Source: Maritalea porphyrae (GTDB lineage Bacteria; Pseudomonadota; Alphaproteobacteria; Rhizobiales; Devosiaceae). Taken from it: a stretch of 64,000 nucleotides of DNA. This document shows, one piece after another, positions 1-64,000 of the stretch. The stretch spans positions 622,039-686,038 of the forward strand of contig NZ_BSNI01000002.1 in the NCBI RefSeq assembly GCF_030159895.1, written 5' to 3'. The first letter of the stretch is position 1. Every line of letters starts with the position of its first letter. A program made the position numbers and the translations under genes. The notes under the pieces were generated by a model. It was not told the DNA's origin and searched no databases. It worked only from the letters and a program-made list of their open reading frames with translations.

Positions 1-382
1 GCGCTTTCAACTCTAAGTTTTCCGACCGGTTGGCCCACTTTATTACTTTTGCTGCTTCACCATATGCATCATCTGTTAGGCCAACCTGAAGCAATACGCG
101 AGCATGGATAAGCTGCGCATAAGCCAGAAGCTCGTCGTTTTGAAATTGGGAAAACAACGCGAGCGCTTCATGGATAGCATCCAATGCCAGCTTGGGTTTG
201 TGCAGCCAGCGATAGGAACGGGAAACCTCAATGCCGCAACGCGCAATCAACTCCACCTCTCCAAGATCCTTGGAAAGTTGCAATGCTTCAAGATCGCTGC
301 GCAGTGCCATTTGCGGCTCACCGTCCATATAGTATTGGAAAGCGCGATCTAGTTTTTCTTCAATTTCAACTCGTGTGGTCAT
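1..382 (-). CDS. Partial TPR-like helical-repeat protein, 3' end beyond the window
   Basis: On the minus strand an open frame runs from an ATG at 380-382 to the left edge without a stop, giving about 127 residues beginning MTTRVEIEEKLDRAFQYYMD. An in-frame TAG about ten codons upstream supports this start. The residues form amphipathic helix pairs of roughly 35-40 residues with alanine/leucine spacing (for example ALDAIHEALALFSQF and LLAYAQLIHARVLLQVG), as in TPR-like solenoids. Such N-terminal repeats often precede a signalling or output domain, but that part lies outside the window, so no function can be given. It is divergent from the lipoprotein gene at 570, with about 190 bases between them. 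Confidence 0.55.
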   Translation of the reverse strand, partial: MTTRVEIEEKLDRAFQYYMDGEPQMALRSDLEALQLSKDLGEVELIARCGIEVSRSYRWLHKPKLALDAIHEALALFSQFQNDELLAYAQLIHARVLLQVGLTDDAYGEAAKVIKWANRSENLELKA

Positions 383-569
383 TCGGCGATAATGCCCATC
401 ATGTCGGTACTATCGCGAGAGTTTACCCCAACTTAGTTAACCGTATGTCGCCAAGTATTGGCACGCAAATATCAAAGTCGTGCAAAGCAATTTCTATCGT
501 GCTGAACTTTGTTTGAGATCAATTCTGAGCGCCTTTTGTTTTGCTAGTTTTGTCTAGTTGGTGAGATAG

Positions 570-1724
570 ATGGAACATGGCGTGCAGTTAGTTGTTAGAT
601 GTAAAGTACTAGTATTATTAGTTTTATTGTCGTTGTCCGTTACAGGATGCGGCCCGACGCGCACCTTGTATAGCTTTCAAATGAGCGAAAACGGGCGCGT
701 TCCCCAAATTGAAGACGTTCGGGTTTGGGCTGATGACCAAGAAGCTATCTTTAAAGCTTTGCGCACTTCGCCTATTACCAAGCGATCTAAGTCGTTCAAC
801 GTACTCGCCTTGTCAGGTGGAGGCAGCGAGGGAGCTTTTGGAGCCGGGTTTCTCACTGGCTGGAGCAAAAATGGCGGCAGACCGCAGTTTGATATTGTAA
901 CGGGAACGAGCGTAGGCGCACTTATCGCTCCATTTGCCTTTTTGGGCAAAGATTATGATCCGTATTTGGAACGAATGTTCACCAAGGAGCAGACGAACAA
1001 ATTGATCCGCATTGCCGGCCTCGACGCTCTTTTTGGGTCGGCCGTGTTTTCCAACAGGCCACTCGCAAAAATGGTGGATCGGTATATTGACGACGACCTA
1101 CTTGCTCAAATTGCAACAGAGCACAACAAGGGTCGACTTTTGCTGGTGTTGACCACCAATATTGATACTCAGCGAACCGCGATTTGGAATATGGGTGCGA
1201 TTGCCGCGAGTGATCACAAGGACAAAAAAGCGCTGTTCCACCAGGTGCTTCTGGCGTCGGTTAGTGTGCCGGGTCTCTTGCCGCCACAGCTCATCGAAGT
1301 GCAGTCTGGTAATACAAAATTCAAAGAAATGCATGTCGATGGTGGTGTTTCCGGAAATGCTATGCTGATCCCAGAGGCAATGCTTGCTTCGTCGGTTTCG
1401 CCCAAACTAAGGACTAAACCAAGACTATATTTGCTGATGAACGGCAAGATCGATCGAGAATTTCGCTTAGTGGCACCCTCAAAGATAGAGATATTGGAAC
1501 GCTCGTTCGGCACGGCGATTAAAATTAGTACGCGCAACACCATACGTTCAAGCGCCCAATTTGCGCGCGCCAATGGGTGGCAAATTCTTGTTGCAGCCCT
1601 CGATGCTAACTACCCCGTGCCAAAGCAAGAAGGTGGACTTAAGCAAGAAGTCTTGCGTCCTTTGTTTGCAGAGGGCGTGCAAAATGGCCAAGGCGGTAGG
1701 GGGTGGAAAGAGCTCGATTTTTGA
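570..1724 (+). CDS. Patatin-like phospholipase, predicted lipoprotein
   Basis: A 384-residue protein of the patatin-like phospholipase family, expected to hydrolyse acyl esters of lipids with a Ser-Asp dyad. The N-terminus is a lipoprotein signal: hydrophobic residues about 12-24 end in SVTGC, placing the lipidated cysteine at residue 27. The oxyanion-hole glycine loop SGGGSEGAFG lies near residues 82-91, the nucleophile elbow GTSVG at 112-116 (Ser114), and the DGG motif with the catalytic Asp at 257-259. All hallmarks are intact. Its lipid anchor suggests work in the periplasm or outer membrane rather than secretion. It stands alone, 136 bases before the pilus genes, and nothing ties it to them except direction. 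The substrate cannot be told from sequence. Confidence 0.88.
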   Translation: MEHGVQLVVRCKVLVLLVLLSLSVTGCGPTRTLYSFQMSENGRVPQIEDVRVWADDQEAIFKALRTSPITKRSKSFNVLALSGGGSEGAFGAGFLTGWSKNGGRPQFDIVTGTSVGALIAPFAFLGKDYDPYLERMFTKEQTNKLIRIAGLDALFGSAVFSNRPLAKMVDRYIDDDLLAQIATEHNKGRLLLVLTTNIDTQRTAIWNMGAIAASDHKDKKALFHQVLLASVSVPGLLPPQLIEVQSGNTKFKEMHVDGGVSGNAMLIPEAMLASSVSPKLRTKPRLYLLMNGKIDREFRLVAPSKIEILERSFGTAIKISTRNTIRSSAQFARANGWQILVAALDANYPVPKQEGGLKQEVLRPLFAEGVQNGQGGRGWKELDF

Positions 1725-1860
1725 ACGTGAAAGAGCGCCCAATTTGGTTAACTAAATGGCAACGACTTCATTTCCCTTTTAATCGTTTTTAGAACCAACC
1801 AGTGATTTCTCTATCGTAGACTGTTTCGATCGAGGAATTTGCTGGATCACCTATGCGTGG

Positions 1861-3069
1861 TTGGCGAAAAAAGTGGAAGAGGGTCAATTGCACCGCCGCA
1901 TTGTAACGCCACCTATAAAGATGGATGAGGACTTTGTACCTGAAACCGTCGAGGCTGACGGATCAGCACCTGATCTTGTTCCTGAAGTTGAAGTGCATCC
2001 CGAACCGGACAAATCACCACTTGAAGTTGTGAAGCCAGAGTTGGACGAGGGCTCGCCAACTGGGAAAGAACGTCGCAGCGGCGATCGTCGCAAAGCGCAG
2101 GATCCGAATTACACTGGACCCGAGCGTCGCAAGGGTGATCGGCGCTCAATGGATCGGCTACGGAATGATTTGCATTGGCAATTGGCACCAGAAGTCGAGA
2201 ACAAAATCTTGCGCGGCATGGGGTTCAAAGGCAGTGCAAGGTCGAAATTCAAACCAGCAAGATTGGTGTTGTTGGCAATTGCGCTATTTGCCGGCGGGCT
2301 CGCCGCATTCTTGGTGACGCAGCGCGCGCCCCAGCCTGTCGCCGAACAGCCTATGATCGAAGAAGCCGCTCCTGTCGTTGAAATCTTGCCGCAAATCTTG
2401 GTGGCGAAGCAAACGATTAGCACCGGCCAACGCATAAGCGCTGATCAAGTGCAATGGCAGGACTGGCCGACAGATCTTATGCGCGATGACTTTATAACTA
2501 TTGAAAACAGTCCTGAAGCAATCGCGGAGCTAGACGGCACGCTGACGCGCTTTGAATTTTTTGAAGGCGAACCAATACGAGAACAAAAACTGGCGCGCGG
2601 CGTCGGTGGATACCTTTCCGCTGTGATCAATCAAGGCATGCGCGGTGTTTCCGTATCTGTCGATGGTCAAGCGGCATCTGGTGGGTTCATTGTACCCAAT
2701 GATCGCGTCGATGTTGTGCTAACGCGCGAAGCGCCGCAGGGTTTGATTTCTGAAACAGTTTTGCGAAATGTGCGTGTACTTGCGATTAATGCGCGGGTTG
2801 GTGAACTCGGTGACACAGGCGTGCAAGCTGGGCGCGAAGAACTACAAGCCGAAATGCTGGATGATAACGTCATTGCAACGTTGGAACTTGACCCGGCGGA
2901 AGCGGAGATCATTGTCGGCGCTACAAGCCTTGGCACATTTGCATTGGTTTTGCGTTCTATGGCTGACTTCAAGCAGAACAAGAGCGCCATGCGCAGTGGG
3001 ATCAATCAGAATATTCGACTAACAAGTCCATTCTGGAATCCACCAAAAGACGGCAGCGCGCTTTATTGA
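1861..3069 (+). CDS. cpaB: Flp/Tad pilus assembly protein CpaB with unusual N-terminal extension
   Basis: A CpaB/RcpC-type protein, the inner-membrane and periplasmic SAF-domain partner of the CpaC secretin in Tad pilus assembly. The SAF core starts near residue 178 (ILVAKQTISTGQRISADQV) and is followed by the usual GMRGVSVSVDG and PNDRVDVVLTRE segments. Most CpaB proteins begin with the membrane helix; here the helix is only at about 134-152, after a long acidic then basic cytoplasmic region holding two copies of ERR[SK]GDRR at 70-77 and 88-95. The start used is a TTG at 1861 with no convincing ribosome site; the first in-frame ATG is at 1921 (MDEDFVPE), so the true N-terminus may be about 20 residues shorter, which still keeps both repeats. 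Confidence 0.85.
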   Translation: MAKKVEEGQLHRRIVTPPIKMDEDFVPETVEADGSAPDLVPEVEVHPEPDKSPLEVVKPELDEGSPTGKERRSGDRRKAQDPNYTGPERRKGDRRSMDRLRNDLHWQLAPEVENKILRGMGFKGSARSKFKPARLVLLAIALFAGGLAAFLVTQRAPQPVAEQPMIEEAAPVVEILPQILVAKQTISTGQRISADQVQWQDWPTDLMRDDFITIENSPEAIAELDGTLTRFEFFEGEPIREQKLARGVGGYLSAVINQGMRGVSVSVDGQAASGGFIVPNDRVDVVLTREAPQGLISETVLRNVRVLAINARVGELGDTGVQAGREELQAEMLDDNVIATLELDPAEAEIIVGATSLGTFALVLRSMADFKQNKSAMRSGINQNIRLTSPFWNPPKDGSALY

Positions 3070-3189
3070 CGATTTGGAAAGTATATTTCTTGAATTGTCT
3101 GCCGCCAATTTGATGTTAAGTCGATATTGACGTTGGATTGCTAGCATTCCTGACAAGAGTAGCAATAGTATCAAATAGAGTAGCGTACA

Positions 3190-4635
3190 TTGTCAGTAGC
3201 AACAAAGAGCCTGATCTGGTGGGATGTTTTGATCTGCAAACAACTATGTTTGTTCGGCCGAAAACTAGCCGTAACTTTCATGTTGTTCGTTTCAACGCTT
3301 TTGGCTTTTGCCGGTACAGCGTCCGCCCAATCCATCAATTATGATCTGAGTACCACTTCCGTGTTACGGATAAATTTGCCGATATCCCAGGCGGTTACGG
3401 TCGTGGTTTCTGATCCGGTTGCTAAGATTGTTAGTGCAGATCCAAAAATCGCAGAAGCTCAACCGATCACCGACAAATCTTTGTACCTAGTTGCGCGCTC
3501 GTTTGGCACGACAACAGTAAACCTGTTTGCCGAGGACGGAACCCCTGTAGGTTTAGTTGCGGTTGAAATCAGCGCAGATGTTGGTGATATGACCAGATCC
3601 ATTCGCGCCGCAATTCCCAATTCAAAAGTGAAAGTGCACACCATAAACGGTCGGATTCGTGTCTCCGGCACGGTGCCAGATGCATACTCGATGCAAAAAG
3701 TGCTCGAAATTGTCGATCAATATGGCAGCCCCGCAGTGATCAATACAATGACACTAAGTGGCGGTCAGCAAGTCAATCTAGAGGTGCGCATTCTTGAAGC
3801 AGAACGATCTGCAGGCAGAGAGCTTGGTATCAAGTGGGGCGGCAGCGTTGGCGGTGTAACCACGAGCATCGGCAACAATGGCATCGATAGTCCAGCCGCG
3901 TCCGCTACATCTTTCTCCTCCTTTGTCGCTACAGTTTTGTCCGGCGGCGTCGGCACCAATTTGAGTGCAACCATAAATGCACTTGAATCTAAGCGTCTCG
4001 TTCGCACGCTGGCAGAACCCAACTTGACCACCCTTTCAGGGATCAAGGCCAGTTTCCTTGCCGGCGGGCAGGTGCCTATTCGGGTGCGCGATACTGATGG
4101 ATCAACGACACTTGAATATCGTGACTTTGGTGTCCGCCTAGTGTTCACACCTGTTGTGATGGAAGACGACCGGATCCAAATCCATCTTACGCCTGAGGTT
4201 AGCAATATTGGTAGTTTCACAACGGCCGGCGATCCGATTTTCAACACGCGCAATTTAGATGCAACTGTCGAGTTGCGTGATGGACAGAGTTTTTCGGTTG
4301 CAGGACTGCTGCAAAACAACACCAACTTGTCGCAGGATCAACTCCCGTGGATCGGCAATGTGCCGGTACTTGGTTCCTTGTTTAAGTCCTCCGGCTACAA
4401 GAAAAACGACACAGAACTAGTTGTTATCGTGACACCGCGATTGGTGCAGCCGACGGTGCCAGGTCAAGTATTGGCCTCGCCGCTTGAGAATAGCTTGCCC
4501 GCCAATGATTTTGAGTTCTTTGCGCTTGGTAAAATGGAAGTCACACCAAAAATGATAAAGGGTTTCCGCAAAGGTGCTGGCGTTGTCGGTGCTTATGGAT
4601 ACGTCATCGACTTGGGTGAGGAGAGCACAAATTGA
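3190..4635 (+). CDS. cpaC: Tad pilus outer-membrane secretin CpaC
   Basis: The secretin that forms the outer-membrane channel of the Tad/Flp pilus. A signal peptide ends in GTASA before QSINYDLS. The N-terminal pilus domain follows (LRINLPISQAVTVVVSDPV), then a BON-like segment (VKVHTINGRIRVSGTV), and the secretin domain begins at VNLEVRILEAERSAGRELG and includes LAEPNLTTLSGIKASFLAGG and a C-terminal LPWIGNVPVLGSLFKS. The start is uncertain: TTG at 3190 gives an overlong n-region, TTG at 3250 (MFGRKLAVTFMLF) gives a textbook signal peptide, and the first ATG is at 3280. It follows cpaB by 120 bases and overlaps the next gene by four bases. Confidence 0.9.
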   Translation: MSVATKSLIWWDVLICKQLCLFGRKLAVTFMLFVSTLLAFAGTASAQSINYDLSTTSVLRINLPISQAVTVVVSDPVAKIVSADPKIAEAQPITDKSLYLVARSFGTTTVNLFAEDGTPVGLVAVEISADVGDMTRSIRAAIPNSKVKVHTINGRIRVSGTVPDAYSMQKVLEIVDQYGSPAVINTMTLSGGQQVNLEVRILEAERSAGRELGIKWGGSVGGVTTSIGNNGIDSPAASATSFSSFVATVLSGGVGTNLSATINALESKRLVRTLAEPNLTTLSGIKASFLAGGQVPIRVRDTDGSTTLEYRDFGVRLVFTPVVMEDDRIQIHLTPEVSNIGSFTTAGDPIFNTRNLDATVELRDGQSFSVAGLLQNNTNLSQDQLPWIGNVPVLGSLFKSSGYKKNDTELVVIVTPRLVQPTVPGQVLASPLENSLPANDFEFFALGKMEVTPKMIKGFRKGAGVVGAYGYVIDLGEESTN

Positions 4636-4880
4636 CCGATCAAAGATCAAGCATCAAATTGCTCTCTTCTCTATGCGTTCTTATGCTTGCCGCATCGCTT
4701 GGTGGGTGCATGTATGATTATAGTCAGCACACGGATCGCGTTTCACAAAATGCTGGCGAAGCCATCAAAGCCAACATGGCAATGACAACAACCGATCCAT
4801 CTTCATCGTCAATGAACGACACCACGGGACTGGGTGAAAATGGGCGTGTTGTGCCTGAGCCTGAAAGCGCCGAAGAGTAG
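4632..4880 (+). CDS. Small lipoprotein of the pilus locus
   Basis: An 82-residue predicted lipoprotein starting at a TTG that overlaps the cpaC stop by four bases, so it is probably translationally coupled. The signal peptide ends in SLGGC, putting the lipidated cysteine at about residue 26. The mature part has the pattern DRVSQNAGEAIKANMAMTTTDP, which resembles the small lipoproteins commonly found next to cpaC/cpaD in proteobacterial Tad loci (an aspartate, then AG[DE]A, N, and T-x-DP). It is far too short to be a full CpaD. A role as a pilotin or accessory of the CpaC secretin is plausible from position, but is inference. Confidence 0.65.
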   Translation: MTDQRSSIKLLSSLCVLMLAASLGGCMYDYSQHTDRVSQNAGEAIKANMAMTTTDPSSSSMNDTTGLGENGRVVPEPESAEE

Positions 4881-5067
4881 AAGTCGACTGAGGGCCAGAT
4901 CGTTTAGTAGGCTCCACATTTCCACTCTAATCGTTTAAGCCCGTGTTAAGTCTAGTTGCAAGTAGTCTGCGTACATTTACCAAGTCTAATCAGCCCTCTG
5001 CCTAAACTGATCTCAGAAATAGCGAACGAGATAATCGCTCGCTGGGTAGAGCTTCGGGGCAACAAAC

Positions 5068-5595
5068 ATGTTTGTAGATATTCTGAAAAACTTGCGCTTG
5101 CATTTTATGCTGATCTTAGGTCTGGCTTTGATGCTTTCAGGTTGCACGACAGCGGGTTTAACCGGATCGAGCGCCTTTGGCGGTAAACGCCTTGAAGTCG
5201 CTGACATTTCAGACAAAGGCAGCTACACAGCGGCTGGCGCGCTCAGAGAAGCTCAAGGCCATTTCCGAAACAACAATTTTGGCTATTCTGCGGCCTTTTA
5301 TAAGCGAGCAGTTGAGTTGGCACCAAAGGACCCAAAAGGTTATGTCGGTTTAGGCGCATCTTATGACATGTTGGGCCGGTTTGAATTGGCGGATCGTGTA
5401 TACAAAGCAATGCACAAGCTTACCGGTGGCACCGCGCAATACTACAACAATGTTGGCTATTCGCAGATGCTGCGTGGCAATCTAAGTGCGGCTTACACAA
5501 ATTTCAAAAAAGCCCAGGCGCTGGACCCAGATAGCGTTGTTACGGCAAACAATCTTCAGCTTCTAGCGGATGCGGCATCTTCCATAAGCGCTTAG
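5068..5595 (+). CDS. TadD-like TPR lipoprotein
   Basis: A 175-residue lipoprotein with signal peptide and lipobox LSGC (Cys26), followed by tandem TPR units: AQGHFRNNNFGYSAAFYKRAVELAPKD, GYVGLGASYDMLGRFELADRVYKAM, and QYYNNVGYSQMLRGNLSAAYTNFKKAQ, the last ending in ALDPDS. This matches the TadD family, TPR lipoproteins of the Tad pilus machinery thought to help secretin assembly. It lies in the same direction as cpaBC but after a 187-base gap, so it may have its own promoter. No pilin, prepilin peptidase or ATPase gene follows; the next gene is on the other strand and unrelated. Confidence 0.75.
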   Translation: MFVDILKNLRLHFMLILGLALMLSGCTTAGLTGSSAFGGKRLEVADISDKGSYTAAGALREAQGHFRNNNFGYSAAFYKRAVELAPKDPKGYVGLGASYDMLGRFELADRVYKAMHKLTGGTAQYYNNVGYSQMLRGNLSAAYTNFKKAQALDPDSVVTANNLQLLADAASSISA

Positions 5596-5639
5596 AAATT
5601 GGCCGCCACATCGAATATGTGTGCGACCCAATAGATTGT

Positions 5640-6707
5640 TTAACCTATCCACAGCGTGCCGAAATAGATGAACGCGGCGATGAATAATGTTTGTAGGCAA
5701 ACAAGGATAATGGACTGAATTGGGATTTCGCTTAAGCGTTTCAATTCAGTCTTCACGCCAACAGCAGCGATTGCGACGAGCATCGCCCATCGAGAAACAT
5801 TTGCCGCCGCTTCTTGAACCTGCGTCGGTAACCATCCAAGTGAATTTGCAATTACCAGAGCGGCGAAGCCGACAATGAACCCCGGAACAAGTGGGGGTGT
5901 TTTCCCCATGTCGTCGGAACTTAGTTTTAACTGGCTCATCGCCACACCAAGAACCAGCACAATCGGCGCAAGTAATGAAACACGTAACAGCTTAACCGTC
6001 GTTGCCGTTTCGCCGGCCGCATCAGAAATCGAAAATCCAGCCCCAACCACCTGCGCTACATCATGAATGGTTCCACCAAGAAATATCCCAGCTTGATGAT
6101 CGTCAAAACCCAATAGGTTGATTGCGATCGGATAGGCGATCATCGCTAGGGTGCTCAACAAAGTGACACTGAAAACAGTGAAACTGAGATTGCGTTCTGT
6201 GTATTCATTGCGGGGTAAGATGGCAGAAATTGCAAGTGCGGCAGATGCGCCACAGATTGAGACCGCGCCGCCCGTTAGTATCGCAAGACGCCACCCGCGC
6301 CCAAGCAAACGTGCCAGCAAAAAACTTATAGCAATTGTTGCCGTCAACGCAGCGACAATAAGCACAAGAACTTCAAACCCAAGCGCAACGAAAATATCGA
6401 ATGATATACGCGCACCCAGCAATGCAACACCTAAGCGCAGAACGGTTTTGGCGGAAAAGGCAACACCTGCCGTCGCCTTTGATCCTTCATCTGCGAGCGG
6501 ATGAACCGCTAGGCCAAGTAGGAGCGACATTAGCATAGCCGGGGCACCATAATGCTCCGACAAGAACTGTGCAGCTAAAGCGATTAGGCCACACAGCAAA
6601 AGACCAGGTGCAAGTGCACGAAGATTATCCGCACTGATTGTTACAGCGAAGCGGCGGAACGGGTCCAAAAGCATGAATATCGCTTTCATATCGAAGGTGA
6701 GGTGCAA
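5640..6707 (-). CDS. yeiH: YeiH-family (UPF0324) membrane protein, probable sulfite or sulfonate-product exporter
   Basis: A 355-residue polytopic protein of the YeiH/UPF0324 family. Recognisable family stretches are YGAPAMLMSLLLGLAVHPL, LRLGVALLGARIS, GGAVSICGASAALAISA and FLGGTIHDVAQVVGAG. About ten hydrophobic helices can be seen. It is the last gene of a leftward run that starts with the sulfolactate sulfo-lyase genes, and follows comC by seven bases. Members of this family are often annotated as putative sulfate exporters and recur next to sulfonate-degradation genes, where release of sulfite is needed, so a role in sulfite efflux is a reasonable inference. Start choice: ATG at 6707; an in-frame ATG at 6689 is also possible. 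Confidence 0.8.
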   Translation of the reverse strand: MHLTFDMKAIFMLLDPFRRFAVTISADNLRALAPGLLLCGLIALAAQFLSEHYGAPAMLMSLLLGLAVHPLADEGSKATAGVAFSAKTVLRLGVALLGARISFDIFVALGFEVLVLIVAALTATIAISFLLARLLGRGWRLAILTGGAVSICGASAALAISAILPRNEYTERNLSFTVFSVTLLSTLAMIAYPIAINLLGFDDHQAGIFLGGTIHDVAQVVGAGFSISDAAGETATTVKLLRVSLLAPIVLVLGVAMSQLKLSSDDMGKTPPLVPGFIVGFAALVIANSLGWLPTQVQEAAANVSRWAMLVAIAAVGVKTELKRLSEIPIQSIILVCLQTLFIAAFIYFGTLWIG

Positions 6708-6714
6708 AAGACCA

Positions 6715-7713
6715 TCAACTTAACGCTTTGATCTCGTCAAGCAAGTGCGAAGCTATTGATATACCTTTGGTCATCGCTGCATTGCGCGCGGCAAGTTTGT
6801 TTCCGCCGGGCAATCGAGTGCCATCTTGTTGAAGAATTTCACTGATCAGATTTTCGATCCGGTCAAAATAGCTTCGTGAAGTTGCAAGCATTGGGTTTAG
6901 CACAATCAACGTGTGCCCGATGCCGGGTGGCGCGCCTTCGGCATCAAAGAATGAAGTGGCTTCATAAGAATGGTTGGCGCCAACTAGAGTTGCAGAAAGC
7001 ACTTCGACCATTAAGGCAAGAGCTGCGCCTTTTGCATCCCCTGCTGGCACCATTGTACCTTTCAATGCTTCATTAGGATCAGTGGTTGGCTGACCATTTG
7101 CATCTAGAGCCCAACCTTCAGGTATGGATTCGCCCGCTTTGGCAGCGGCCATGACTTTGCCGCGGGCAACTTTGGACAATGACAAATCGACAACAAGCAG
7201 CCCGTTGTTTACACGCGGTGCGGCAAATGCGATCGGGTTTGTCCCAAAAAGCGGTTTGGCACCGCCCCAAGGCGCCATAGCTTTGGGCGAATTTGAGACC
7301 ATAATGGCCAAATAGCCGCGCTCTGCAACGCGTTCCACATGTGCACCAAGTTGCCCGCAATGGTGTGACCGAAAAATGCCAGCAAATGCTATGCCTGTCT
7401 TATCGACCAACTGGCATGTTGCTTCGATCGCAGCATCAATTGCGGGAAAGGCAAATCCATTGCGTGCGTCGACAATCACGCTTGCTTCAAAGGCTTTTTT
7501 TACCGACGGCAATGCATTGCCATCAACCTTGCCTGATTTTGCTTGCGCAGCATATGAAGCAACGCGAGAAAACCCGTGCCCTTTTTGACCATCGATTTCT
7601 GCCCCTACAAGTGCTTTTGCCACAATGGTGGCAATTTGTGGGGCGACATCGTTTTTTTCTAGTGCGCGGCAAATCAAGTTTTGTGCGTCATCTATGGAAA
7701 GAATTTCACCCAT
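6715..7713 (-). CDS. comC: Ldh2-family dehydrogenase, probable (R)-sulfolactate dehydrogenase ComC
   Basis: A 332-residue NAD(P)-dependent dehydrogenase of the malate/L-sulfolactate (Ldh2/LDH2) family. Family signs are GHGFSRV (about 45-51), SHHCGQLGAHVE with the likely catalytic His at 117-118, ISNSPKAMAPWGG and GTNPIAFAAP. The gene starts at an ATG (7711-7713) behind AGTGAGG and overlaps the end of slcC by eight bases; an ATG four codons earlier is less well placed. Between slcC and yeiH, downstream of suyAB, the best role is (R)-sulfolactate dehydrogenase, reducing sulfopyruvate to the isomer cleaved by SuyAB. In family terms malate or ureidoglycolate activity would also fit; context decides. 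Confidence 0.82.
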   Translation of the reverse strand: MGEILSIDDAQNLICRALEKNDVAPQIATIVAKALVGAEIDGQKGHGFSRVASYAAQAKSGKVDGNALPSVKKAFEASVIVDARNGFAFPAIDAAIEATCQLVDKTGIAFAGIFRSHHCGQLGAHVERVAERGYLAIMVSNSPKAMAPWGGAKPLFGTNPIAFAAPRVNNGLLVVDLSLSKVARGKVMAAAKAGESIPEGWALDANGQPTTDPNEALKGTMVPAGDAKGAALALMVEVLSATLVGANHSYEATSFFDAEGAPPGIGHTLIVLNPMLATSRSYFDRIENLISEILQQDGTRLPGGNKLAARNAAMTKGISIASHLLDEIKALS

Positions 7714-8644
7714 GTTTGGCCTCACTTAGTGCAGCCTTCACATTCGCAACGGTAAGTGCGCTGACGCGCTCATTCCCTTCAGCTGTAACGCCTGCAATAT
7801 GTGGTGTGAGGATCAGATTTGGACAATTCGCAAATCGGGCGCCAGCGGCGCGATCTAACGGTTCATGCTCAAACACATCAAGTGCTGCACCAGCAATTTT
7901 GTTGCTTTTGAGCGCGGCAATTAGAGACGGTTCATTGACAATGCCGCCGCGCGCCGTGTTGATCAAAATCGCATTCGATTTCATGATCCGCAATTCGGTC
8001 GCATCTATCATGTTGCGGGTTTTTTCAGTCAATGGAACATGAAGACTAACGATGTCTGAGGTGCGTAACAATTGGTCGATTTCAAGGTTGTCCACGTCTG
8101 TCCATGCGGCATCGCTGGACGGCAAAAACGGATCATATGCCGCCACCCGCATGCCCAGCGACAGCGCGCGCTTTGCTACTTGCTGCGCAATGGTGCCGAA
8201 TCCCAGAAGGCCGAGTTGACGACCAAAGACCTCACCGCCATTACCAAGCTGTGCCCGAGGCCAATGACCTTCAATCATTTCCTCATTTGATGCGAAAGCG
8301 CCGCGCGTGAGTGAAAGAGCAGTGCAAATAACATATTCGGCGACGGAAATGGCATTTGCGCCCGTGGCCGGTAAGACAGCTATGCCCTTTTCTGTGCATG
8401 CAGGCACATCGATATTATCAAGGCCGACTCCCAATCGACCCACAGCCTTTAGCTTTGGCGCAGCAATCAGCAATTCAGCATCCACTTGCGTGCGATTGCG
8501 CACAATTATCGCATCGGCACTGGCCACTTCGCCAAGCAATGCGGTTCGGTCATCCACCAATTTAGGTTGATAATTTATGTTGAAACCGCTCCCAAATTCC
8601 TCAAGAGCGGCTTCATTCATGAACTCGGTCACAAGAACATTCAT
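7706..8644 (-). CDS. slcC: D-2-hydroxyacid dehydrogenase, probable (S)-sulfolactate dehydrogenase SlcC
   Basis: A 312-residue member of the 3-phosphoglycerate dehydrogenase-like D-2-hydroxyacid dehydrogenase family. The NAD-binding turn is LGLLGFGTIAQQVAKRA. Catalytic residues of the family are present: Arg in NTARGGIVNE, Glu in DVFEHEPLD and His in LTPHIAGVT. It starts five bases after suyB and overlaps comC, so it sits inside the sulfolactate operon. A dehydrogenase of this family (SlcC) oxidises (S)-sulfolactate to sulfopyruvate, which ComC then reduces to (R)-sulfolactate; the two together act as a racemase. The pairing with comC and suyAB is the main support for the specific name. Confidence 0.85.
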   Translation of the reverse strand: MNVLVTEFMNEAALEEFGSGFNINYQPKLVDDRTALLGEVASADAIIVRNRTQVDAELLIAAPKLKAVGRLGVGLDNIDVPACTEKGIAVLPATGANAISVAEYVICTALSLTRGAFASNEEMIEGHWPRAQLGNGGEVFGRQLGLLGFGTIAQQVAKRALSLGMRVAAYDPFLPSSDAAWTDVDNLEIDQLLRTSDIVSLHVPLTEKTRNMIDATELRIMKSNAILINTARGGIVNEPSLIAALKSNKIAGAALDVFEHEPLDRAAGARFANCPNLILTPHIAGVTAEGNERVSALTVANVKAALSEAKHG

Positions 8645-8649
8645 TGCGA

Positions 8650-9831
8650 CTATGCCGAGCGATATAGTTTGGTCATCGAGAATTCGCGGTGCCCGAGCGC
8701 TTCAGCGGCGGTGTTGCGACCGTTTGCGGTCCGCGCAACCATGTCGATTAGCGCATCGCCAGCCTCGTCGATTGTCATTTCGCGACGCAAAATACCAGAG
8801 ACGTCCAAATCCACATGTTCGCTCATGGTGCGCACAGTCCGCGGGTTGGCTGTGATTTTAATCACAGGCACGATTGGATTGCCGATAACATTGCCCTGTC
8901 CGGTCGGGAATGTATGGACAACGGCCCCGCCTGCCGCCATGAGCGTTACGCACTCCGCGGCTGCAGAGGACGAGTCCATAAAGTATAGGCCATTGCCACT
9001 TTTGGGGGCCTCAGCTGGCTCCAAAATTTCGATATATTTTGATGTGCGGCCAATCTTTTCGAGGTTGCCAAGCGCCTTCTCTTCAATGGTGGTCAAGCCA
9101 CCTTCGATATTGCCTTTGGTGGGCTGACTGTCCGACAAATCGTCCGTTTGGTGCGCGAAAATCACATCGTCTTGATAGGCTTTCCACATTTTGTACCAAC
9201 GCTCGCCAACTTCTTCGTTGATCGCCCGTTTTTGACAAATATGTTCTGCGCCTGTGATTTCAGATGTTTCACCAAAGAAGCCGTAAATGCCTTCAGGCAG
9301 AAGCTTGTCGTACATGTTGCCCACCGTGGGGCATGAACCTAAGCCTGTTGTGGTATCGCTCTCGCCGCATTTCGTTGAAATCCAAAGCTCGGAAAGCGGG
9401 CATTCTTCCCGCTGCAATTCAGTTGCGAAATGCACCATTTCTTTCGCGGCGCGGGACGCATCCATAATGGTTTTCAGATCACCATTTTGCTCAATAGAAA
9501 AGCCTTGCACTGGCTTGCCGGTTGCTGCGATGCCATCAACGACTTTTTGTGTCCAGCTCGGCTCAATGCCAATAACCACACAGGCGGCAACATTTGGGTT
9601 CGCACCTGTGCCGATAATTGTACGGAAATGGAGATCCAGGTCTTCACCAAATTGAAGGCGACCATAGGCGTGTGGAATGGCCAAAGTGCCTTTGATGTTG
9701 TTCGCTACTGCTTCGCACGCCGCGTTTGAGATGTCATCCAATGGCAGAATGACGACGTGATTGCGCACGCCAACACGGCCATTTTCGCGCCGATATCCCT
9801 GAACAGTTAAGTTTGAATAGTCCATGGTCAT
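8650..9831 (-). CDS. suyB: (R)-sulfolactate sulfo-lyase large subunit SuyB
   Basis: A 393-residue protein of the UxaA/altronate dehydratase large-domain family. Family motifs include [19 protein letters not shown] near the start, [36 protein letters not shown] with the conserved cysteine region, and [19 protein letters not shown]. In altronate dehydratase the SAF and large domains are usually joined; here they are two genes, as in SuyAB, which releases sulfite from (R)-sulfolactate to give pyruvate. Start: ATG at 9831, seven bases after the suyA stop; an ATG six bases further in is also possible. The split organisation plus slcC/comC downstream makes sulfolactate much more likely than altronate. 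Confidence 0.88.
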
Positions 9832-9838
9832 TGTGCAC

Positions 9839-10126
9839 CTACCAGCGTTTCGTTTTGCAATTGTGGGTGTGCAAATGATCACCCTTTTTCACGTCGGCAA
9901 TGATTTTGCCAATGTCTTCGCCATACTTAAAAGCGGTGTCGCCTGCCTTGAGGTCTTTCAGCGCGATCTTGTGGCCAATGGGCACAGCCGCGATTGATTC
10001 CAATTCAAATGTCGAATTGTCATGGGTTACGCAGCAAAGCATTTTTGTGTTTGCCTCAAGCCCTTCAACAACAACAACGCCAACATTGTCCTTGTGATCG
10101 TGCACCAGCAATTGGGGAATTGGCAT
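9839..10126 (-). CDS. suyA: (R)-sulfolactate sulfo-lyase small subunit SuyA
   Basis: A 95-residue SAF-domain protein matching the N-terminal domain of altronate dehydratases ([49 protein letters not shown] near the C-terminus). It is the small subunit of sulfolactate sulfo-lyase together with SuyB. The start is the ATG at 10124-10126 with AAGGAAC at good distance; an earlier in-frame ATG would add 11 residues without family similarity. It is the first gene of the leftward operon suyA-suyB-slcC-comC-yeiH and is divergent from the GntR regulator. Confidence 0.88.
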
Positions 10127-10159
10127 AGCCGTTCCTTTCGATTTTGGAAATTGCAGCAA

Positions 10160-10183
10160 CTTGTATATTTAATCTTATATAAG
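10160..10183. promoter_or_regulatory. Candidate GntR operator between suyA and the GntR gene
   Basis: Two similar A/T-rich boxes, CTTGTATATT and CTTATATAAG, sit four bases apart in the 123-base divergent space. The second is a perfect 10-base palindrome (10174-10183). Position and symmetry suggest an operator controlling suyA and the regulator itself. Binding is not shown by sequence alone. Confidence 0.4.
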
Positions 10184-10249
10184 AGTCAATGTAAATCATT
10201 GAGCCCTGATTGCGCTTTGTGCTAAGGCAAACGAAACAGGAGACGTTGA

Positions 10250-10948
10250 GTGCACAAAAAGCTTTATCAAGCGGTGTTTGATGGAATCATTGAACGCATT
10301 GTGGGTGGCGAATATGGACCAGGCACCATGTTGCCCAACGAGTTTGATATCGCGGCCAACTTTGGCGTAAGCCAAGGAACAGCCCGAAAAGCCCTCATTG
10401 AACTTGAAAAAAAGCGCATAGTTGAACGTCGGCAGGGTAAAGGAACTTTCGTTACCTTACGTACGCCCGAAAATTCTTTATTTCATTTCTTTCGTTTGCG
10501 GGACAAGTCAGGCGCGCAAGTCGTGCCGGACTTGTCGTTCGAAGACGTGAAGCGCCGCGCCGCATCGACCAAGGAACGCGAACTGCTTAGTGGGGCACCG
10601 GATCAGGTTTTTGAGGTTCGGCGACTAAGAAGCTTTGACGGCACGCCGCTTGGGTTAGAGACCAGCATTGTCTCATGCGCACTTTTCCCAGGGCTTTTGG
10701 AACGAGCGCCTTTGCCAAATACTCTATATGTCTTGTTCCAGCAGGCCTATGCGTGTGCGATCATATCGGCACAGGATTCGCTGTCCGCGGGATTGGCACG
10801 TGAGGAGGCTGGCATATTGGGTGTAACACCAACGACCCCGGTTCTGGTGGCGCATCGGCAGGCATACGACCTGTTGGAACGGGTTGTTGAAATCCGTCAC
10901 AGTGTGTTTCGGACGGACAAAGTAAATTACTCAGTAGCACTCAATTAG
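10250..10948 (+). CDS. GntR-family (HutC/UTRA type) regulator of the sulfolactate operon
   Basis: A 232-residue transcription factor. The winged helix occupies about residues 5-70 (GEYGPGTMLPNEFDIAANFG, then SQGTARKALIELEKKRIVERRQGKGTFV), followed by a UTRA effector-binding domain (EVRRLRSFDGTPLGLETSIV, LREEAGILGV-like segment, VLVAHRQAYDLLERVVEIRHSVF). The start is a GTG behind AGGAGA. Divergent placement from suyA makes it the likely local regulator, sensing sulfolactate or a related acid. It is followed 16 bases later by a DeoR-family gene, so the two regulators may be co-transcribed. The effector cannot be read from sequence. Confidence 0.88.
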   Translation: MHKKLYQAVFDGIIERIVGGEYGPGTMLPNEFDIAANFGVSQGTARKALIELEKKRIVERRQGKGTFVTLRTPENSLFHFFRLRDKSGAQVVPDLSFEDVKRRAASTKERELLSGAPDQVFEVRRLRSFDGTPLGLETSIVSCALFPGLLERAPLPNTLYVLFQQAYACAIISAQDSLSAGLAREEAGILGVTPTTPVLVAHRQAYDLLERVVEIRHSVFRTDKVNYSVALN

Positions 10949-10964
10949 ATAGGCGGGACAACTC

Positions 10965-11738
10965 ATGAAACAGACGCGAAACGCTAGTGCTCGCCAACTC
11001 TCAATTCTTGGATATCTAAAAGACAATGGTCGTGCCTCTGTGGATGATCTGGCCGAGCTGTTTCAAACTACCCCGCAAACCATACGCAAAGACCTTACGG
11101 CGCTTGAGCAAGATAACCAAATCATCCGCTTTCATGGTGGCGCGTCACTTGTTGCGGGTAGTGAGTATTTGGGTGTCGACACGCGGCGTGAAATTGCACG
11201 TGAAGAGAAAGATAAAATCGGTCGTGCGATTGCCGGCCTGGTGCCCAACAATAGTGTGGTCATCATCAATGCTGGGACAACCACAGCGGCATCGATGCCA
11301 TATTTTTCGAACCATTTGGGCCTGAAGGTTGTCACAGACTCAGTCTACATGGCGAACGGATTGCGTGAACATGTTGGTCTTGAAGTCATGATTCCCGCGG
11401 GCATCGTGCGTTCATCCGATGGTGTCGTACTTGGCGAGAGTGCTGTCGATTTCATTCGCCAATTCAGAGCAGACCTTGCTATCATCGGCTCTGCGGCGAT
11501 CGCAAAAGACGGCGCTTTGCTTGACTATGATCTGCGTGAGGCCGCAGTTACAAAATCAATTATTGATTCTGCCCGCAGCGTAATTTTGGCGGCGGATAGT
11601 AAAAAGTTTGGCCAAAGCGCGCCAATAACTTTCGGGCATATTTCCCAAGTGAATACTTTGGTTACAGATAGCGGCATGAGCAAAGAGCTCAAAGCCCTGT
11701 GTGATGCACACAATGTGCAAGCACAGATCGCAAATTAG
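10965..11738 (+). CDS. DeoR-family transcriptional regulator
   Basis: A 257-residue DeoR-type repressor: N-terminal helix-turn-helix with QLSILGYLKDNGRASVDDLA and TTPQTIRKDLTALEQDNQIIRFHGG (about 10-60), then the sugar-phosphate-binding DeoRC domain (NNSVVIINAGTTTAASM, DLAIIGSAAIAKDGALLDYD, ILAADSKKFGQ). DeoR proteins usually respond to phosphorylated sugars. The regulator of the E. coli sulfoquinovose genes (YihW/CsqR) is of this family, so this gene, lying just before the transporter and the putative sulfoglycolytic operon, is a good candidate for the equivalent controller. The start ATG has AGGCGGGA upstream. Confidence 0.85.
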   Translation: MKQTRNASARQLSILGYLKDNGRASVDDLAELFQTTPQTIRKDLTALEQDNQIIRFHGGASLVAGSEYLGVDTRREIAREEKDKIGRAIAGLVPNNSVVIINAGTTTAASMPYFSNHLGLKVVTDSVYMANGLREHVGLEVMIPAGIVRSSDGVVLGESAVDFIRQFRADLAIIGSAAIAKDGALLDYDLREAAVTKSIIDSARSVILAADSKKFGQSAPITFGHISQVNTLVTDSGMSKELKALCDAHNVQAQIAN

Positions 11739-11759
11739 TTTCGGAAACGAAAATTGCGC

Positions 11760-11819
11760 TTGACTTAAGGCGCGAAATGCTACCAAATCGAAAATAACGA
11801 ACGCATAAACGAACGTTCG
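11760..11819 (+). promoter_or_regulatory. Candidate promoter and DeoR-type operator before the TRAP genes
   Basis: A TTGACT hexamer (11760-11765) could be a -35 element; no strong -10 is obvious about 17 bases on. Downstream lies a direct repeat of AACGAACG (11796-11803 and 11808-11815, 12-base period), the second copy running into the palindrome CGAACGTTCG (11810-11819). Repeated short boxes of this kind fit a DeoR-family operator. The site is in the 124-base gap between the DeoR gene and the TRAP small permease. Confidence 0.4.
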
Positions 11820-11862
11820 AGTGCGAGTCGCGTTGTTGCGTTGAGCCAAAAGGGAGGACACT

Positions 11863-12441
11863 TTGGCTTACATCCTAAGACCGCTTTCAGCGGTCATAAC
11901 GGCTTTGCTGGCTGTGGGCCGCGTGGTTGGTAGCATTGCTGTCGCCATCATGGTCATCGCCATCTTGATTCAAGTGTTTTTTCGTTACGGCTTGAATAAT
12001 GCGTTGCCTTGGCCTGACGAGGCGGCGCGCTTCTGTATGCTTTGGATGACGGGCCTTATGGCGCCGATCGCCTATCGCAATGGCGGTTTTGTTGCCATCG
12101 ATATGCTCCTCTATATGCTGCCGCGCATCGTCGCTGGGTTGCTTAGCCTTGTTCTCTTGTGTCTTTCAATGGTCGTGCTGGTCGTGGCCGTCCGGATCGG
12201 TTGGGGAGAAGTGACAGGATTTGGCGGCAAATTCACGACCGCCTCGCTCTACCTGCCCACATCGATAACTTTCGATAGTTGGTTTCGTTTGCCGCGCTCT
12301 TGGATGATGAGCGCACTTTTTGTCGGTGTTTGTCTTTTAAGTTTGGTGAACCTCGAACTGATCCTGAAGACAATTGTTGCGCTGTTCACAGGCAAGGATC
12401 TGCGCGAAGAACAGCACCCAATTGTTGAAGGGGCGAGTTAA
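11863..12441 (+). CDS. TRAP transporter small permease (DctQ-like)
   Basis: A 192-residue membrane protein with four hydrophobic helices and the DctQ-family features: RYGLNNALPWPDEAARFCMLWMTG, NGGFVAIDML, and a final helix near residue 155-172. It forms the transporter membrane unit with the large permease, whose ATG overlaps its stop. The start is a TTG behind GGGAGGA, which is a strong ribosome site. Order small-large-binding protein forms one operon. Position between the DeoR regulator and the putative sulfoglycolysis genes points to uptake of a sulfonated sugar or sulfonate, but the substrate is inference. Confidence 0.9.
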   Translation: MAYILRPLSAVITALLAVGRVVGSIAVAIMVIAILIQVFFRYGLNNALPWPDEAARFCMLWMTGLMAPIAYRNGGFVAIDMLLYMLPRIVAGLLSLVLLCLSMVVLVVAVRIGWGEVTGFGGKFTTASLYLPTSITFDSWFRLPRSWMMSALFVGVCLLSLVNLELILKTIVALFTGKDLREEQHPIVEGAS

Positions 12442-13730
12442 TGCTTATTTGGTTTCTGCCCGCATTCTTGATTTTGCTGCTTGTTGGGCTGCCGGTATTT
12501 TTTGCACTATTGGCCGCGCCTGGAATTCTGTTGTGGATGTCAGGACAAGAGCGCGACATCACCCTTCTTTACCGCAACGTGTACAATGGCATGGACAGCT
12601 TCCCGCTCATGGCCATTCCCTTCTTCATGCTTGCGGGCGAATTGATGAACCGAGGCGGCATTACCATGCGTCTGGTCGAGTTTTCGCAAGCGATGATGGG
12701 CCACTTGCGCGGAGGTCTTGCCCACGTCAACGTCCTCTCATCAATGTTGTTTGCCGGATTGTCGGGCTCAGCAGTCGCGGATACTTCGGCCCTTGGGTCG
12801 ATGCTCATTCCTGCAATGGAAAAGCAAGGATATAGCCGTAAGTTTGCAGCAGCGATAACAGCAGCAAGTTCCGTTATTGGCCCAATCATTCCACCTTCAG
12901 GAATTATGATTATTTACGCCTATGTGATGGGTGAAAGCGTCGCGGCGCTATTTTTGGCCGGTATTGTTCCCGGCATTCTTGTCGGTGTTGGCCTGATGGT
13001 GATGGTCAAATTTATGGCCGACAAATATGACTTTCCAGTTGCGCGTGAAAAAGCGACCTGGGGTGAACGTGGGCAAGCTAGCCTTAAGGCGTTTTTTCCT
13101 CTTTTGACGCCTGTGATTATACTTGGCGGCATCTTGGCTGGGGTGTTCACGCCAACTGAAGCAGCAGCGGTTGCGGTGGCATATGCGTTGTTTATCGGGT
13201 TTTTTGTGATGCGCACACTCAAAGTGGGTGATGTCCCGGGAATTCTTCAACGTTCCGGCCTAACATCTGCTGTGGTGCTTTTGCTGGTCGGTGCCGCAAT
13301 GGCGTTCAAAACCGTTGTGTCGCTTTCTCACGCCCCAGAACAATTGGCGGCTTTCATCTTAACCCTGTCTGAAAATCCCTTGATCTTGTTGTTCCTGATC
13401 AACCTGCTGTTGTTCATTGTCGGAATGTTCTTAGATGCCGGCCCTGCCATCATCATCTTGGGACCGATTCTTGGGCCAATATTTGTTGATTTGGGCATCG
13501 ACCCAATTCACTTCGCAATCATCATGAGCGTCAACCTAACTGTCGGTTTGGCGACGCCGCCAATGGGGCTCGTGCTATTTGTTGCCTCTGCGGTTGCAAA
13601 AGAGCGCGTCGAAGCAATCGCGAAAGCCATTCTGCCATTTCTTGCTGTGGAGATTGTTGTGATTTTCCTAATCACCTATTTCCCTGCAATTTCAATGACA
13701 ATCCCACGTTTGACTGGGTTTGCTAACTAA
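12441..13730 (+). CDS. TRAP transporter large permease (DctM-like)
   Basis: A 429-residue DctM-family permease with about twelve hydrophobic helices. Typical stretches: DSFPLMAIPFFMLAGELMNRGGITMRLVEF, HVNVLSSMLFAGLSGSAVADTSALG, ITAASSVIGPIIPPSG, GVFTPTEAAAVAVAYAL, FLDAGPAIIILGPILGPI and NLTVGLATPPMGLVLF. It is sodium-coupled in characterised systems and moves the solute delivered by the binding protein. The start overlaps the small permease stop by one base. Confidence 0.95.
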   Translation: MLIWFLPAFLILLLVGLPVFFALLAAPGILLWMSGQERDITLLYRNVYNGMDSFPLMAIPFFMLAGELMNRGGITMRLVEFSQAMMGHLRGGLAHVNVLSSMLFAGLSGSAVADTSALGSMLIPAMEKQGYSRKFAAAITAASSVIGPIIPPSGIMIIYAYVMGESVAALFLAGIVPGILVGVGLMVMVKFMADKYDFPVAREKATWGERGQASLKAFFPLLTPVIILGGILAGVFTPTEAAAVAVAYALFIGFFVMRTLKVGDVPGILQRSGLTSAVVLLLVGAAMAFKTVVSLSHAPEQLAAFILTLSENPLILLFLINLLLFIVGMFLDAGPAIIILGPILGPIFVDLGIDPIHFAIIMSVNLTVGLATPPMGLVLFVASAVAKERVEAIAKAILPFLAVEIVVIFLITYFPAISMTIPRLTGFAN

Positions 13731-13759
13731 AATTTGAGTACCACTCGGGAGGAGAAAAT

Positions 13760-14821
13760 ATGCTCAAGACAACCATCAAAACGCTAACGGTTGCGGCCAT
13801 GTTGGCCACATCAATCGTCAGCAGCGCTGCGGCGGCGGATTACACAATCCGTGCAACAGCAAATTCAAACGAAAATGACGAGGACTATGACGGTCTCGTT
13901 GTTTTCAAAAACTACGTTGAATCAGCAAGTAACGGTGCAATTGAAGTTGAATTGTTCATCGGTACACAGCTTTGCTCCAATGGCGCAGAGTGCCTTCAGG
14001 GTGTAGCTGATGGCTCAATCGATGTGTACATTTCAACATCAGGTGGCGCGTCTGGTATTTTCCCTTACGTCCAAGTGCTAGATCTTCCTTACATGATGGC
14101 CGATGACCGCATTGCGGAGCATGTTTTGTCGGGCAACTTTACCCGCAAAATGCGTCAGATGGCGCTGGAAGACAGCCAAGGCGCAATTCGCCTTATGACC
14201 ATTGGTAACACAGGCGGCTGGCGCAACTTTGCCAACACAAAACGCCGTGTTGAATCACCCTCTGATATGGCTGGTTTGAAAATCCGTACAGTGGTTGCAG
14301 ACTTGCCACAAGAGTTGGTGAAAGCCCTTGGTGCATCACCCACACCAATTCCATGGCCTGAATTGTTCACTTCGTTCCAAACCGGCGTTGTTGAAGGATC
14401 AAAGAACGGCATTACCGACATTATGGGCATGAAGTTCCCTGATGCGGGCCTTCAATATGTAACTCTTGACGGCCATGCCTATATGGGCGCCCTTTGGTGG
14501 ATGTCAGAAGCAAAATTCCAAGCAATGCCTGAGGGCATGCGCGCAGTTGTAGTTGATGGCTTCTATGCTCTGCAACAAGCAACTTTTGCTTCGCCTAAAC
14601 GCAAGTCGATCCAAGCTTACGAAGACTTTGTTGCCGGTGGCGGCGATCTCTATGTGCCAACGCCAGCGCAGAAGTCTGAATTCCGCCAAGCAGCCGCGCC
14701 TGTTTATGATTGGTTCAAAGCCAACGTAAACCGTGGTGATGAAATCTTTGCGGCGCTTGAAAGCGCAGTTGCTGACGCCGAAAGCCAAGTGAACGCCGCG
14801 CGCAATTTGGATATGGAATAG
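13760..14821 (+). CDS. TRAP transporter solute-binding protein (DctP-like)
   Basis: A 353-residue periplasmic binding protein. A signal peptide ends near residue 25 (SSAAAA before DYTIRATANS). DctP-family landmarks follow: GTQLCSNGAECLQGVADGSIDVYI, FPYVQVLDLPYM, GWRNFANTKRRVESPSDMAGLKIRT and GASPTPIPWPELFTSFQTGVVEGSKNG. The arginine in KIRT is the position that usually pairs with a carboxylate; a sulfonate could bind similarly. A GGAGGAG ribosome site precedes the ATG. It closes the TRAP operon and is followed by a stem-loop. Confidence 0.93.
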   Translation: MLKTTIKTLTVAAMLATSIVSSAAAADYTIRATANSNENDEDYDGLVVFKNYVESASNGAIEVELFIGTQLCSNGAECLQGVADGSIDVYISTSGGASGIFPYVQVLDLPYMMADDRIAEHVLSGNFTRKMRQMALEDSQGAIRLMTIGNTGGWRNFANTKRRVESPSDMAGLKIRTVVADLPQELVKALGASPTPIPWPELFTSFQTGVVEGSKNGITDIMGMKFPDAGLQYVTLDGHAYMGALWWMSEAKFQAMPEGMRAVVVDGFYALQQATFASPKRKSIQAYEDFVAGGGDLYVPTPAQKSEFRQAAAPVYDWFKANVNRGDEIFAALESAVADAESQVNAARNLDME

Positions 14822-14845
14822 GCTTCCTCTAATCCTTCCAAACTA

Positions 14846-14872
14846 AGGGCGCCCGGCAATTGCTGGACGCCC
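14846..14872. terminator. Stem-loop between the TRAP operon and the convergent Sel1 gene
   Basis: The sequence GGGCGCCCGGCAA is followed at once by TTGCTGGACGCCC, a 13-pair arm with one mismatch and one G-T pair. It lies 25 bases after the binding-protein stop and 36 bases after (in its own direction) the Sel1 stop. No long T run follows on the plus strand, so it may be an mRNA-end structure or a weak two-way terminator. Confidence 0.45.
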
Positions 14873-14908
14873 TCCTAAAAAAGCGGTGAAGCCAGAAATG
14901 ATGCAGGA

Positions 14909-15379
14909 TCACCGAAATGGATACATCCACTCTTTATAGTCGTTGACGAGAATATGAGACTTTTCAATTTCAGCTTTGGTCATTTTCTTGACGACTTCCT
15001 CGAGCGAAATCGCGGCGTCAGGATCGCCACCAATAGCCGACAAAGTGTACCACATATAGGCGCGAACCAAGTCCCGTTGGGGCATGCCGCGGCCAATTTC
15101 GTAGTACCAACCAATGCCAGACTGCGCGCCCGGATGCCCTTTCATGGCGCTGCGCAAATACCATTCAAACGCGCGTTGATCATCGCGCTCAACGCCAAGA
15201 CCCATGGCATACATAACGCCAATAAGTTCTTCAGCGTCTGCATTTCCCGATTTCGCGGCGGGCAAAAACTCCGCCATCGCGGCGGCGAAATTTCCCTCTT
15301 CCATAAAATCGCGACCCTGTTCAACACCAGCCATCGCGGGCGTGCAAGACAACATCAAAATCAGCGCAAGTTTTTTCAT
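14909..15379 (-). CDS. Small secreted Sel1-repeat protein
   Basis: A 156-residue protein with a cleavable signal peptide (MKKLALILMLSCTPAMAG) and about three Sel1-like repeats: AAMAEFLPAAKSGNADAEELIGVMY, GLGVERDDQRAFEWYLRSAMKGH with PGAQSGIGWYYEIGRG, and RAYMWYTLSAIGGDPDAA. Sel1 proteins usually act as scaffolds. It lies between the TRAP genes and the sulfosugar operon on the opposite strand. Its start codon is only about 15 bases from the first possible start of the divergent peroxidase, so the 5' ends and promoters of the two genes must overlap. Confidence 0.75.
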   Translation of the reverse strand: MKKLALILMLSCTPAMAGVEQGRDFMEEGNFAAAMAEFLPAAKSGNADAEELIGVMYAMGLGVERDDQRAFEWYLRSAMKGHPGAQSGIGWYYEIGRGMPQRDLVRAYMWYTLSAIGGDPDAAISLEEVVKKMTKAEIEKSHILVNDYKEWMYPFR

Positions 15380-15394
15380 TTTCTAGCCTTTCTT

Positions 15395-16687
15395 TTGGCT
15401 CTGAATTCGCCTCTCAATGCTGCAACATTGAAGCCGTTGACGCAACAGGATTTCATCCAATTTGATCAAAAAAAAGCGCAAATCGGACAATTTCTCTTTT
15501 ACGATAAGATATTGTCAGGAAACAAGAATATCTCCTGTGCTGCATGTCATCATCCGAAATTTGGTACAAGTGATGGCCTGTCATTGGGGGTGGGTGAAGG
15601 CGGTCAAGGTTTGGGGCCAAAACGCGTTTCGGCAACAGGCGAAAACCGCATTAAAAAACGTATCCCGCGAAACGCTCCCGCACTTTGGAATTTGGGTGCT
15701 AAGGATATTGACGTTTTGTTTCACGACGGTCGACTATCCGCGTCAGAAACCTATGAAAATGGCTTTGATAGTCCGGCTGAAGAGTGGCTGCCAGATGGCC
15801 TAGAGAGCATTCTGGCGGCGCAAGCAATTTTTCCGCTTGTTGCGCAGTTTGAAATGGCTGGCAATCCGAAGGAAAACGAGATTGCTGGCGCAGTTCATGA
15901 TCGGATTGATGCGGCTTGGCCGATCATCGCGAAGCGGGTGCGTACCATCCCAGAATATGGGGCAATGTTCACGAAGTTTTTCGAGAATGTTTCAAAACCA
16001 GAGGACGTCACAATTGCGCATATCGCAAATGCCTTGGCCGCGTTCATGGCGATTGAATGGCAGAGTGTTGACACACGCTATGACCAATTCCTTCTTGGTG
16101 ACGATAGTGCTTTAACGGCGCAAGAAAAACGTGGGTTAGCCCTTTTTGACGGTAAGGCAAACTGCAGCTCATGCCATTCCGGTGCGCTTTTGTCAGATCA
16201 GAAGTTTCACGCACTGGCGGTCCCTCCCTTTGGGCCAGGGCGTACACGTGGATTTGACCCCATGGTGCGCGATGTTGGGCATATGGGTGAAAGCAATGAT
16301 GTGAACGATGCCTACCGATTTCGGACGCCGATGCTGCGCAATGTCACGCTGACAGCACCTTATGGCCACAATGGCGCCTTTGCCACTTTGGAGGGGATCA
16401 TACGACACCATCTCGATCCCGTTTCCAGTTTTGCTGCTTGGGACAAAGCGCAGACAAATTTGGTGCCGGTGCCTGAAATAGAACATGTCGATTTTGCTAT
16501 TTGGGACAACCCGCGGGAGCTGCAAAAAGTGGCGCAGAAAATTGACATCGAGCCGATCAGTCTGACGGACAGTGAAATAGCTGATTTGCTGGCTTTTCTG
16601 CACAGCCTAACAGGAACGAAAAGCGTAACAGACCCCGTTTTTGGTGTGCCAGAAACTGTGCCCAGTGGCTTGGAGGTGATTAAGTGA
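15395..16687 (+). CDS. Di-heme cytochrome c peroxidase/MauG-family protein, start unclear
   Basis: Two c-type heme sites are present, SCAACHH at about 15533-15553 and NCSSCHS at about 16160-16180, with surrounding di-heme peroxidase features (IGQFLFYDKILSGN, FHDGRLSA, PLVAQFEMAGN, RFRTPMLRNVTLTAPYGHNGAF). Function would be periplasmic peroxide reduction or MauG-like oxidation. The frame upstream encodes a good signal peptide (FFHFLAFLLALNSPLNAA), but no ATG, GTG or TTG lies before it near enough; the only nearby standard codon is TTG at 15395, inside the signal. Extending the frame runs into the 5' end of the antisense Sel1 gene, where ATC (15308) and CTG (15317) are the options. The stop overlaps the next GTG start by four bases, so it is coupled to the kinase and belongs to the sulfosugar operon. 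Confidence 0.8.
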   Translation: MALNSPLNAATLKPLTQQDFIQFDQKKAQIGQFLFYDKILSGNKNISCAACHHPKFGTSDGLSLGVGEGGQGLGPKRVSATGENRIKKRIPRNAPALWNLGAKDIDVLFHDGRLSASETYENGFDSPAEEWLPDGLESILAAQAIFPLVAQFEMAGNPKENEIAGAVHDRIDAAWPIIAKRVRTIPEYGAMFTKFFENVSKPEDVTIAHIANALAAFMAIEWQSVDTRYDQFLLGDDSALTAQEKRGLALFDGKANCSSCHSGALLSDQKFHALAVPPFGPGRTRGFDPMVRDVGHMGESNDVNDAYRFRTPMLRNVTLTAPYGHNGAFATLEGIIRHHLDPVSSFAAWDKAQTNLVPVPEIEHVDFAIWDNPRELQKVAQKIDIEPISLTDSEIADLLAFLHSLTGTKSVTDPVFGVPETVPSGLEVIK

Positions 16688-17568
16688 CCCGCGTACTTTG
16701 TGTTGGATCAGCCGTCGTTGACTTCATCTTCTCTTTTGATGAACTACCAGATCGCGCTGAAAAATTTGTGGCAAAATCGGCCGACATTGTTGGCGGCGGC
16801 ATTGCAGCCAACGCGGCAGTAGCAATATCGCGCTTGGGCGGCGAAGCATATTTGGCGGCGCAATTGGGCGACGATACAACCGGTGAGTTGGTGCGCAAGG
16901 ACTTGAAGGCGGAGGGTGTTGACCTGTCATTGGTCACCCAAACTGAAAATGCACGTTCCTCTTACTCCTCAGTTTACATAAATGATGTGGGTGAACGCCA
17001 GATTGCGAACTATCGAGGTGAAAACCTTCGCTTTGACAGCGCAAAGCTCGAACATGCGCCTAGATTTAATGCTGTTTTGGTCGATACCCGTCTTCCCGCA
17101 GCAGCAATTGCTGCGCTTAAGTTGGCTAGAATTCAAAATGTTCCAGGCATTGTCGACGGTGAGGCGCCAATTGATCAAGCGATTTTGGTCGAAGCCAGCC
17201 ATGTCGCTTTTTCAGAACAAGGCATTCAATCGCTGTACCCTGATGTCTCTCCTGCAGAAGCTGTTCAACTGGCGGCAACTGAATACCAAGTGTGGGCTGC
17301 GGTTACAGACGGGCAAAACGGGGTTTGGTTTTCAGACGCAGGCGTTGTATCGCACGTGCCCGCCTTTTCGGTGGCCGTCGTAGATACGCTCGGGGCAGGA
17401 GATGTTTGGCACGGTGCATTTGCGCTCGCGCTGGCAGAAGGTCAATCCGAAATTGAATCCGTAAGATTTGCAAATGCAGTAGCGGCGCTCAAATGTACGC
17501 GGCCCGGCGGTAGAGCCGGCGCACCGACGCGCGCCGAATTAGATAACTTCTTGAAGGGGAGAGTATGA
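16684..17568 (+). CDS. PfkB-family sugar kinase, probable 6-deoxy-6-sulfofructose kinase
   Basis: A 294-residue ribokinase/PfkB-family kinase. The N-terminal motif GGGIAANAAVAISRLGG (about 36-52) and the C-terminal motif DTLGAGDVWHGAF, with catalytic Asp240, are intact. The GAGDVWHGAF ending resembles YihV, the sulfofructose kinase of E. coli sulfoglycolysis, in which a His follows the Asp region. The GTG start overlaps the peroxidase stop by four bases, and the stop overlaps the aldolase start by four. Directly followed by aldolase, isomerase, mutarotase and aldehyde dehydrogenase genes, the best role is phosphorylation of sulfofructose at C1. A fructose- or tagatose-phosphate kinase role is the main alternative. 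Confidence 0.8.
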   Translation: MTRVLCVGSAVVDFIFSFDELPDRAEKFVAKSADIVGGGIAANAAVAISRLGGEAYLAAQLGDDTTGELVRKDLKAEGVDLSLVTQTENARSSYSSVYINDVGERQIANYRGENLRFDSAKLEHAPRFNAVLVDTRLPAAAIAALKLARIQNVPGIVDGEAPIDQAILVEASHVAFSEQGIQSLYPDVSPAEAVQLAATEYQVWAAVTDGQNGVWFSDAGVVSHVPAFSVAVVDTLGAGDVWHGAFALALAEGQSEIESVRFANAVAALKCTRPGGRAGAPTRAELDNFLKGRV

Positions 17569-18593
17569 TGAACCCAACGCCCGGTAAACTTTGGGGGCTG
17601 CGTAGGATGGCCGACCAAAACGGTATTTTTAAGATGACCGCGGTTGATCAGCGACCTCCAATAAAAGGGCCAATTGCTGCTCAGTTGGGCGTGGAACATG
17701 CCCCTTGGGATCAGGTCGCTGGGTTCAAAGGTTTGCTTGTTGAAACATTACAGGCAAATAGCACCGCAATGTTGCTCGATCCACATTTTGCCATTCCACA
17801 TTCGATTGACAAAGTTGATCCAACCAAAGGTCTCATCGTAACGCTTGAGGACAGCTTGTTCCAAGAGGATGAAGGCGGGCGAACCAGCGCTGATATTGAT
17901 GATTGGTCAGTTGAAAAGATCAAACGCATGGGCGGTGACGCGGTGAAGGTGTTGGCCTGGTACCGACCTGACGCTGCTGAGCGCGTGTGCAAAGCTCAGC
18001 AAGATTATGTGAAGCGCTTAGGGGAACAATGCGCGAAATACGATATTCCGTTTCTGTTTGAATTGTTGGTTTACCCGTTGGCAAGCGATCAACATCAGAC
18101 AAAGGAATATGTCGAGATGAAAGGCAAGAACTCTGACCATGTGTTGCAGTCTGTGGAGGAGTTCGCCAAGCCAGAATATGGCATTGACGTTTTTAAACTT
18201 GAAAGCCCAGTAAATGCTGAAGATGCGGATGGATCTGCAAAAACCCAAGCAATCTTTGACGAAATGGGCAGACTTGCCGGGCGCCCTTGGGTGATGCTCT
18301 CAGCCGGATCGGGAAAGGCTGAGTTCAAGAATATTCTTGAACATGCATTTGCCGCCGGGGCGTCCGGTTTTCTTGCAGGGCGTGCCATTTGGCTCGATGC
18401 ATTTAATGCTTATCCCAATTGGGATCAAATCCGCAAAGAGTTAGAAACGGACGCCGTCGCTTACCTCAAAGATATCGGGTCGCTTGCAGACAGCCAAGCA
18501 AAGAGCTGGCAAACACATAAGTGTTATGGTGCTATGGGTGCGCACTTTGCGCCGGCAGATGCCAGTTTCCGACATCAATATGAAGGCTTTTAG
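17565..18593 (+). CDS. Class I aldolase of LacD type, probable sulfofructose-1-phosphate aldolase
   Basis: A 342-residue Schiff-base aldolase related to tagatose-1,6-bisphosphate aldolase LacD. Recognisable parts are FKMTAVDQRPPIKG, GGDAVKVLAWYRPDA and GIDVFKLESPVN; Lys211 in the last segment corresponds to the imine-forming lysine of LacD. It would split the product of the upstream kinase into dihydroxyacetone phosphate and, if the substrate is sulfofructose-1-phosphate, 3-sulfolactaldehyde. The E. coli enzyme YihT is shorter (about 290 residues); this longer LacD-like form suggests a variant sulfo-EMP route. Start ATG overlaps the kinase stop; the ribosome site GGGGAGAG is inside the kinase gene. 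Confidence 0.8.
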   Translation: MMNPTPGKLWGLRRMADQNGIFKMTAVDQRPPIKGPIAAQLGVEHAPWDQVAGFKGLLVETLQANSTAMLLDPHFAIPHSIDKVDPTKGLIVTLEDSLFQEDEGGRTSADIDDWSVEKIKRMGGDAVKVLAWYRPDAAERVCKAQQDYVKRLGEQCAKYDIPFLFELLVYPLASDQHQTKEYVEMKGKNSDHVLQSVEEFAKPEYGIDVFKLESPVNAEDADGSAKTQAIFDEMGRLAGRPWVMLSAGSGKAEFKNILEHAFAAGASGFLAGRAIWLDAFNAYPNWDQIRKELETDAVAYLKDIGSLADSQAKSWQTHKCYGAMGAHFAPADASFRHQYEGF

Positions 18594-18601
18594 GACGTCA
18601 A

Positions 18602-19984
18602 ATGAACATAGGTATACTTCCGCTCGGGCGGCCAACATTTGACGTGCCATACGCTCAAGAGCAGCTACAACTGATGCTGAATATTCTGGAGCAGACAGGC
18701 GAAGACATATGCGGGCCGCGCACGCTTTTGTTCGATGAGGCGTCAACGCTCGCGGCTATCGACGAATTGAAAAAACAGTCCATTGATCAGCTGCTCATCC
18801 TGCAGGTAACGTTTACTGACGCGTCTATGGCAGTGGCGGCTGCAAATGCGTTTGAACAGCCCATTTCTATCTGGGCAGTACCTGAACCTCGTTCAGGTGG
18901 CAGATTGCGTTTGAACGCCTTTTGCGGACTGAACTTGGCCTCGCACGCACTCAGCCTGAACGGACGCGCATTTTCTTCATTTTACAAGTCACCGTTCGTT
19001 GCCGATTTAGATGATCTGAAAAGCCTTTTTGCTGGAAGAGAACTGGTTCAGCGCAAAGATGCCACCATTGTGCCAGAGAGTACGCCAGCCGGTGAGGCCA
19101 TTGCACAAAAGCTGCATGGTCGACGCATTGGGCGAATTGGGGAGCACCCAGTTGGATTTGACACTTGTGCGTATGAGCCTAAGAAAATCGAAGAACTTGC
19201 GGGCGTTCAAGTTGATGCTCTGCAATTGGAGGATTTGTTCGATCGCGCGAAATCCGCGAGCAACGAAAACGTTGATAAATTGCGCGCAGTTTTGGATAGC
19301 CAAGTGCCAGACGCTGAAAGTGTAGATCAAGCTCAGCTTGATCGTTCGCTACGCCTTAAACTTGGATTAGACCAAATCAGAAGTGAAGGAGGCTATGATG
19401 CGTTCGCTCTAAGATGCTGGCCCGAAGTCTTCACAGAATATGGCGGTGCAATGTGTGGCCCGGCTGGCATGCAAAGCGAAGCAAAAGTGCCGTGCGCATG
19501 CGAGGCGGATGTCTATGGTGCGCTGACGCAAATGGTTTTACAGACAGCATCAAATCAGCCCGTATTTTTGACGGACCTTGTGGACATGGACGCAGAGGAT
19601 AATTCTGGCGTCGTGTGGCATTGCGGGCAAGCACCATTGTCAATGTGTGACGAAACCGTTCAGGCTACAGCAACCGTGCACACCAATCGCAAGCAACCGT
19701 TGCTTTATCAGTTTCCGCTCAAGCCTGGCCCGGTAACCTTGGTGCGCATCAGCCAATCCTATAATCAACCAAAGATGATTTTAGCTTTCGGCGAAATGCT
19801 CAAACGACCGATGGCCTTTACGGGTACATCAGGGGTTGTGCGCTTTGCGCGCCCAGCCGATGTCGTTTTGGCAGACATTTTGGCCAGCGGATTAGAACAT
19901 CATATGGCGCTTACCTATGGTGACCACCGCAACGCCCTGCGGGCGACGGCTGGCGCAATAGGCTTACCACTTTTGGAGATATAG
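18602..19984 (+). CDS. L-fucose isomerase-like protein, probable sulfoquinovose isomerase
   Basis: A 460-residue protein of the L-fucose/L-arabinose isomerase superfamily. The metal-binding residues appear as Glu275 in RCWPEVFTEYG, an Asp in TDLVDMD (325 or 328) and His340 in GVVWHCG; the segment GAMCGPAGMQSEAKVPCACEADVYGA is typical. Such enzymes convert an aldose to a ketose by a metal-assisted ene-diol step. Placed after the kinase and aldolase, it would supply sulfofructose from sulfoquinovose, replacing the unrelated YihS isomerase of E. coli. No other isomerase is encoded in the cluster, which strengthens this reading. It starts eight bases after the aldolase and is followed after one base by the oxidoreductase gene. 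Confidence 0.72.
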   Translation: MNIGILPLGRPTFDVPYAQEQLQLMLNILEQTGEDICGPRTLLFDEASTLAAIDELKKQSIDQLLILQVTFTDASMAVAAANAFEQPISIWAVPEPRSGGRLRLNAFCGLNLASHALSLNGRAFSSFYKSPFVADLDDLKSLFAGRELVQRKDATIVPESTPAGEAIAQKLHGRRIGRIGEHPVGFDTCAYEPKKIEELAGVQVDALQLEDLFDRAKSASNENVDKLRAVLDSQVPDAESVDQAQLDRSLRLKLGLDQIRSEGGYDAFALRCWPEVFTEYGGAMCGPAGMQSEAKVPCACEADVYGALTQMVLQTASNQPVFLTDLVDMDAEDNSGVVWHCGQAPLSMCDETVQATATVHTNRKQPLLYQFPLKPGPVTLVRISQSYNQPKMILAFGEMLKRPMAFTGTSGVVRFARPADVVLADILASGLEHHMALTYGDHRNALRATAGAIGLPLLEI

Positions 19985-19985
19985 A

Positions 19986-21071
19986 ATGACCATTCGGTAC
20001 GGACTGATCGGCTCTGGAATGATGGGCCAAGAGCATATCCGCAATCTTAATTTGCTGGAAGGCTGCCAAGTTGCTGCAATTGCTGATCCAGATGCCGATA
20101 TGCGGGCACTGTCGGTTGAAACCGCACTTGGTGCAGCTAACAGCTACGCCAATTATAAAGATATGTTATCGCAAGAGAAACTGGATGCATTGCTTGTGGT
20201 GTCGCCAAACGACACGCACCACGCAATCATGCTCGATCTCCTTGAGACAGACTTGCCAATTCTGTGCGAAAAGCCACTTTGCACAACTACTTCTGATTGC
20301 AAACAATTGGTGGCTAAAGCCCAGGGCAGAAATGCTCCCGTTTGGGTAACGATGGAATATCGTTATATGCCACCGGTGGCGCGTATGCTGGATGAGGTAA
20401 ATGCCGGCACAGTGGGTAAACCAGTGATGATAGCGATAAAGGAACACCGCTTTCCATTTTTGCCAAAAGTGGGCGATTGGAACCGCTTTAACGCTCGCAC
20501 TGGCGGCACCTTGGTGGAAAAGTGCTGCCACTTTTGGGACTTGATGCGCTTAACCCTGAAAAGCAACCCAGTGCGAGTTTATGCCTCCGGCAATATGGAT
20601 GTGAACTTTTTGGACGAAACATACGGCGATCAGAAGCCAGACATATTGGACAACGCATTTGTAATTGTGGATTTCGAAAATGGTACGCGTGGCATGCTCG
20701 ATTTGTGCATGTTTGCTGAAGGATCATATTGGCAAGAAATTGTGTCGGTGACCGGTCCAAAAGCGCGCATTGATGCGAAGGTTCCCGGTCCTGCACGATT
20801 TAGCGTGGATGGCAAAGAACGCCAATCCGAAGTGGAAATATCACACCGCGAAACCAAGCAGGTTGATGTGATCCCAATCGAGGTTGATCATGAGATTCTG
20901 GGTGCGGGCGACCATCACGGCTCAACATATTTTCAACATCAAAAATTCCGTGATCTTGTGCTTGCAGGCAAAGGGCAACCAGAAGTAACGCTGGAAGACG
21001 GTCTTTGGTCTGTCTTGGTTGGTGAAGCTGCCGAGCAAAGTGCGCGTTCCGGTCAAGCGGTGGAGCTATAG
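19986..21071 (+). CDS. Gfo/Idh/MocA-family protein, candidate NAD+-dependent sulfoquinovosidase
   Basis: A 361-residue NAD(P)-binding protein. The Rossmann turn GLIGSGMMG is at 6-14, the family EKP motif (CEKPLC) at about 94-99, and the catalytic region TLVEKCCHFWD includes Lys179 and His182. In ordinary members the His/Asp pair oxidises a sugar hydroxyl. A related group (glycoside hydrolase family 188) uses bound NAD+ and transient C3 oxidation to hydrolyse sulfoquinovosides and occurs in sulfoglycolytic clusters that lack a classical sulfoquinovosidase. No glycoside hydrolase is otherwise present in this operon, so that role is attractive. A simple sugar dehydrogenase remains possible. Confidence 0.75.
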   Translation: MTIRYGLIGSGMMGQEHIRNLNLLEGCQVAAIADPDADMRALSVETALGAANSYANYKDMLSQEKLDALLVVSPNDTHHAIMLDLLETDLPILCEKPLCTTTSDCKQLVAKAQGRNAPVWVTMEYRYMPPVARMLDEVNAGTVGKPVMIAIKEHRFPFLPKVGDWNRFNARTGGTLVEKCCHFWDLMRLTLKSNPVRVYASGNMDVNFLDETYGDQKPDILDNAFVIVDFENGTRGMLDLCMFAEGSYWQEIVSVTGPKARIDAKVPGPARFSVDGKERQSEVEISHRETKQVDVIPIEVDHEILGAGDHHGSTYFQHQKFRDLVLAGKGQPEVTLEDGLWSVLVGEAAEQSARSGQAVEL

Positions 21072-21077
21072 GGTCAA

Positions 21078-22079
21078 ATGGAAGAGTTTGGTCAGCTACC
21101 AAATGGCGAACCGGTTCACCGTATTTCGATAAGCGGTGGCGGTCTGACGGCGCAATTCCTAACCTACGGCACCGTATTGCAGGATTTGCGACTTGATGGA
21201 CACAACAAGCCGTTGGTCTTGGGCTTTGAAAGCTTTGCGCCATATCTAATGAAATCGCCCTATTTTGGGGCAACAGCCGGACGTTGCGCAAATCGTATCA
21301 GAGACGGGCATTTGGAGATTTCGGGCAATGTTTATCAACTTGATCGTAATTTTCTAGGCAAACACAGCCTGCATGGCGGTGCACTAAGCATGGGTAAGCG
21401 GGTGTGGCAAATTGATGAAGTTGATGACCATAGCGTACAATTTTCCATTCGGCTTGTTGATCGAGAAATGGGCTACCCTGCACAACTTGATGCGACCGCG
21501 CGTTTTTCGCTTTTGGACAACTCAACTTTCGATATCGTTTATCGCGCATCAAGTGATGGGCCAACCTTGTGCAATCTCGCGCACCATTCTTATTTCAATC
21601 TTTCGGGCGAGAACACCATCCTTGATCACGACTTGGCTGTGCATGCAAATACCTATTTGCCCGTTGATCAAGAGCTAATCCCAACTGGCGAAGTAAGACA
21701 AGTTGCCAACACGGTTTTTGATTTTCGACATCCAAAGCGCATCGCCTTGGCTTCAAACTATCACTTGCTAGATCACAATTATTGCGTTGCAAAAAGTCGT
21801 CAACCGTTGCGCGAAGTGGCGCGGCTATCTAGCAAAACATCAAATGTGATGATGAAATGCTTAACCACAGAGCCGGGTTTGCAGGTCTATGATGGGGCAA
21901 AAATCGATATTGATGAGCCGGGGTTGGTCGGTGCGAAAATGAGTGCCCATTCTGGTGTCGCCCTAGAGCCGCAAATCTGGCCAGACGCCAACCACCACGA
22001 ACACTTTCCAAGTGCAATGCTGCAACCAGACGAACAGTATGAACAGCACACGCAATATATCTTCTCAAAGGATCTATGA
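21078..22079 (+). CDS. Aldose 1-epimerase, probable sulfoquinovose mutarotase
   Basis: A 333-residue galactose-mutarotase-fold protein. Typical features are YFGATAGRCANRIRDGHLEI, KHSLHGGALSMGKRVW with the first catalytic His, and CNLAHHSYFNLSG with the second. The general acid/base Glu lies in the C-terminal part (SGVALEPQIWPDANHH). Mutarotases are common in sulfoquinovose operons because glycoside cleavage and isomerisation use different anomers. Start ATG is six bases after the preceding stop; the stop overlaps the dehydrogenase start by four bases. Confidence 0.85.
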   Translation: MEEFGQLPNGEPVHRISISGGGLTAQFLTYGTVLQDLRLDGHNKPLVLGFESFAPYLMKSPYFGATAGRCANRIRDGHLEISGNVYQLDRNFLGKHSLHGGALSMGKRVWQIDEVDDHSVQFSIRLVDREMGYPAQLDATARFSLLDNSTFDIVYRASSDGPTLCNLAHHSYFNLSGENTILDHDLAVHANTYLPVDQELIPTGEVRQVANTVFDFRHPKRIALASNYHLLDHNYCVAKSRQPLREVARLSSKTSNVMMKCLTTEPGLQVYDGAKIDIDEPGLVGAKMSAHSGVALEPQIWPDANHHEHFPSAMLQPDEQYEQHTQYIFSKDL

Positions 22080-23527
22080 TGACCACATTCAAGAAGTTTC
22101 TCGTTGAAGCCAACATGATCGATGGCGCTTGGGTTGGTGCGGACAGTGGCGAAACCATTGAAGTTCGTAACCCTGCAACCGACGAAGTGATTGGGACAGT
22201 GCCAAACTGTGGCGCAGGCGAAACAGGGCGCGCTATAATTGCGGCCAAGAATGCCTTTGCAGACTTCGGGCAAAGCGATTTGTCCCAACGGGTTAAGTTG
22301 CTGCAAGACTTGCATGATGCGTTGCTGGATAATCAGGAACCGCTGGCTCATCTGTTAACTGCCGAGCAGGGTAAGCCCTTGTTTGAGGCGCGCGGTGAAA
22401 TCGCGATTGGTGCCGCCTATATCCGTTGGTATGCCGAAGAAATACGGCGCGCCAAAGGGGAGATCGTACCCGCACCAACAAACGATCGTCGCTTGCTCGT
22501 TACGCATCACCCTGTGGGTGTTGTGGCAGCAATTACCCCGTGGAATTTTCCATCTTCGATGTTAGCGCGCAAACTCGGTCCAGCCCTTGCCGCAGGTTGC
22601 ACCGTGGTGGCAAAGCCAGCCACACTCACCCCATATTCTGCACTGGCCTGGGCAAAACTTGCAGAAGAAGTGGGCTATCCGAAGGGCGTAGTGAACATTT
22701 TGACAGGCAGCTCCCGCGAAATTGGCGCAGCGATTATGCAGAGCCCCGATGTGCGCAAAGTGACCTTCACTGGCTCAACAGAGGTGGGAAAATCCCTCAT
22801 TCGCCAGTCAGCCGATACAGTGAAAAAAGTATCGATGGAGCTTGGCGGCAACGCGCCATTTATCGTTTTTGATGATGCCGACATAGACGCAGCCATTGAA
22901 GGCGCGATGATCGCCAAATATCGCAATATGGGGCAAACCTGTGTTTGCACAAATCGTTTCTATGTCCAAGCAAGTATCCACGACGAGTTTTTGCGGCGAT
23001 TACAGGCCGCAACCGCAGATCTTAATGTTGGGTATGGCTCCACTGAAGGTGTCCAACAGGGGCCTCTGGTGAATATGCCTGCGGTTGAAAAAGTTGAAGA
23101 GCTTATCGACGATGCGGTTTCTAAGGGCGGCAAAATTGAACAGGGTGGCAAGCGTCATCCAAAAGGCGGTACATTTTTTGAACCAACAATAATCAGTGGC
23201 GCCACGAGCGAAATGCGTTTCGCAACCGAAGAAATCTTTGGCCCGTTGTCCGCCATCTTTAAATTCGAAGATGAAGATGAAGCGATTGATGCGGCAAACG
23301 CGACCGAATATGGCCTTGCCGCTTATGCCTTTACTAAAGACATGGCTCGGGCTTTTCGTTTGAACACAAAACTCCAATATGGCCTCATAGGCATCAACTC
23401 GGGCCTTATCACCACAGTTGAGGCGCCGTTTGGTGGCTTAAAGGAAAGTGGCTTAGGTAAAGAGGGCGGCAGTCAGGGCCTAAGCGACTATTTGGACACA
23501 AAATATATGTGCCTAGCGGGACTGTAG
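22076..23527 (+). CDS. Aldehyde dehydrogenase (GabD-like), probable 3-sulfolactaldehyde dehydrogenase
   Basis: A 483-residue aldehyde dehydrogenase. The NAD(P) site is FTGSTEVGK, the general base Glu255 lies in MELGGNAPF and the nucleophile Cys289 in GQTCVCTNRF. Other family marks: TPWNFPSSMLARKLGPALAAG and TEEIFGPLSAIFKF. It is closest in pattern to succinate-semialdehyde dehydrogenases, the same group from which sulfolactaldehyde dehydrogenases are known. As last gene of the operon it would oxidise 3-sulfolactaldehyde to (S)-sulfolactate, the substrate of SlcC encoded in the operon at 5.6-10.1 kb, and so links the two halves of the island. Confidence 0.85.
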   Translation: MMTTFKKFLVEANMIDGAWVGADSGETIEVRNPATDEVIGTVPNCGAGETGRAIIAAKNAFADFGQSDLSQRVKLLQDLHDALLDNQEPLAHLLTAEQGKPLFEARGEIAIGAAYIRWYAEEIRRAKGEIVPAPTNDRRLLVTHHPVGVVAAITPWNFPSSMLARKLGPALAAGCTVVAKPATLTPYSALAWAKLAEEVGYPKGVVNILTGSSREIGAAIMQSPDVRKVTFTGSTEVGKSLIRQSADTVKKVSMELGGNAPFIVFDDADIDAAIEGAMIAKYRNMGQTCVCTNRFYVQASIHDEFLRRLQAATADLNVGYGSTEGVQQGPLVNMPAVEKVEELIDDAVSKGGKIEQGGKRHPKGGTFFEPTIISGATSEMRFATEEIFGPLSAIFKFEDEDEAIDAANATEYGLAAYAFTKDMARAFRLNTKLQYGLIGINSGLITTVEAPFGGLKESGLGKEGGSQGLSDYLDTKYMCLAGL

Positions 23528-23543
23528 GTGCAAGCCGCGTTGT

Positions 23544-24449
23544 TTAGGATTGTGCATGTGCATCGAGCAACGCGGTCAGCCTTTCATGAAACTTGCTGGC
23601 CGCAAACGTCATGTGTCTTTTCTTCTCAATGACAATGTTTAGATATCCGGTACCAACATCGTTTTCGTTCAAAACGGCAGCTTTGTAACCAATTGGGATG
23701 CTGCTTTTTTGATTTGCGGCAGGCAAAATCGTTAGACCAATTAGGGCAATAGACGTGTGCAATAGATATGGCGTTTGGTCGACGCAAGACAAATAAGGCG
23801 TAATTGTCATGCTTTGGCGCTCGCTAGCGCCATCGATTTTTGTCATCAACTCTGTGTGCGCTGGTGGGGTGATCAGGTTCAACCCTTCGAGCTGATGCAG
23901 CCTAACTGTTCTGTCATTGCTTAGTTTGGCGCCATTTGGCGCAAGTAGATATATGTCGACCTGTTTCGAATAGTTGATTTTTATGTGGCGACTGAGTTGT
24001 GGCTGATAGAAAAGCGCAAAGTCGATATCGCCACTAACCAATTGATCCTCAAGTTGGTTTTGCCGGACATATTGCACAGCCAATTCAATTTCAGGAAATT
24101 CTGACTTAAAATCCGCGATCAACTGACACAAAAATTCCGGGCTGATATCTTCGCCCATGCCAATGGTCACCTTGCCCGTGTGAAGCCCCTTAACCCCTTC
24201 AATTTGTGAGGTCATCCGATCATAACTGGCGATCTGTTCCAAGGCGAAGCGGTAAAATAACTCCCCTTCAACCGACAAAGCAACGCCTCGTGATAAGCGG
24301 TCGAACACAGATATCCCCAAATCATACTCAAGCGCTTGGATGTTTCGGTTCAGCGCAGAAGGGGAGATGGCGAGGTTTTCTGCCGCGCCGCGGATCGATC
24401 CAGCCTCAACAATTGCTTTCACATATTTGAACGTTTGCAGGTGTCTCAT
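23544..24449 (-). CDS. LysR-family transcriptional regulator
   Basis: A 301-residue LysR regulator with the winged helix at the N-terminus (FKYVKAIVEAGSIRGAAENLAISPSALNRNIQALEYDLGISVFDRLSRG) and a periplasmic-binding-like effector domain. It ends 17 bases from the convergent aldehyde dehydrogenase gene and is divergent from the urea transporter gene urtA, with 176 bases between the two starts. By the usual LysR arrangement urtA is its likely target, but a link to the sulfosugar operon cannot be excluded. Confidence 0.88.
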   Translation of the reverse strand: MRHLQTFKYVKAIVEAGSIRGAAENLAISPSALNRNIQALEYDLGISVFDRLSRGVALSVEGELFYRFALEQIASYDRMTSQIEGVKGLHTGKVTIGMGEDISPEFLCQLIADFKSEFPEIELAVQYVRQNQLEDQLVSGDIDFALFYQPQLSRHIKINYSKQVDIYLLAPNGAKLSNDRTVRLHQLEGLNLITPPAHTELMTKIDGASERQSMTITPYLSCVDQTPYLLHTSIALIGLTILPAANQKSSIPIGYKAAVLNENDVGTGYLNIVIEKKRHMTFAASKFHERLTALLDAHAQS

Positions 24450-24455
24450 AGCCTC

Positions 24456-24477
24456 TTTTCACCACAATGGTGCAAAA
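24456..24477. promoter_or_regulatory. Candidate LysR binding site upstream of urtA
   Basis: Just upstream of the LysR start there is CACCACAATGGTG (24460-24472), five-base inverted arms around a three-base centre, flanked by TTTT on the left and AAAA on the right. This matches the T-N11-A dyad form of LysR sites. It lies about 155 bases before urtA. Confidence 0.35.
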
Positions 24478-24625
24478 AACGCAACGTTAAGCGCTTTTCT
24501 TTGCGGCAGACAGCACCACTCCAGCTGCGTAACCATAAGACCTGTCCAAAATGCTGATCAGTGATGGGCTCAAAAAATGCAGGCGAAATGCGCAGGGCTT
24601 TCGCAACAAAAATGAGAGAGAAACG

Positions 24626-25888
24626 ATGAAAAAGCTGCTTCTTGCGACCGCGCTTACTGCGGTTGCCACCACATCAGCATTTGCGGAGATCAAGGTCGGA
24701 ATTTTGCACTCGTTGTCTGGAACGATGGCGATTTCAGAAACCACACTAAAAGACACAATGCTCATGCTCATTGAGCAACAAAATGAAAAGGGCGGTTTGC
24801 TCGGCGAAAAAATCGTGCCTGTGGTTGTTGACCCAGCATCAGATTGGCCATTGTTTGCCGAAAAAGCACGAGAGTTGCTCACGGTACACGAAGTAGATGT
24901 GATCTTTGGCAACTGGACTTCTGTGTCACGTAAGTCGGTTCTGCCTGTCATCGAAGAGTTGAACGGCTTGCTGTTCTACCCAGTTCAATATGAAGGCGAA
25001 GAGTCTTCTAAGAACGTTTTCTACACAGGTGCCGCGCCAAACCAACAAGCGATCCCAGCTACTGATTACTTCTTGGACGAGCTAGGTGTTGAAAAGTTCG
25101 CTCTTTTGGGCACGGACTATGTCTATCCACGCACGACCAACAAAATCTTGGCGCAATATTTGGCAGACAAGGGCATTGCCGAAAGCGACGTTTTTGTAAA
25201 CTACACGCCGTTTGGTCACTCTGATTGGTCAAAAATCGTCTCGGACGTTGTTGCGCTTGGCGCAGATGGCAAAAAAGTTGGCGTGATTTCAACAATCAAT
25301 GGCGATGCAAACATCGGTTTCTATAAGGAACTTGCGGCCGCGGGTGTTTCAGCCGATGACATCCCGGTTGTTGCCTTCTCAGTTGGTGAGGAAGAGCTTG
25401 CCGGTTTGGATACAACAAACTTGGTTGGTCACTTGGCCGCTTGGAACTACTTCCAATCTGCAGAAAGCGACGCAAACGCTGGCTTCATCGAAACATGGAA
25501 AGCACGTATGGGCGAAGACCGCGTGACCAACGATCCAATGGAAGCGCACTATATCGGTTTCAATATGTGGGTGAACGCGGTTGAGCAAGCAGGCACAACT
25601 GATGTTGATGCGGTTCGCGATGCAATGTACGGCCAAACTTTTGAAAACTTGACCGGCGGTACAGCTGAAATGCTTGTGAACCACCACCTCTCAAAGCCAG
25701 TTCTAATCGGTGAAATTCAAGAAGACGGCCAGTTCGACATTATCAGTCAAACTGAAGAAGTTCCGGGCGATGCATGGACAGACTTCTTGCCAGAATCGGC
25801 TGTTCTTAAGTCGGATTGGAAAGACTTGGGTTGTGGAATGTACAACACCGAAACTGAAAGCTGCGTGCAGATCAAGTCAAACTACTAA
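24626..25888 (+). CDS. urtA: Urea ABC transporter substrate-binding protein UrtA
   Basis: A 420-residue periplasmic binding protein. The signal peptide MKKLLLATALTAVATTSAFA is followed by EIKVGILHSLSGTMAISETTLKD and further UrtA-typical parts (DPASDWPLFAEKARELL, WTSVSRKSVLPVIEELNGLLFYP, VQYEGEESSKNVFYTGAAPNQQ, TDYVYPRTTNKI). The start ATG at 24626 has GAGAG upstream; an earlier in-frame start at 24551 would only add residues before the signal peptide. It is the first gene of a urea uptake and hydrolysis block. It is separated from urtB by a hairpin that may raise its expression over the rest. Confidence 0.95.
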   Translation: MKKLLLATALTAVATTSAFAEIKVGILHSLSGTMAISETTLKDTMLMLIEQQNEKGGLLGEKIVPVVVDPASDWPLFAEKARELLTVHEVDVIFGNWTSVSRKSVLPVIEELNGLLFYPVQYEGEESSKNVFYTGAAPNQQAIPATDYFLDELGVEKFALLGTDYVYPRTTNKILAQYLADKGIAESDVFVNYTPFGHSDWSKIVSDVVALGADGKKVGVISTINGDANIGFYKELAAAGVSADDIPVVAFSVGEEELAGLDTTNLVGHLAAWNYFQSAESDANAGFIETWKARMGEDRVTNDPMEAHYIGFNMWVNAVEQAGTTDVDAVRDAMYGQTFENLTGGTAEMLVNHHLSKPVLIGEIQEDGQFDIISQTEEVPGDAWTDFLPESAVLKSDWKDLGCGMYNTETESCVQIKSNY

Positions 25889-25908
25889 GACGAAATCGAA
25901 GAACAAAG

Positions 25909-25930
25909 AAAAGGGCATACGTGCCCTTTT
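25909..25930 (+). terminator. Hairpin with short U tract between urtA and urtB
   Basis: AAAAGGGCA, loop TACG, TGCCCTTTT: a perfect nine-pair stem ending in four Ts, 21 bases after the urtA stop. This is a weak intrinsic terminator or 3' stabiliser of the urtA message, a common device to give excess binding protein. Confidence 0.65.
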
Positions 25931-25954
25931 CGCTGGTTGGAGCGCAAGGATTAG

Positions 25955-27925
25955 ATGTTGCGAATTTTCACTATCTTAATGGCTATTTTCTTTGCTGTGA
26001 CGCCCATCGTTGGGCAAGAAGCCAACGACATCGTCGCGACGAAACTGAGCATTGCAGTTGAAAAGAACGCGCCCAACATCATAAAGGGATCAGTTAAAAC
26101 TGCTTCTCCGATTATTGCGGAACTTGTAGAGACTGATGACCCTGCTGCGATGCGTTTTCTTTCTTTGTGGCAGGAAAAATCCCTGTGGTATCGAAAAACC
26201 GACAAGCGGATATTTGCGGTCAAAGAGCAAGAAGATGGCTCCTTTGATCTGCTAGATTTCAATAATCTTGAGGTCGTTGCGAATTTGCCCAAAAAGCAGA
26301 TCAAGCAAATAAAACCCAACTCGGGTCTTCGTGCACTAATTGCTGAATCACTAGTGGCGTTTCGTCTGCTCAATGAAGACAAACAGGTTCGCCAGGAGGC
26401 AGTGGCGAACTTGGCTCGTTCTGGCAAAGCGCAGCATCTTCAACCATTGCGCGCAGCTCTTTTAATTGAGCAAGACCAAGTTTTGAAAAACGAAATGCAG
26501 CGCCTTGAGACGTTGCTGACGGTTCAATTTGGGGAAACAAGCCAAGAGCGCGTTGAGGCGATCAAAAGCACAACAGACAGCCTCTCAGTTGATACGCGGG
26601 CCAATCTTAATCGCATTGTCGCAACACAAATAAAATTGAATTCTGAACTGCCAGAAACAGCGAATATTGCGCGCGTTATTTCGCCTGGCAGTACAGATTT
26701 TAGTGTCGAGCAAGCATACGATCTACTGATTGCGGCAGATCTCGCGAAACCCATCCCAACGGTTTCTGAGCGCAAGCAACTCCTGATCGACAATATCGAA
26801 AATGGTAAGGTAGATGGCTTCACTATTCACAACTTGGCAACCGAAAAAAATCGAGATGCAGCATATTTGTCTTTGGTTGCCGACGGCAAAGTACCGTTTT
26901 GGTCACCCGGTCTAAACGCTGAAATTCTGGTCGCGCAATATGAGTTTGTTGAAGTTTTTGACGAACCAGATGCCAACGTAACGACAGCGGCAATGGCTGC
27001 ACTTGATACTATAGAACGCAAGGTCGCCATGTCTGAATTTGCGGATGTGGCGCTTGATGGACTTTCGCTCGCCTCGATCTATTTTCTAGCCGCGATTGGC
27101 CTTGCAATCACGTTTGGCGTGATGGGCGTCATCAATATGGCCCATGGCGAATTCATCATGATGGGGGCTTATACCGGCTATGTGGTGCAGCAGTTCATCA
27201 CCAATTACACGGTTTCGATCATCGTTGCCGTGCCGCTCGCATTTGGCGTTACATTTATGGCCGGTGTGTTGATGGAGCGGCTCGTTATCCGTCACCTCTA
27301 TCATCGCCCGTTGGAAACATTGCTCGCAACATTTGGGATATCAGTTGCGCTGCAACAATTGGCGAAAAACATATTTGGCACCCAAGCACGCCCACTAACG
27401 GCCCCTGAATGGCTGGATGGCGCACTGGTGATTAACGACGTTATCTCCATATCTTGGATCAGAATCGCGATTTTTGGATTGAGCATTCTATTCTTTGTGG
27501 TGCTGATGGTTGTGCTTAACAAAACCCGTTTTGGGCTTGAAACGCGTGCGGTTACCCAAAACCGTCGGATGGCTGCGAACATGGGCATCAACCCAAACCT
27601 AATCAACATGCTCACATTTGGCCTTGGATCGGGCATAGCCGGCATCGCAGGGGTGGCGATTGGGCTTTATGCAAAAGTCACCTCGGAAATGGGCGGCGAC
27701 TATATCGTGCAAAGCTTCATGACGGTCGTGGTTGGTGGTGTCGGCAATATTTGGGGCACACTTGCTGGCGCTGTGATGATCGGCTTTTTGCAAAAAGGCA
27801 TTGAGTGGTTCAACCCGGCAAATACGCTCGCTGCGCAAACCTACATGATCATCTTCATCATTATTTTCATTCAGTTCCGACCAAGAGGCATCATTGCCCT
27901 CAAGGGTCGCGCAGCGGGGGATTGA
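25955..27925 (+). CDS. urtB: Urea ABC transporter permease UrtB
   Basis: A 656-residue protein: signal-like helix at 1-20, a long helical N-terminal region to about residue 355 with HEAT-like segments (RQEAVANLARSGKAQHLQPLRAALL), then a LivH-type permease domain (DGLSLASIYFLAAIGLAITFGVMG, NMAHGEFIMMGAYTGY, RPLETLLATFGISVALQQ, GGVGNIWGTLAGAVMIG). UrtB proteins have such an N-terminal extension, but around 520-550 residues is usual, so this copy is longer than most I know. It forms the membrane channel with UrtC, whose ATG follows two bases after the stop. Confidence 0.93.
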   Translation: MLRIFTILMAIFFAVTPIVGQEANDIVATKLSIAVEKNAPNIIKGSVKTASPIIAELVETDDPAAMRFLSLWQEKSLWYRKTDKRIFAVKEQEDGSFDLLDFNNLEVVANLPKKQIKQIKPNSGLRALIAESLVAFRLLNEDKQVRQEAVANLARSGKAQHLQPLRAALLIEQDQVLKNEMQRLETLLTVQFGETSQERVEAIKSTTDSLSVDTRANLNRIVATQIKLNSELPETANIARVISPGSTDFSVEQAYDLLIAADLAKPIPTVSERKQLLIDNIENGKVDGFTIHNLATEKNRDAAYLSLVADGKVPFWSPGLNAEILVAQYEFVEVFDEPDANVTTAAMAALDTIERKVAMSEFADVALDGLSLASIYFLAAIGLAITFGVMGVINMAHGEFIMMGAYTGYVVQQFITNYTVSIIVAVPLAFGVTFMAGVLMERLVIRHLYHRPLETLLATFGISVALQQLAKNIFGTQARPLTAPEWLDGALVINDVISISWIRIAIFGLSILFFVVLMVVLNKTRFGLETRAVTQNRRMAANMGINPNLINMLTFGLGSGIAGIAGVAIGLYAKVTSEMGGDYIVQSFMTVVVGGVGNIWGTLAGAVMIGFLQKGIEWFNPANTLAAQTYMIIFIIIFIQFRPRGIIALKGRAAGD

Positions 27926-27927
27926 TC

Positions 27928-29106
27928 ATGGGTGGCGTTTTGACAAAGTTTCTGATGAAGCACCCAAGCATCTTGGTGTTCCTTGGCATTCTCTCAGTGT
28001 TCACCCTGTTTGTGACGGTCGGGAGCGAGGCATTCGGGGTTGGATTTATCTCCACCTCCTTGGTCAAAACCTTAGGTAAAACGCTCTGCTTCTGCCTCAT
28101 TGCCATTGCGATGGACTTGGTGTGGGGATATTGCGGCATTTTAAGCCTTGGGCACTTCGCCTTTTTTGGCCTTGGCGGATATATGATTGGCATGTGGCTC
28201 ATGTATGAGCGCACGCGTCTAATCGTTGAAAACTCAATGGCCAATGCCGCATTGCCACCCACGCCTGCTGAAATTCAAGAAGCGATCGGCACCCAGATTT
28301 TTGGTGTCGTTGGCGGTGCAGAAATTCCAACCATCTGGATGTTCGCCCATTCTCTGCCCATACAACTCGCTTTGGTTGCGCTGGTACCGGGATTGCTGGC
28401 ATTCGTGTTTGGTTGGTTAGCATTCCGCAGTCGAGTGACAGGCGTATATTTGTCGATCCTAACCCAAGCTATGACATTGGCGCTGGCACTCTATTTGTTC
28501 CAAAACGACAGTGGCCTGCGCGGTAACAACGGCTTGTCGGGCCTACAGAACATTCCAGGTTTGGAAGCAATGCCGCAATCAGAGTTGTCGATCTATTTCT
28601 TCCTGCTTTCGGCCCTTGCGCTCGGAGTTGGGTTCCTCATCGCCAAACTGATCGTCGAAAATAAAATGGGCAACGTCATTATGGGCATTCGCGACAACGA
28701 GGCGCGGGTGCGGTTTCTTGGCTATCACGTGGAGACCTACAAGCTCTTTATTTTTGTACTGACAGCGATTATGGCAGCGATTGCCGGCGCCATTTATTAC
28801 CCGCAAGCAGGCATCATCAACCCAGCCGAAATAGCACCAATTGCGTCGATCTATCTCGCCGTTTGGGTGGCTATTGGCGGACGTGGTCGCATCTATGGTG
28901 CTGTGATTGGGGCAGCGCTTGTCTCGATGCTTTCGAGTTGGTTTACCGGCGGGCAGGCACCTAATATCGAACTTGGACCGCTCAGGGTCGTCTGGGTCGA
29001 TTGGTGGTTGGTATTGCTTGGGCTCAGCTTTGTCGCCGTAACGCTTTATGCGCCAAAAGGGGTTGGCGGCCTGTTTGATCTTCTTAAAACGGAGCGCTCG
29101 AAATGA
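27928..29106 (+). CDS. urtC: Urea ABC transporter permease UrtC
   Basis: A 392-residue LivM-type permease with about nine hydrophobic helices. Family parts: DLVWGYCGILSLGHFAFFGLGGY, YLSILTQAMTLALALYLFQND, GLRGNNGLSGLQ, GIRDNEARVRFLGYHVETYKLFIF, and a C-terminal WWLVLLGLSFVAVTLYAPKG. The ATG at 27928 (MGGVLTKFLMKHPS) is two bases after urtB; the open frame extends further upstream but overlaps urtB and has no transporter similarity. The stop overlaps the urtD start by four bases. Confidence 0.94.
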   Translation: MGGVLTKFLMKHPSILVFLGILSVFTLFVTVGSEAFGVGFISTSLVKTLGKTLCFCLIAIAMDLVWGYCGILSLGHFAFFGLGGYMIGMWLMYERTRLIVENSMANAALPPTPAEIQEAIGTQIFGVVGGAEIPTIWMFAHSLPIQLALVALVPGLLAFVFGWLAFRSRVTGVYLSILTQAMTLALALYLFQNDSGLRGNNGLSGLQNIPGLEAMPQSELSIYFFLLSALALGVGFLIAKLIVENKMGNVIMGIRDNEARVRFLGYHVETYKLFIFVLTAIMAAIAGAIYYPQAGIINPAEIAPIASIYLAVWVAIGGRGRIYGAVIGAALVSMLSSWFTGGQAPNIELGPLRVVWVDWWLVLLGLSFVAVTLYAPKGVGGLFDLLKTERSK

Positions 29107-29846
29107 ATGAAGCACTTCTGGAAGTGAATAATATTTCAGTGTCATTTGATGGGTTCAAAGCCATCAACAAACTGTCATTCAGCATATTCGAGGGCGAGTT
29201 GCGCGCCGTTATTGGACCAAACGGCGCGGGCAAGACTACATTCATGGATATAGTCACCGGTAAAACTCGCCCTGATGCTGGTGAGGTGATCTGGGGCGAA
29301 AAAAACTTCTCGCTTCTCAATCGGTCAGAAAGTCAAATCGCGCAGCTTGGCATTGGTCGCAAGTTTCAAAAGCCTACCGTTTTCGAGGAACAATCAGTCT
29401 ACGATAACTTGTTGCTGGCACTCGAAAATGACCGACAACCGCTTTCTGTTCTTTTCTATCGACGAAACCAAAGTGACGACGCCAAGATCGAAGAAATCGC
29501 CGCCGAAATTGGCTTAGCCGATCGGCTTGAACGTCGCGCTGGAGACCTAAGTCATGGGCAAAAACAATGGCTCGAAATAGGCATGCTTTTAGCGCAAGAA
29601 CCACGCCTTCTGCTGGTGGATGAACCTGCCGCAGGGATGACATTGGAAGAGCGTGATAAAACAGTGGCCCTGTTGCGGCGCGCTGCCAAAACGCGCGCGG
29701 TGGTTGTGGTGGAGCACGATATGGATTTTGTCCGAAAACTGGATTGCCGCGTGACGGTGTTGCACGAGGGTTCGGTCCTTGCTGAAGGCTCGCTGGATCA
29801 TGTGACAGAAAACCAAGACGTTATCGACGTTTATTTGGGACGATAA
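29103..29846 (+). CDS. urtD: Urea ABC transporter ATP-binding protein UrtD
   Basis: A 247-residue LivG-type ATPase. Walker A is GPNGAGKTT, the signature is LSHGQKQWLEIGMLLAQEP, Walker B is LLLVDEPAAGMT and the H-loop VVEHDMDF. The signature QKQWLEIGM is typical for UrtD. It overlaps urtC by four bases and precedes urtE by three, and acts as one half of the urea transporter ATPase pair. Confidence 0.95.
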   Translation: MNEALLEVNNISVSFDGFKAINKLSFSIFEGELRAVIGPNGAGKTTFMDIVTGKTRPDAGEVIWGEKNFSLLNRSESQIAQLGIGRKFQKPTVFEEQSVYDNLLLALENDRQPLSVLFYRRNQSDDAKIEEIAAEIGLADRLERRAGDLSHGQKQWLEIGMLLAQEPRLLLVDEPAAGMTLEERDKTVALLRRAAKTRAVVVVEHDMDFVRKLDCRVTVLHEGSVLAEGSLDHVTENQDVIDVYLGR

Positions 29847-29849
29847 GCG

Positions 29850-30545
29850 ATGCTCGAACTTAAAAATATCACGCTTCACTATGGTCAAAGTCAAATCCTG
29901 CACGGTGTCGATCTGGTGGCCGAAAAAGGTAAAATCACCTGTCTGATGGGGGTGAATGGCGTCGGCAAAACCAGCTTGTTGAAAGTGATTGCGGGCGTGC
30001 ACAAGCACTCAGGCGGTGAGTACCAGTTGGACGGCGAACTTCAAAAGAACCGCGCAGCCTATGAACTCGCACAACTTGGCGTTGGCTATGTCCCACAAGG
30101 TCGAGATATCTTTCCGCTAATGAGCGTGCGCGAAAATATGGAAATTGGCTTTGCTTGTTTAGAAAAGTCTGAGCGGCGCGTGCCTGAAGAAATGTTTGAA
30201 CTGTTTCCTGTACTCAAGGAAATGCAAAACCGACGCGGTGGAGACCTTTCTGGCGGGCAGCAACAGCAATTAGCGATTGCGCGTGCGTTGATCACCAGGC
30301 CCAAACTGCTGCTTTTGGATGAACCCACAGAAGGCATTCAACCCAACGTCATCCAACAGATCGGACGCGTGATTTCCTTCCTAAATGACCAAGGTTCAAT
30401 GGCGATTTTGTTGGTGGAGCAATATTTTGAGTTTGCCTATCAACTTGCTGACCAGATCTACTCGATGCGGCGCGGCGAGATCATTCTTGAAGGTAAAAAG
30501 AGCAAGCTGAAAAAAGCTGACGTTTTGAAAACATTGAGTGTGTAG
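29850..30545 (+). CDS. urtE: Urea ABC transporter ATP-binding protein UrtE
   Basis: A 231-residue LivF-type ATPase. Walker A is GVNGVGKTS, in which valine replaces the usual alanine, as seen in UrtE proteins. The signature is LSGGQQQQLAIARAL and Walker B LLLLDEPTEGIQPNV. The segment GYVPQGRDIFPLMSVRENMEIG is standard. It is the last urt gene and is followed by ureD after eight bases, so urea uptake and hydrolysis are likely on one message. Confidence 0.95.
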   Translation: MLELKNITLHYGQSQILHGVDLVAEKGKITCLMGVNGVGKTSLLKVIAGVHKHSGGEYQLDGELQKNRAAYELAQLGVGYVPQGRDIFPLMSVRENMEIGFACLEKSERRVPEEMFELFPVLKEMQNRRGGDLSGGQQQQLAIARALITRPKLLLLDEPTEGIQPNVIQQIGRVISFLNDQGSMAILLVEQYFEFAYQLADQIYSMRRGEIILEGKKSKLKKADVLKTLSV

Positions 30546-30553
30546 GGCGCAAC

Positions 30554-31372
30554 ATGCTGGATCGACTAAACCCACCAAAATTGCAGCGGGCCCGTGGTCG
30601 TGCAGAGGTTGGGTTCGTCCAAAAATCTGGCAAGTCCAAGCTCCAGCATTTGCATCAAGCAGGGTGCTTAAAAGCGATTTTGCCAAACACACATGAAAAA
30701 GAGCCAGAAGTTGTTTTTGTCAACACAGCTGGCGGTATCGCTGGTGATGATCAGTTGAATATCGACGTCAGTCTGACACAAAGAACTTCAGCAACTTTTA
30801 CCACACAGACGGCTGAACGTGTTTATCGATCCAACGGTGGCGCGGGGCGAATTGATGTGAAACTGCAAGTCGGCATTGGCGCTTCGCTTTGCTGGTTGCC
30901 ACAAGAAACAATCATTTTTGATGGCGCACACCTAAAACGCAAATTGGATGTGGAGCTTTCCACGAATAGCGAAATTTTGCTGCTTGAGAGTTTTATGCTT
31001 GGCCGCAAAGCTATGGGCGAACAAGTTACAACGGGCGCGGTCAACGATCGGTGGAACATACGGCGCGATGGCAAGTTGGTGTTTGCTGAAGCATTGCGCA
31101 TTGATGACGTGAGTTCGCTTTTGGGTCCTGCGGCGTTGCAAGAAAATCTAGCCTTCGCAACCATGGTTTTCGCATCGCCTGACGCACATCTGCATTTGGA
31201 GCGATTGCGCGCAATATTGCAAACCTGCAATGCGCGTTGCGCCGCAAGTGCTTGGGATGGCGTGTTGATCGCCCGATTTGTTGCAGCCGATGCCTATGTT
31301 TTGCGCAAGGCACTCATTCCAACAATTGAAAATTTCCGCCACGCCGCCATGCCTCGCGTTTGGCAGCTTTGA
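30554..31372 (+). CDS. ureD: Urease accessory protein UreD
   Basis: A 272-residue UreD/UreH-family chaperone that, with UreF and UreG, delivers nickel to the urease apoenzyme. Typical parts: [55 protein letters not shown] and [14 protein letters not shown]. It links the transporter and enzyme genes. Ureases of alphaproteobacteria usually have ureD first, as here. Confidence 0.95.
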
Positions 31373-31382
31373 GGGTAAACTT

Positions 31383-31685
31383 ATGAAACTGACACCACGA
31401 GAAAAAGACAAATTGCTCATCAGCGTTGCCGCCATGGTGGCGCGAAATCGCTTAGCGCGCGGCGTTAAGCTGAACCATCCAGAAGCAATTGCCCTGATCA
31501 CCGACTTTGTTGTCGAGGGAGCACGAGATGGCAAAACCGTAGCTCAATTGATGGAGGAGGGGGGCAAAGTAATCGCGGCTGAGCAGTGCATGTCAGGGGT
31601 GCCAGAGATGATCCATGATGTTCAGGTCGAGGCGACCTTCCCCGATGGAACCAAGCTGGTCACCGTACACCACCCAATCCGATAA
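31383..31685 (+). CDS. ureA: Urease gamma subunit UreA
   Basis: A 100-residue small urease subunit, complete: [71 protein letters not shown] and the C-terminal VTVHHPIR. The ATG at 31383 is ten bases after ureD. It forms the UreABC trimer of trimers with the next two products. Confidence 0.97.
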
Positions 31686-31729
31686 TTTATCAATTTGCGC
31701 ATCTATGCCCCGAAAAAGGAGCAACGAAC

Positions 31730-32035
31730 ATGAAGCCTGGCGAAATCATCACAAAAGAAGAGCCAATCATTTTGAATGAAGGGGCGGAAATTGTGTCACT
31801 TCGCGTCGCAAATTCTGGCGATCGACCCGTGCAAGTTGGCTCGCATTATCATTTTGCCGAAACCAATTCGGCGCTGCTTTTTGACCGAAAACGTGCGCAT
31901 GGGATGCGCCTAAACATTGCTGCGGGCACGGCGGTTCGGTTTGAGCCGGGCCAAGAGAGGGACGTGGAGTTGGTCAAAATTGCTGGCGCGCGCCGGGTGT
32001 TCGGGTTCAATCAGCAAGTGATGGGAGACCTGTAA
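31730..32035 (+). CDS. ureB: Urease beta subunit UreB
   Basis: A 101-residue urease beta subunit: [57 protein letters not shown] and [14 protein letters not shown]. Length and motifs are standard. An AAAAGGAG ribosome site lies before the ATG. It is followed one base later by ureC. Confidence 0.97.
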
Positions 32036-32036
32036 G

Positions 32037-33746
32037 ATGGCACGCGAAATACCACGCACGACGTATGCTGACATGTATGGACCAACCACAGGCGACAAAG
32101 TTCGGCTTGCTGACACAGAGCTGTTTATTGAGGTGGAAAAAGACCTCACCACCTACGGTGAAGAGGTAAAATTTGGCGGTGGCAAAGTCATCCGCGACGG
32201 TATGGGCCAATCCCAAATCACCAATGCAGAAGGTGCGATGGATACAGTCATCACCAATGCGTTGATTGTTGATGTCGATGGGATCTTTAAAGCAGATGTT
32301 GGGTTGAAGTCCGGTCGTATCGCAAAAATCGGCAAGGCAGGCAATCCTGACACGCAACCCAATGTGGACATAATCGTTGGTCCGGGCACAGAGATTATTG
32401 CTGGCGAAGGCAGGATTCTGACCGCTGGCGGTTTTGACAGCCACATTCACTATATTTGCCCGCAACAAATCGAAGATGCTTTGCATTCAGGTGTCACCAC
32501 AATGCTCGGGGGTGGCACGGGGCCAGCGCACGGCACTTTGGCGACCACATGTACGCCCGGTCCTTGGCATATTGGCCGGATGCTACAGTCAGCGGACAGT
32601 TTGCCGATGAACTTAGCTTTTGCAGGCAAAGGCAATGCGGCCCTGCCTCAAGCCTTGGAAGAGCAAATTCTGGGCGGTGCATGCGCGTTAAAACTGCATG
32701 AAGACTGGGGCACGACGCCTGCCGCGATTGACAATTGTTTGTCGGTTGCTGATGCACTTGATGTGCAAGTGATGATCCACACGGACACGTTGAACGAAAG
32801 TGGCTTTGTTGAAAACACTGTGGCCGCTCTAAAGGGGCGCACAATCCACGCCTTCCATACTGAAGGCGCTGGCGGCGGGCACGCGCCAGACATCATCAAA
32901 ATCTGTGGTGAGCAACATGTGTTGCCAAGTTCGACCAATCCAACGCGGCCCTACACGGTCAATACGCTAGAAGAACATCTGGATATGCTGATGGTTTGCC
33001 ACCATTTGGATAAAAGCATTCCTGAAGACGTGGCCTTTGCAGAAAGCCGGATCAGAAAAGAAACAATTGCAGCCGAAGACATCCTGCACGATATGGGTGC
33101 ATTTTCAATCATCGCTTCGGACAGCCAGGCTATGGGGCGAGTCGGGGAGGTGCTAATTCGCACATGGCAAACAGCGCACAAAATGAAGGTGCAACGCGGC
33201 CAGTTACCGGATGAAACGGGCAACAACGACAATGTGCGGGTGAAGCGCTATATCGCTAAGTACACGATCAACCCAGCAATCGCCCACGGTATTTCTGACG
33301 AAATTGGTTCGATCGTTGAAGGTAAACGCGCTGATTTGGTTTTGTGGGACCCGGCCTTTTTTGGCGTGAAGCCTGAAATGGTATTGATGGCGGGGTCGAT
33401 TGTTGTGGCGCAAATGGGCGACCCGAATGCCTCGATCCCAACACCGCAGCCGGTCTATTCGCGACCCATGTTTGGGGCGTTGGGTAGCGCTTTGCATCAC
33501 AGCGCTGTGACCTTTGTTTCTTCAGCGGCGCAGGACAACGACATTGCTGGAAAACTTGGGCTCAAAAAGCAAACGCTGGCTGTTCAAAACACCCGCGATA
33601 TCGGCAAGAGCGACATGGTGATGAACAATTATTGCCCCGCAATCGAAGTTGATCCCGAGACCTATGAAGTTCGCGCCGATGGTGAGTTGTTGACCTGCGA
33701 ACCGGCCGAGTCCCTACCCATGGCACAAAGGTATTTTTTATTCTGA
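32037..33746 (+). CDS. ureC: Urease alpha (catalytic) subunit UreC
   Basis: A 569-residue catalytic subunit hydrolysing urea to ammonia and carbamate. The nickel ligands and active-site residues can be seen: HIH in [14 protein letters not shown], the carbamylated Lys in [12 protein letters not shown], His in [12 protein letters not shown] and [13 protein letters not shown], the mobile-flap VCHHLD and Asp in [10 protein letters not shown]. Length is normal and no key residue is missing. The stop overlaps the ureE start by one base. Confidence 0.98.
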
Positions 33747-34192
33747 TGTTGCGCGCCACGAAAATTCAACGCCAAGAAAGCGACCCTCTCGATACGGTCA
33801 CACTTGCCTATGATGATAGGTTTCGCCGCCGAATTAGGCTTGTGTGTGATGGTGGGTTAGAGGTGCTGCTGGACCTTGAAAAAACCACGGAGCTCAAAGA
33901 GGGCGACGATCTTTTGTTGGAAAATGGCAACCACATCAGAGTTCGTGCCGCCAACGAGCCGCTTATGAGCGTTTTTGGATCGTCGCATCATCACTTGTTG
34001 CGCCTCACTTGGCATGTTGGCAACCGCCATTTGCCATGCGAAGTGCACGAGGATCATTTGCTGCTGCGTCAAGACCACGTGATTGAGCATATGCTTGAGC
34101 ATCTTGGCGCTGAGGTAAAGCATGTTAACGCGCCATTTAACCCAGAAGGTGGCGCATACGGGCAGGGTCGGACACATAGTCATGAGCATTGA
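33746..34192 (+). CDS. ureE: Urease accessory protein UreE
   Basis: A 148-residue nickel metallochaperone: N-terminal peptide-binding-like domain, then the metal domain with HHLLRLTWHVGNRHLPCEV and QDHVIEHMLEHLGAEV. The C-terminus GRTHSHEH is a short histidine-rich tail that would add nickel-binding capacity. The ATG overlaps the ureC stop by one base; the end overlaps ureF by eleven bases. Confidence 0.94.
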   Translation: MLRATKIQRQESDPLDTVTLAYDDRFRRRIRLVCDGGLEVLLDLEKTTELKEGDDLLLENGNHIRVRAANEPLMSVFGSSHHHLLRLTWHVGNRHLPCEVHEDHLLLRQDHVIEHMLEHLGAEVKHVNAPFNPEGGAYGQGRTHSHEH

Positions 34193-34823
34193 ACTGCATC
34201 GTCTAATATCGTGGTTTTCACCGGCTTTTCCCATTGGCGCATTTAGCTATAGCCATGGACTTGAAGCTGCGATCGCGTGCGGCGACGTTGCCGACGGCGC
34301 AACTTTGAAATCTTGGCTGACACATTTGCTGCGACATGGCAGTGGGTGGAACGATTGTTTGCTGATTGTTTCTGCTTATAACGCAGATGCCGAAGCTGAA
34401 ATTCAACAGCTACGCGACCTTGCTATTGCGCTGTCAGCAGGCAAAGAGCGGCAGCTTGAAAGCTGCCTACAAGGTGATGCATTTGCCAAAACAGTGAGCG
34501 TGGTTTCTAAGCAGAGAGTTGAAGGTGGACCACTGCCTGTTGTCGTTGGCAATGTCGCAAAAATGCAGGGCATAGTGCTCTCAGATTTGTTGTCCGTCTA
34601 TCTCCATGCCTTCGTGTCAAATCTCATTTCTGCAGCAACGCGTTCGATGGCGCTTGGCCAGATCGAGGCGCAGCAAATCTTGGCGGAATTGTTCCCCCAA
34701 ATCGATGACGTCGCCACAAATGCACTTAGCGCCTCGCTGGACGATGTGGGCAGCTGTAGTTTTCTCGCCGATCTCGCTTCGATGCAGCATGAAACTATAC
34801 AACCAAGGCAGTTTAGAACATGA
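34182..34823 (+). CDS. ureF: Urease accessory protein UreF
   Basis: A 213-residue Ure[22 protein letters not shown] near the start and [24 protein letters not shown] in the second half are diagnostic. It acts as a check on UreG GTPase activity during nickel insertion. The ATG at 34182 lies inside the end of ureE; the frame is open upstream but that part is a shadow of ureE. The stop overlaps ureG by four bases. Confidence 0.94.
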
Positions 34824-35422
34824 GCGGACCGTTACGCGTTGGCATCGGTGGCCCCGTCGGCGCTGGAAAAACCACATTGACTGAGAAATTGTGTCTGGCT
34901 TTGGCCCCAGAACTATCAATGGCTGTTGTGACCAATGATATCTATACCACTGAGGACGCAGAGCATTTGATGCGCAAGCAGGTGCTGCCGCTTGAACGCA
35001 TCAGGGGGGTGGAAACTGGCGGTTGTCCGCACACCGCCATTCGCGAAGACGCTTCGATAAACTTGGCCGCCATTGACGAACTATCGGCCCAGTTTCCAGA
35101 ACTAGAATTGGTGCTCATTGAAAGTGGCGGCGACAATTTGGCTGCAACTTTCAGCCCAGAATTGGCTGATCTAACGATTTATATGATCGATGTGGCCATG
35201 GGCGAAGAGATCCCACGCAAACGTGGTCTGGGGCTTACGCGATCCGATATTTTGGTGATCAACAAAACCGCGCTCGCGCCGTATGTCGAAGTTTCAATCG
35301 ACAATATGCGCCGCGATACTGAGATGGTGCGAGGCGATAAACCATTCGTATTTGCTGACTTGAAGTCCGGTCAAGGAGTTGACGAGATTGTTTCGCTTCT
35401 CAAAGGTTTGGGCGGCATTTGA
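34820..35422 (+). CDS. ureG: Urease accessory GTPase UreG
   Basis: A 200-residue SIMIBI GTPase: P-loop [46 protein letters not shown] with the Cys-Pro-His nickel site, [17 protein letters not shown] and VINKTALAP. It supplies energy for nickel delivery. It is the last gene of the urea block; the LysR gene on the other strand ends 16 bases later. Confidence 0.97.
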
Positions 35423-35438
35423 ATTTCGTTTTCCCCCC

Positions 35439-36335
35439 TCACTTCGCTACAAATGGCGCCAAGCTTTCCTGGAACGCTTCGATGAAGTCGAGCACCAGCA
35501 GTGATCGGTTGCCAGAGAGCGGGCGCAGGATGGAGAGCCGGTGCTCCAATTTGGGTTCAAACGGGCGGCTGATCACGCCTTTATCCTCGAACTGTGCGGC
35601 ATCAAGCGCGCTGACGATTGAGACGCCTTTGCCTTGGCTAACAATGGTACAGGCGCCGGTAAACTGACGCACTTCAATCCATGAGTTGAGCGATACACCT
35701 TGTTGCGCAAAGCTTTGCGATAGGGCCACATGAAACGGACTATCGCGCCGCGAATGCACGATCTTTTCATTCTGCAAATCAATCGGCGAGATGGTTTTCT
35801 TGTCCGCTAACGCGTGGCCCTGAGGCAAAATACAAACGGTTTTGATCGGGATATCGATCCGTTCGGTCGCCGGGTGGCCAGAAAATCCGTCTGTAATACC
35901 ACAGTCATATTGCTCGCCAATAATCCATTCAAGGATTCGCTCTGGTCGGTCCGGCTCAAGGGTCACGGTGACCCCTGGCCGCTGATCCAAGAATTCTGTG
36001 AGAACTTTGGGAAGGTGGCTCGTTGCAAAACCTGGCAAACACGCAATGCGCAAATGACCCGCTGTGCGCTCTTTCAGATCGCGCCGCAGGTCTTCGAGAT
36101 GATTTAGGCTCTCAAACACCCTTGAGACCTCGGTCAGCATATAGCGCGCTTCGCTTGTTGGGGTGAGCGTGCCGCTTTTTCGCTCAAACAATTCAAACCC
36201 AACCGCAGAGGAGAAATCTGCCAATAAACGACTTACCGCTGGCTGAGAAACACCCAGCAATTTTGCAGCTTGCGTAACGGAACCAGTTTTGGCTGTGGCC
36301 TGAAACGCCTCCAGCTGTCTTATTTTAAATTTCAA
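35439..36335 (-). CDS. LysR-family regulator, likely controlling the ugp operon
   Basis: A 298-residue LysR protein: N-terminal helix-turn-helix FQATAKTGSVTQAAKLLGVSQPAVSRLLADFSSAVGFELFERKSG and an effector domain with RIACLPGFATSHLPKVLTEF and GVSIVSALDAAQF. It is divergent from ugpB, with 137 bases between start codons and a perfect palindrome in that gap. The arrangement suggests it controls ugpB and following genes. The effector is unknown; glycerol-3-phosphate or a related diester is a guess from context. Confidence 0.9.
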   Translation of the reverse strand: MKFKIRQLEAFQATAKTGSVTQAAKLLGVSQPAVSRLLADFSSAVGFELFERKSGTLTPTSEARYMLTEVSRVFESLNHLEDLRRDLKERTAGHLRIACLPGFATSHLPKVLTEFLDQRPGVTVTLEPDRPERILEWIIGEQYDCGITDGFSGHPATERIDIPIKTVCILPQGHALADKKTISPIDLQNEKIVHSRRDSPFHVALSQSFAQQGVSLNSWIEVRQFTGACTIVSQGKGVSIVSALDAAQFEDKGVISRPFEPKLEHRLSILRPLSGNRSLLVLDFIEAFQESLAPFVAK

Positions 36336-36375
36336 CGACTTACCCTATTTCAACGTCCAACACCTGCCTACAACT

Positions 36376-36390
36376 ATAACATTATGTTAT
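36376..36390. promoter_or_regulatory. Perfect palindrome in the LysR-ugpB intergenic space
   Basis: ATAACATTATGTTAT is a perfect inverted repeat of seven-base arms around one T, with flanking bases that keep the T-N11-A form. It is centred about 90 bases before the ugpB start and 48 bases from the LysR start, the position expected for a LysR recognition site. Confidence 0.5.
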
Positions 36391-36472
36391 GAAATTGGCA
36401 AAAAAATTCTGCTTGCGTTATTGAATTTGTTGGATAATGCTAGGGCCTTCATTTGCTATTTGGGAGGATAAA

Positions 36473-37774
36473 ATGGCAATCAGAACTCTTCTTTTGGCGA
36501 CCACTGCGCTCACTTTTGGGGCGAGCTCGGCGCTTGCTGAAACTGAAATTCAATGGTGGCACGCTATGGGCGGCACCAATGGCGAGCGTGTCGACAAGAT
36601 CGCCGCCGATTTCAACGCAACTCAATCTGAGTACAAAGTTACCCCTGTTTACAAAGGGAACTACACCGAAACCATGACCGCAGCGATTGCGGCATTCCGT
36701 GCTGGCGAACATCCGCACCTTGTGCAGGTTTTCGAAGTGGGCACCGCAACCATGATGGCCGCGAAAGGCGCGATCTATCCGGTTGAACAGCTTATGGCTG
36801 ATGCAGGCGAGCCGTTTGACAAGTCAGACTATTTGCCAGCGGTGATTTCATATTATCAAACACCAGAAGGCGAATTGCTTTCAATGCCGTTCAACAGCTC
36901 AACACCTGTGCTGTGGTACAATGCGGATGCGCTAAGCGATGCGGGCGTTGAAGTGCCAAAAACTTGGGACGATGTTAAATCAGCGGCCAAAGCATTGGTG
37001 GACAATGGCATGGCTTGTGGCCTTTCGTTTGGCTGGCAGTCTTGGGTGATGGTTGAGAACTTCTCTTCTTGGCACAACCTGCCTGTTGGCACAAAAGAAA
37101 ACGGCTTTGCTGGTTTCGACACCGAGTTTACGTTCAACAATGAGCATGTGATCAACCGGTTGGACGACATCGCCTCTATGGGTGCAGACAAGCACTTCGT
37201 TTATGGCGGTCGTCGTGGCGACAGCTTGCCACTATTCACCAATGGTGAGTGCGGCATGTGGATGAACTCATCTGCATATTATGGTTCAATCAAGAGCCAA
37301 GCCGGCTTCAATTTCGGCCAAACCATGTTGCCACTTGATACATCTGTTGCAGATGCAGCACAAAACTCCATCATTGGTGGCGCGACATTGTGGGCATTGG
37401 CAGGGCATGAAAGCGAAGAATATAAAGGTTTGGCCAAGTTCCTCACCTATATGTCTTCTCCAAATGTTCAAGCTTGGTGGCACCAAGAAACTGGCTATGT
37501 GCCAATCACCAAAGCAGCAGCTGAGTTGAGTGAAGCCCAAGGCTTCTATGAATCAAACCCAGGCACTGACACGGCGATTAAGCAGCTTAGCTTGAATGAG
37601 CCAACACCAAACTCTCGTGGCATTCGTTTTGGTAACTTCGTGCAAGTGCGCGACGTGATCAACGAAGAAATGGAAGCTTTGTGGGCTGGCGACAAAACAG
37701 CGAAAGTAGCAATGGATACAGCCGTGAAACGCGGCAACGAATTGCTACGCCGTTTTGAACGTTCAGTAAAATAA
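36473..37774 (+). CDS. ugpB: Glycerol-3-phosphate ABC transporter binding protein UgpB
   Basis: A 433-residue binding protein with signal peptide ending ALA before ETEIQWWHAMGG. It follows E. coli UgpB closely by eye: YKVTPVYKGNYTETMTAAIAAF, VQVFEVGTATMMAAKGAIYP, MPFNSSTPVLWYN, NAIIGGATLWAL (as NSIIGGATLWALAG), WWHQETGYVPITKAA, and the C-terminal RGNELLRRFERSVK. The ATG at 36473 has GGGAGG. Expected ligands are sn-glycerol-3-phosphate and glycerophosphodiesters. It is first in ugpBAEC-ugpQ, separated from ugpA by stem-loops. Confidence 0.95.
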   Translation: MAIRTLLLATTALTFGASSALAETEIQWWHAMGGTNGERVDKIAADFNATQSEYKVTPVYKGNYTETMTAAIAAFRAGEHPHLVQVFEVGTATMMAAKGAIYPVEQLMADAGEPFDKSDYLPAVISYYQTPEGELLSMPFNSSTPVLWYNADALSDAGVEVPKTWDDVKSAAKALVDNGMACGLSFGWQSWVMVENFSSWHNLPVGTKENGFAGFDTEFTFNNEHVINRLDDIASMGADKHFVYGGRRGDSLPLFTNGECGMWMNSSAYYGSIKSQAGFNFGQTMLPLDTSVADAAQNSIIGGATLWALAGHESEEYKGLAKFLTYMSSPNVQAWWHQETGYVPITKAAAELSEAQGFYESNPGTDTAIKQLSLNEPTPNSRGIRFGNFVQVRDVINEEMEALWAGDKTAKVAMDTAVKRGNELLRRFERSVK

Positions 37775-37787
37775 GCTAGCATCCCCT

Positions 37788-37845
37788 CTAGGGTGAATAC
37801 CCTAGCTAGTGGGCTCCGCCGGCCAAAGGTCGGCGGGTCCCCTTT
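37788..37845 (+). terminator. Two stem-loops between ugpB and ugpA
   Basis: First, CTAGGG-TGAATA-CCCTAG (37788-37805), a perfect six-pair stem. Second, a nine-pair GC-rich stem CCGCCGGCC-AAA-GGTCGGCGG with one G-T pair (37816-37836), extended by GGG and CCC outside and ending in CCCTTTG. Without a long T run these probably stabilise the ugpB message or only partly terminate, keeping the binding protein in excess. Confidence 0.6.
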
Positions 37846-37876
37846 GTTCATCAAGCTTTCTCACTGAGAGGCAAAA

Positions 37877-38758
37877 ATGCTCAAGCGCGTCCATTTTAAC
37901 TCCTCGCTATTGCCCTATCTTTTAGTGGCACCTCAGATCATCATCACGCTGGTGTTCTTCATCTGGCCTGCCAGCCAAGCGGTTTATCAGTCATTTCTGA
38001 TTGAAGACGCATTTGGCCTTTCAACCGAATTCGTGTGGTTTGAAAATTTTGAATATCTGATGGGCGATGAGATCTATCTGGATAGCTTTGTGCGCACCCT
38101 ATTTTTCTCAGCTGCTGTGGCATTTATCTCTATGTCATTTGCGCTGATCTTGGCAGGCTTTGCCGATCGTGTGGTGCGCGGCGCCACTGCCTATCGCACT
38201 CTTTTGATCTGGCCATATGCCGTTGCGCCAGTACTTGCTGGCGCATTGTGGGTGTTTATGTTCAACCCAACCCTTGGCATATTCCCCTACTTTTTGGGCT
38301 TCTTCGGATATGATTGGAACCACTATCTCAACGGCAACCAAGCCATGTTGTTGGTAATTCTGGCCGCCGCGTGGAAGCAAGTCGCCTACAATTTTCTGTT
38401 CTATCTTGCCGCCATGCAGGCCATTCCAAAATCAATTATTGAAGCCGGCGCAATTGATGGCGCACGACCAATCCGGCGCTTCTGGACCTTGATCTTCCCA
38501 TTGGTGTCGCCAACCACATTCTTCTTGCTGGTCATCAATGCGGTTTATGCCTTCTTTGATACGTTCGGCATCATCCACGCGGTCACCCAGGGCGGCCCGG
38601 CCAACTCCACAACCATCCTTGTCTATAAGGTGTTTAACGATGGATTTGTTGGCCTTGATCTTGGTGGCAGTGCTGCACAATCGGTCATTTTGATGCTGTT
38701 GGTGATCGTGATGACCTTCATTCAATTCCGTTATGTTGAGAACAAGGTAGAATATTGA
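37877..38758 (+). CDS. ugpA: Glycerol-3-phosphate ABC transporter permease UgpA
   Basis: A 293-residue MalF-type permease with six helices: [30 protein letters not shown] at the start and the EAA loop [35 protein letters not shown], which contacts the ATPase. [22 protein letters not shown] is typical of UgpA. A GAGAGG ribosome site precedes the ATG. Its TGA overlaps the ugpE ATG by one base. Confidence 0.95.
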
Positions 38759-39609
38759 TGGTTGAAAATCGCCCGATTTTGAATGTTGTCACGCACCTTG
38801 TTTTGATCTTGGGTGTAGCCATTGTTGCGCTCCCGATCTGGATCACCTTTGTGGCGGCAACTCATGAAGAAACCCGCATGTTGCAAGCGCCTTTGCCCTT
38901 GCTGCCCGGTGGCTACTTCTTTGAAAATTTCACAAAGACATTCTTTGGCTCTGGCCTATCTGGCAGCGAATCCGCGCCGGTGTGGCGCATGTTATTGAAC
39001 TCGATGTTCATGGCGCTGATGATTGCCATTGGCAAAATTGCCATTTCGCTAATCTCGGCCTTTGCCATTGTCTATTTCAAATTCCCCTTCCGCATGGGCT
39101 TTTTCTGGATGATTTTCATCACCCTCATGTTGCCCGTAGAAGTTCGGATATTACCAACATTTGAAGTGGTGGCCGACCTTGGCTTGCTCAATAGCTATTG
39201 GGGTCTTTCAATTCCCCTAATCGCATCGGCAACCGCCACCTTCATGTTCCGTCAGGTGTTTTTGACCATCCCAGATGAGATGCTAGAGAGCGCGCGGATT
39301 GATGGGGCAAAGCCCTTACAATTTTTCTGGGATATTCTGATCCCGCTCAGCCGCACCAACATCGCAGCCCTGTTTGTGATTTTGTTCATTTACGGCTGGA
39401 ACCAATATTTGTGGCCCCTTTTGATCACCACAGACACCGATATGACCACCATTGTGATGAGCATTAAGCAAATGCTGGAAGCCGCAGAGCAATCACCGCA
39501 ATGGAACATCATCATGATGACCGCACTATTGGCCATGCTGCCGCCTGTTTTTGTGGTGGTCGCAATGCAAAAGCTCTTCGTCAAGGGCCTTACCGAGACG
39601 GATAAGTAG
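38758..39609 (+). CDS. ugpE: Glycerol-3-phosphate ABC transporter permease UgpE
   Basis: A 283-residue MalG-type permease. N-terminal helix VVTHLVLILGVAIVALPIWITF, then SMFMALMIAIGKIAISLISAFAIVYF, EVRILPTFEVVADLGLLNSYWGLSIPLIASATATFMFRQ and the EAA loop IPDEMLESARIDGAKPLQFFWDILIPLS; the segment GWNQYLWPLLIT is a UgpE hallmark. The TTG one codon earlier could also start it, but the ATG overlapping the ugpA stop is preferred. Confidence 0.95.
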   Translation: MVENRPILNVVTHLVLILGVAIVALPIWITFVAATHEETRMLQAPLPLLPGGYFFENFTKTFFGSGLSGSESAPVWRMLLNSMFMALMIAIGKIAISLISAFAIVYFKFPFRMGFFWMIFITLMLPVEVRILPTFEVVADLGLLNSYWGLSIPLIASATATFMFRQVFLTIPDEMLESARIDGAKPLQFFWDILIPLSRTNIAALFVILFIYGWNQYLWPLLITTDTDMTTIVMSIKQMLEAAEQSPQWNIIMMTALLAMLPPVFVVVAMQKLFVKGLTETDK

Positions 39610-39618
39610 GAAAAGACC

Positions 39619-40674
39619 ATGGCATCTATTGTTCTAAAAGACCTTGTTAAAGACTACGGCAAAGTAGAAGTTTTGCACCATGTGGCTGGCCAGTTTGAAG
39701 ATGGCGAATTCATCGTCATTGTGGGGCCTTCCGGTTGCGGCAAATCCACCCTTTTGCGCATGATTGCTGGACTGGAAACCGTTTCGGGTGGTGAGATCTA
39801 TATTGGCGACAAGATGGTCAACAAGCTTGAACCGGCTGACCGCGACATCGCTATGGTTTTCCAAAATTATGCGCTTTATCCGCATATGAGCGTGCGCCAA
39901 AACATGGCTTATGGGCTTAAGCTGCGCAAACTGCCCAAGGAAGAAATCAACAAAAGGGTGGAAGAAGCGGCTGAGATCTTGGAGATCAAGGACTATCTTG
40001 ATCGCAAGCCGCGCCAGCTTTCTGGCGGGCAACGCCAACGGGTTGCTATGGGCCGCGCCATTGTGCGCGATCCGCAAGTGTTTTTGTTCGATGAACCATT
40101 GTCGAACCTTGATGCGAAACTACGGGTGCAGATGCGGCTCGAAATTCGCAAACTGCAGCGCCGTTTGGGGGTCACCTCAATCTATGTGACCCACGACCAG
40201 GTGGAAGCCATGACTTTGGGCGACCGTTTGATGGTGCTTAATGGCGGCTATGTGGAACAATTCGGCACCCCGATTGAATTATATGACCGCCCTGCTTCAG
40301 TGTTCGTTGCTGGCTTTATTGGCAGCCCAGCGATGAATTTCATGAAGGCAAAAATAAACAGCGGCAAAATTAAATTGCCCAACGGCACAATTCTCAACTC
40401 AAACACCCAATTGTCAGCAGACATAACCCTTGGCATTCGCCCCGAGCATGTGGTCGCCGACGCAAAAGGCGCGTTAGAGTTGGAAGTTGAAATGTTTGAG
40501 CAGCTTGGCGCCAATACATTGGTGCATGGCAAACTCAAAGACAGTGACGAGCCATTTGTTGCCAGCATGCCCGGGCACGTATCTGAAGAGCCAGGTACGC
40601 TGATGAAATTCAGCATTGCCCCAGAAGCCCTACATATGTTTGACGCCAAAACTGGCAAGCGATTGGAACCATAA
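39619..40674 (+). CDS. ugpC: Glycerol-3-phosphate ABC transporter ATPase UgpC
   Basis: A 351-residue MalK/UgpC-type ATPase. Walker [11 protein letters not shown]-loop [12 protein letters not shown], signature [19 protein letters not shown], Walker [16 protein letters not shown] and H-loop VTHDQVEAM; then a C-terminal TOBE/OB regulatory domain from about residue 235. It powers UgpAE. The stop shares one base with the ugpQ ATG. Confidence 0.95.
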
Positions 40675-41663
40675 TGTCCATTTCGCAACTTGACGCTTTT
40701 CGTGGCGGCGACAAATTGGTGCGCATTGTGGGTCATCGTGGCGCACGCGGCCTCATGCCAGAAAACACGCTGATCGGTTTTGAATGGACTTTGTCCATGG
40801 GCATCGAAGCACTAGAATTTGACGTGCTGCTCACCAAAGATGAAGTGCCTGTGATTGTGCACAATCATCACCTCACCGCGTCCACCACCCGTCAGCCAGA
40901 TGGGCAGTGGCTGCCTGATTTAGAGCCAGCTATCGCGCAGCTAACGTACGAAGAGATTTGCGCCTATGATGTGGGCGGCATTGACAGCAATTCTGAATAT
41001 GGGATGCGTTTCCCCGAGCAGATGTTCTTATCCAACATCAAAGTGCCGCGCTTGGCCGACCTCTTGCGGCTGATCACCCAGCCGCGTTTTTCACGCGCCG
41101 TGTTGATGCTGGAGATAAAATCGGACCCTCATGCGACAGATCCAAAACTGACCCGGACGCGAACGGTTGAAAAAGTGGTGCAAGATGTCCGCAATACCGG
41201 GCTTTCGCACCGCACAATCTTGCATAGTTTTGATTGGGAGATTCTTGCAGAATGTCAAAGAATCGCACCCGACATTCCAACATCTTTTCTCACCCAATTG
41301 CCGGAAAATGACGACCATGTGGGCGAGGATTCTTCATCCAATTTTGGCAAACATTTGCAAAATGCGGCGTCAATTCCAGACCTTGTTGCACAGGCTGGCG
41401 GTCAACTATGGTGCCCTTATATCAAGGACTTAGCGGCCAAAGACATAGAGCGCGCGCATCAGTTGGGCCTGTTGGTTATCACCTGGACGGCCAATGATAT
41501 CAATGACATAGAAAACGCCATCGATCTTGGGGTCGACGGCATTGTCTCAGATTATCCCGGCCGCGTTCAACACGCACTGCTGAGCCGCGGCTATGCGTGG
41601 ATGCCTAAACCGTTGGAAAACCAAGAAGAATTCCCACGATTCCCGGGCGCGGCGGCGCTATAG
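40674..41663 (+). CDS. ugpQ: Glycerophosphodiester phosphodiesterase, UgpQ-like
   Basis: A 329-residue GDPD-family enzyme. The catalytic signature VGHRGARGLMPENTLIGF and EFDVLLTKDEVPVIVHN carry the His-Arg-Glu and Glu-Asp-His metal and acid/base residues; the C-terminal LGLLVITWTANDINDIENAIDLGVDGIVSDYPG is typical. No signal peptide is seen, so it acts in the cytoplasm on diesters imported by UgpBAEC, giving glycerol-3-phosphate and an alcohol. It is longer than E. coli UgpQ (about 250), with extra sequence in the middle. Confidence 0.93.
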   Translation: MSISQLDAFRGGDKLVRIVGHRGARGLMPENTLIGFEWTLSMGIEALEFDVLLTKDEVPVIVHNHHLTASTTRQPDGQWLPDLEPAIAQLTYEEICAYDVGGIDSNSEYGMRFPEQMFLSNIKVPRLADLLRLITQPRFSRAVLMLEIKSDPHATDPKLTRTRTVEKVVQDVRNTGLSHRTILHSFDWEILAECQRIAPDIPTSFLTQLPENDDHVGEDSSSNFGKHLQNAASIPDLVAQAGGQLWCPYIKDLAAKDIERAHQLGLLVITWTANDINDIENAIDLGVDGIVSDYPGRVQHALLSRGYAWMPKPLENQEEFPRFPGAAAL

Positions 41664-41666
41664 CCC

Positions 41667-43316
41667 ATGGCCCTCATCGACTTTTTGATCTCCATTTTTG
41701 GCGCCACCATGCTGCTGCTGTTCGCAGTTCGCTTGGTACAAAACTCGATTGAGCGGATCAAGGGTCCCGAATTTCGCCGCTTGCTGACCCAAACCCGCAG
41801 CCCATATCGTGCTTCAATTGCTGGGTTTTTCCTCGCCATCCTGCTGCAAAGCTCCGCCGCTGTCGCGGTGCTCACCTCCGGCTTTTCAATCGGTGGCGCA
41901 CTCAGCGCAGCAACGGGTTTAGCGATCATTTTGGGCGCAGATTTAGGCTCAGCCTTTGTGGTGCAAATGCTATCACTCGACTTGCATTGGCTGGCCCCAA
42001 TTCTTTTGGGCGTTGGTGGCTGGCTCTACCTCAAATTCAACACCCGCAACATCCGCCAATTCGGCCGCATCCTGTTGGGCATCGCCCTAATAATCGTCGC
42101 CCTAGGCATGTTGCGTGCCACCATTGAGCCCTTGCAATCAAGCGAATTGCTGCCCGCGATCGAAGCGTTTTTAGCCGCTGACCCTGTGCTGGCTTTCTTT
42201 GTTGGCGCGGTACTGGCCTTCATCATGCATTCAAGCGTTGCCTCAATTTTGATGTTTGGCGTTGCGGTATCCGCTGGTGCGTTATCGCTTGAAGTTGGCG
42301 TGGTGCTGGTCCTCGGCGCCAATTTGGGCGGCGCATTGGTGCCTATGTGGATCACCCGTTCGATGCCGGTTGAAGCGCGCCATGCGGTCTATCTCAACGT
42401 GTTGTTGCGCGGCGTTACCGCAGCGCTATTTGCCACGCTCTACGCGAAATCGCTGCTCTGGTTCCTGCCAATTGCCCAACTGGGCATCATCGGCACCCAT
42501 CTCGGGTTCAACCTATTATTGTTGCTCTATTTGCCGTTTGTGTCCTTATTCGCCAATCTCATGATCAAACTTTTGCCGGAAAAACCGCAAGCCGACAGCA
42601 CCGAGAGATCAATGCTCGAACGCTCGCTATTGGACGAACAAGCCCTCAAGTCGCCGTCGCTTTCCCTAATCTCGCTGCGCCGCGAAGTGGTGCGCATTAC
42701 CCAGCTCAACGAACAACTTTGCCGCGAAGTACTTGGTTGGTTCATTAGCGGTAGCCAACCCAATGCCACCCTGCTGCGCCACGACAGCCAGCTGGTTCAC
42801 AATGCAGGCCAGGCGGTGCGCCAATTTGTAACCCGCATCCCCTCAAAGCAAATGAGCAAAACCGATTTCAAACGGATGCGCGATCTCGCGGACTATGCTT
42901 TGTCGCTGGAGGCCGCGGCTGACATTTTGGTGCAACGCCTGCTTGGCGTTATTGAAACATGCCAAAAAGAGAAGCTAAACTTTTCTGAAAGCGGGGCCAA
43001 GGAATTGCAAAGTGTTGCTGAGCAGCTTTTGCAAAACATGACTAAATCTTACGATCTGCTGGTCAATGAAGACACAGAATCTGCCCGCGAATTGTTCCGC
43101 GATAAGGATGAGTTGGGCGCGCTTGTTGGCCGCTCGCGCAAGCGGCATTTGATGCGGTTAAAGGATGGCTTGGAAACCAGCGTCGCCACCAGCGAATTGC
43201 ACCTTGAATGCTTGTCTGCCCTTAAAGAACTAAACGCCCAAACCGTCTCCAACGCCTACCCGATCTTGAAACGCGAAGGCCAATTGCTGCAATCGCGCTT
43301 GATTTTGGAGGGGTGA
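41667..43316 (+). CDS. Na/phosphate cotransporter family protein with PhoU-like tail
   Basis: A 549-residue protein. The first about 310 residues form a NptA/PNaS membrane domain with two inverted repeats marked by LLQSSAAVAVLTSGF and IMHSSVASILMFGVAV, versions of the QSSS motifs; the second has His in place of the usual Gln. The last about 200 residues are helical and PhoU-like. It follows ugpQ by three bases, so phosphate handling is likely coupled to diester breakdown, either uptake or release of phosphate freed from glycerol phosphates. The direction of transport cannot be read from sequence. Confidence 0.85.
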   Translation: MALIDFLISIFGATMLLLFAVRLVQNSIERIKGPEFRRLLTQTRSPYRASIAGFFLAILLQSSAAVAVLTSGFSIGGALSAATGLAIILGADLGSAFVVQMLSLDLHWLAPILLGVGGWLYLKFNTRNIRQFGRILLGIALIIVALGMLRATIEPLQSSELLPAIEAFLAADPVLAFFVGAVLAFIMHSSVASILMFGVAVSAGALSLEVGVVLVLGANLGGALVPMWITRSMPVEARHAVYLNVLLRGVTAALFATLYAKSLLWFLPIAQLGIIGTHLGFNLLLLLYLPFVSLFANLMIKLLPEKPQADSTERSMLERSLLDEQALKSPSLSLISLRREVVRITQLNEQLCREVLGWFISGSQPNATLLRHDSQLVHNAGQAVRQFVTRIPSKQMSKTDFKRMRDLADYALSLEAAADILVQRLLGVIETCQKEKLNFSESGAKELQSVAEQLLQNMTKSYDLLVNEDTESARELFRDKDELGALVGRSRKRHLMRLKDGLETSVATSELHLECLSALKELNAQTVSNAYPILKREGQLLQSRLILEG

Positions 43317-43486
43317 GAATTTGGCGTTATTCAAAACCCAAAAAACCATATCAGACACTCTGGTAAAGTCATCACTTTGAGCGGCTAGGCTAAGAATGGG
43401 ATGCAACCGCTCCGAAGAGCATGTTCTGGCAATGGCGATCAAGCAATAGTTAGATTTGGTGTCGCGCTAGTACGCTATCACACCAC

Positions 43487-43515
43487 AAAAAAACAGGGAG
43501 GCCGAAGCCTCCCTG
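43487..43515 (-). terminator. Intrinsic terminator of acnB
   Basis: Read leftward: CAGGGAGGC, loop TTCG, GCCTCCCTG, then seven Ts. A perfect nine-pair stem with UUCG tetraloop and U7 tract, starting 31 bases after the acnB stop. This is the clearest terminator in the window. Confidence 0.93.
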
Positions 43516-43545
43516 CATCAAATATCAAATCGATCTATACAGTGC

Positions 43546-46338
43546 CTAGAAGTGCACTGATTTGGTGTCGATTGGCTTCACCTTTGGTGGCGCGAACTTG
43601 GTGAGGTCGATGCCCTCAACCGCTGTTTTGTATTCATCAAGGCTTGGGGTGCGGCCAAGGATGGCGGAAAGCACCACAATTGGGGTTGAAGCGAGAAGGC
43701 TTTCGCCCTTTTTCTCTGCGCTATCTTCCACAACGCGGCCTTGGAACAGGCGGGTTGAGGTGGCCAACACAGTGTCGCCTTTTGCCGCTTTTTCCTGGTT
43801 ACCCATGCAAAGGTTACAACCTGGGCGCTCTAGATACATGATGTTCTCATATTCGGTGCGCGCTTGGGCTTTTGGCTTCAGGTCGTCAAACTCAAAACCT
43901 GAATATTTTTGCAAAATATCCCAGTCGCCTTCTTCTTTGAGCTCATCAATGATGTTGTAAGTTGGCGCAGCCACAACAAGCGGTGCGTTAAACTCCACCT
44001 TGCCATTGGTTTTTTCAAGGTTGCGCAGCATTTGAGCAACGATTTTCATATCGCCCTTGTGCACCATGCATGAACCAACAAAGCCCAAATCCACTTTCTT
44101 TTCCGAACCATAATAGCTGATCGGGCGGATTGTATCGTGAGTGTAGCGCTTTGAAATTTCGATGTTGTTCACATCAGGGTCAGCAATCATTGGCTCAACA
44201 ATTTGGTCGAGATCAACAACAACTTCTGCCGCATATTTCGCATTGTCGTCTGGGCGCAAGGCAGGCTTTTCGCCGGACTTGATTTCAGCGATACGCTTAT
44301 CGGCAATAGCGATCAGGCTGTGAAGCGTTTTGGCTTCATTTTCCATGCCCTTATCGATCATCACTTGGATGCGGCTTTTTGCGATTTCCAAAGACTCAAT
44401 CAATGTATCGTCTTGCGAGATACAGATCGAGGCTTTCGCCTTCATCTCAGCGGTCCAATCGGTAAAGGTGAAGGCTTGGTCAGCCAGCAAGGTGCCGATA
44501 TGTACTTCGATGATGCGGCCTTGGAAAACGTTCTCGCCAAATTGCTCAAGCATTTGCAATTGGGTGGCATGCACAACATCACGGAAATCCATGTGGTCGG
44601 CCATTTTGCCTTTAAAGGTCACCTTCACAGATTCTGGAATTGGCATGGTTGCTTCACCAGTCGCCAAAGCAAGTGCCACGGTGCCGCTGTCCGCACCAAA
44701 CGCCACGCCTTTAGACATACGGGTGTGGCTATCACCACCAATGATGATCGCCCAATCGTCCACCGTAATATCGTTAAGCACTTTGTGGATCACGTCGGTC
44801 ATGGCGTGATACTCGCCCTTAGGGTCGCGAGCAGTGATCAAACCAAACTTGTTCATAAAGCTCATAAGCTTTGGAATGTTGGTTTGCGCTTTGACGTCCC
44901 AAACAGAAGCGGTGTGACAACCTGATTGGTATGCACCGTCAACAATCGGCGAAATGGTTGTTGCAGCCATCGCTTCAAGTTCTTGCGCAGTCATCAAACC
45001 TGTTGTGTCTTGCGAGCCAACAATGTTCACTTCAACCCGCACATCTGAACCTGCGTGCAAAGGTGTTTTGCTTTTCACGCCAACAGCATTTTTGTTGAAG
45101 ATCTTTTCAACTGCTGTAAGGCCCTGGCCCTCGTGCGAGATTTCTTTGGCTGGCGCAAAAACAAGCGGTGCTTCAATGCCCAAAGTCGCCGCAGCGAATG
45201 TTTGCAGTTTTTTACCAAACACGATCGCGTAAGAACCAGCGGCCTTGATGAACTCAACCTTTTGCGCGGTCAAAGCTGAAGAAATGTCGGCATGCTCTTG
45301 CTCACCGTTTTCATCCATCAGCTTTTTCTTCTTGGTGTTGATGGTCAACACAGTGCCAGTTTCAACCGAGTACTTTTCTTCCAGGACCGCATCACCATTA
45401 TTGTTGATGATCGGCTTGCCGTCTGGGCCTTTTTTCTTAACCCAGTTTTTCAAATCAATACCGATACCGCCGGTCACGCCAACAGTGGTCAAGAAGATCG
45501 GCGAAATGCCATTGGTGCCCGCAACGATTGGGGCAAAATTGACAAATGGCACATAGGGGCTGGCTTGCTTGCCTGTCCAAAGCGCGGCGTTGTTGATGCC
45601 AGACATGCGAGACGAACCAACGCCCATTGTGCCTTTTTCCGCGATCAACATTACGCGCTTATCAGGGTGCTGAAGCTTTAGCGCTTCAATCTCATCTTGT
45701 GCTTTCTTGGAAATAAAGCACTTGCCGTGCAATTCGCGGTCAGAGCGAGAGTGCGCTTGGTTGCCTGGTGAGAGCAAGTCGGTTGAAATATCGCCTTCGC
45801 CGGCGATGTAAGTGACGACTTTAATTTCTTCTTCAATGTCTGGAAGCTTGGTGAAGAACTCAGCGTTTGCGTAGCTTTCAAGAATATCTTTCGCGATGGC
45901 GTTGCCTGCTTCAAACGCTTCTTTCAAGCGGCTTGTGTCCGCATCGTAGAGGAACACTTGGGTTTTCAAAACCTCAGCAGCTTGCTCAGCAATCGCAGCA
46001 TCGTCGCCCAATGCCAGATCAAGCAGCATTTCAATTGAAGGGCCACCCTTCATGTGCGAAAGCAATTCAAACGCAAATGTTGGGGTAATCTCTGCAACCT
46101 GTTCTTGGCCAAGAATGATTTCTTTGAGGAATTTCGCCTTTACACCCGCAGCGCTCGTGGTGCCCGGTAGCGTGTTGTAGATGAAGAATTTCAGGCTTTG
46201 TTCGCGGTGCTCATTGCCTGTGTCTTTGATTTGGCTAACAAGTTCTGCAACCAGTGCGCCATCATCAATTGGTTTGGGGTGCAATCCGTCAGCTTTTCGA
46301 GTTTCAATCTCGTTCAAATAATCCGTATATAAGCCCAT
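43546..46338 (-). CDS. acnB: Aconitate hydratase B (AcnB)
   Basis: A 930-residue AcnB-type aconitase/2-methylisocitrate dehydratase. The N-terminal HEAT-like domain (YNTLPGTTSAAGVKAKFLKEI and GGPSIEMLLDLAL) is specific to AcnB; the swivel and catalytic domains follow (MGVGSSRMSGINNAALWTG, IIGGDSHTRMSKGVAFGADSG). The 4Fe-4S ligands appear as Cys in GFVGSCMVHKGD and the pair in ERPGCNLCMGNQ. It catalyses citrate to isocitrate in the TCA cycle. Single gene with its own terminator; upstream, 167 bases separate it from the convergent-free dapA-like gene region. Many alphaproteobacteria carry AcnA instead, so the B type is worth noting. Confidence 0.96.
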   Translation of the reverse strand: MGLYTDYLNEIETRKADGLHPKPIDDGALVAELVSQIKDTGNEHREQSLKFFIYNTLPGTTSAAGVKAKFLKEIILGQEQVAEITPTFAFELLSHMKGGPSIEMLLDLALGDDAAIAEQAAEVLKTQVFLYDADTSRLKEAFEAGNAIAKDILESYANAEFFTKLPDIEEEIKVVTYIAGEGDISTDLLSPGNQAHSRSDRELHGKCFISKKAQDEIEALKLQHPDKRVMLIAEKGTMGVGSSRMSGINNAALWTGKQASPYVPFVNFAPIVAGTNGISPIFLTTVGVTGGIGIDLKNWVKKKGPDGKPIINNNGDAVLEEKYSVETGTVLTINTKKKKLMDENGEQEHADISSALTAQKVEFIKAAGSYAIVFGKKLQTFAAATLGIEAPLVFAPAKEISHEGQGLTAVEKIFNKNAVGVKSKTPLHAGSDVRVEVNIVGSQDTTGLMTAQELEAMAATTISPIVDGAYQSGCHTASVWDVKAQTNIPKLMSFMNKFGLITARDPKGEYHAMTDVIHKVLNDITVDDWAIIIGGDSHTRMSKGVAFGADSGTVALALATGEATMPIPESVKVTFKGKMADHMDFRDVVHATQLQMLEQFGENVFQGRIIEVHIGTLLADQAFTFTDWTAEMKAKASICISQDDTLIESLEIAKSRIQVMIDKGMENEAKTLHSLIAIADKRIAEIKSGEKPALRPDDNAKYAAEVVVDLDQIVEPMIADPDVNNIEISKRYTHDTIRPISYYGSEKKVDLGFVGSCMVHKGDMKIVAQMLRNLEKTNGKVEFNAPLVVAAPTYNIIDELKEEGDWDILQKYSGFEFDDLKPKAQARTEYENIMYLERPGCNLCMGNQEKAAKGDTVLATSTRLFQGRVVEDSAEKKGESLLASTPIVVLSAILGRTPSLDEYKTAVEGIDLTKFAPPKVKPIDTKSVHF

Positions 46339-46505
46339 GGTTTGCGACCTTCCTCATCTGATATTGCTTTGAATGTCGCCTCACATAGAGAATGCGAGAA
46401 GCCATCAAAAGCTTCCTGCGCGCATCAATATTTTAACCGCAATCGAGTTGCAAGAAAATTTGAGTGTTCTTTAGTCGCACGAACTAATTTCGCGAAATCG
46501 GTTCG

Positions 46506-47432
46506 CTAGCGGAGCGCGGAAAGCCGTTTTTCCAACCGATCCATCAATATATCGACTTCTTTAGCGGCAAGCGGCGAAAGATCAGCGCCCGGTTTCCTTT
46601 GCGCTGCATGGGCGATTACCCCGCGTTTGGCCAACACATATTTGCGCACCGCCAACCCAAGCGCAGGTTGTTGCTCATATCGCATCAGCGGCAGATAGGC
46701 ATCGAACAGGTCACGTGCCTTATCCGTTTCGCCCCTATTTGAAAGTCGGCACACCTTAACCATCATTTCGGGGTAGGCAAAGCCGGTCATCGCACCATCG
46801 GCACCGCGCGCCATTTCTTCAGGCAGAAACACCCCGGCATTACCACACAAGATTGACACCCGACGTCGGCCCTTTTCTTCGGCTGCGCGCAGGTCCGATA
46901 TTTTTTGCAGGCCCGGCCAATCTTCGTGTTTGAGCATCACGATATTGGCGTGGTTCTCAAAGATCGTGCCAAGGGTTGCAGATGAAATATGTACGCCGGT
47001 CGCCAGCGGAAAATCTTGCAACACGATCGGCACATCTTCATCCACGGTCTGCACCACATTGGCATAATAGGCGATAATCTGCTCGTTGGTGCGCAAGCTG
47101 CCCGGTGGGGCCACCATCACCCCTGCCGCGCCTTCATCCATCACCGCTTTGGTGAGTTCGCCAATAGCGGCCAATCCAGGCGCAGAAACACCAACCACAA
47201 CGGGCTTGTCGCCGGCGCGTTTCAATATTTGCTTAGTGATCGACAGGGCTTCAGAATGGGTCAGTTTTGGCGCTTCGCCCATCATGCCCAAAATGGTCAA
47301 GCCGTCCGCGCCTTTTTCAAAGTAGAAATCCACCATCTTGTCAGTGCTTGCCAGATCGATTTCGCCGCTGGGCAAAAACGGCGTCGCAGCGATAACAAAA
47401 ACGCCTTTGGATTGAGCTGAAATCATTTGCAT
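46506..47432 (-). CDS. DapA-superfamily aldolase/lyase lacking the usual DHDPS residues
   Basis: A 308-residue member of the dihydrodipicolinate synthase/N-acetylneuraminate lyase superfamily. The Schiff-base lysine is kept (Lys168 in MLKHEDWPG). The Thr-Thr pair of true DapA is replaced (GMMGEAPKLT, Met50-Met51), and the Tyr of the usual YNxP motif is Gln139 (IVLQDFPLATG). It is therefore not lysine-pathway DapA; it probably cleaves or hydrates an unusual 2-oxo acid. It is last in a leftward operon after racemase and amidohydrolase genes, 12 bases after the latter, with GGGGAAG before its ATG. Confidence 0.8.
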   Translation of the reverse strand: MQMISAQSKGVFVIAATPFLPSGEIDLASTDKMVDFYFEKGADGLTILGMMGEAPKLTHSEALSITKQILKRAGDKPVVVGVSAPGLAAIGELTKAVMDEGAAGVMVAPPGSLRTNEQIIAYYANVVQTVDEDVPIVLQDFPLATGVHISSATLGTIFENHANIVMLKHEDWPGLQKISDLRAAEEKGRRRVSILCGNAGVFLPEEMARGADGAMTGFAYPEMMVKVCRLSNRGETDKARDLFDAYLPLMRYEQQPALGLAVRKYVLAKRGVIAHAAQRKPGADLSPLAAKEVDILMDRLEKRLSALR

Positions 47433-47444
47433 ATTGTCTTCCCC

Positions 47445-48809
47445 TTAGGCGTCAAACCAGTTGGTGTCTAATCGCTTCAAATATTTGCCCGCACCGGGCT
47501 TGGCGATAACTTGCTCGCCATCCCAAACCAGCTCGCCACCCAAATAAGTGGCGGTGACTTTGGCCGAGAACTCCACCCCATCAAATGGGCTCCAATTTAG
47601 ATCGTCATGCGCTTTGGCAGCGTCCCAAACATGCGGCTCCAGAGACAGAATGGCAAAATCTGCATCGGCGCCCAATTGGATCGCGCCCTTTTGCGGCCAA
47701 AGGCCAAAGAACTTGGCTGGCCGCTCGCACAACATTTCTGCTGTGATCGAAGCCGCATCCAACCCGCGCTGTTCTGCGGCAGTGTAGAAGCTCGGCAATA
47801 GGGTCTCCAGCCCCGGAATACCCGCGCCCGCGTCAAAAATCGAAGGGGTGAGCTTATTATCAATCGGCCAGCTTGAATGGTCTGAACTGATAAACGCTAC
47901 GCGGCCGCTCAAAATCTCGTCCCACAGCGTTTCAATTTCATTTGGGCGAATGGGTGGATTCACCTTCATCTTTGCGCCCAGCCGTTCGCCGTCTTTTTCA
48001 GGATCAAACCACAAATAGTGAACGCACAATTCGCCGGTGCTGCGAAAACCTGTCGCCGCATATTGATCAACCAATTGGAACCCGCGCCCCGTGGTCAAAT
48101 GCACAATATGCGCATGGGCATTCGCCGCCGCCCCGAGTTCCAAAAACTGCGCGGTCGCTGCCATTTCTGCTGCAGGCGGGCGACTTTGCGAATGCGCAAC
48201 AAGTCCGTTCTGCCCCGCCGCTTTGGCTTTTTGCATGAAGAACTCAACAATTTCTTGGTCTTCATTATGCACGCCCAATGGAATGTCAGTGGGCGCGAGC
48301 GCTTCAAATATCTGCAATATTTGCGCAGATGAAATGCGCGGAAAACGGGTTGGATTGCTCTCAAACGTTGAGATTTTAAACGCGACCACGCCACCGCCGA
48401 TCAGCGCTTCAATTTCGCTATTGTCTTGCCCCGGCGCAACCGTTGCGTATAGCGCCATATCTGCATGGGAAACGCTTTCAATCGCTTGCACCTTTTCATC
48501 CAACCGCGCTTTGGTGTTCAAAGGATCTGGGTTGTCATATGGCATATCCACAAGCGTGGTCACGCCGCCCGCAATGGCCGAGCGTGTGGTGCTTTCAATA
48601 CCGGGCAACCCGCCATAGCTACACGCATGGGTTTGGCCATCCACAATGCCGGGTAAAATCAAACCGTTTTCAACGGATCGAACCTCTTTGGCGTCAGGCG
48701 CTTCGCCTTCGCCAATCGCGGCGATCTTGCCCCCCGAAACGCCAATCCAGCAATCTTTGTGCAAACCATCTGGCAACACCGCATCGCCTTTAAGAACCAG
48801 ATCAAGCAT
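47445..48809 (-). CDS. Cyclic amidohydrolase (dihydroorotase/hydantoinase-like)
   Basis: A 454-residue amidohydrolase-superfamily protein. The metal-site start is IVDGQTHACSYGG, where the first His of the normal HxH is Gln59 and only His61 remains; AFKISTFES holds the probable carbamylated Lys, followed by VHNEDQEIV, AHIVHLTTGRGF and ISSDHSSW with the Asp. It is of the dihydroorotase/allantoinase/hydantoinase group and probably opens a cyclic ureide or imide. The ATG at 48809 overlaps the racemase end by eight bases; earlier in-frame starts only add unrelated residues. Confidence 0.8.
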   Translation of the reverse strand: MLDLVLKGDAVLPDGLHKDCWIGVSGGKIAAIGEGEAPDAKEVRSVENGLILPGIVDGQTHACSYGGLPGIESTTRSAIAGGVTTLVDMPYDNPDPLNTKARLDEKVQAIESVSHADMALYATVAPGQDNSEIEALIGGGVVAFKISTFESNPTRFPRISSAQILQIFEALAPTDIPLGVHNEDQEIVEFFMQKAKAAGQNGLVAHSQSRPPAAEMAATAQFLELGAAANAHAHIVHLTTGRGFQLVDQYAATGFRSTGELCVHYLWFDPEKDGERLGAKMKVNPPIRPNEIETLWDEILSGRVAFISSDHSSWPIDNKLTPSIFDAGAGIPGLETLLPSFYTAAEQRGLDAASITAEMLCERPAKFFGLWPQKGAIQLGADADFAILSLEPHVWDAAKAHDDLNWSPFDGVEFSAKVTATYLGGELVWDGEQVIAKPGAGKYLKRLDTNWFDA

Positions 48810-49467
48810 GTGCGTTGCCTCCATAACTAAGATCAAGCGCGTTGATCGCCCATTGTGCCCCGGCCTGCACCGGATCAATCACTGGCACGCCAAATTCCTT
48901 TTGTAATTGCGCTCGATAATTGCCAAGGCCCGCGCAGCCCAAAATCAAAATGTCAGCTTTGTCTTCAGCAATCAGCGCTTGCGCTGTGTGGCTGACTTTT
49001 TCAAACACGTCACGGCCCAAACTATCTTCAACGGTTAGGTTCATTGACCGATCGCCCGCCATCCGGCGTTCCAGTTTAAGCTCTTGCAAATAGCGCAAAT
49101 GCCGCCCAATCGAGGATGGCCCCATCGACAAAATACCAAACCTTTGACCCAGCCCGAGGGCCGTTAAATATGCGCATTGGGCGATACCAAACACCGGTGC
49201 GCTCGTCTGCTGGCGCACCGCTTGAATGCCCGGGTCAGAAAAGCAGCCAATAACAATCGCATCGGCTTGTTCTTGCTCGACGGCTTCTAATATATGCGGC
49301 ACCACGGCTTTTGCATCTTCATCCGTATTGATGCCCGGCGGTGATTTCGCCAATTCTATGCAGTGGATCTGATGGGTCGTTTTGTCTGCAATACCCTCAA
49401 GGCATTGCGCCATCGATTGGGTCATGACTTTGGAACTATTTGGGTTGATCACCAAAATTCTCGCCAT
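48802..49467 (-). CDS. Asp/Glu/hydantoin racemase family protein
   Basis: A 221-residue racemase. It starts MARILVINPNSSKVMTQSM, the typical hydantoin-racemase opening, and keeps the two catalytic cysteines: VIGCFSDPG and LILGCAGLGN. GRFGILSM-like text appears as GQRFGILSMGPSS. The ATG at 49467 has GGGGAAGGAA directly upstream; an upstream in-frame start is less likely. First gene of the racemase-amidohydrolase-DapA-like operon, divergent from a GntR regulator. Function: interconverting enantiomers of a cyclic ureide or its product before ring opening. Confidence 0.87.
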   Translation of the reverse strand: MARILVINPNSSKVMTQSMAQCLEGIADKTTHQIHCIELAKSPPGINTDEDAKAVVPHILEAVEQEQADAIVIGCFSDPGIQAVRQQTSAPVFGIAQCAYLTALGLGQRFGILSMGPSSIGRHLRYLQELKLERRMAGDRSMNLTVEDSLGRDVFEKVSHTAQALIAEDKADILILGCAGLGNYRAQLQKEFGVPVIDPVQAGAQWAINALDLSYGGNAHA

Positions 49468-49513
49468 GTTCCTTCCCCTCAAACCTGATGCATTGCGCAA
49501 CCGTCTTTATAAA

Positions 49514-49532
49514 ATATCACGTGATATATCAC
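49514..49532. promoter_or_regulatory. Overlapping palindromes, candidate GntR/FCD operator
   Basis: ATATCACGTGATAT (49514-49527) is a perfect 14-base palindrome and GTGATATATCAC (49521-49532) a perfect 12-base one; they share GTGATAT. They lie midway in the 125-base space between the divergent racemase and GntR genes, ideal to control both. Confidence 0.6.
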
Positions 49533-49592
49533 AAGAGATTTGTTAATGTGCTATTGAACGCATTACGCCCAAAAAGCTGACTTGGAATTTGC

Positions 49593-50276
49593 ATGAACCA
49601 GACCGAAAAGCGCACCGCATCTTCGCTGACCGAGCAGGCCTATATTGCCTTGCGCGAAAAGGTGATCACGTGCGAGTTGCCCCCTGGTGCGGACGTAAAA
49701 GAAGCAGAGCTTGCCGCCATGCTTGAGATGAGCAAAACGCCGGTGCGCGAGGCCATGGGGCGTTTATGCCTTGAAGGGTTGATGCAAGCGTTCCCCCGGC
49801 GCGGCTATCGGGTCACCCCGGTCACCGTAAAAGACATGAACAATCTCTTTGAACTGCGCTCGATATTGGAGGGCGCGGCCGCAGGCCTTGCCGCCAAAAA
49901 TACAACAGAAGAAAATCTCGATCAGCTTGAAGACTTAGCGCGCGCAAAATATCAAATTGGCGAAGGCGAAAGCACCAAGAGCTTTGTAGCCAGCAACCAT
50001 CGGTTTCACATCGGCATCGCCAAAGCCTCGAACAATCCAAGGCTGATTTCGCTGATCGAGCGGCACTTGGAAGAGGGCACTAGATTTTTATATATGGGCA
50101 CCCGCGCCCGCGACGTGAACTTTGAAACCAATTCCGATCATCAAGGTATTATTGCGGCGCTTCGCACGCGCGATGCCCAGGCTGCAACGTCCCTGATGCA
50201 ACAGCACATTGAAAGCACCCGAACCGGGCTTCTCAACGCGCTGATCAACCAATCAGACACGCAGATTTCGTTTTAG
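49593..50276 (+). CDS. GntR-family regulator, FCD subgroup
   Basis: A 227-residue regulator with winged helix (EQAYIALREKVITCELPPGADVKEAELAAML, SKTPVREAMGRLCLEGLMQAFPRRGYRVTPV) and an all-helical FCD ligand-binding domain (NLFELRSILEGAAAGLAA, NHRFHIGIAKASNNPRLISLIERHLEE, DHQGIIAALRTRDAQAATSLMQQHIE) that carries the usual metal-site His residues. Divergent from the racemase operon, which it very probably controls. FCD proteins usually bind organic acids. Confidence 0.9.
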   Translation: MNQTEKRTASSLTEQAYIALREKVITCELPPGADVKEAELAAMLEMSKTPVREAMGRLCLEGLMQAFPRRGYRVTPVTVKDMNNLFELRSILEGAAAGLAAKNTTEENLDQLEDLARAKYQIGEGESTKSFVASNHRFHIGIAKASNNPRLISLIERHLEEGTRFLYMGTRARDVNFETNSDHQGIIAALRTRDAQAATSLMQQHIESTRTGLLNALINQSDTQISF

Positions 50277-50352
50277 TCTTTGCACTCTTGCGGGAACTTG
50301 CTGACAAGTGTTGGCAGGACAACAATTATCAGGCTAGAGTTGATGAATATTG

Positions 50353-50367
50353 GAGACCATTGGTCTC
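50353..50367. promoter_or_regulatory. Perfect 15-base palindrome before the gene at 50424
   Basis: GAGACCATTGGTCTC has seven-base perfect arms around one T. It lies about 60 bases upstream of the small unrecognised gene and could be an operator or the stem of a short hairpin. No known regulator motif is recognised. Confidence 0.4.
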
Positions 50368-50423
50368 GCACCCTTACTTAAACAATAATCCAGAATACAT
50401 ATATTTTAGATCGAGGTTTTACG

Positions 50424-50846
50424 TTGAATAGAATAGCTGGACAGCTCGCCCAAATACTCAATCTTGGTCGCTCAAACAAATCAATTCACAAAGTGCAATC
50501 TGCAGCGGCATCAACCATCAATCTAGACGCCTATTATCCGCTGCAAGCGCCGCGTTACGGTGATCTTGCCGAAGGTAATATCGCTGTCGCAAGACAAGAT
50601 TTTGAGATGTACGTTTCTCAGATTGACGAACGCATTGAAAAACTAAAAAGCTTCTGCGAATCCAATCACGTACGCTTTGGCAAATCGGACGAGGCACTAA
50701 CAAGCATGTGCCAGTTCGTTTTTGACGAAATGTATCCATGTGAAGACGATCAAAATGCACTCGCCGGAATTTGGTTCGATCCCGTCTGGCTCCACCAATT
50801 TCTTCTTCAATTGTATAGATCGCATCCGACGCAAAATTTCGATTAG
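50424..50846 (+). CDS. Unrecognised 140-residue protein
   Basis: Not recognised. The frame starts at a TTG with GAGG about eight bases upstream and runs 140 residues. There is no signal peptide or membrane helix. The middle (ARQDFEMYVSQIDERIEKLKSFCESNHV) is predicted helical and perhaps coiled; the C-terminal third is rich in aromatics (WFDPVWLHQFLLQLYRS) with three cysteines overall. Base use does not differ clearly from neighbours. It stands alone between the GntR gene and the convergent acyltransferase, whose end is 54 bases away. Confidence 0.45.
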   Translation: MNRIAGQLAQILNLGRSNKSIHKVQSAAASTINLDAYYPLQAPRYGDLAEGNIAVARQDFEMYVSQIDERIEKLKSFCESNHVRFGKSDEALTSMCQFVFDEMYPCEDDQNALAGIWFDPVWLHQFLLQLYRSHPTQNFD

Positions 50847-50900
50847 CGTTGCGAGAACGCCGCCGTTCGAAATGAAGTCTTCGGCTTTAGGCGATAACAA

Positions 50901-52022
50901 TCATTCGGCCGGCGACGAGGCTGTCTGCTCGCGCGCGTTTAGCGGCTTCCATTTGCGTATTCTGCTAACAAGTTCACCTCGCTTGCGCATTGATGGTCGC
51001 TCAACCAAATAGAATGAGGCGATCGCAAGTAGTAGGATTATGGGCGATGCAATTAACATCAAAGTGGCCGCATCTAATTGCGGGAACAGGCTGATCATGA
51101 CCTGTTTGACGGGGAAGCCATATATGTAGATGCCATATGAAAAATCGCCCCAACCATTGAACTTCCGAACCAGACCGTTTGGGACATACGCAAGCCAAAA
51201 GACTGCATAGCCCATGGCCAGAACTAGCGCCAGTTGATAAACACCAGTTTCACGCAGCAACACTGGCAGTAGAACAAGTGGCAGTCCAATGAGTAAGGTG
51301 ACTGGGATTTTTTTGCGGTATACATAGGCAAAAGTGCCGAGCAAAAAACACAACCCGAAACGCATTATGTGATCAACCGCGCCAATGGTTTCTCGCAAAT
51401 CGGTCCACATAGTAATCGCGATATATATTGCCAGAAATAGACCGAAAAACACACCGAAGCGCAGCCGTGTTGCGAGCAACCCGGCGGAACCCAACAAAGC
51501 CAGACCAACATAGGCCATTGCTTCCCATCGCAATGTCCAAAGTGAGCCATTTACCTCAAATGCCGACGGCGCATTTGCAAATAGTCCCGGCAATTCGCCA
51601 TTATCAATGAGCATCGAACTGGTGAGAGGCACATATGTCCAAGTTGCCAGCTGTGAAAAATATCCAGCCGCACCCAATTCAGACATGAATGGACCTATGA
51701 CAAAAGCCGTCACAATGGCCGTTACGAACAGTCCTGGTACGAGTCGCAAGAATCGGGCGACGAAGTATTCGATGAGGTCTTTCGAACGCTGCAAACTTTG
51801 CGCGATCAGAAATCCGCTGATGATGAAAAAGACATTTACGGATAGATGTCCTAGAGTATAGCCGGTCTCTTGCATCAACGGCTCAGTGGCCGTTTCGCCC
51901 GTTACCACCAATGTTGCGTGGCTCCAAACAACCGCGAAGGCAGCAAGAAATCGCAAAAGGTTCAGATTGTTGTCGCGACTGTCACTATAGCAGCCAAGAT
52001 AACGTGGTCGTAAAAAGGTCAA
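50901..52022 (-). CDS. Membrane acyltransferase (OafA/YrhL, acyltransferase 3 family)
   Basis: A 373-residue integral membrane protein of the acyltransferase 3 family, which O-acylates surface polysaccharides or small glycans. The N-terminal NNLNLLRFLAAFAVVWSHATLVV carries the family RxxA and His, and SVNVFFIISGFLIAQSLQRSKDLIEYFVARFLRLVPG is diagnostic; about ten helices follow. The start is a TTG with GGGGAGAG upstream. It is a single gene with no polysaccharide genes beside it, so the substrate is unknown. Confidence 0.88.
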   Translation of the reverse strand: MTFLRPRYLGCYSDSRDNNLNLLRFLAAFAVVWSHATLVVTGETATEPLMQETGYTLGHLSVNVFFIISGFLIAQSLQRSKDLIEYFVARFLRLVPGLFVTAIVTAFVIGPFMSELGAAGYFSQLATWTYVPLTSSMLIDNGELPGLFANAPSAFEVNGSLWTLRWEAMAYVGLALLGSAGLLATRLRFGVFFGLFLAIYIAITMWTDLRETIGAVDHIMRFGLCFLLGTFAYVYRKKIPVTLLIGLPLVLLPVLLRETGVYQLALVLAMGYAVFWLAYVPNGLVRKFNGWGDFSYGIYIYGFPVKQVMISLFPQLDAATLMLIASPIILLLAIASFYLVERPSMRKRGELVSRIRKWKPLNAREQTASSPAE

Positions 52023-52158
52023 GGTCTCTCCCCACTAGAAGGCGTACTAGAAGTTGATAGAGTGGCCAATTCATCGGTTTGCCAGATATACCAGCAGCGG
52101 TCGTCTTTGCGGGATTAATGCATTATCGTGGTTAACTGACCTGTCGAAACCCTACAAG

Positions 52159-53673
52159 CTAATTCCCAAGATAAGTGTCAATTGCGACACCTATCCCTTT
52201 GTCCCAAATTAGGCCCAACCAGCGATCAAAAGCGTCGGAGAATTCGGGATTGTCCGCTAAATCGCCATAATATTGTCGTTGCCCACGCCAAACGGCGGGA
52301 TCTTGTTTGCTGCGCGTTGCCGCAATGTGCAATTCATCCCAATTCGGATCATTTGGCTCAATCGTGCTGCCATCTTCTCTGGTGCCTTCGCACATTCGCG
52401 CCCATGCAGCCTCAGCCAGCGCCAGTCCTTCAAACGGACTGCCTTTTGCAATTGCATCTCGAAGCGATGGGATCAGAAATCCCGGGTGACGAGACGAGCC
52501 ATCGAATGCGACCCGGCGGGTCGTATCTGCAATGCGTGGATTGCTAAATCGATGAACGATGAGGTCGATATATTCTGCAGGGGTTTTTCCGGGAACAGAC
52601 TGCACATGCGGTGCAATCTCTTCGCGTGCTACTTTGTTGAGGAGCGCTGCAATTTGTTCATGCGCCATGCAGTCGGCAATGGTCTTAACCCCCAACAGTT
52701 CCCCGACATTAGAGATCACTTGATGGCCGCCATTGAGCAACCGGATTTTCATCGCTTCATAGCCGTGAATATCCTTAGTGATTGTTACACCGACTTTTTC
52801 CCAAGCCGGGCGTTGCGCGCAGAAGTCATCTTCAATTACCCATTGTCGGAATTCTTCATGAGTTACCGGAACAGCATCGTTTACGCCAATGTCGCTCGCT
52901 AGACGCAGCTCATTTGGTCCGGTCGCCGGAACTATGCAATCGACCATCGAGTTTGGGAAGCTGCAATTTGTATTGATCCAATCGGCTAAATCGGGATCAG
53001 TTAGCTGCGCTAACGAGACAACAGTTTGGCGCAATATTTCCCCATTTCCCTGCAAATTGTCACAGCACAATCCAGTGAAGGGACCTGCTCCCGTCTGACG
53101 CCGCTGCTTAAGCGCGGCGACCATTGCGCCAAAGGCTGTAATTGGCTGGTCAGGACATTCAGCATCGTGAAGTATATCAGGATGTTTTGCGTTGAATGTC
53201 TTCGTTACAGGGTCAATGTAATACCCGCCCTCGGTTACGGTAAGCGAGACGATTCTTATGTCAGGCTGGCTCATCCGATGGATAAGCGGTGCATTGTTCG
53301 TATCGACCGGCACATAATCAATCATAGCGCCTGTCACTTCGGCAGAACTGCCCAAGGGGTTCAGTTGAATAAGCGTTGTCAGGTAATCCTGAGCTTTCAA
53401 TTTCTTGCGTTGCGTTTCATCGTAGGAACGGATCCCCGCACCGACAATGGCCCAATCGAAGGCTTCTCCTTCCTGCATCAGCCTGTGCAGGTACCATGCC
53501 TGATGTGCACGGTGAAAGTTGCCAACGCCAATATGTAGAATGCCAGCGCTAAGGCTCGCGCGATCATATTTGGGCCGCAGGATCGCTGTTGGTAACGATT
53601 GCAGTGTTGCGTCGTTGAGTTTCACCGGCGCCGGTTGAGACTCAGAAGGACGTTTCTCCATCAGCTCATCCAT
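52159..53673 (-). CDS. mtlK: Mannitol 2-dehydrogenase family protein
   Basis: A 504-residue polyol dehydrogenase of the mannitol/fructuronate dehydrogenase family: ILHIGVGNFHRAHQAWYLHRLM near residue 46, the central CCDNLQGNGEILRQTVVSLA, PNSMVDCIVPAT, and KIRLLNGGHQVISNVGELLG with the catalytic Lys-region residues. It would oxidise mannitol (and arabitol) to the ketose. It overlaps the sorbitol dehydrogenase gene by 13 bases (a later ATG at 53661 is possible). Last gene of an smo-type operon, same order as in Rhodobacter sphaeroides. Confidence 0.92.
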   Translation of the reverse strand: MDELMEKRPSESQPAPVKLNDATLQSLPTAILRPKYDRASLSAGILHIGVGNFHRAHQAWYLHRLMQEGEAFDWAIVGAGIRSYDETQRKKLKAQDYLTTLIQLNPLGSSAEVTGAMIDYVPVDTNNAPLIHRMSQPDIRIVSLTVTEGGYYIDPVTKTFNAKHPDILHDAECPDQPITAFGAMVAALKQRRQTGAGPFTGLCCDNLQGNGEILRQTVVSLAQLTDPDLADWINTNCSFPNSMVDCIVPATGPNELRLASDIGVNDAVPVTHEEFRQWVIEDDFCAQRPAWEKVGVTITKDIHGYEAMKIRLLNGGHQVISNVGELLGVKTIADCMAHEQIAALLNKVAREEIAPHVQSVPGKTPAEYIDLIVHRFSNPRIADTTRRVAFDGSSRHPGFLIPSLRDAIAKGSPFEGLALAEAAWARMCEGTREDGSTIEPNDPNWDELHIAATRSKQDPAVWRGQRQYYGDLADNPEFSDAFDRWLGLIWDKGIGVAIDTYLGN

Positions 53674-54431
53674 TGTCCGCCGTCCACATTGTAAGTTTGC
53701 GCGACGACGTAATTGCTCTCGCTGCTCGCGAGGAAAATTGCCATGCCAACAAGGTCTTCAGCTACGCCCATGCGCCCATAAGGAACGGCGTCGCCAACTT
53801 CTTTTTTCTTCTGACCAGGTTTTTTGCCTTCATACTTCGCAAAGAATGCATCCACTTCATCCCAATGCTCGCCGTCGACAACCCCAGGTGCGATGGCATT
53901 TACATTGATCTCATGCTTGATCAGACCAAGACCTGCTGACTGCGTTAAGCTGATCACAGCAGCTTTTGACGCGCAGTAGACTGAAACCAGCGCTTCTCCC
54001 CGTCGGCCAGCTTGGCTTGACATGTTAATTATCTTGCCACCTTTGCCGCGTTCGATCATATGGCTGGCTACCGCTTGCATCGTGAACAAGGTGCCAGCAA
54101 CATTGATGTTGAAAATAGAGTCAAACTCGCCTCGCTCAACTTCTAATAGTGGGGCGGCGGTGAACCGCGCTGCGTTGTTGATTAAGATATCGATCTGCCC
54201 AAATTGTTCGATAGTCTCGTGCACTGCTGCATCGATGCTACTTTGTCTAGACACATCCATTTCTACAGCGATCGCAGCGTCTCCAATTCGCGCGGCTGCT
54301 TCTCTTGCCTGCTTTATATCGATATCAGCTATCGCAACGCGGGCGCCTTCGCGGACGTAAGCTTGGGCAAACGCAAGTCCAATACCGCGCGCCGCGCCAG
54401 TGATGAGCGCCGTTTTGTCTTTCAGTCTCAT
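53661..54431 (-). CDS. smoS: Sorbitol dehydrogenase SmoS (SDR family)
   Basis: A 256-residue short-chain dehydrogenase: [37 protein letters not shown], the Ser and YxxxK site in [26 protein letters not shown], and the tail [12 protein letters not shown]. It has the same length and many of the same motifs as sorbitol dehydrogenase SmoS of Rhodobacter sphaeroides, as I recall it. It overlaps smoK by four bases. Reaction: D-sorbitol to fructose with NAD+. Confidence 0.94.
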
Positions 54432-55435
54432 AATTTAAAAGCCCGGCCGTTCTCATCAAACCTGTGCAGTTTCTTCAAGTCGGGAGTCAAATAGACCTTA
54501 GCGCCATATTCTAGCTCAAGATCACCATCAGCCCGAACAGTAAGCGGTTCGCTCGATCCGTCGAAATGCACATGGACGAACGTATCTGAACCAAGATGTT
54601 CAGACACACCAACAACGCCCTCCCAATCACCTTTCACATCTGAAATTGACAAGTGTTCGGGCCGTACGCCAATGGTATGGGCATTGTATTTTTCGGCAGC
54701 TTTTCCAGATAAAAGGTTCATCTTTGGCGACCCGATGAAGCCAGCAACAAAGGTGTTGCACGGGCTATTATAGAGCTCCAGTGGACTGCCAACCTGCTCA
54801 ATTCGGCCAGATTGCAACACAACAATTTTGTCGGCCATAGTCATGGCTTCGACTTGATCGTGCGTAACATAGATCATAGTGGTGCCCATTTGCTTGTGCA
54901 TCTCACTAATTTCCAACCGCATGCCAACACGCAGTGCCGCATCCAAATTCGAAAGCGGTTCGTCGAACAAGAACGCTAACGGATCACGAACGATCGCCCG
55001 ACCAATTGCAACTCGTTGACGCTGACCACCAGAGAGTTGCCCAGGCTTTCGGTCCAAATAGTCGTTTAGGTTCAGCGAAGTCGAAGCCGCCGCGACACGC
55101 TTGTCAATTTCGGCAGGGTCCATTCCAGACATGCGCAAAGGAAAGGCGATATTTTTCCGCACGGTCATGTGCGGGTACAAGGCATAGGTTTGAAACACCA
55201 TGGCCAAGCCGCGTTTTGATGGGGTGACTTCAGTGACGTCTTCACCGTCAATAATCACCTCGCCGGACGTTGTATTCTCAAGTCCCGCGATCAGACGAAG
55301 CAATGTTGATTTGCCGCAACCTGAAGGACCTACGAAAACGACAAATTCACCTTCTTCAATGTCGAGGTTTAGTGGCGGTATGACTTCGGTATCGCCAAAT
55401 GATTTGGTGACGTTTTTAAGCTTAATGCTTCCCAT
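54428..55435 (-). CDS. smoK: Polyol ABC transporter ATPase SmoK
   Basis: A 335-residue MalK-type ATPase: Walker [11 protein letters not shown]-loop [11 protein letters not shown], signature [19 protein letters not shown], Walker [16 protein letters not shown]-loop VTHDQVEAM, and a C-terminal regulatory domain. It serves the adjacent SmoEFG sorbitol/mannitol importer. Nine bases separate its ATG from the smoG stop. Confidence 0.94.
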
Positions 55436-55444
55436 TTCGAATTC

Positions 55445-56281
55445 CTATTTCACTGCGCCAAAGGTCAGACCCCTGACCAATTGTTTTTGACAGAACCAAC
55501 CCAGCACCACGATGGGGCCAATCGCTGCGGTAGACACCGCAGAGAGTCGTCCGAAGAACAAACCTTCCGGGGCACGATTTCCCTCAATAAGGCTGGAAAG
55601 TGTTGCGGCATCTGTGGTGGTCAACCGGACGGTCCAATATGCTTCGTTCCAACAAAAGATGAACGTTAGGAGCGCTGTAGATGCGATGCCACCCCATGCA
55701 AGAGGGATCAAAATCTCTTTGATCTCACCCCAAGTATCCACACCATCCATCTTTCCAGCTTCGATGATCTCCTTTGGAATTTCCTTGAAATAGGAAAACA
55801 GCATCCAAATCACAATTGGCAGATTGACCAGCATCAACACCACAATCACGAGAAATTTGGTGTCATAGATCCCAAGGAAGTTCTTTGTGAGAAACGTCAT
55901 TGGATAGAGCACTGCTGCAGCTGGCAGCATCTTGGTGGACAACATCCACATCAAAACATCTTTGGTGGCGCGCGTTGGGTCAAATGCCATCGCATAGGCG
56001 CACGGTACGCCGACCACCAAGGCAAAGATTGTTGCAAAAACTGACGTGATGATCGAATTACCGGCGAAGCGCCAGTAGTCGTAATTGTCGACCATATTTG
56101 AATAGTTTTCGAGCGTCGGTGTGAACTTAAATAAGAATTCAGGTTTCACAGCGTCTGCATCGGTTTTAAAACTCGTGAAGACTAACCAAAAGATTGGGAA
56201 GAATACGACGATCGCGGTAATCCAAGCCAATGTCGGCCAGAAAATGCGGGAAAATCTAGATTGCTCTGCAACGATAGCCAT
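55445..56281 (-). CDS. smoG: Polyol ABC transporter permease SmoG
   Basis: A 278-residue MalG-type permease with six helices; EAA loop IPKEIIEAGKMDGVDTWGEIKEILIPLAWGG. N-terminal helix at about 12-35 and CYAMAFDPTRATKDVLMWMLSTKMLP (as PCAYAMAFDP) fit mannitol/sorbitol permeases. It follows smoF by six bases. Confidence 0.93.
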   Translation of the reverse strand: MAIVAEQSRFSRIFWPTLAWITAIVVFFPIFWLVFTSFKTDADAVKPEFLFKFTPTLENYSNMVDNYDYWRFAGNSIITSVFATIFALVVGVPCAYAMAFDPTRATKDVLMWMLSTKMLPAAAVLYPMTFLTKNFLGIYDTKFLVIVVLMLVNLPIVIWMLFSYFKEIPKEIIEAGKMDGVDTWGEIKEILIPLAWGGIASTALLTFIFCWNEAYWTVRLTTTDAATLSSLIEGNRAPEGLFFGRLSAVSTAAIGPIVVLGWFCQKQLVRGLTFGAVK

Positions 56282-56287
56282 GTATCC

Positions 56288-57226
56288 CTACTCCATCAGT
56301 GACTTGCTGATCATTCGCAAAAGGAAGATCGCAAAGATGTTTGCCAAAATGACCGCAAAAATGCCTGTTGCACTTGCAGCGCCGATGTTGTTGGTTGCCA
56401 TTTCTCCAATAAGATAAGGCAAGTTCTTGTTTCCATTGCCGCGGCTGACAATTTCGATTTCCGCGTACAAAGAGAGGTGAAAAATCGCCTGGATCATCAC
56501 AACGATCGACATTGGACGTGCCAGGTGAGGAAGCGTCAAAAAGCGGAACATTGCCCATTTTCCGGCGCCATCAAGAATTGCGGCTTCCTTTTGTTGCTGA
56601 TCCTCAGATTGAAGAGAGGTCATAAAAATAAGCACAGCAAATGGCGTCCATTGCCAAGTTACCATCATGATCACCGCGATCGCAGACGTTTGCGAAGCGC
56701 GAAATGAAATTGGCGTAAGCTCTGGCCAGAGCGAGAAGAACCATCCAATTAGCGGGGCACTTCGCATGTTTTCAGAAAACTCGTTTATTCCGCTTACAGC
56801 AATTCCTTGAAGACCAAGTACTGGGTCCAAAATCATGTTGATCCAAAGCACGGCGTTCACCGCAGGCATCACGAAAAACGGAGAAATCAGCAGGACGCGC
56901 ACGATTCCGCGACCAGGGAAAGACCTATTGACCAGAATTGCGGTTGCTAAACCAAGGACTACCGTCAAAACGATAATTGATGTGACGATGAAAACTGAAT
57001 TGTATATTGCAAGCCAGAACCCATCATTGTTCCAGACAAATATATAGTTCCCCAAGCCCCGCCAATTGGTGATGCTTGGCGTTGTCCATTCTGGGCGGTT
57101 TAAACTCGCCAAAACATATCGAATGAATGAAAAATATAGTGTGATTGAAAGTGGGACTAGCATCCAAACCAGCAACAGCAAGACCGCTGGTGTTTGCAGT
57201 AATCGAGGCAATGTACGTTTGGACAT
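56288..57226 (-). CDS. smoF: Polyol ABC transporter permease SmoF
   Basis: A 312-residue MalF-type permease: PAVLLLLVWMLVPLSITLYFSFIRY at the start, VFIVTSIIVLTVVLGLATAILVNR, and the EAA-like loop LQSEDQQQKEAAILDGAGKWAMFRFLTLPHL. The ATG at 57226 (MSKRTLPRLLQTP) is chosen over an upstream in-frame start whose extra residues lack transporter character. It forms the channel with SmoG. A stem-loop lies between it and smoE. Confidence 0.92.
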   Translation of the reverse strand: MSKRTLPRLLQTPAVLLLLVWMLVPLSITLYFSFIRYVLASLNRPEWTTPSITNWRGLGNYIFVWNNDGFWLAIYNSVFIVTSIIVLTVVLGLATAILVNRSFPGRGIVRVLLISPFFVMPAVNAVLWINMILDPVLGLQGIAVSGINEFSENMRSAPLIGWFFSLWPELTPISFRASQTSAIAVIMMVTWQWTPFAVLIFMTSLQSEDQQQKEAAILDGAGKWAMFRFLTLPHLARPMSIVVMIQAIFHLSLYAEIEIVSRGNGNKNLPYLIGEMATNNIGAASATGIFAVILANIFAIFLLRMISKSLME

Positions 57227-57324
57227 GATATCAATTCCACTTATTGAGCGACATATTGGGTTTGCATCATAAAGGCGAGCAAGGCTTCGCTCCAATCAAC
57301 ATTCATGCGTGAATGCTTTTTGAT

Positions 57325-57360
57325 TGAAGGGCCCGAGCCAGGAGGCATTCGGGCCCTTCA
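57325..57360 (-). terminator. Strong stem-loop between smoE and smoF
   Basis: TGAAGGGCCCGA and TCGGGCCCTTCA form a perfect 12-pair stem with a 12-base loop, 17 bases after the smoE stop. No T run follows in the leftward direction, so it is more likely a 3' stabiliser keeping smoE mRNA in excess than a full terminator. Confidence 0.65.
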
Positions 57361-57376
57361 TTCTTACCGGCTAAGC

Positions 57377-58660
57377 TTAGTAGTAACCGGCTTCTGACAT
57401 GATGGCATCTGCAGCAGCTTGTGATGCTGCCAGTGCTTCGTCAACTGACTTTGCGCCAGACAAGGCTGCAGCCATTTCTTGTGCTACCGCTGATCCAACC
57501 TGCGGGAATTCTGGGATAGCAGCGAACTGAACGCCAACATATGGCTTCACTTCTGTAGCTTCAGGAGCAGCAGATTGCAGCGCCATCATTTCAGCTTCGG
57601 CGAAGGGAGCCGCCGCAAGGAACTCTTGGTGCGCGTAAGTTGAGACGCGTGTGCCGGTAGGAACCGAACCCCATCCGAAATCTGGGTGATTTGCAACTGC
57701 CAAAACATAATCCTTAGATGTTGCCCACTCGATGAATTTCTTGGCTTCATCGGCGTTTGGCGAACCAGCAGGAACTGCCATTGCCCAAGCCCACAACCAG
57801 TTGGCACCAACTGGGTTACCTGCGTGAGGTGACTGCGCATAGGCAACGCCATCAACTTCTAGGAATGAAGCTGCGATAGTGGCGTCAATCCACATGCCGC
57901 ATTTGCCTTCATTATATAGCGCAAGGATTTCGTTGAACGAGTTACCTTCAGATCCTGGAGGGCCGTAAGTGCCAAGCAGATCGACATAGAAATTAATCGC
58001 CGCACGCCATTCATCTGAATCAATGGTTGGGCGCATATCTTTATCAAACCAAGCGCCGCCGAACGAGTTCACAACCGTTGTAATGAACGCCATATTGTCG
58101 CCCCAGCCAGGCTTTCCGCGTAAGCAGACGCCATAAACGCCGTCATCTGGGTTGTGGATGGCCGCGGCTGCGGCTTTAATATTGTTCCAATTGTCGCTGT
58201 CGCTAATTGTAACACCAGCAGCATCGGTCAGATCTTTGCGGTACATGACCATTGAAGATTCGCCGTAGAATGGTGCGGCGTAAAGCGTGCCGTTATGCGA
58301 CAAGCCATTGCGGATAGGCGAAAGCATATCTTCTATGTCGTAGTCAGCCCCAAACTCGAGCGGTTCAATCCAGCCTGCAGCTCCCCAAATAGGCGCTTCT
58401 TGCATGCCGATATTGATAACGTCGTATTGGCCGCCACCGGTTGCTGTATCAGATGTCACCTGTTCGCGAAGCACACCTTCTTCCAGTGAAACCCAGTTGA
58501 GTTCCACACCTGTTTCTGCGGTATAGGCTTCTGCAACTTTTTGCATGTTGATCATGTGACCGTTGTTCACGATCGCGATGGTTAGTTCTGCGGCGTTGAT
58601 AGCGATCGCGCTTGTTGCGCAAACCGCAAGGCCAAGAGCCGCGGATTTCAATGTTCTCAT
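57377..58660 (-). CDS. smoE: Polyol ABC transporter binding protein SmoE
   Basis: A 427-residue periplasmic binding protein, family 1, with signal peptide ending near NAAE. Typical parts: LTIAIVNNGHMINMQKVAEAY, GQYDVINIGMQEAPIWGAAGWIEPL, YRKDLTDAAG, YGVCLRGKPGWGDNMAF and NEGKCGMWIDATIAASF. This fits sorbitol/mannitol binders. First structural gene of the smo-type operon; its upstream space holds LacI-type operator candidates and it follows the LacI regulator gene. Confidence 0.92.
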   Translation of the reverse strand: MRTLKSAALGLAVCATSAIAINAAELTIAIVNNGHMINMQKVAEAYTAETGVELNWVSLEEGVLREQVTSDTATGGGQYDVINIGMQEAPIWGAAGWIEPLEFGADYDIEDMLSPIRNGLSHNGTLYAAPFYGESSMVMYRKDLTDAAGVTISDSDNWNNIKAAAAAIHNPDDGVYGVCLRGKPGWGDNMAFITTVVNSFGGAWFDKDMRPTIDSDEWRAAINFYVDLLGTYGPPGSEGNSFNEILALYNEGKCGMWIDATIAASFLEVDGVAYAQSPHAGNPVGANWLWAWAMAVPAGSPNADEAKKFIEWATSKDYVLAVANHPDFGWGSVPTGTRVSTYAHQEFLAAAPFAEAEMMALQSAAPEATEVKPYVGVQFAAIPEFPQVGSAVAQEMAAALSGAKSVDEALAASQAAADAIMSEAGYY

Positions 58661-58677
58661 AATTTCCTCCCAAGAAC

Positions 58678-58696
58678 TGTCACTTCGATAGTGACA
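58678..58696. promoter_or_regulatory. Inverted repeat just before smoE
   Basis: TGTCACTTCGATAGTGACA: perfect seven-base arms with a five-base centre, ending about 17 bases before the smoE ATG. It could be an operator or, in the RNA, a hairpin just ahead of the ribosome site (GGGAGGAAAT). Confidence 0.45.
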
Positions 58697-58742
58697 ACGA
58701 AGGAAACCATATTAAGAAAATCAACGGCAGTCAATATTTAAT

Positions 58743-58756
58743 TTTACGCGCGTAAA
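58743..58756. promoter_or_regulatory. Candidate LacI-family operator upstream of smoE
   Basis: TTTACGCGCGTAAA is a perfect 14-base palindrome with a central CG, the form typical of LacI/GalR-family operators. It lies only seven bases from the lacI-type gene stop and about 83 bases before the smoE start, in the space where the operon promoter should be. Confidence 0.6.
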
Positions 58757-58762
58757 GTTTTG

Positions 58763-59794
58763 CTATGCAGATGCCCGCATGGTCAATTTGCCATCAATCA
58801 GTATTGTTGCTCGTGTATTCTGTTGCTGTTGTCCTTCGATCAACTCAACGAGCATTTCGACACAGCGTGCCGTAATCGCGGCATAGTCTTGGGAAACAGT
58901 GGTCAAGGTGGGACAGGTGAAACTCGAAAATGGATGATTGTCGTGTCCAGCTACACGCAACGCACAATCTGCACCTAGCCCAACGCGCAATCCAAGTTCA
59001 TAAGCCGCCGCCAAAAAACCGATGGCCAACCGATCATTTGAACAAAAAACCGTCTTCGTCGCAAATGCGCCATCAATCAAAGCCTTTCGACCTTCGTGAA
59101 ATCCAATTTCTTCAATTTTCCAACCTTCGCCCTCTGCCTGAATGACGTGCGGTGTATGACCCAGCGCTTCCATAGTGTCGATATAGGCCATGCGGCGTTT
59201 ATTCGCATTGGGGTTCGGCGGGTTGCGCATTTCGAAAAATGTTGGAGGTTCTCCGCTTCGAACTAAATACTCTACCATCAACTCCATTGCCTGGACGTTA
59301 TTGTGTCCTACAAATGCTGCGCCAACGCCTTCAATATTTGCGTCAAAGCAAACCGTGGGCACGTCCGCACAAAACGCTTCGATCGCAGCGCGGTCTGAGC
59401 TGCGTCCCAATGGCGCCATCAGAACACCTGCCGGCTTAATAGCCCGAAGTGATGCCAAATTGTCTTTCTCTAACTCTGGATCACCATGCGAGCTGAGCAA
59501 AATCGGCCGATATCCAGCCGCAATAACAAATGTCTCGATTCCGCGGGCCATCTCAGCAAAGAATGGATCCGCTAGGTAAGGAACCACTATGCCAACATTC
59601 TTTGTCAGCTTTCTATTTTGATTGATGGCAAAAATATTCGGTTGATAATTGCATTTCGCTAGTGACCGCTCGATTTTGTCGCGAGTTTTTGGTCGAACGC
59701 TATCTGGATCATTAAAGTACTTTGAGAGTGTGGGACGCGATATGCCGCTAAACTCGGCAAACTCTTCCATATTCTGGATCTTCTGTTTCCCCAT
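58763..59794 (-). CDS. LacI-family regulator of the polyol operon
   Basis: A 343-residue LacI/GalR regulator: N-terminal HTH (MEEFAEFSGISRPTLSKYFNDPDSVRPKTRDKIERSL, hinge NYQPNIFAINQNRKLTKNVGIVVP) and a periplasmic-binding-like sugar domain (YLADPFFAEMARGIETFVIAAGYRPIL, VFCSNDRLAIGFLAAAYELGL). It lies directly upstream of smoE on the same strand, with an operator-like palindrome between them, so it probably represses or activates the polyol genes. Confidence 0.92.
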   Translation of the reverse strand: MGKQKIQNMEEFAEFSGISRPTLSKYFNDPDSVRPKTRDKIERSLAKCNYQPNIFAINQNRKLTKNVGIVVPYLADPFFAEMARGIETFVIAAGYRPILLSSHGDPELEKDNLASLRAIKPAGVLMAPLGRSSDRAAIEAFCADVPTVCFDANIEGVGAAFVGHNNVQAMELMVEYLVRSGEPPTFFEMRNPPNPNANKRRMAYIDTMEALGHTPHVIQAEGEGWKIEEIGFHEGRKALIDGAFATKTVFCSNDRLAIGFLAAAYELGLRVGLGADCALRVAGHDNHPFSSFTCPTLTTVSQDYAAITARCVEMLVELIEGQQQQNTRATILIDGKLTMRASA

Positions 59795-61024
59795 GTCGCG
59801 CAGCCTCTTGCAAAGTTTACATTCCTTTACAATTTCTTATCGCGCGGAAAAAAACAAATCCTTTTTTTCTTCCATTAAGCAATGCACAAGTACTGGAGAA
59901 ATGATCATTATGCGGCGTGCCGCTATGCAGTCATGATTGGATGTGGCGTGACGGTTTATTGAATCTAGTAGATCATTTGGATAGTACGACATTCATGCAT
60001 TAATATGGGGTAGAAATCTCCTAACAATAAAACATGGAGGCGATCAGGATGAAACCACACTCAGCAAGAGTTGTCGGTCTTTGGCAGCGGTATACCTCCT
60101 TGCGCTCATTAGATGGCTCTAGTTGGGGTGAGTAAATCGGCGTAGTTTTTGATGTCGTGACTATAAGCCGTTGGAATTACTTGCCTGCAGGGAATGCCCA
60201 TGTAGGACTTGAAATTGAATTTGCCGCATCTCTGTTTTTGGTGCTTGGTAATCAAGTTGAATGTCTGAGCATGGTGTTTGGCAGAGAGAGGTAGACATCA
60301 AGATTTGTCTGTTTCGACAGAATTTGTGATGAGTCATTCCATATAGTAAAATGAGGGTTCAGGTCTGTATTGAATAAGCTCATAACGTCCGGGCGTCGGA
60401 AACAGATTGGTCGTACAGTCTATTGAGGCGTGACAGCATTTCCTTTGGCCCAGCTGCTTTCACAACCGGCCTCACGCCCACATGTGAAAACATAATAGCA
60501 TCTAGAATAAGTGAGTAATGTCATGGGGATTCGTGCCGGGAGCAAAGGAAACAAATCTAAGCATCTCGCCAGTTGGAAAACACCATTCGCCTCCACATGA
60601 TGATCAATTAGCAAGGTCTGCAAGTACAAAGGGGTTGAAGTCTAGGACTATAAGGATCGTGCTCTGTGTTCGACCCACTGTAGCCTCAGGCTATCAGATG
60701 TTGCCCAATTGCGAATTCACATAAGGCGGCTGTCTGGTGTCCAAAGTGGTTGTTTGAACCTGGGCAACTGCTTAATAGATCTGCGTTTCTCTTGTCGTAA
60801 GTTGATCGTTGAAAACGCTTGCGTAGACAAGGATTTCTTGTCGTGCTTTTGTGGTGTTTCGGGCCAACTCGGTAATCATCCTTTTTCGCGGTCGCGTGTT
60901 TGTAGACTGGATATCGTAAAATATAATCGTTTAATTTTTTTTCGATGTGTGCGATAGAGTTTTAGTTATTTGTGATTCCGGTGCCGCGAAGTGGTGGTGC
61001 GGGTTGTGTGATTGGCGGGCGTTT
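59795..61024. other. 1.2-kb stretch without a convincing gene
   Basis: Between the LacI gene and the GH42 gene no frame shows a convincing protein. One frame from an ATG at 60049, behind a good GGAGG, reads 28 codons, meets TAA at 60133-60135, and then stays open to a TAG at 60291-60293; the translation (for example SRWNYLPAGNAHVGLEIEF) is not recognised and could be chance or a decayed gene. Short frames elsewhere look random. A/T-rich tracts near 60920-60945 may hold the GH42 promoter. No repeats or mobile-element ends were seen. Confidence 0.4.
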
Positions 61025-62983
61025 ATGTTGGAACTTGGTGTTTGTTATTATCCTGAGCAGTGGCCAGAAGAAATGTGGGCTGATGATGCCCGCAAAATGG
61101 TTGAGCTTGGTTTGAAATGGGTGCGAATTGCCGAGTTTACGTGGTCATTGGTTGAGCCAAGTGAGGGTGAGTTCAACTGGGGTTGGCTCGACCGCGCTGT
61201 AAAGGTTTTGGGCGACGCAGGTTTGCAAGTTGTTATGTGTACGCCAACTGCCGCGCCACCTAAATGGCTGGTGGATAAACACCCTGAAATATTGCCTGTA
61301 GATGAAAGCGGCAACGTACGAAAGTTCGGCGCGCGCCGTCACTATTGCTTTTCAAGTGACATTTACCGCGAGCACGCTGTGCGAATTGCGCGAGCATTCG
61401 CTCAGCGCTACGGACAAAACCCATATGTTCATGCTTGGCAGATCGACAACGAGTATGGCGATCACAACACGATCTATAGCTATTCCGCAGCTGCACAGTC
61501 GGCTTTCCAGCAATGGTTGGCTGGGCGCTACGAAAGTATCGAGGCGCTAAATAAGGCCTGGGGCACTGTATTCTGGGGAATGGCTTATAAGTCCTTTTCG
61601 CAAATCGAATTGCCAAACGGGTTGGTTGAAGAACCAAGTCCAACGCATCTTTTGGATTTCTACAGGTTTTCTTCCGATCAAGTGGTGCGATTTAACAAAG
61701 CGCAGGTCGACGTGCTGCGAGAACTATCGCCTGGCCGGCCTGTAACGCATAACTTTATGGGGCACAATACGGACTTTGATCATTACAAAGTAGGTGAAGA
61801 TATCGATTTCGCCTCGTGGGATAGTTACCCGATGGGCGCGTTGGTCTATGCGGGAATGAGTGACGACGACAAGGCAAGGTTGCTGCGCGTCGGCATTCCT
61901 GATCAGCCCGCATTTAATAATGATCTTTACCGTCAAGTCGGGCGCGGAAAAGCATGGATTATGGAGCAGCAGCCCGGACCTGTGAATTGGGCAAAGCACA
62001 ATCAAGCCCCGCAAGACGGCATGGTGCGCCTATGGACATGGCTGGCATTTGCTCATGGTGTAGATGTGGTCTGCTATTTCCGGTGGCGGCAATCTAAGTT
62101 CGCCCAGGAGCAGTTCCATGCGGGGCTGCTATTGCCGAATTCCGAACCAGATCGGGCGTACTTAGAGGTTGCCCAAATTACCAAAGAAATGGCGGCATTG
62201 CCCGAGCCAGGCGAGCGCCAAAAAGCGCAAGTTGCGTTGGTGTTGGACTATACGTCCCGTTGGGCAGCGGAAACGCTGCCTCAGGGCGCCGACTACTCCA
62301 GTGCGCGTGTCGCAATGGATTGGTACTCCGCCCTTTCAGCGCGTGGGTTGGATCTAGATATTGTCGGGCCGCATTCGGATTTGGCCGGATATCAGCTGGT
62401 AATCGTGCCGGATATGGTTGTCGATAATCCTGACTTTGTGGAGAAGCTGACAGCATGTGACGCAAAGGTGTATCTTGGTGCTCGCACCGGGAGCAAAACA
62501 GCAGATATGCACATCCCGGACAACCTGCCGCCTGGTAGTTTCTCACAGCTTGTAAATGTACAAGTAAACCGCGTGGAATCGTTGCCGTCTTATGCTGGCG
62601 ACCGCGTCAGAATCGGCGATATCCATGGCCCTGTTGGCAATTGGCGCGAGCACATAGTCACTTCAGAAAATGTTATCGCGCATTTTATGTCCGACTATCG
62701 TGACAATGATCCTGCGCTGGTTGGAAACGACAAGTGCTGGTACGGCGCAACGCATTTTACGCCGGACTTGCTGGCGGAGGTGGTTGAAAGACTGGCCGGT
62801 TGGGCTGGGGTCGAGCTCGGTCAACAAAATGCAACGACATTGAGAACCGCCCGGCGCGGGGCGTTAAATTTCGCCTTCAACTTTGGCGGTGAAAGCGTCG
62901 AGCTTGATGTGAGCGAGGATGTTGAATTTTTTGTCGGCAGCAAAACGGTTCCTTCATTCGATGTGGCGATATGGCGAGCGTGA
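61025..62983 (+). CDS. GH42 beta-galactosidase
   Basis: A 652-residue glycoside hydrolase family 42 enzyme. Start region MLELGVCYYPEQWPEEMWADDARKM, then VRIAEFTWSLVEPSEGEFNWGWLD and TPTAAPPKWLVDKHPEILPVD are diagnostic. The acid/base Glu is in HAWQIDNEYGDH and the nucleophile Glu in AWIMEQQPGPVNW. No signal peptide, so it acts in the cytoplasm on imported beta-galactosides. The ATG at 61025 is chosen because family similarity begins there; the frame is open from 60947 but the extra residues look random. Followed by a sugar ABC ATPase gene. Confidence 0.93.
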   Translation: MLELGVCYYPEQWPEEMWADDARKMVELGLKWVRIAEFTWSLVEPSEGEFNWGWLDRAVKVLGDAGLQVVMCTPTAAPPKWLVDKHPEILPVDESGNVRKFGARRHYCFSSDIYREHAVRIARAFAQRYGQNPYVHAWQIDNEYGDHNTIYSYSAAAQSAFQQWLAGRYESIEALNKAWGTVFWGMAYKSFSQIELPNGLVEEPSPTHLLDFYRFSSDQVVRFNKAQVDVLRELSPGRPVTHNFMGHNTDFDHYKVGEDIDFASWDSYPMGALVYAGMSDDDKARLLRVGIPDQPAFNNDLYRQVGRGKAWIMEQQPGPVNWAKHNQAPQDGMVRLWTWLAFAHGVDVVCYFRWRQSKFAQEQFHAGLLLPNSEPDRAYLEVAQITKEMAALPEPGERQKAQVALVLDYTSRWAAETLPQGADYSSARVAMDWYSALSARGLDLDIVGPHSDLAGYQLVIVPDMVVDNPDFVEKLTACDAKVYLGARTGSKTADMHIPDNLPPGSFSQLVNVQVNRVESLPSYAGDRVRIGDIHGPVGNWREHIVTSENVIAHFMSDYRDNDPALVGNDKCWYGATHFTPDLLAEVVERLAGWAGVELGQQNATTLRTARRGALNFAFNFGGESVELDVSEDVEFFVGSKTVPSFDVAIWRA

Positions 62984-63091
62984 CCTTTGGTGTGACGGCG
63001 TCTGCGGCCGGTGCGGCGTTCATTCCAAAAATGGATCAGTTCAGACCAAAAACGACTAAAAGAAATTGAAGAATGACTTTACATCAAAAGT

Positions 63092-63101
63092 TAAACGTTT
63101 A
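63092..63101. promoter_or_regulatory. LacI-type half-symmetric box before the ATPase gene
   Basis: TAAACGTTTA is a 10-base palindrome with central CG in the 155-base space between the GH42 gene and the ATPase gene, 37 bases before its ATG. It resembles a LacI-family operator and could mark a separate promoter. Confidence 0.35.
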
Positions 63102-63138
63102 TATTTTGGCTGAAATTCAAGTTCGGGAGTGGGAATAG

Positions 63139-64000
63139 ATGGCTGGCGTTCAAATCAATCAGCTGCACAAGAAGTTTGGCAATTTATCTGTTCTATCTGG
63201 CGTGGACCTAGATATTGCCGACGGTGAATTCGTCAGCTTTCTAGGCCCGTCCGGATGCGGCAAGACGACTTTGCTGCGATCAATCGCCGGTTTGGAGGAT
63301 ATCAATGCGGGCGCAGTCATTTTAGGTGATCGAGAGATCACTCAATTGGCGCCAGCAAAGCGCGACATTGCGATGGTTTTTCAAAACTATGCGCTTTATC
63401 CGCACATGAATGTCTACAAAAACCTGTCTTTTGGCCTTTCCTTGAATGGTGTTCCGAGGGCTGAGATTGATGAGCGTGTGCAAAATGCGGCGCGAATTCT
63501 ACAAATTTCCGAGCTTTTGAAACGTCGACCAAAGCAATTGTCGGGTGGGCAACGCCAGCGCGTCGCGATTGGTCGCGCGATCGTGCGCGACCCAAAGCTG
63601 TTCCTTCTTGATGAGCCGCTATCCAATCTGGATGCTGGGCTGCGGGTGACAATGCGGGTGGAGCTGGCAAATCTGCACAAGCGGCTGGGGGTCACAATGA
63701 TCTACGTGACCCATGACCAAGTGGAAGCGATGACGCTCTCTAATCGGGTTGTCGTTCTCGACAAGGGGAAAGTCGCTCAGTTCGGCACGCCGCTTGAATT
63801 GTTTTATGCGCCCCAAAATCTATTCGTGGCTGGTTTCATCGGGTCGCCAAAAATGAACTTTCTGTCCGTCGATGCAACGCTTGAGGGCGCGCGGTCCGTG
63901 CGTCTAGGTGGCGAGGAGCTAGATGGCACTATCGATGTGGCACTCAACGTGCCAATCAGCGAGTTGCAAAACAGCGGGCACACATTGGGCATTCGGCCCG
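63139..64000 (+). CDS. Sugar ABC transporter ATPase (MalK/UgpC type), cut by the window end
   Basis: The first 287 residues of a MalK-type ATPase; the frame is open to the right edge. Walker A GPSGCGKTT, Q-loop [12 protein letters not shown], signature [19 protein letters not shown], Walker [16 protein letters not shown]-loop VTHDQVEAM, and the beginning of the TOBE domain ([15 protein letters not shown] at the edge). The ATG has GGGAGTGGGAA upstream. Next to the GH42 gene, the transporter probably brings in a galactoside; its other subunits should lie just beyond the window. It is the third ATPase of this type here. Confidence 0.93.
   Translation, partial: MAGVQINQLHKKFGNLSVLSGVDLDIADGEFVSFLGPSGCGKTTLLRSIAGLEDINAGAVILGDREITQLAPAKRDIAMVFQNYALYPHMNVYKNLSFGLSLNGVPRAEIDERVQNAARILQISELLKRRPKQLSGGQRQRVAIGRAIVRDPKLFLLDEPLSNLDAGLRVTMRVELANLHKRLGVTMIYVTHDQVEAMTLSNRVVVLDKGKVAQFGTPLELFYAPQNLFVAGFIGSPKMNFLSVDATLEGARSVRLGGEELDGTIDVALNVPISELQNSGHTLGIRP

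Follow-up and report, generated by a model that had tools for sequence, protein, structure and literature searches.

The gene at 19986-21071 (+ strand) of the window, the whole 64,000-nucleotide stretch of Maritalea porphyrae DNA analyzed here, very probably encodes a cytoplasmic, NAD+-dependent sulfoquinovosidase of glycoside hydrolase family 188 (GH188, SqgA type). An earlier note had proposed this identity, and it is supported on each point that can be computed. The open reading frame, its family placement, the identity of its site residues, its predicted fold, and its synteny are direct observations, while the activity, substrate, and chemistry of the 361-residue protein are assigned from characterized homologs. 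Natural sulfoquinovose (SQ) is mainly glycosidic, and free SQ is scarce, so the SqgA step would decide whether a cell can use sulfolipid debris or only the scarce free sugar. As expected for GH188, sqgA sits in an SQ cluster of a GH31-free genome. The GH188 family was published in 2023, together with its role in clusters without GH31, sulfo-EMP clusters included (PMC10755693; this and the other papers named below are cited for the portions of their text that were available), and SqgA adds a member to it, in a type of cluster that was also known.

Family assignment and active site of SqgA

The sqgA open reading frame starts with an ATG one base past the stop codon of the upstream gene (18602-19984) and contains no internal stops. 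The Rossmann strand of its product already starts at residue 3, too early for a signal peptide to precede it, and the protein is therefore presumed to be cytoplasmic. General libraries give SqgA no name, because its Pfam domains are generic Gfo/Idh/MocA domains and all eight matching NCBIfam models stay below their own cut-offs, the top one being inositol 2-dehydrogenase (IolG, 131.7 bits against a cut-off of 355). Both results would suit a sugar or inositol dehydrogenase of the usual Gfo/Idh/MocA kind, lying in the cluster by chance and forming net NADH, a reading to which we give very little weight in view of the matches to solved enzymes. The closest of the 66 PDB chain sequences matched are the sulfoquinovosidases 8zn9 (E 2.7e-116, 53% identity), 8qc3 (2.6e-110, 48%), and 8qc2 (6.7e-109, 49%), spanning 1e-109 to 1e-116, whereas the first match beyond them, 3ezy, has an E value of 1.3e-24. 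A profile built from 8qc2 and 8qc3 scored SqgA at 386 bits versus 16-73 for six paralogs from its own genome, and a profile from 82 relatives without SqgA gave 619 bits versus 29-95. GH188 membership was judged against solved members, as PDB chains and our own profiles. The GH188 structures reported by Kaur et al. 2023 (PMC10755693) comprise 8QC2, 8QC3, 8QC5, 8QC6, and 8QC8. We infer that 8ZN9, whose PDB title is ‘A vast marine sulfonate-based carbon cycle fueled by novel sulfoquinovosidases’, is also a GH188 member.

The predicted structure leads to the same family. An AlphaFold2 model, built from an alignment of the query and 36 of 80 fetched loci, reached a mean pLDDT of 94.7 and a pTM of 0.92, and the monomer has the two-domain Rossmann plus alpha/beta fold of SqgA enzymes. 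In VIA-align, this protein-only model overlays the NAD+/SQ complex 8qc2 with Z 53.5 at 1.2 Å over 360 residues; the sulfoquinovosidases range from Z 51.6 to 53.5, against at most 37.9 for the other entries listed, headed by levoglucosan dehydrogenase, which again speaks against a dehydrogenase. Foldseek rows 1-12 are all chains of the 8qc entries and 8zn9 (8qc2: TM 0.98, 1.2 Å), and the first match outside them is 3ezy, with TM 0.78. The least confident blocks of the model are residues 151-160 and 161-170 (mean pLDDT 79 and 81), and the sulfonate loop lies inside them.

The NAD turn G9-x-G11, the motif E95-K96-P97, K179, and H182, which the earlier note had listed, are all found in the open reading frame. 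Positions were numbered by setting the Arg of the HRFPFL motif as Arg166 of ArSqgA, following the available text of PMC10755693. Under this numbering, 8qc3 and 8qc2 have the expected residue at each of the eight ArSqgA SQ-contact positions, and SqgA is identical at all eight: the sulfonate triad of Arg166, the Leu170 backbone, and Lys172 corresponds to R155, L159, and K161, and the sugar contacts Lys107, Tyr136, Glu189, His193, and His321 correspond to K96, Y125, E178, H182, and H310. The sulfonate pocket that the earlier note had asked about is therefore present as a complete set of contacts, in a confident protein-only model that overlays the SQ complex. One residue did not align as published: Glu163 of PMC10755693 is Val in both chains under the numbering used, and the adjacent Glu164 is conserved, as E153 in SqgA. 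We take this mismatch, without proof, as a numbering difference.

Conservation was counted over 83 GH188-like rows, namely 79 of the 80 fetched loci, three PDB chains, and the query; one locus (L064, 255 residues) was excluded from the site counts and trees. K96, Y125, R155, K161, E178, H182, and H310 are identical in 83/83 rows, and L159 in 82/83. The loci were collected with peptide patterns that include Y125, E178, and H182, so that the conservation of these three is partly selected; R155, L159, K161, and H310 lie outside the patterns. The sole exception to the sulfonate-loop Leu is Shinella granuli (L085), with Lys at position 159.

The residues differ in how well they set SqgA apart from the paralogs of the same genome (n = 7). 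K96, P97, and G9 occur in 7/7, G11 in 6/7, H182 in 5/7, E95 in 4/7, and K179 in 1/7. The sulfonate and C1 residues are absent from the paralogs (K161 and H310, 0/7 each) or nearly so (R155, 1/7), which counts against a dehydrogenase, and Y125 and E178 occur in 2/7 and 3/7. R155, K161, H310, and Y125 are thus sharper markers against paralogs than the residues that had been named before. One of the seven, OWN_L008, is uncertain, because its locus gave no tblastn match and the longest open reading frame there was used; it was kept in the site table and left outside the trees and profiles.

A quick maximum-likelihood tree joins the query to Shimia abyssi, an alphaproteobacterium, and two Tropicimonas rows (five rows, support 97), and this group is nested in a 32-row group (support 98) in which 23 rows have the isomerase gene described below. 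Among the relatives collected, the one nearest to the query is that of Shimia abyssi DSM 100673, at 75% identity. 8ZN9 lies in a separate 19-row group (support 100), whose other 18 rows have no isomerase in the stretches covered. The own-genome paralogs are saturated in this tree, on branches of length 10, and two of the six are placed among the GH188 rows; we treat this as an artefact, and the quick tree does not separate the groups. A FastTree of 357 columns rooted on the paralogs places all 83 GH188-like rows, including the query, on one side of a split that carries no support value. With these caveats for the trees, the PDB search, the profiles, and the structure comparison all place SqgA among the solved GH188 enzymes rather than among dehydrogenases of inositol or sugars. 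The generic dehydrogenase reading was rejected on the PDB search, the sub-cut-off NCBIfam matches, the profiles, the structural Z scores, and the site residues. Separately, six close GH188 relatives from Natronohydrobacter and Rhodobacteraceae MAGs (L030, L036, L038, L044, L049, and L059) form a supported group in which kinase, aldolase, and isomerase genes were not found in the stretches covered.

By correspondence with ArSqgA, bound NAD+ would serve as the catalytic cofactor and be regenerated in each cycle, and the substrates would be sulfoquinovosides, above all sulfoquinovosyl glycerol. If SqgA follows the published GH188 route, C3 would be oxidized to a ketone, the aglycone would be eliminated with loss of the C2 proton, water would be added, and the ketone would be re-reduced. 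K96 and H182 would then lie at the C3 hydroxyl, Y125 at the C2 hydroxyl, E178 at the C4 hydroxyl, and H310 at C1, with the sulfonate held by R155, the L159 backbone, and K161.

The probable sulfoquinovose gene cluster

The cluster spans about 18 kb (5640-23527) and encodes 18 products, for uptake, for steps resembling the sulfo-EMP pathway, and for a branch through sulfolactate sulfolyase. The names given to products below a family cut-off are inferred.

5640-6707, - strand: YeiH/SuyZ-type putative sulfite or sulfate exporter (PF03601; TIGR00698 below cut-off; SuyZ link from the available text of PMC11582611)
6715-7725, - strand: ComC-like dehydrogenase (no other PF02615 gene was found in the genome)
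7706-8644, - strand: 2-hydroxyacid dehydrogenase, probable SlcC-like sulfolactate dehydrogenase (PF02826, PF00389)
8650-9882, - strand: probable SuyB, sulfolactate sulfolyase large subunit, of the altronate/galactarate dehydratase family (PF20629, PF04295)
9839-10159, - strand: probable SuyA, sulfolactate sulfolyase small subunit (name taken from its place next to the SuyB-like gene; weak partial similarity to galactarate dehydratase)
10250-10948, + strand: GntR/UTRA regulator (PF00392, PF07702)
10965-11738, + strand: DeoR-family regulator (PF00455, PF08220)
11863-12441 and 12441-13730, + strand: TRAP membrane subunits DctQ and DctM (PF04290, PF06808)
13760-14821, + strand: TRAP solute-binding protein DctP (PF03480)
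14909-15379, - strand: Sel1-repeat protein (PF08238)
15380-16687, + strand, start codon provisional: MauG-like di-haem peroxidase-family protein (PF03150; TIGR03981, 276 of 340 bits)
16684-17568, + strand: PfkB kinase, probable sulfofructose kinase (PF00294; best PDB match the sulfofructose kinase 7ag6, 3.1e-55)
17565-18593, + strand: DeoC/LacD-family class I aldolase, probable sulfofructose-1-phosphate aldolase (PF01791; NF009498, 328.7 bits, cut-off 184)
18602-19984, + strand: fucose-isomerase-like protein, probable sulfoquinovose isomerase, SqvD/SftI-like and divergent (PF02952 at cut-off; NF048012, 255.7 of 700 bits)
19986-21071, + strand: GH188 SqgA-type sulfoquinovosidase, very probable, 361 residues (PDB sequence and structure matches, site residues)
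21078-22079, + strand: aldose 1-epimerase, probable SQ mutarotase (PF01263; galactose-1-epimerase model below cut-off)
22076-23527, + strand: aldehyde dehydrogenase of the succinate-semialdehyde type (SSADH), probable sulfolactaldehyde dehydrogenase with a SlaB-like role (PF00171; SSADH model, 622 of 646 bits)

The kinase, aldolase, isomerase, sqgA, epimerase, and aldehyde dehydrogenase genes, all on the + strand, overlap or lie at most eight bases apart. The earlier note was right to see no classical glycoside hydrolase in the operon: 17 of the 18 cluster products have a Pfam match, none of this kind, and the 9839-10159 product matched no family in the Pfam scan. A profile search of the host genome for GH31 (PF01055) gave 0 matches, and the same search, as a control, matched 6 of 14 genomes, E. 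coli among them.

The enzyme families would suit a sulfo-EMP pathway, at varying distances from characterized enzymes. The kinase is nearest to sulfofructose kinase, the isomerase and aldolase belong to fitting families and are distant from characterized enzymes, and the dehydrogenase is SSADH-like, with seven of its eight PDB matches at 1e-120 annotated as SSADH and one as aldehyde dehydrogenase. NF048012 (sulfoquinovose isomerase) is the sole NCBIfam match of the isomerase, which has no match among PDB chains at E 0.1 and possibly represents an uncharacterized branch of SQ isomerases. The best PDB match of the aldolase is 8tnf (7.7e-92), with the YihT entries at 6.5e-16 or weaker.

These distances leave a small opening for a GH188 enzyme retuned to another sulfosugar, such as sulfofucosides, with the isomerase and LacD-like aldolase acting on galacto- or tagato-configured intermediates. 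The isomerase is fucose-isomerase-like and reaches 255.7 of the 700 bits set for the SQ isomerase model, the aldolase is closer to tagatose-bisphosphate aldolases than to YihT, and Paracoccus is known to degrade sulfofucose in a SuyAB-coupled manner, by a different route (PMC12421959). Nevertheless, E178, the counterpart of the residue that contacts the C4 hydroxyl of SQ, is kept in 83/83 rows, the top PDB match of the kinase is a sulfofructose kinase, and YihT shares the Pfam family PF01791 of the aldolase. Three Jannaschia loci also carry the same kinase-aldolase-isomerase-sqgA block, and a Jannaschia sulfo-EMP cluster is among the published GH188 examples (PMC10755693; the order of its list is our own reading). 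On this evidence, a sulfofucoside specialist is highly improbable, and a sulfoquinovosidase remains our reading of SqgA.

Free SQ released by SqgA would probably pass through the mutarotase, isomerase, kinase, and aldolase to dihydroxyacetone phosphate (DHAP) and sulfolactaldehyde, and sulfolactaldehyde would be converted via sulfolactate to pyruvate and sulfite. The best NCBIfam match of the ComC-like product (6715-7725) is L-sulfolactate dehydrogenase, at 199 of 500 bits. As annotated, the Suy, Slc, and ComC gene set fits oxidation of sulfolactaldehyde to sulfolactate, which SlcC/ComC would racemize and SuyAB would cleave; the available portions of PMC12421959 and PMC9594981 describe such a scheme. 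From its gene content, the cluster looks able to break sulfoquinovose down completely. SqgA would supply the glycosidase step, and if the proposed steps hold, glycerol, DHAP, pyruvate, and sulfite would all be formed from sulfoquinovosyl glycerol within one cell.

Distribution, borders, and an accessory module

Neighboring genes were counted in the best 80 of at least 577 relatives; the counts are lower bounds, as many stretches are cut by contig ends. The isomerase gene is present in at least 46 of these loci, the aldolase in at least 39, the kinase in at least 38, and all three in at least 34. DctP occurs in at least 46, the 2-hydroxyacid dehydrogenase in at least 34, the epimerase in at least 32, the aldehyde dehydrogenase in at least 22, and SuyA with SuyB in at least 10 of the same best 80. 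In 44 of the 46 isomerase loci, the isomerase gene lies directly upstream of sqgA on the same strand. SqgA has been described in sulfo-EMP and other clusters, with Jannaschia faecimaris among the examples (PMC10755693).

Near the host, the gene is rare. Within the host's family, a search at E 1e-60 found the GH188 gene in the host alone (1 of 136 genomes), with five congeners lacking it; in a sample of the host's order, 36 of 397 genomes have it, the host counted. Nucleotide synteny with two congeners starts at 23574 and 23584 on the right border, and the next 17-18 kb of the same two congeners has no nucleotide match to the window. On the left border, synteny with two other congeners stops at 5596 and 5576, with 0.6-0.8 kb beyond compared. 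The interval between the synteny breaks (about 5597-23573) coincides with the cluster, and no congener has both flanks together. The cluster may have been gained here by transfer or lost elsewhere. The GC level, 0.49-0.52 per 2 kb over 6-24 kb, gives no sign of foreign origin.

The least explained part of the cluster is the module of TRAP, Sel1, and MauG-like genes. The Sel1 and MauG-like genes occur in 32 of the best 80 of at least 577 loci, always together and always with DctP; the isomerase is present in 24 of these 32 and was not found in eight. In Ruegeria arenilitoris (L090), which is among these eight, the genes next to SqgA are of flavin reductase, aldo-keto reductase, and alkanesulfonate-monooxygenase-like type, which we take to be a sulfo-SMO set. 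In the order sample, the Sel1 protein was found in 14 of 397 genomes, 10 of which have SqgA, and the four without it belong to one genus. Leaving out the host, the co-occurrence is 9/13 (hypergeometric 6.5e-8, ignoring kinship). The link to SqgA is looser for the MauG-like protein, at 16 of 23 genomes. A second MauG-like gene in the host genome (G000:C1:153517-154710) is 48% identical to the cluster copy.

It is conceivable, if rather doubtful, that these genes form an undescribed, dedicated module common to sulfo-EMP- and sulfo-SMO-type GH188 loci, in which the haem enzyme might modify a periplasmic partner (for instance the Sel1 protein) or help to oxidize sulfite in the periplasm, as a standing component of how these bacteria use SQ glycosides. 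Among the matches listed by literature searches, none combined sulfoquinovose with a TRAP transporter, and none combined it with MauG, Sel1, or cytochrome c peroxidase; absence from print is not implied by either result.

Comparison with known systems

The 2023 work on GH188 predicted such cases, and what is new here is the member itself, its mapped active site, the cluster borders against congeners, and the unexplained accessory module. The SqgA enzymes of Flavobacterium sp. K172 (8QC2, 8QC8) and Arthrobacter sp. U41 (8QC3, 8QC5, 8QC6) resemble the query at 48-49% identity over the full length, share its eight SQ-contact positions, and superpose on its fold at 1.2-1.4 Å. Compared with these systems, the present cluster has TRAP genes for uptake and includes the sulfolyase genes. 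Its isomerase is fucose-isomerase-like, whereas a review, in the portion available, gives YihS for the sulfo-EMP pathway of Arthrobacter and its kin.

The marine sulfoquinovosidase 8ZN9 is likewise similar to the query (53% identity, Z 51.8). However, its neighbors in the quick tree are Roseobacter and Ruegeria rows lacking the isomerase block, and the query groups with isomerase-bearing rows. More distantly, the GH109 N-acetylgalactosaminidase AmGH109A (6T2B) shares the Gfo/Idh/MocA fold and metal-independent NAD+ glycosidase chemistry, but it is only 15% identical (Z 34.2), acts on a different sugar, and has no sulfonate site. In gene content, the GH188 clusters of Actinobacteria, with fucose isomerase, kinase, aldolase, and SuyAB, have nearly the same catabolic set as the cluster described here, according to the available text of PMC11465081. 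The same source gives these actinobacterial enzymes a Tyr in place of Leu170 and their clusters ABC transporters, whereas the query keeps the Leu, as L159, and its cluster encodes a TRAP transporter.
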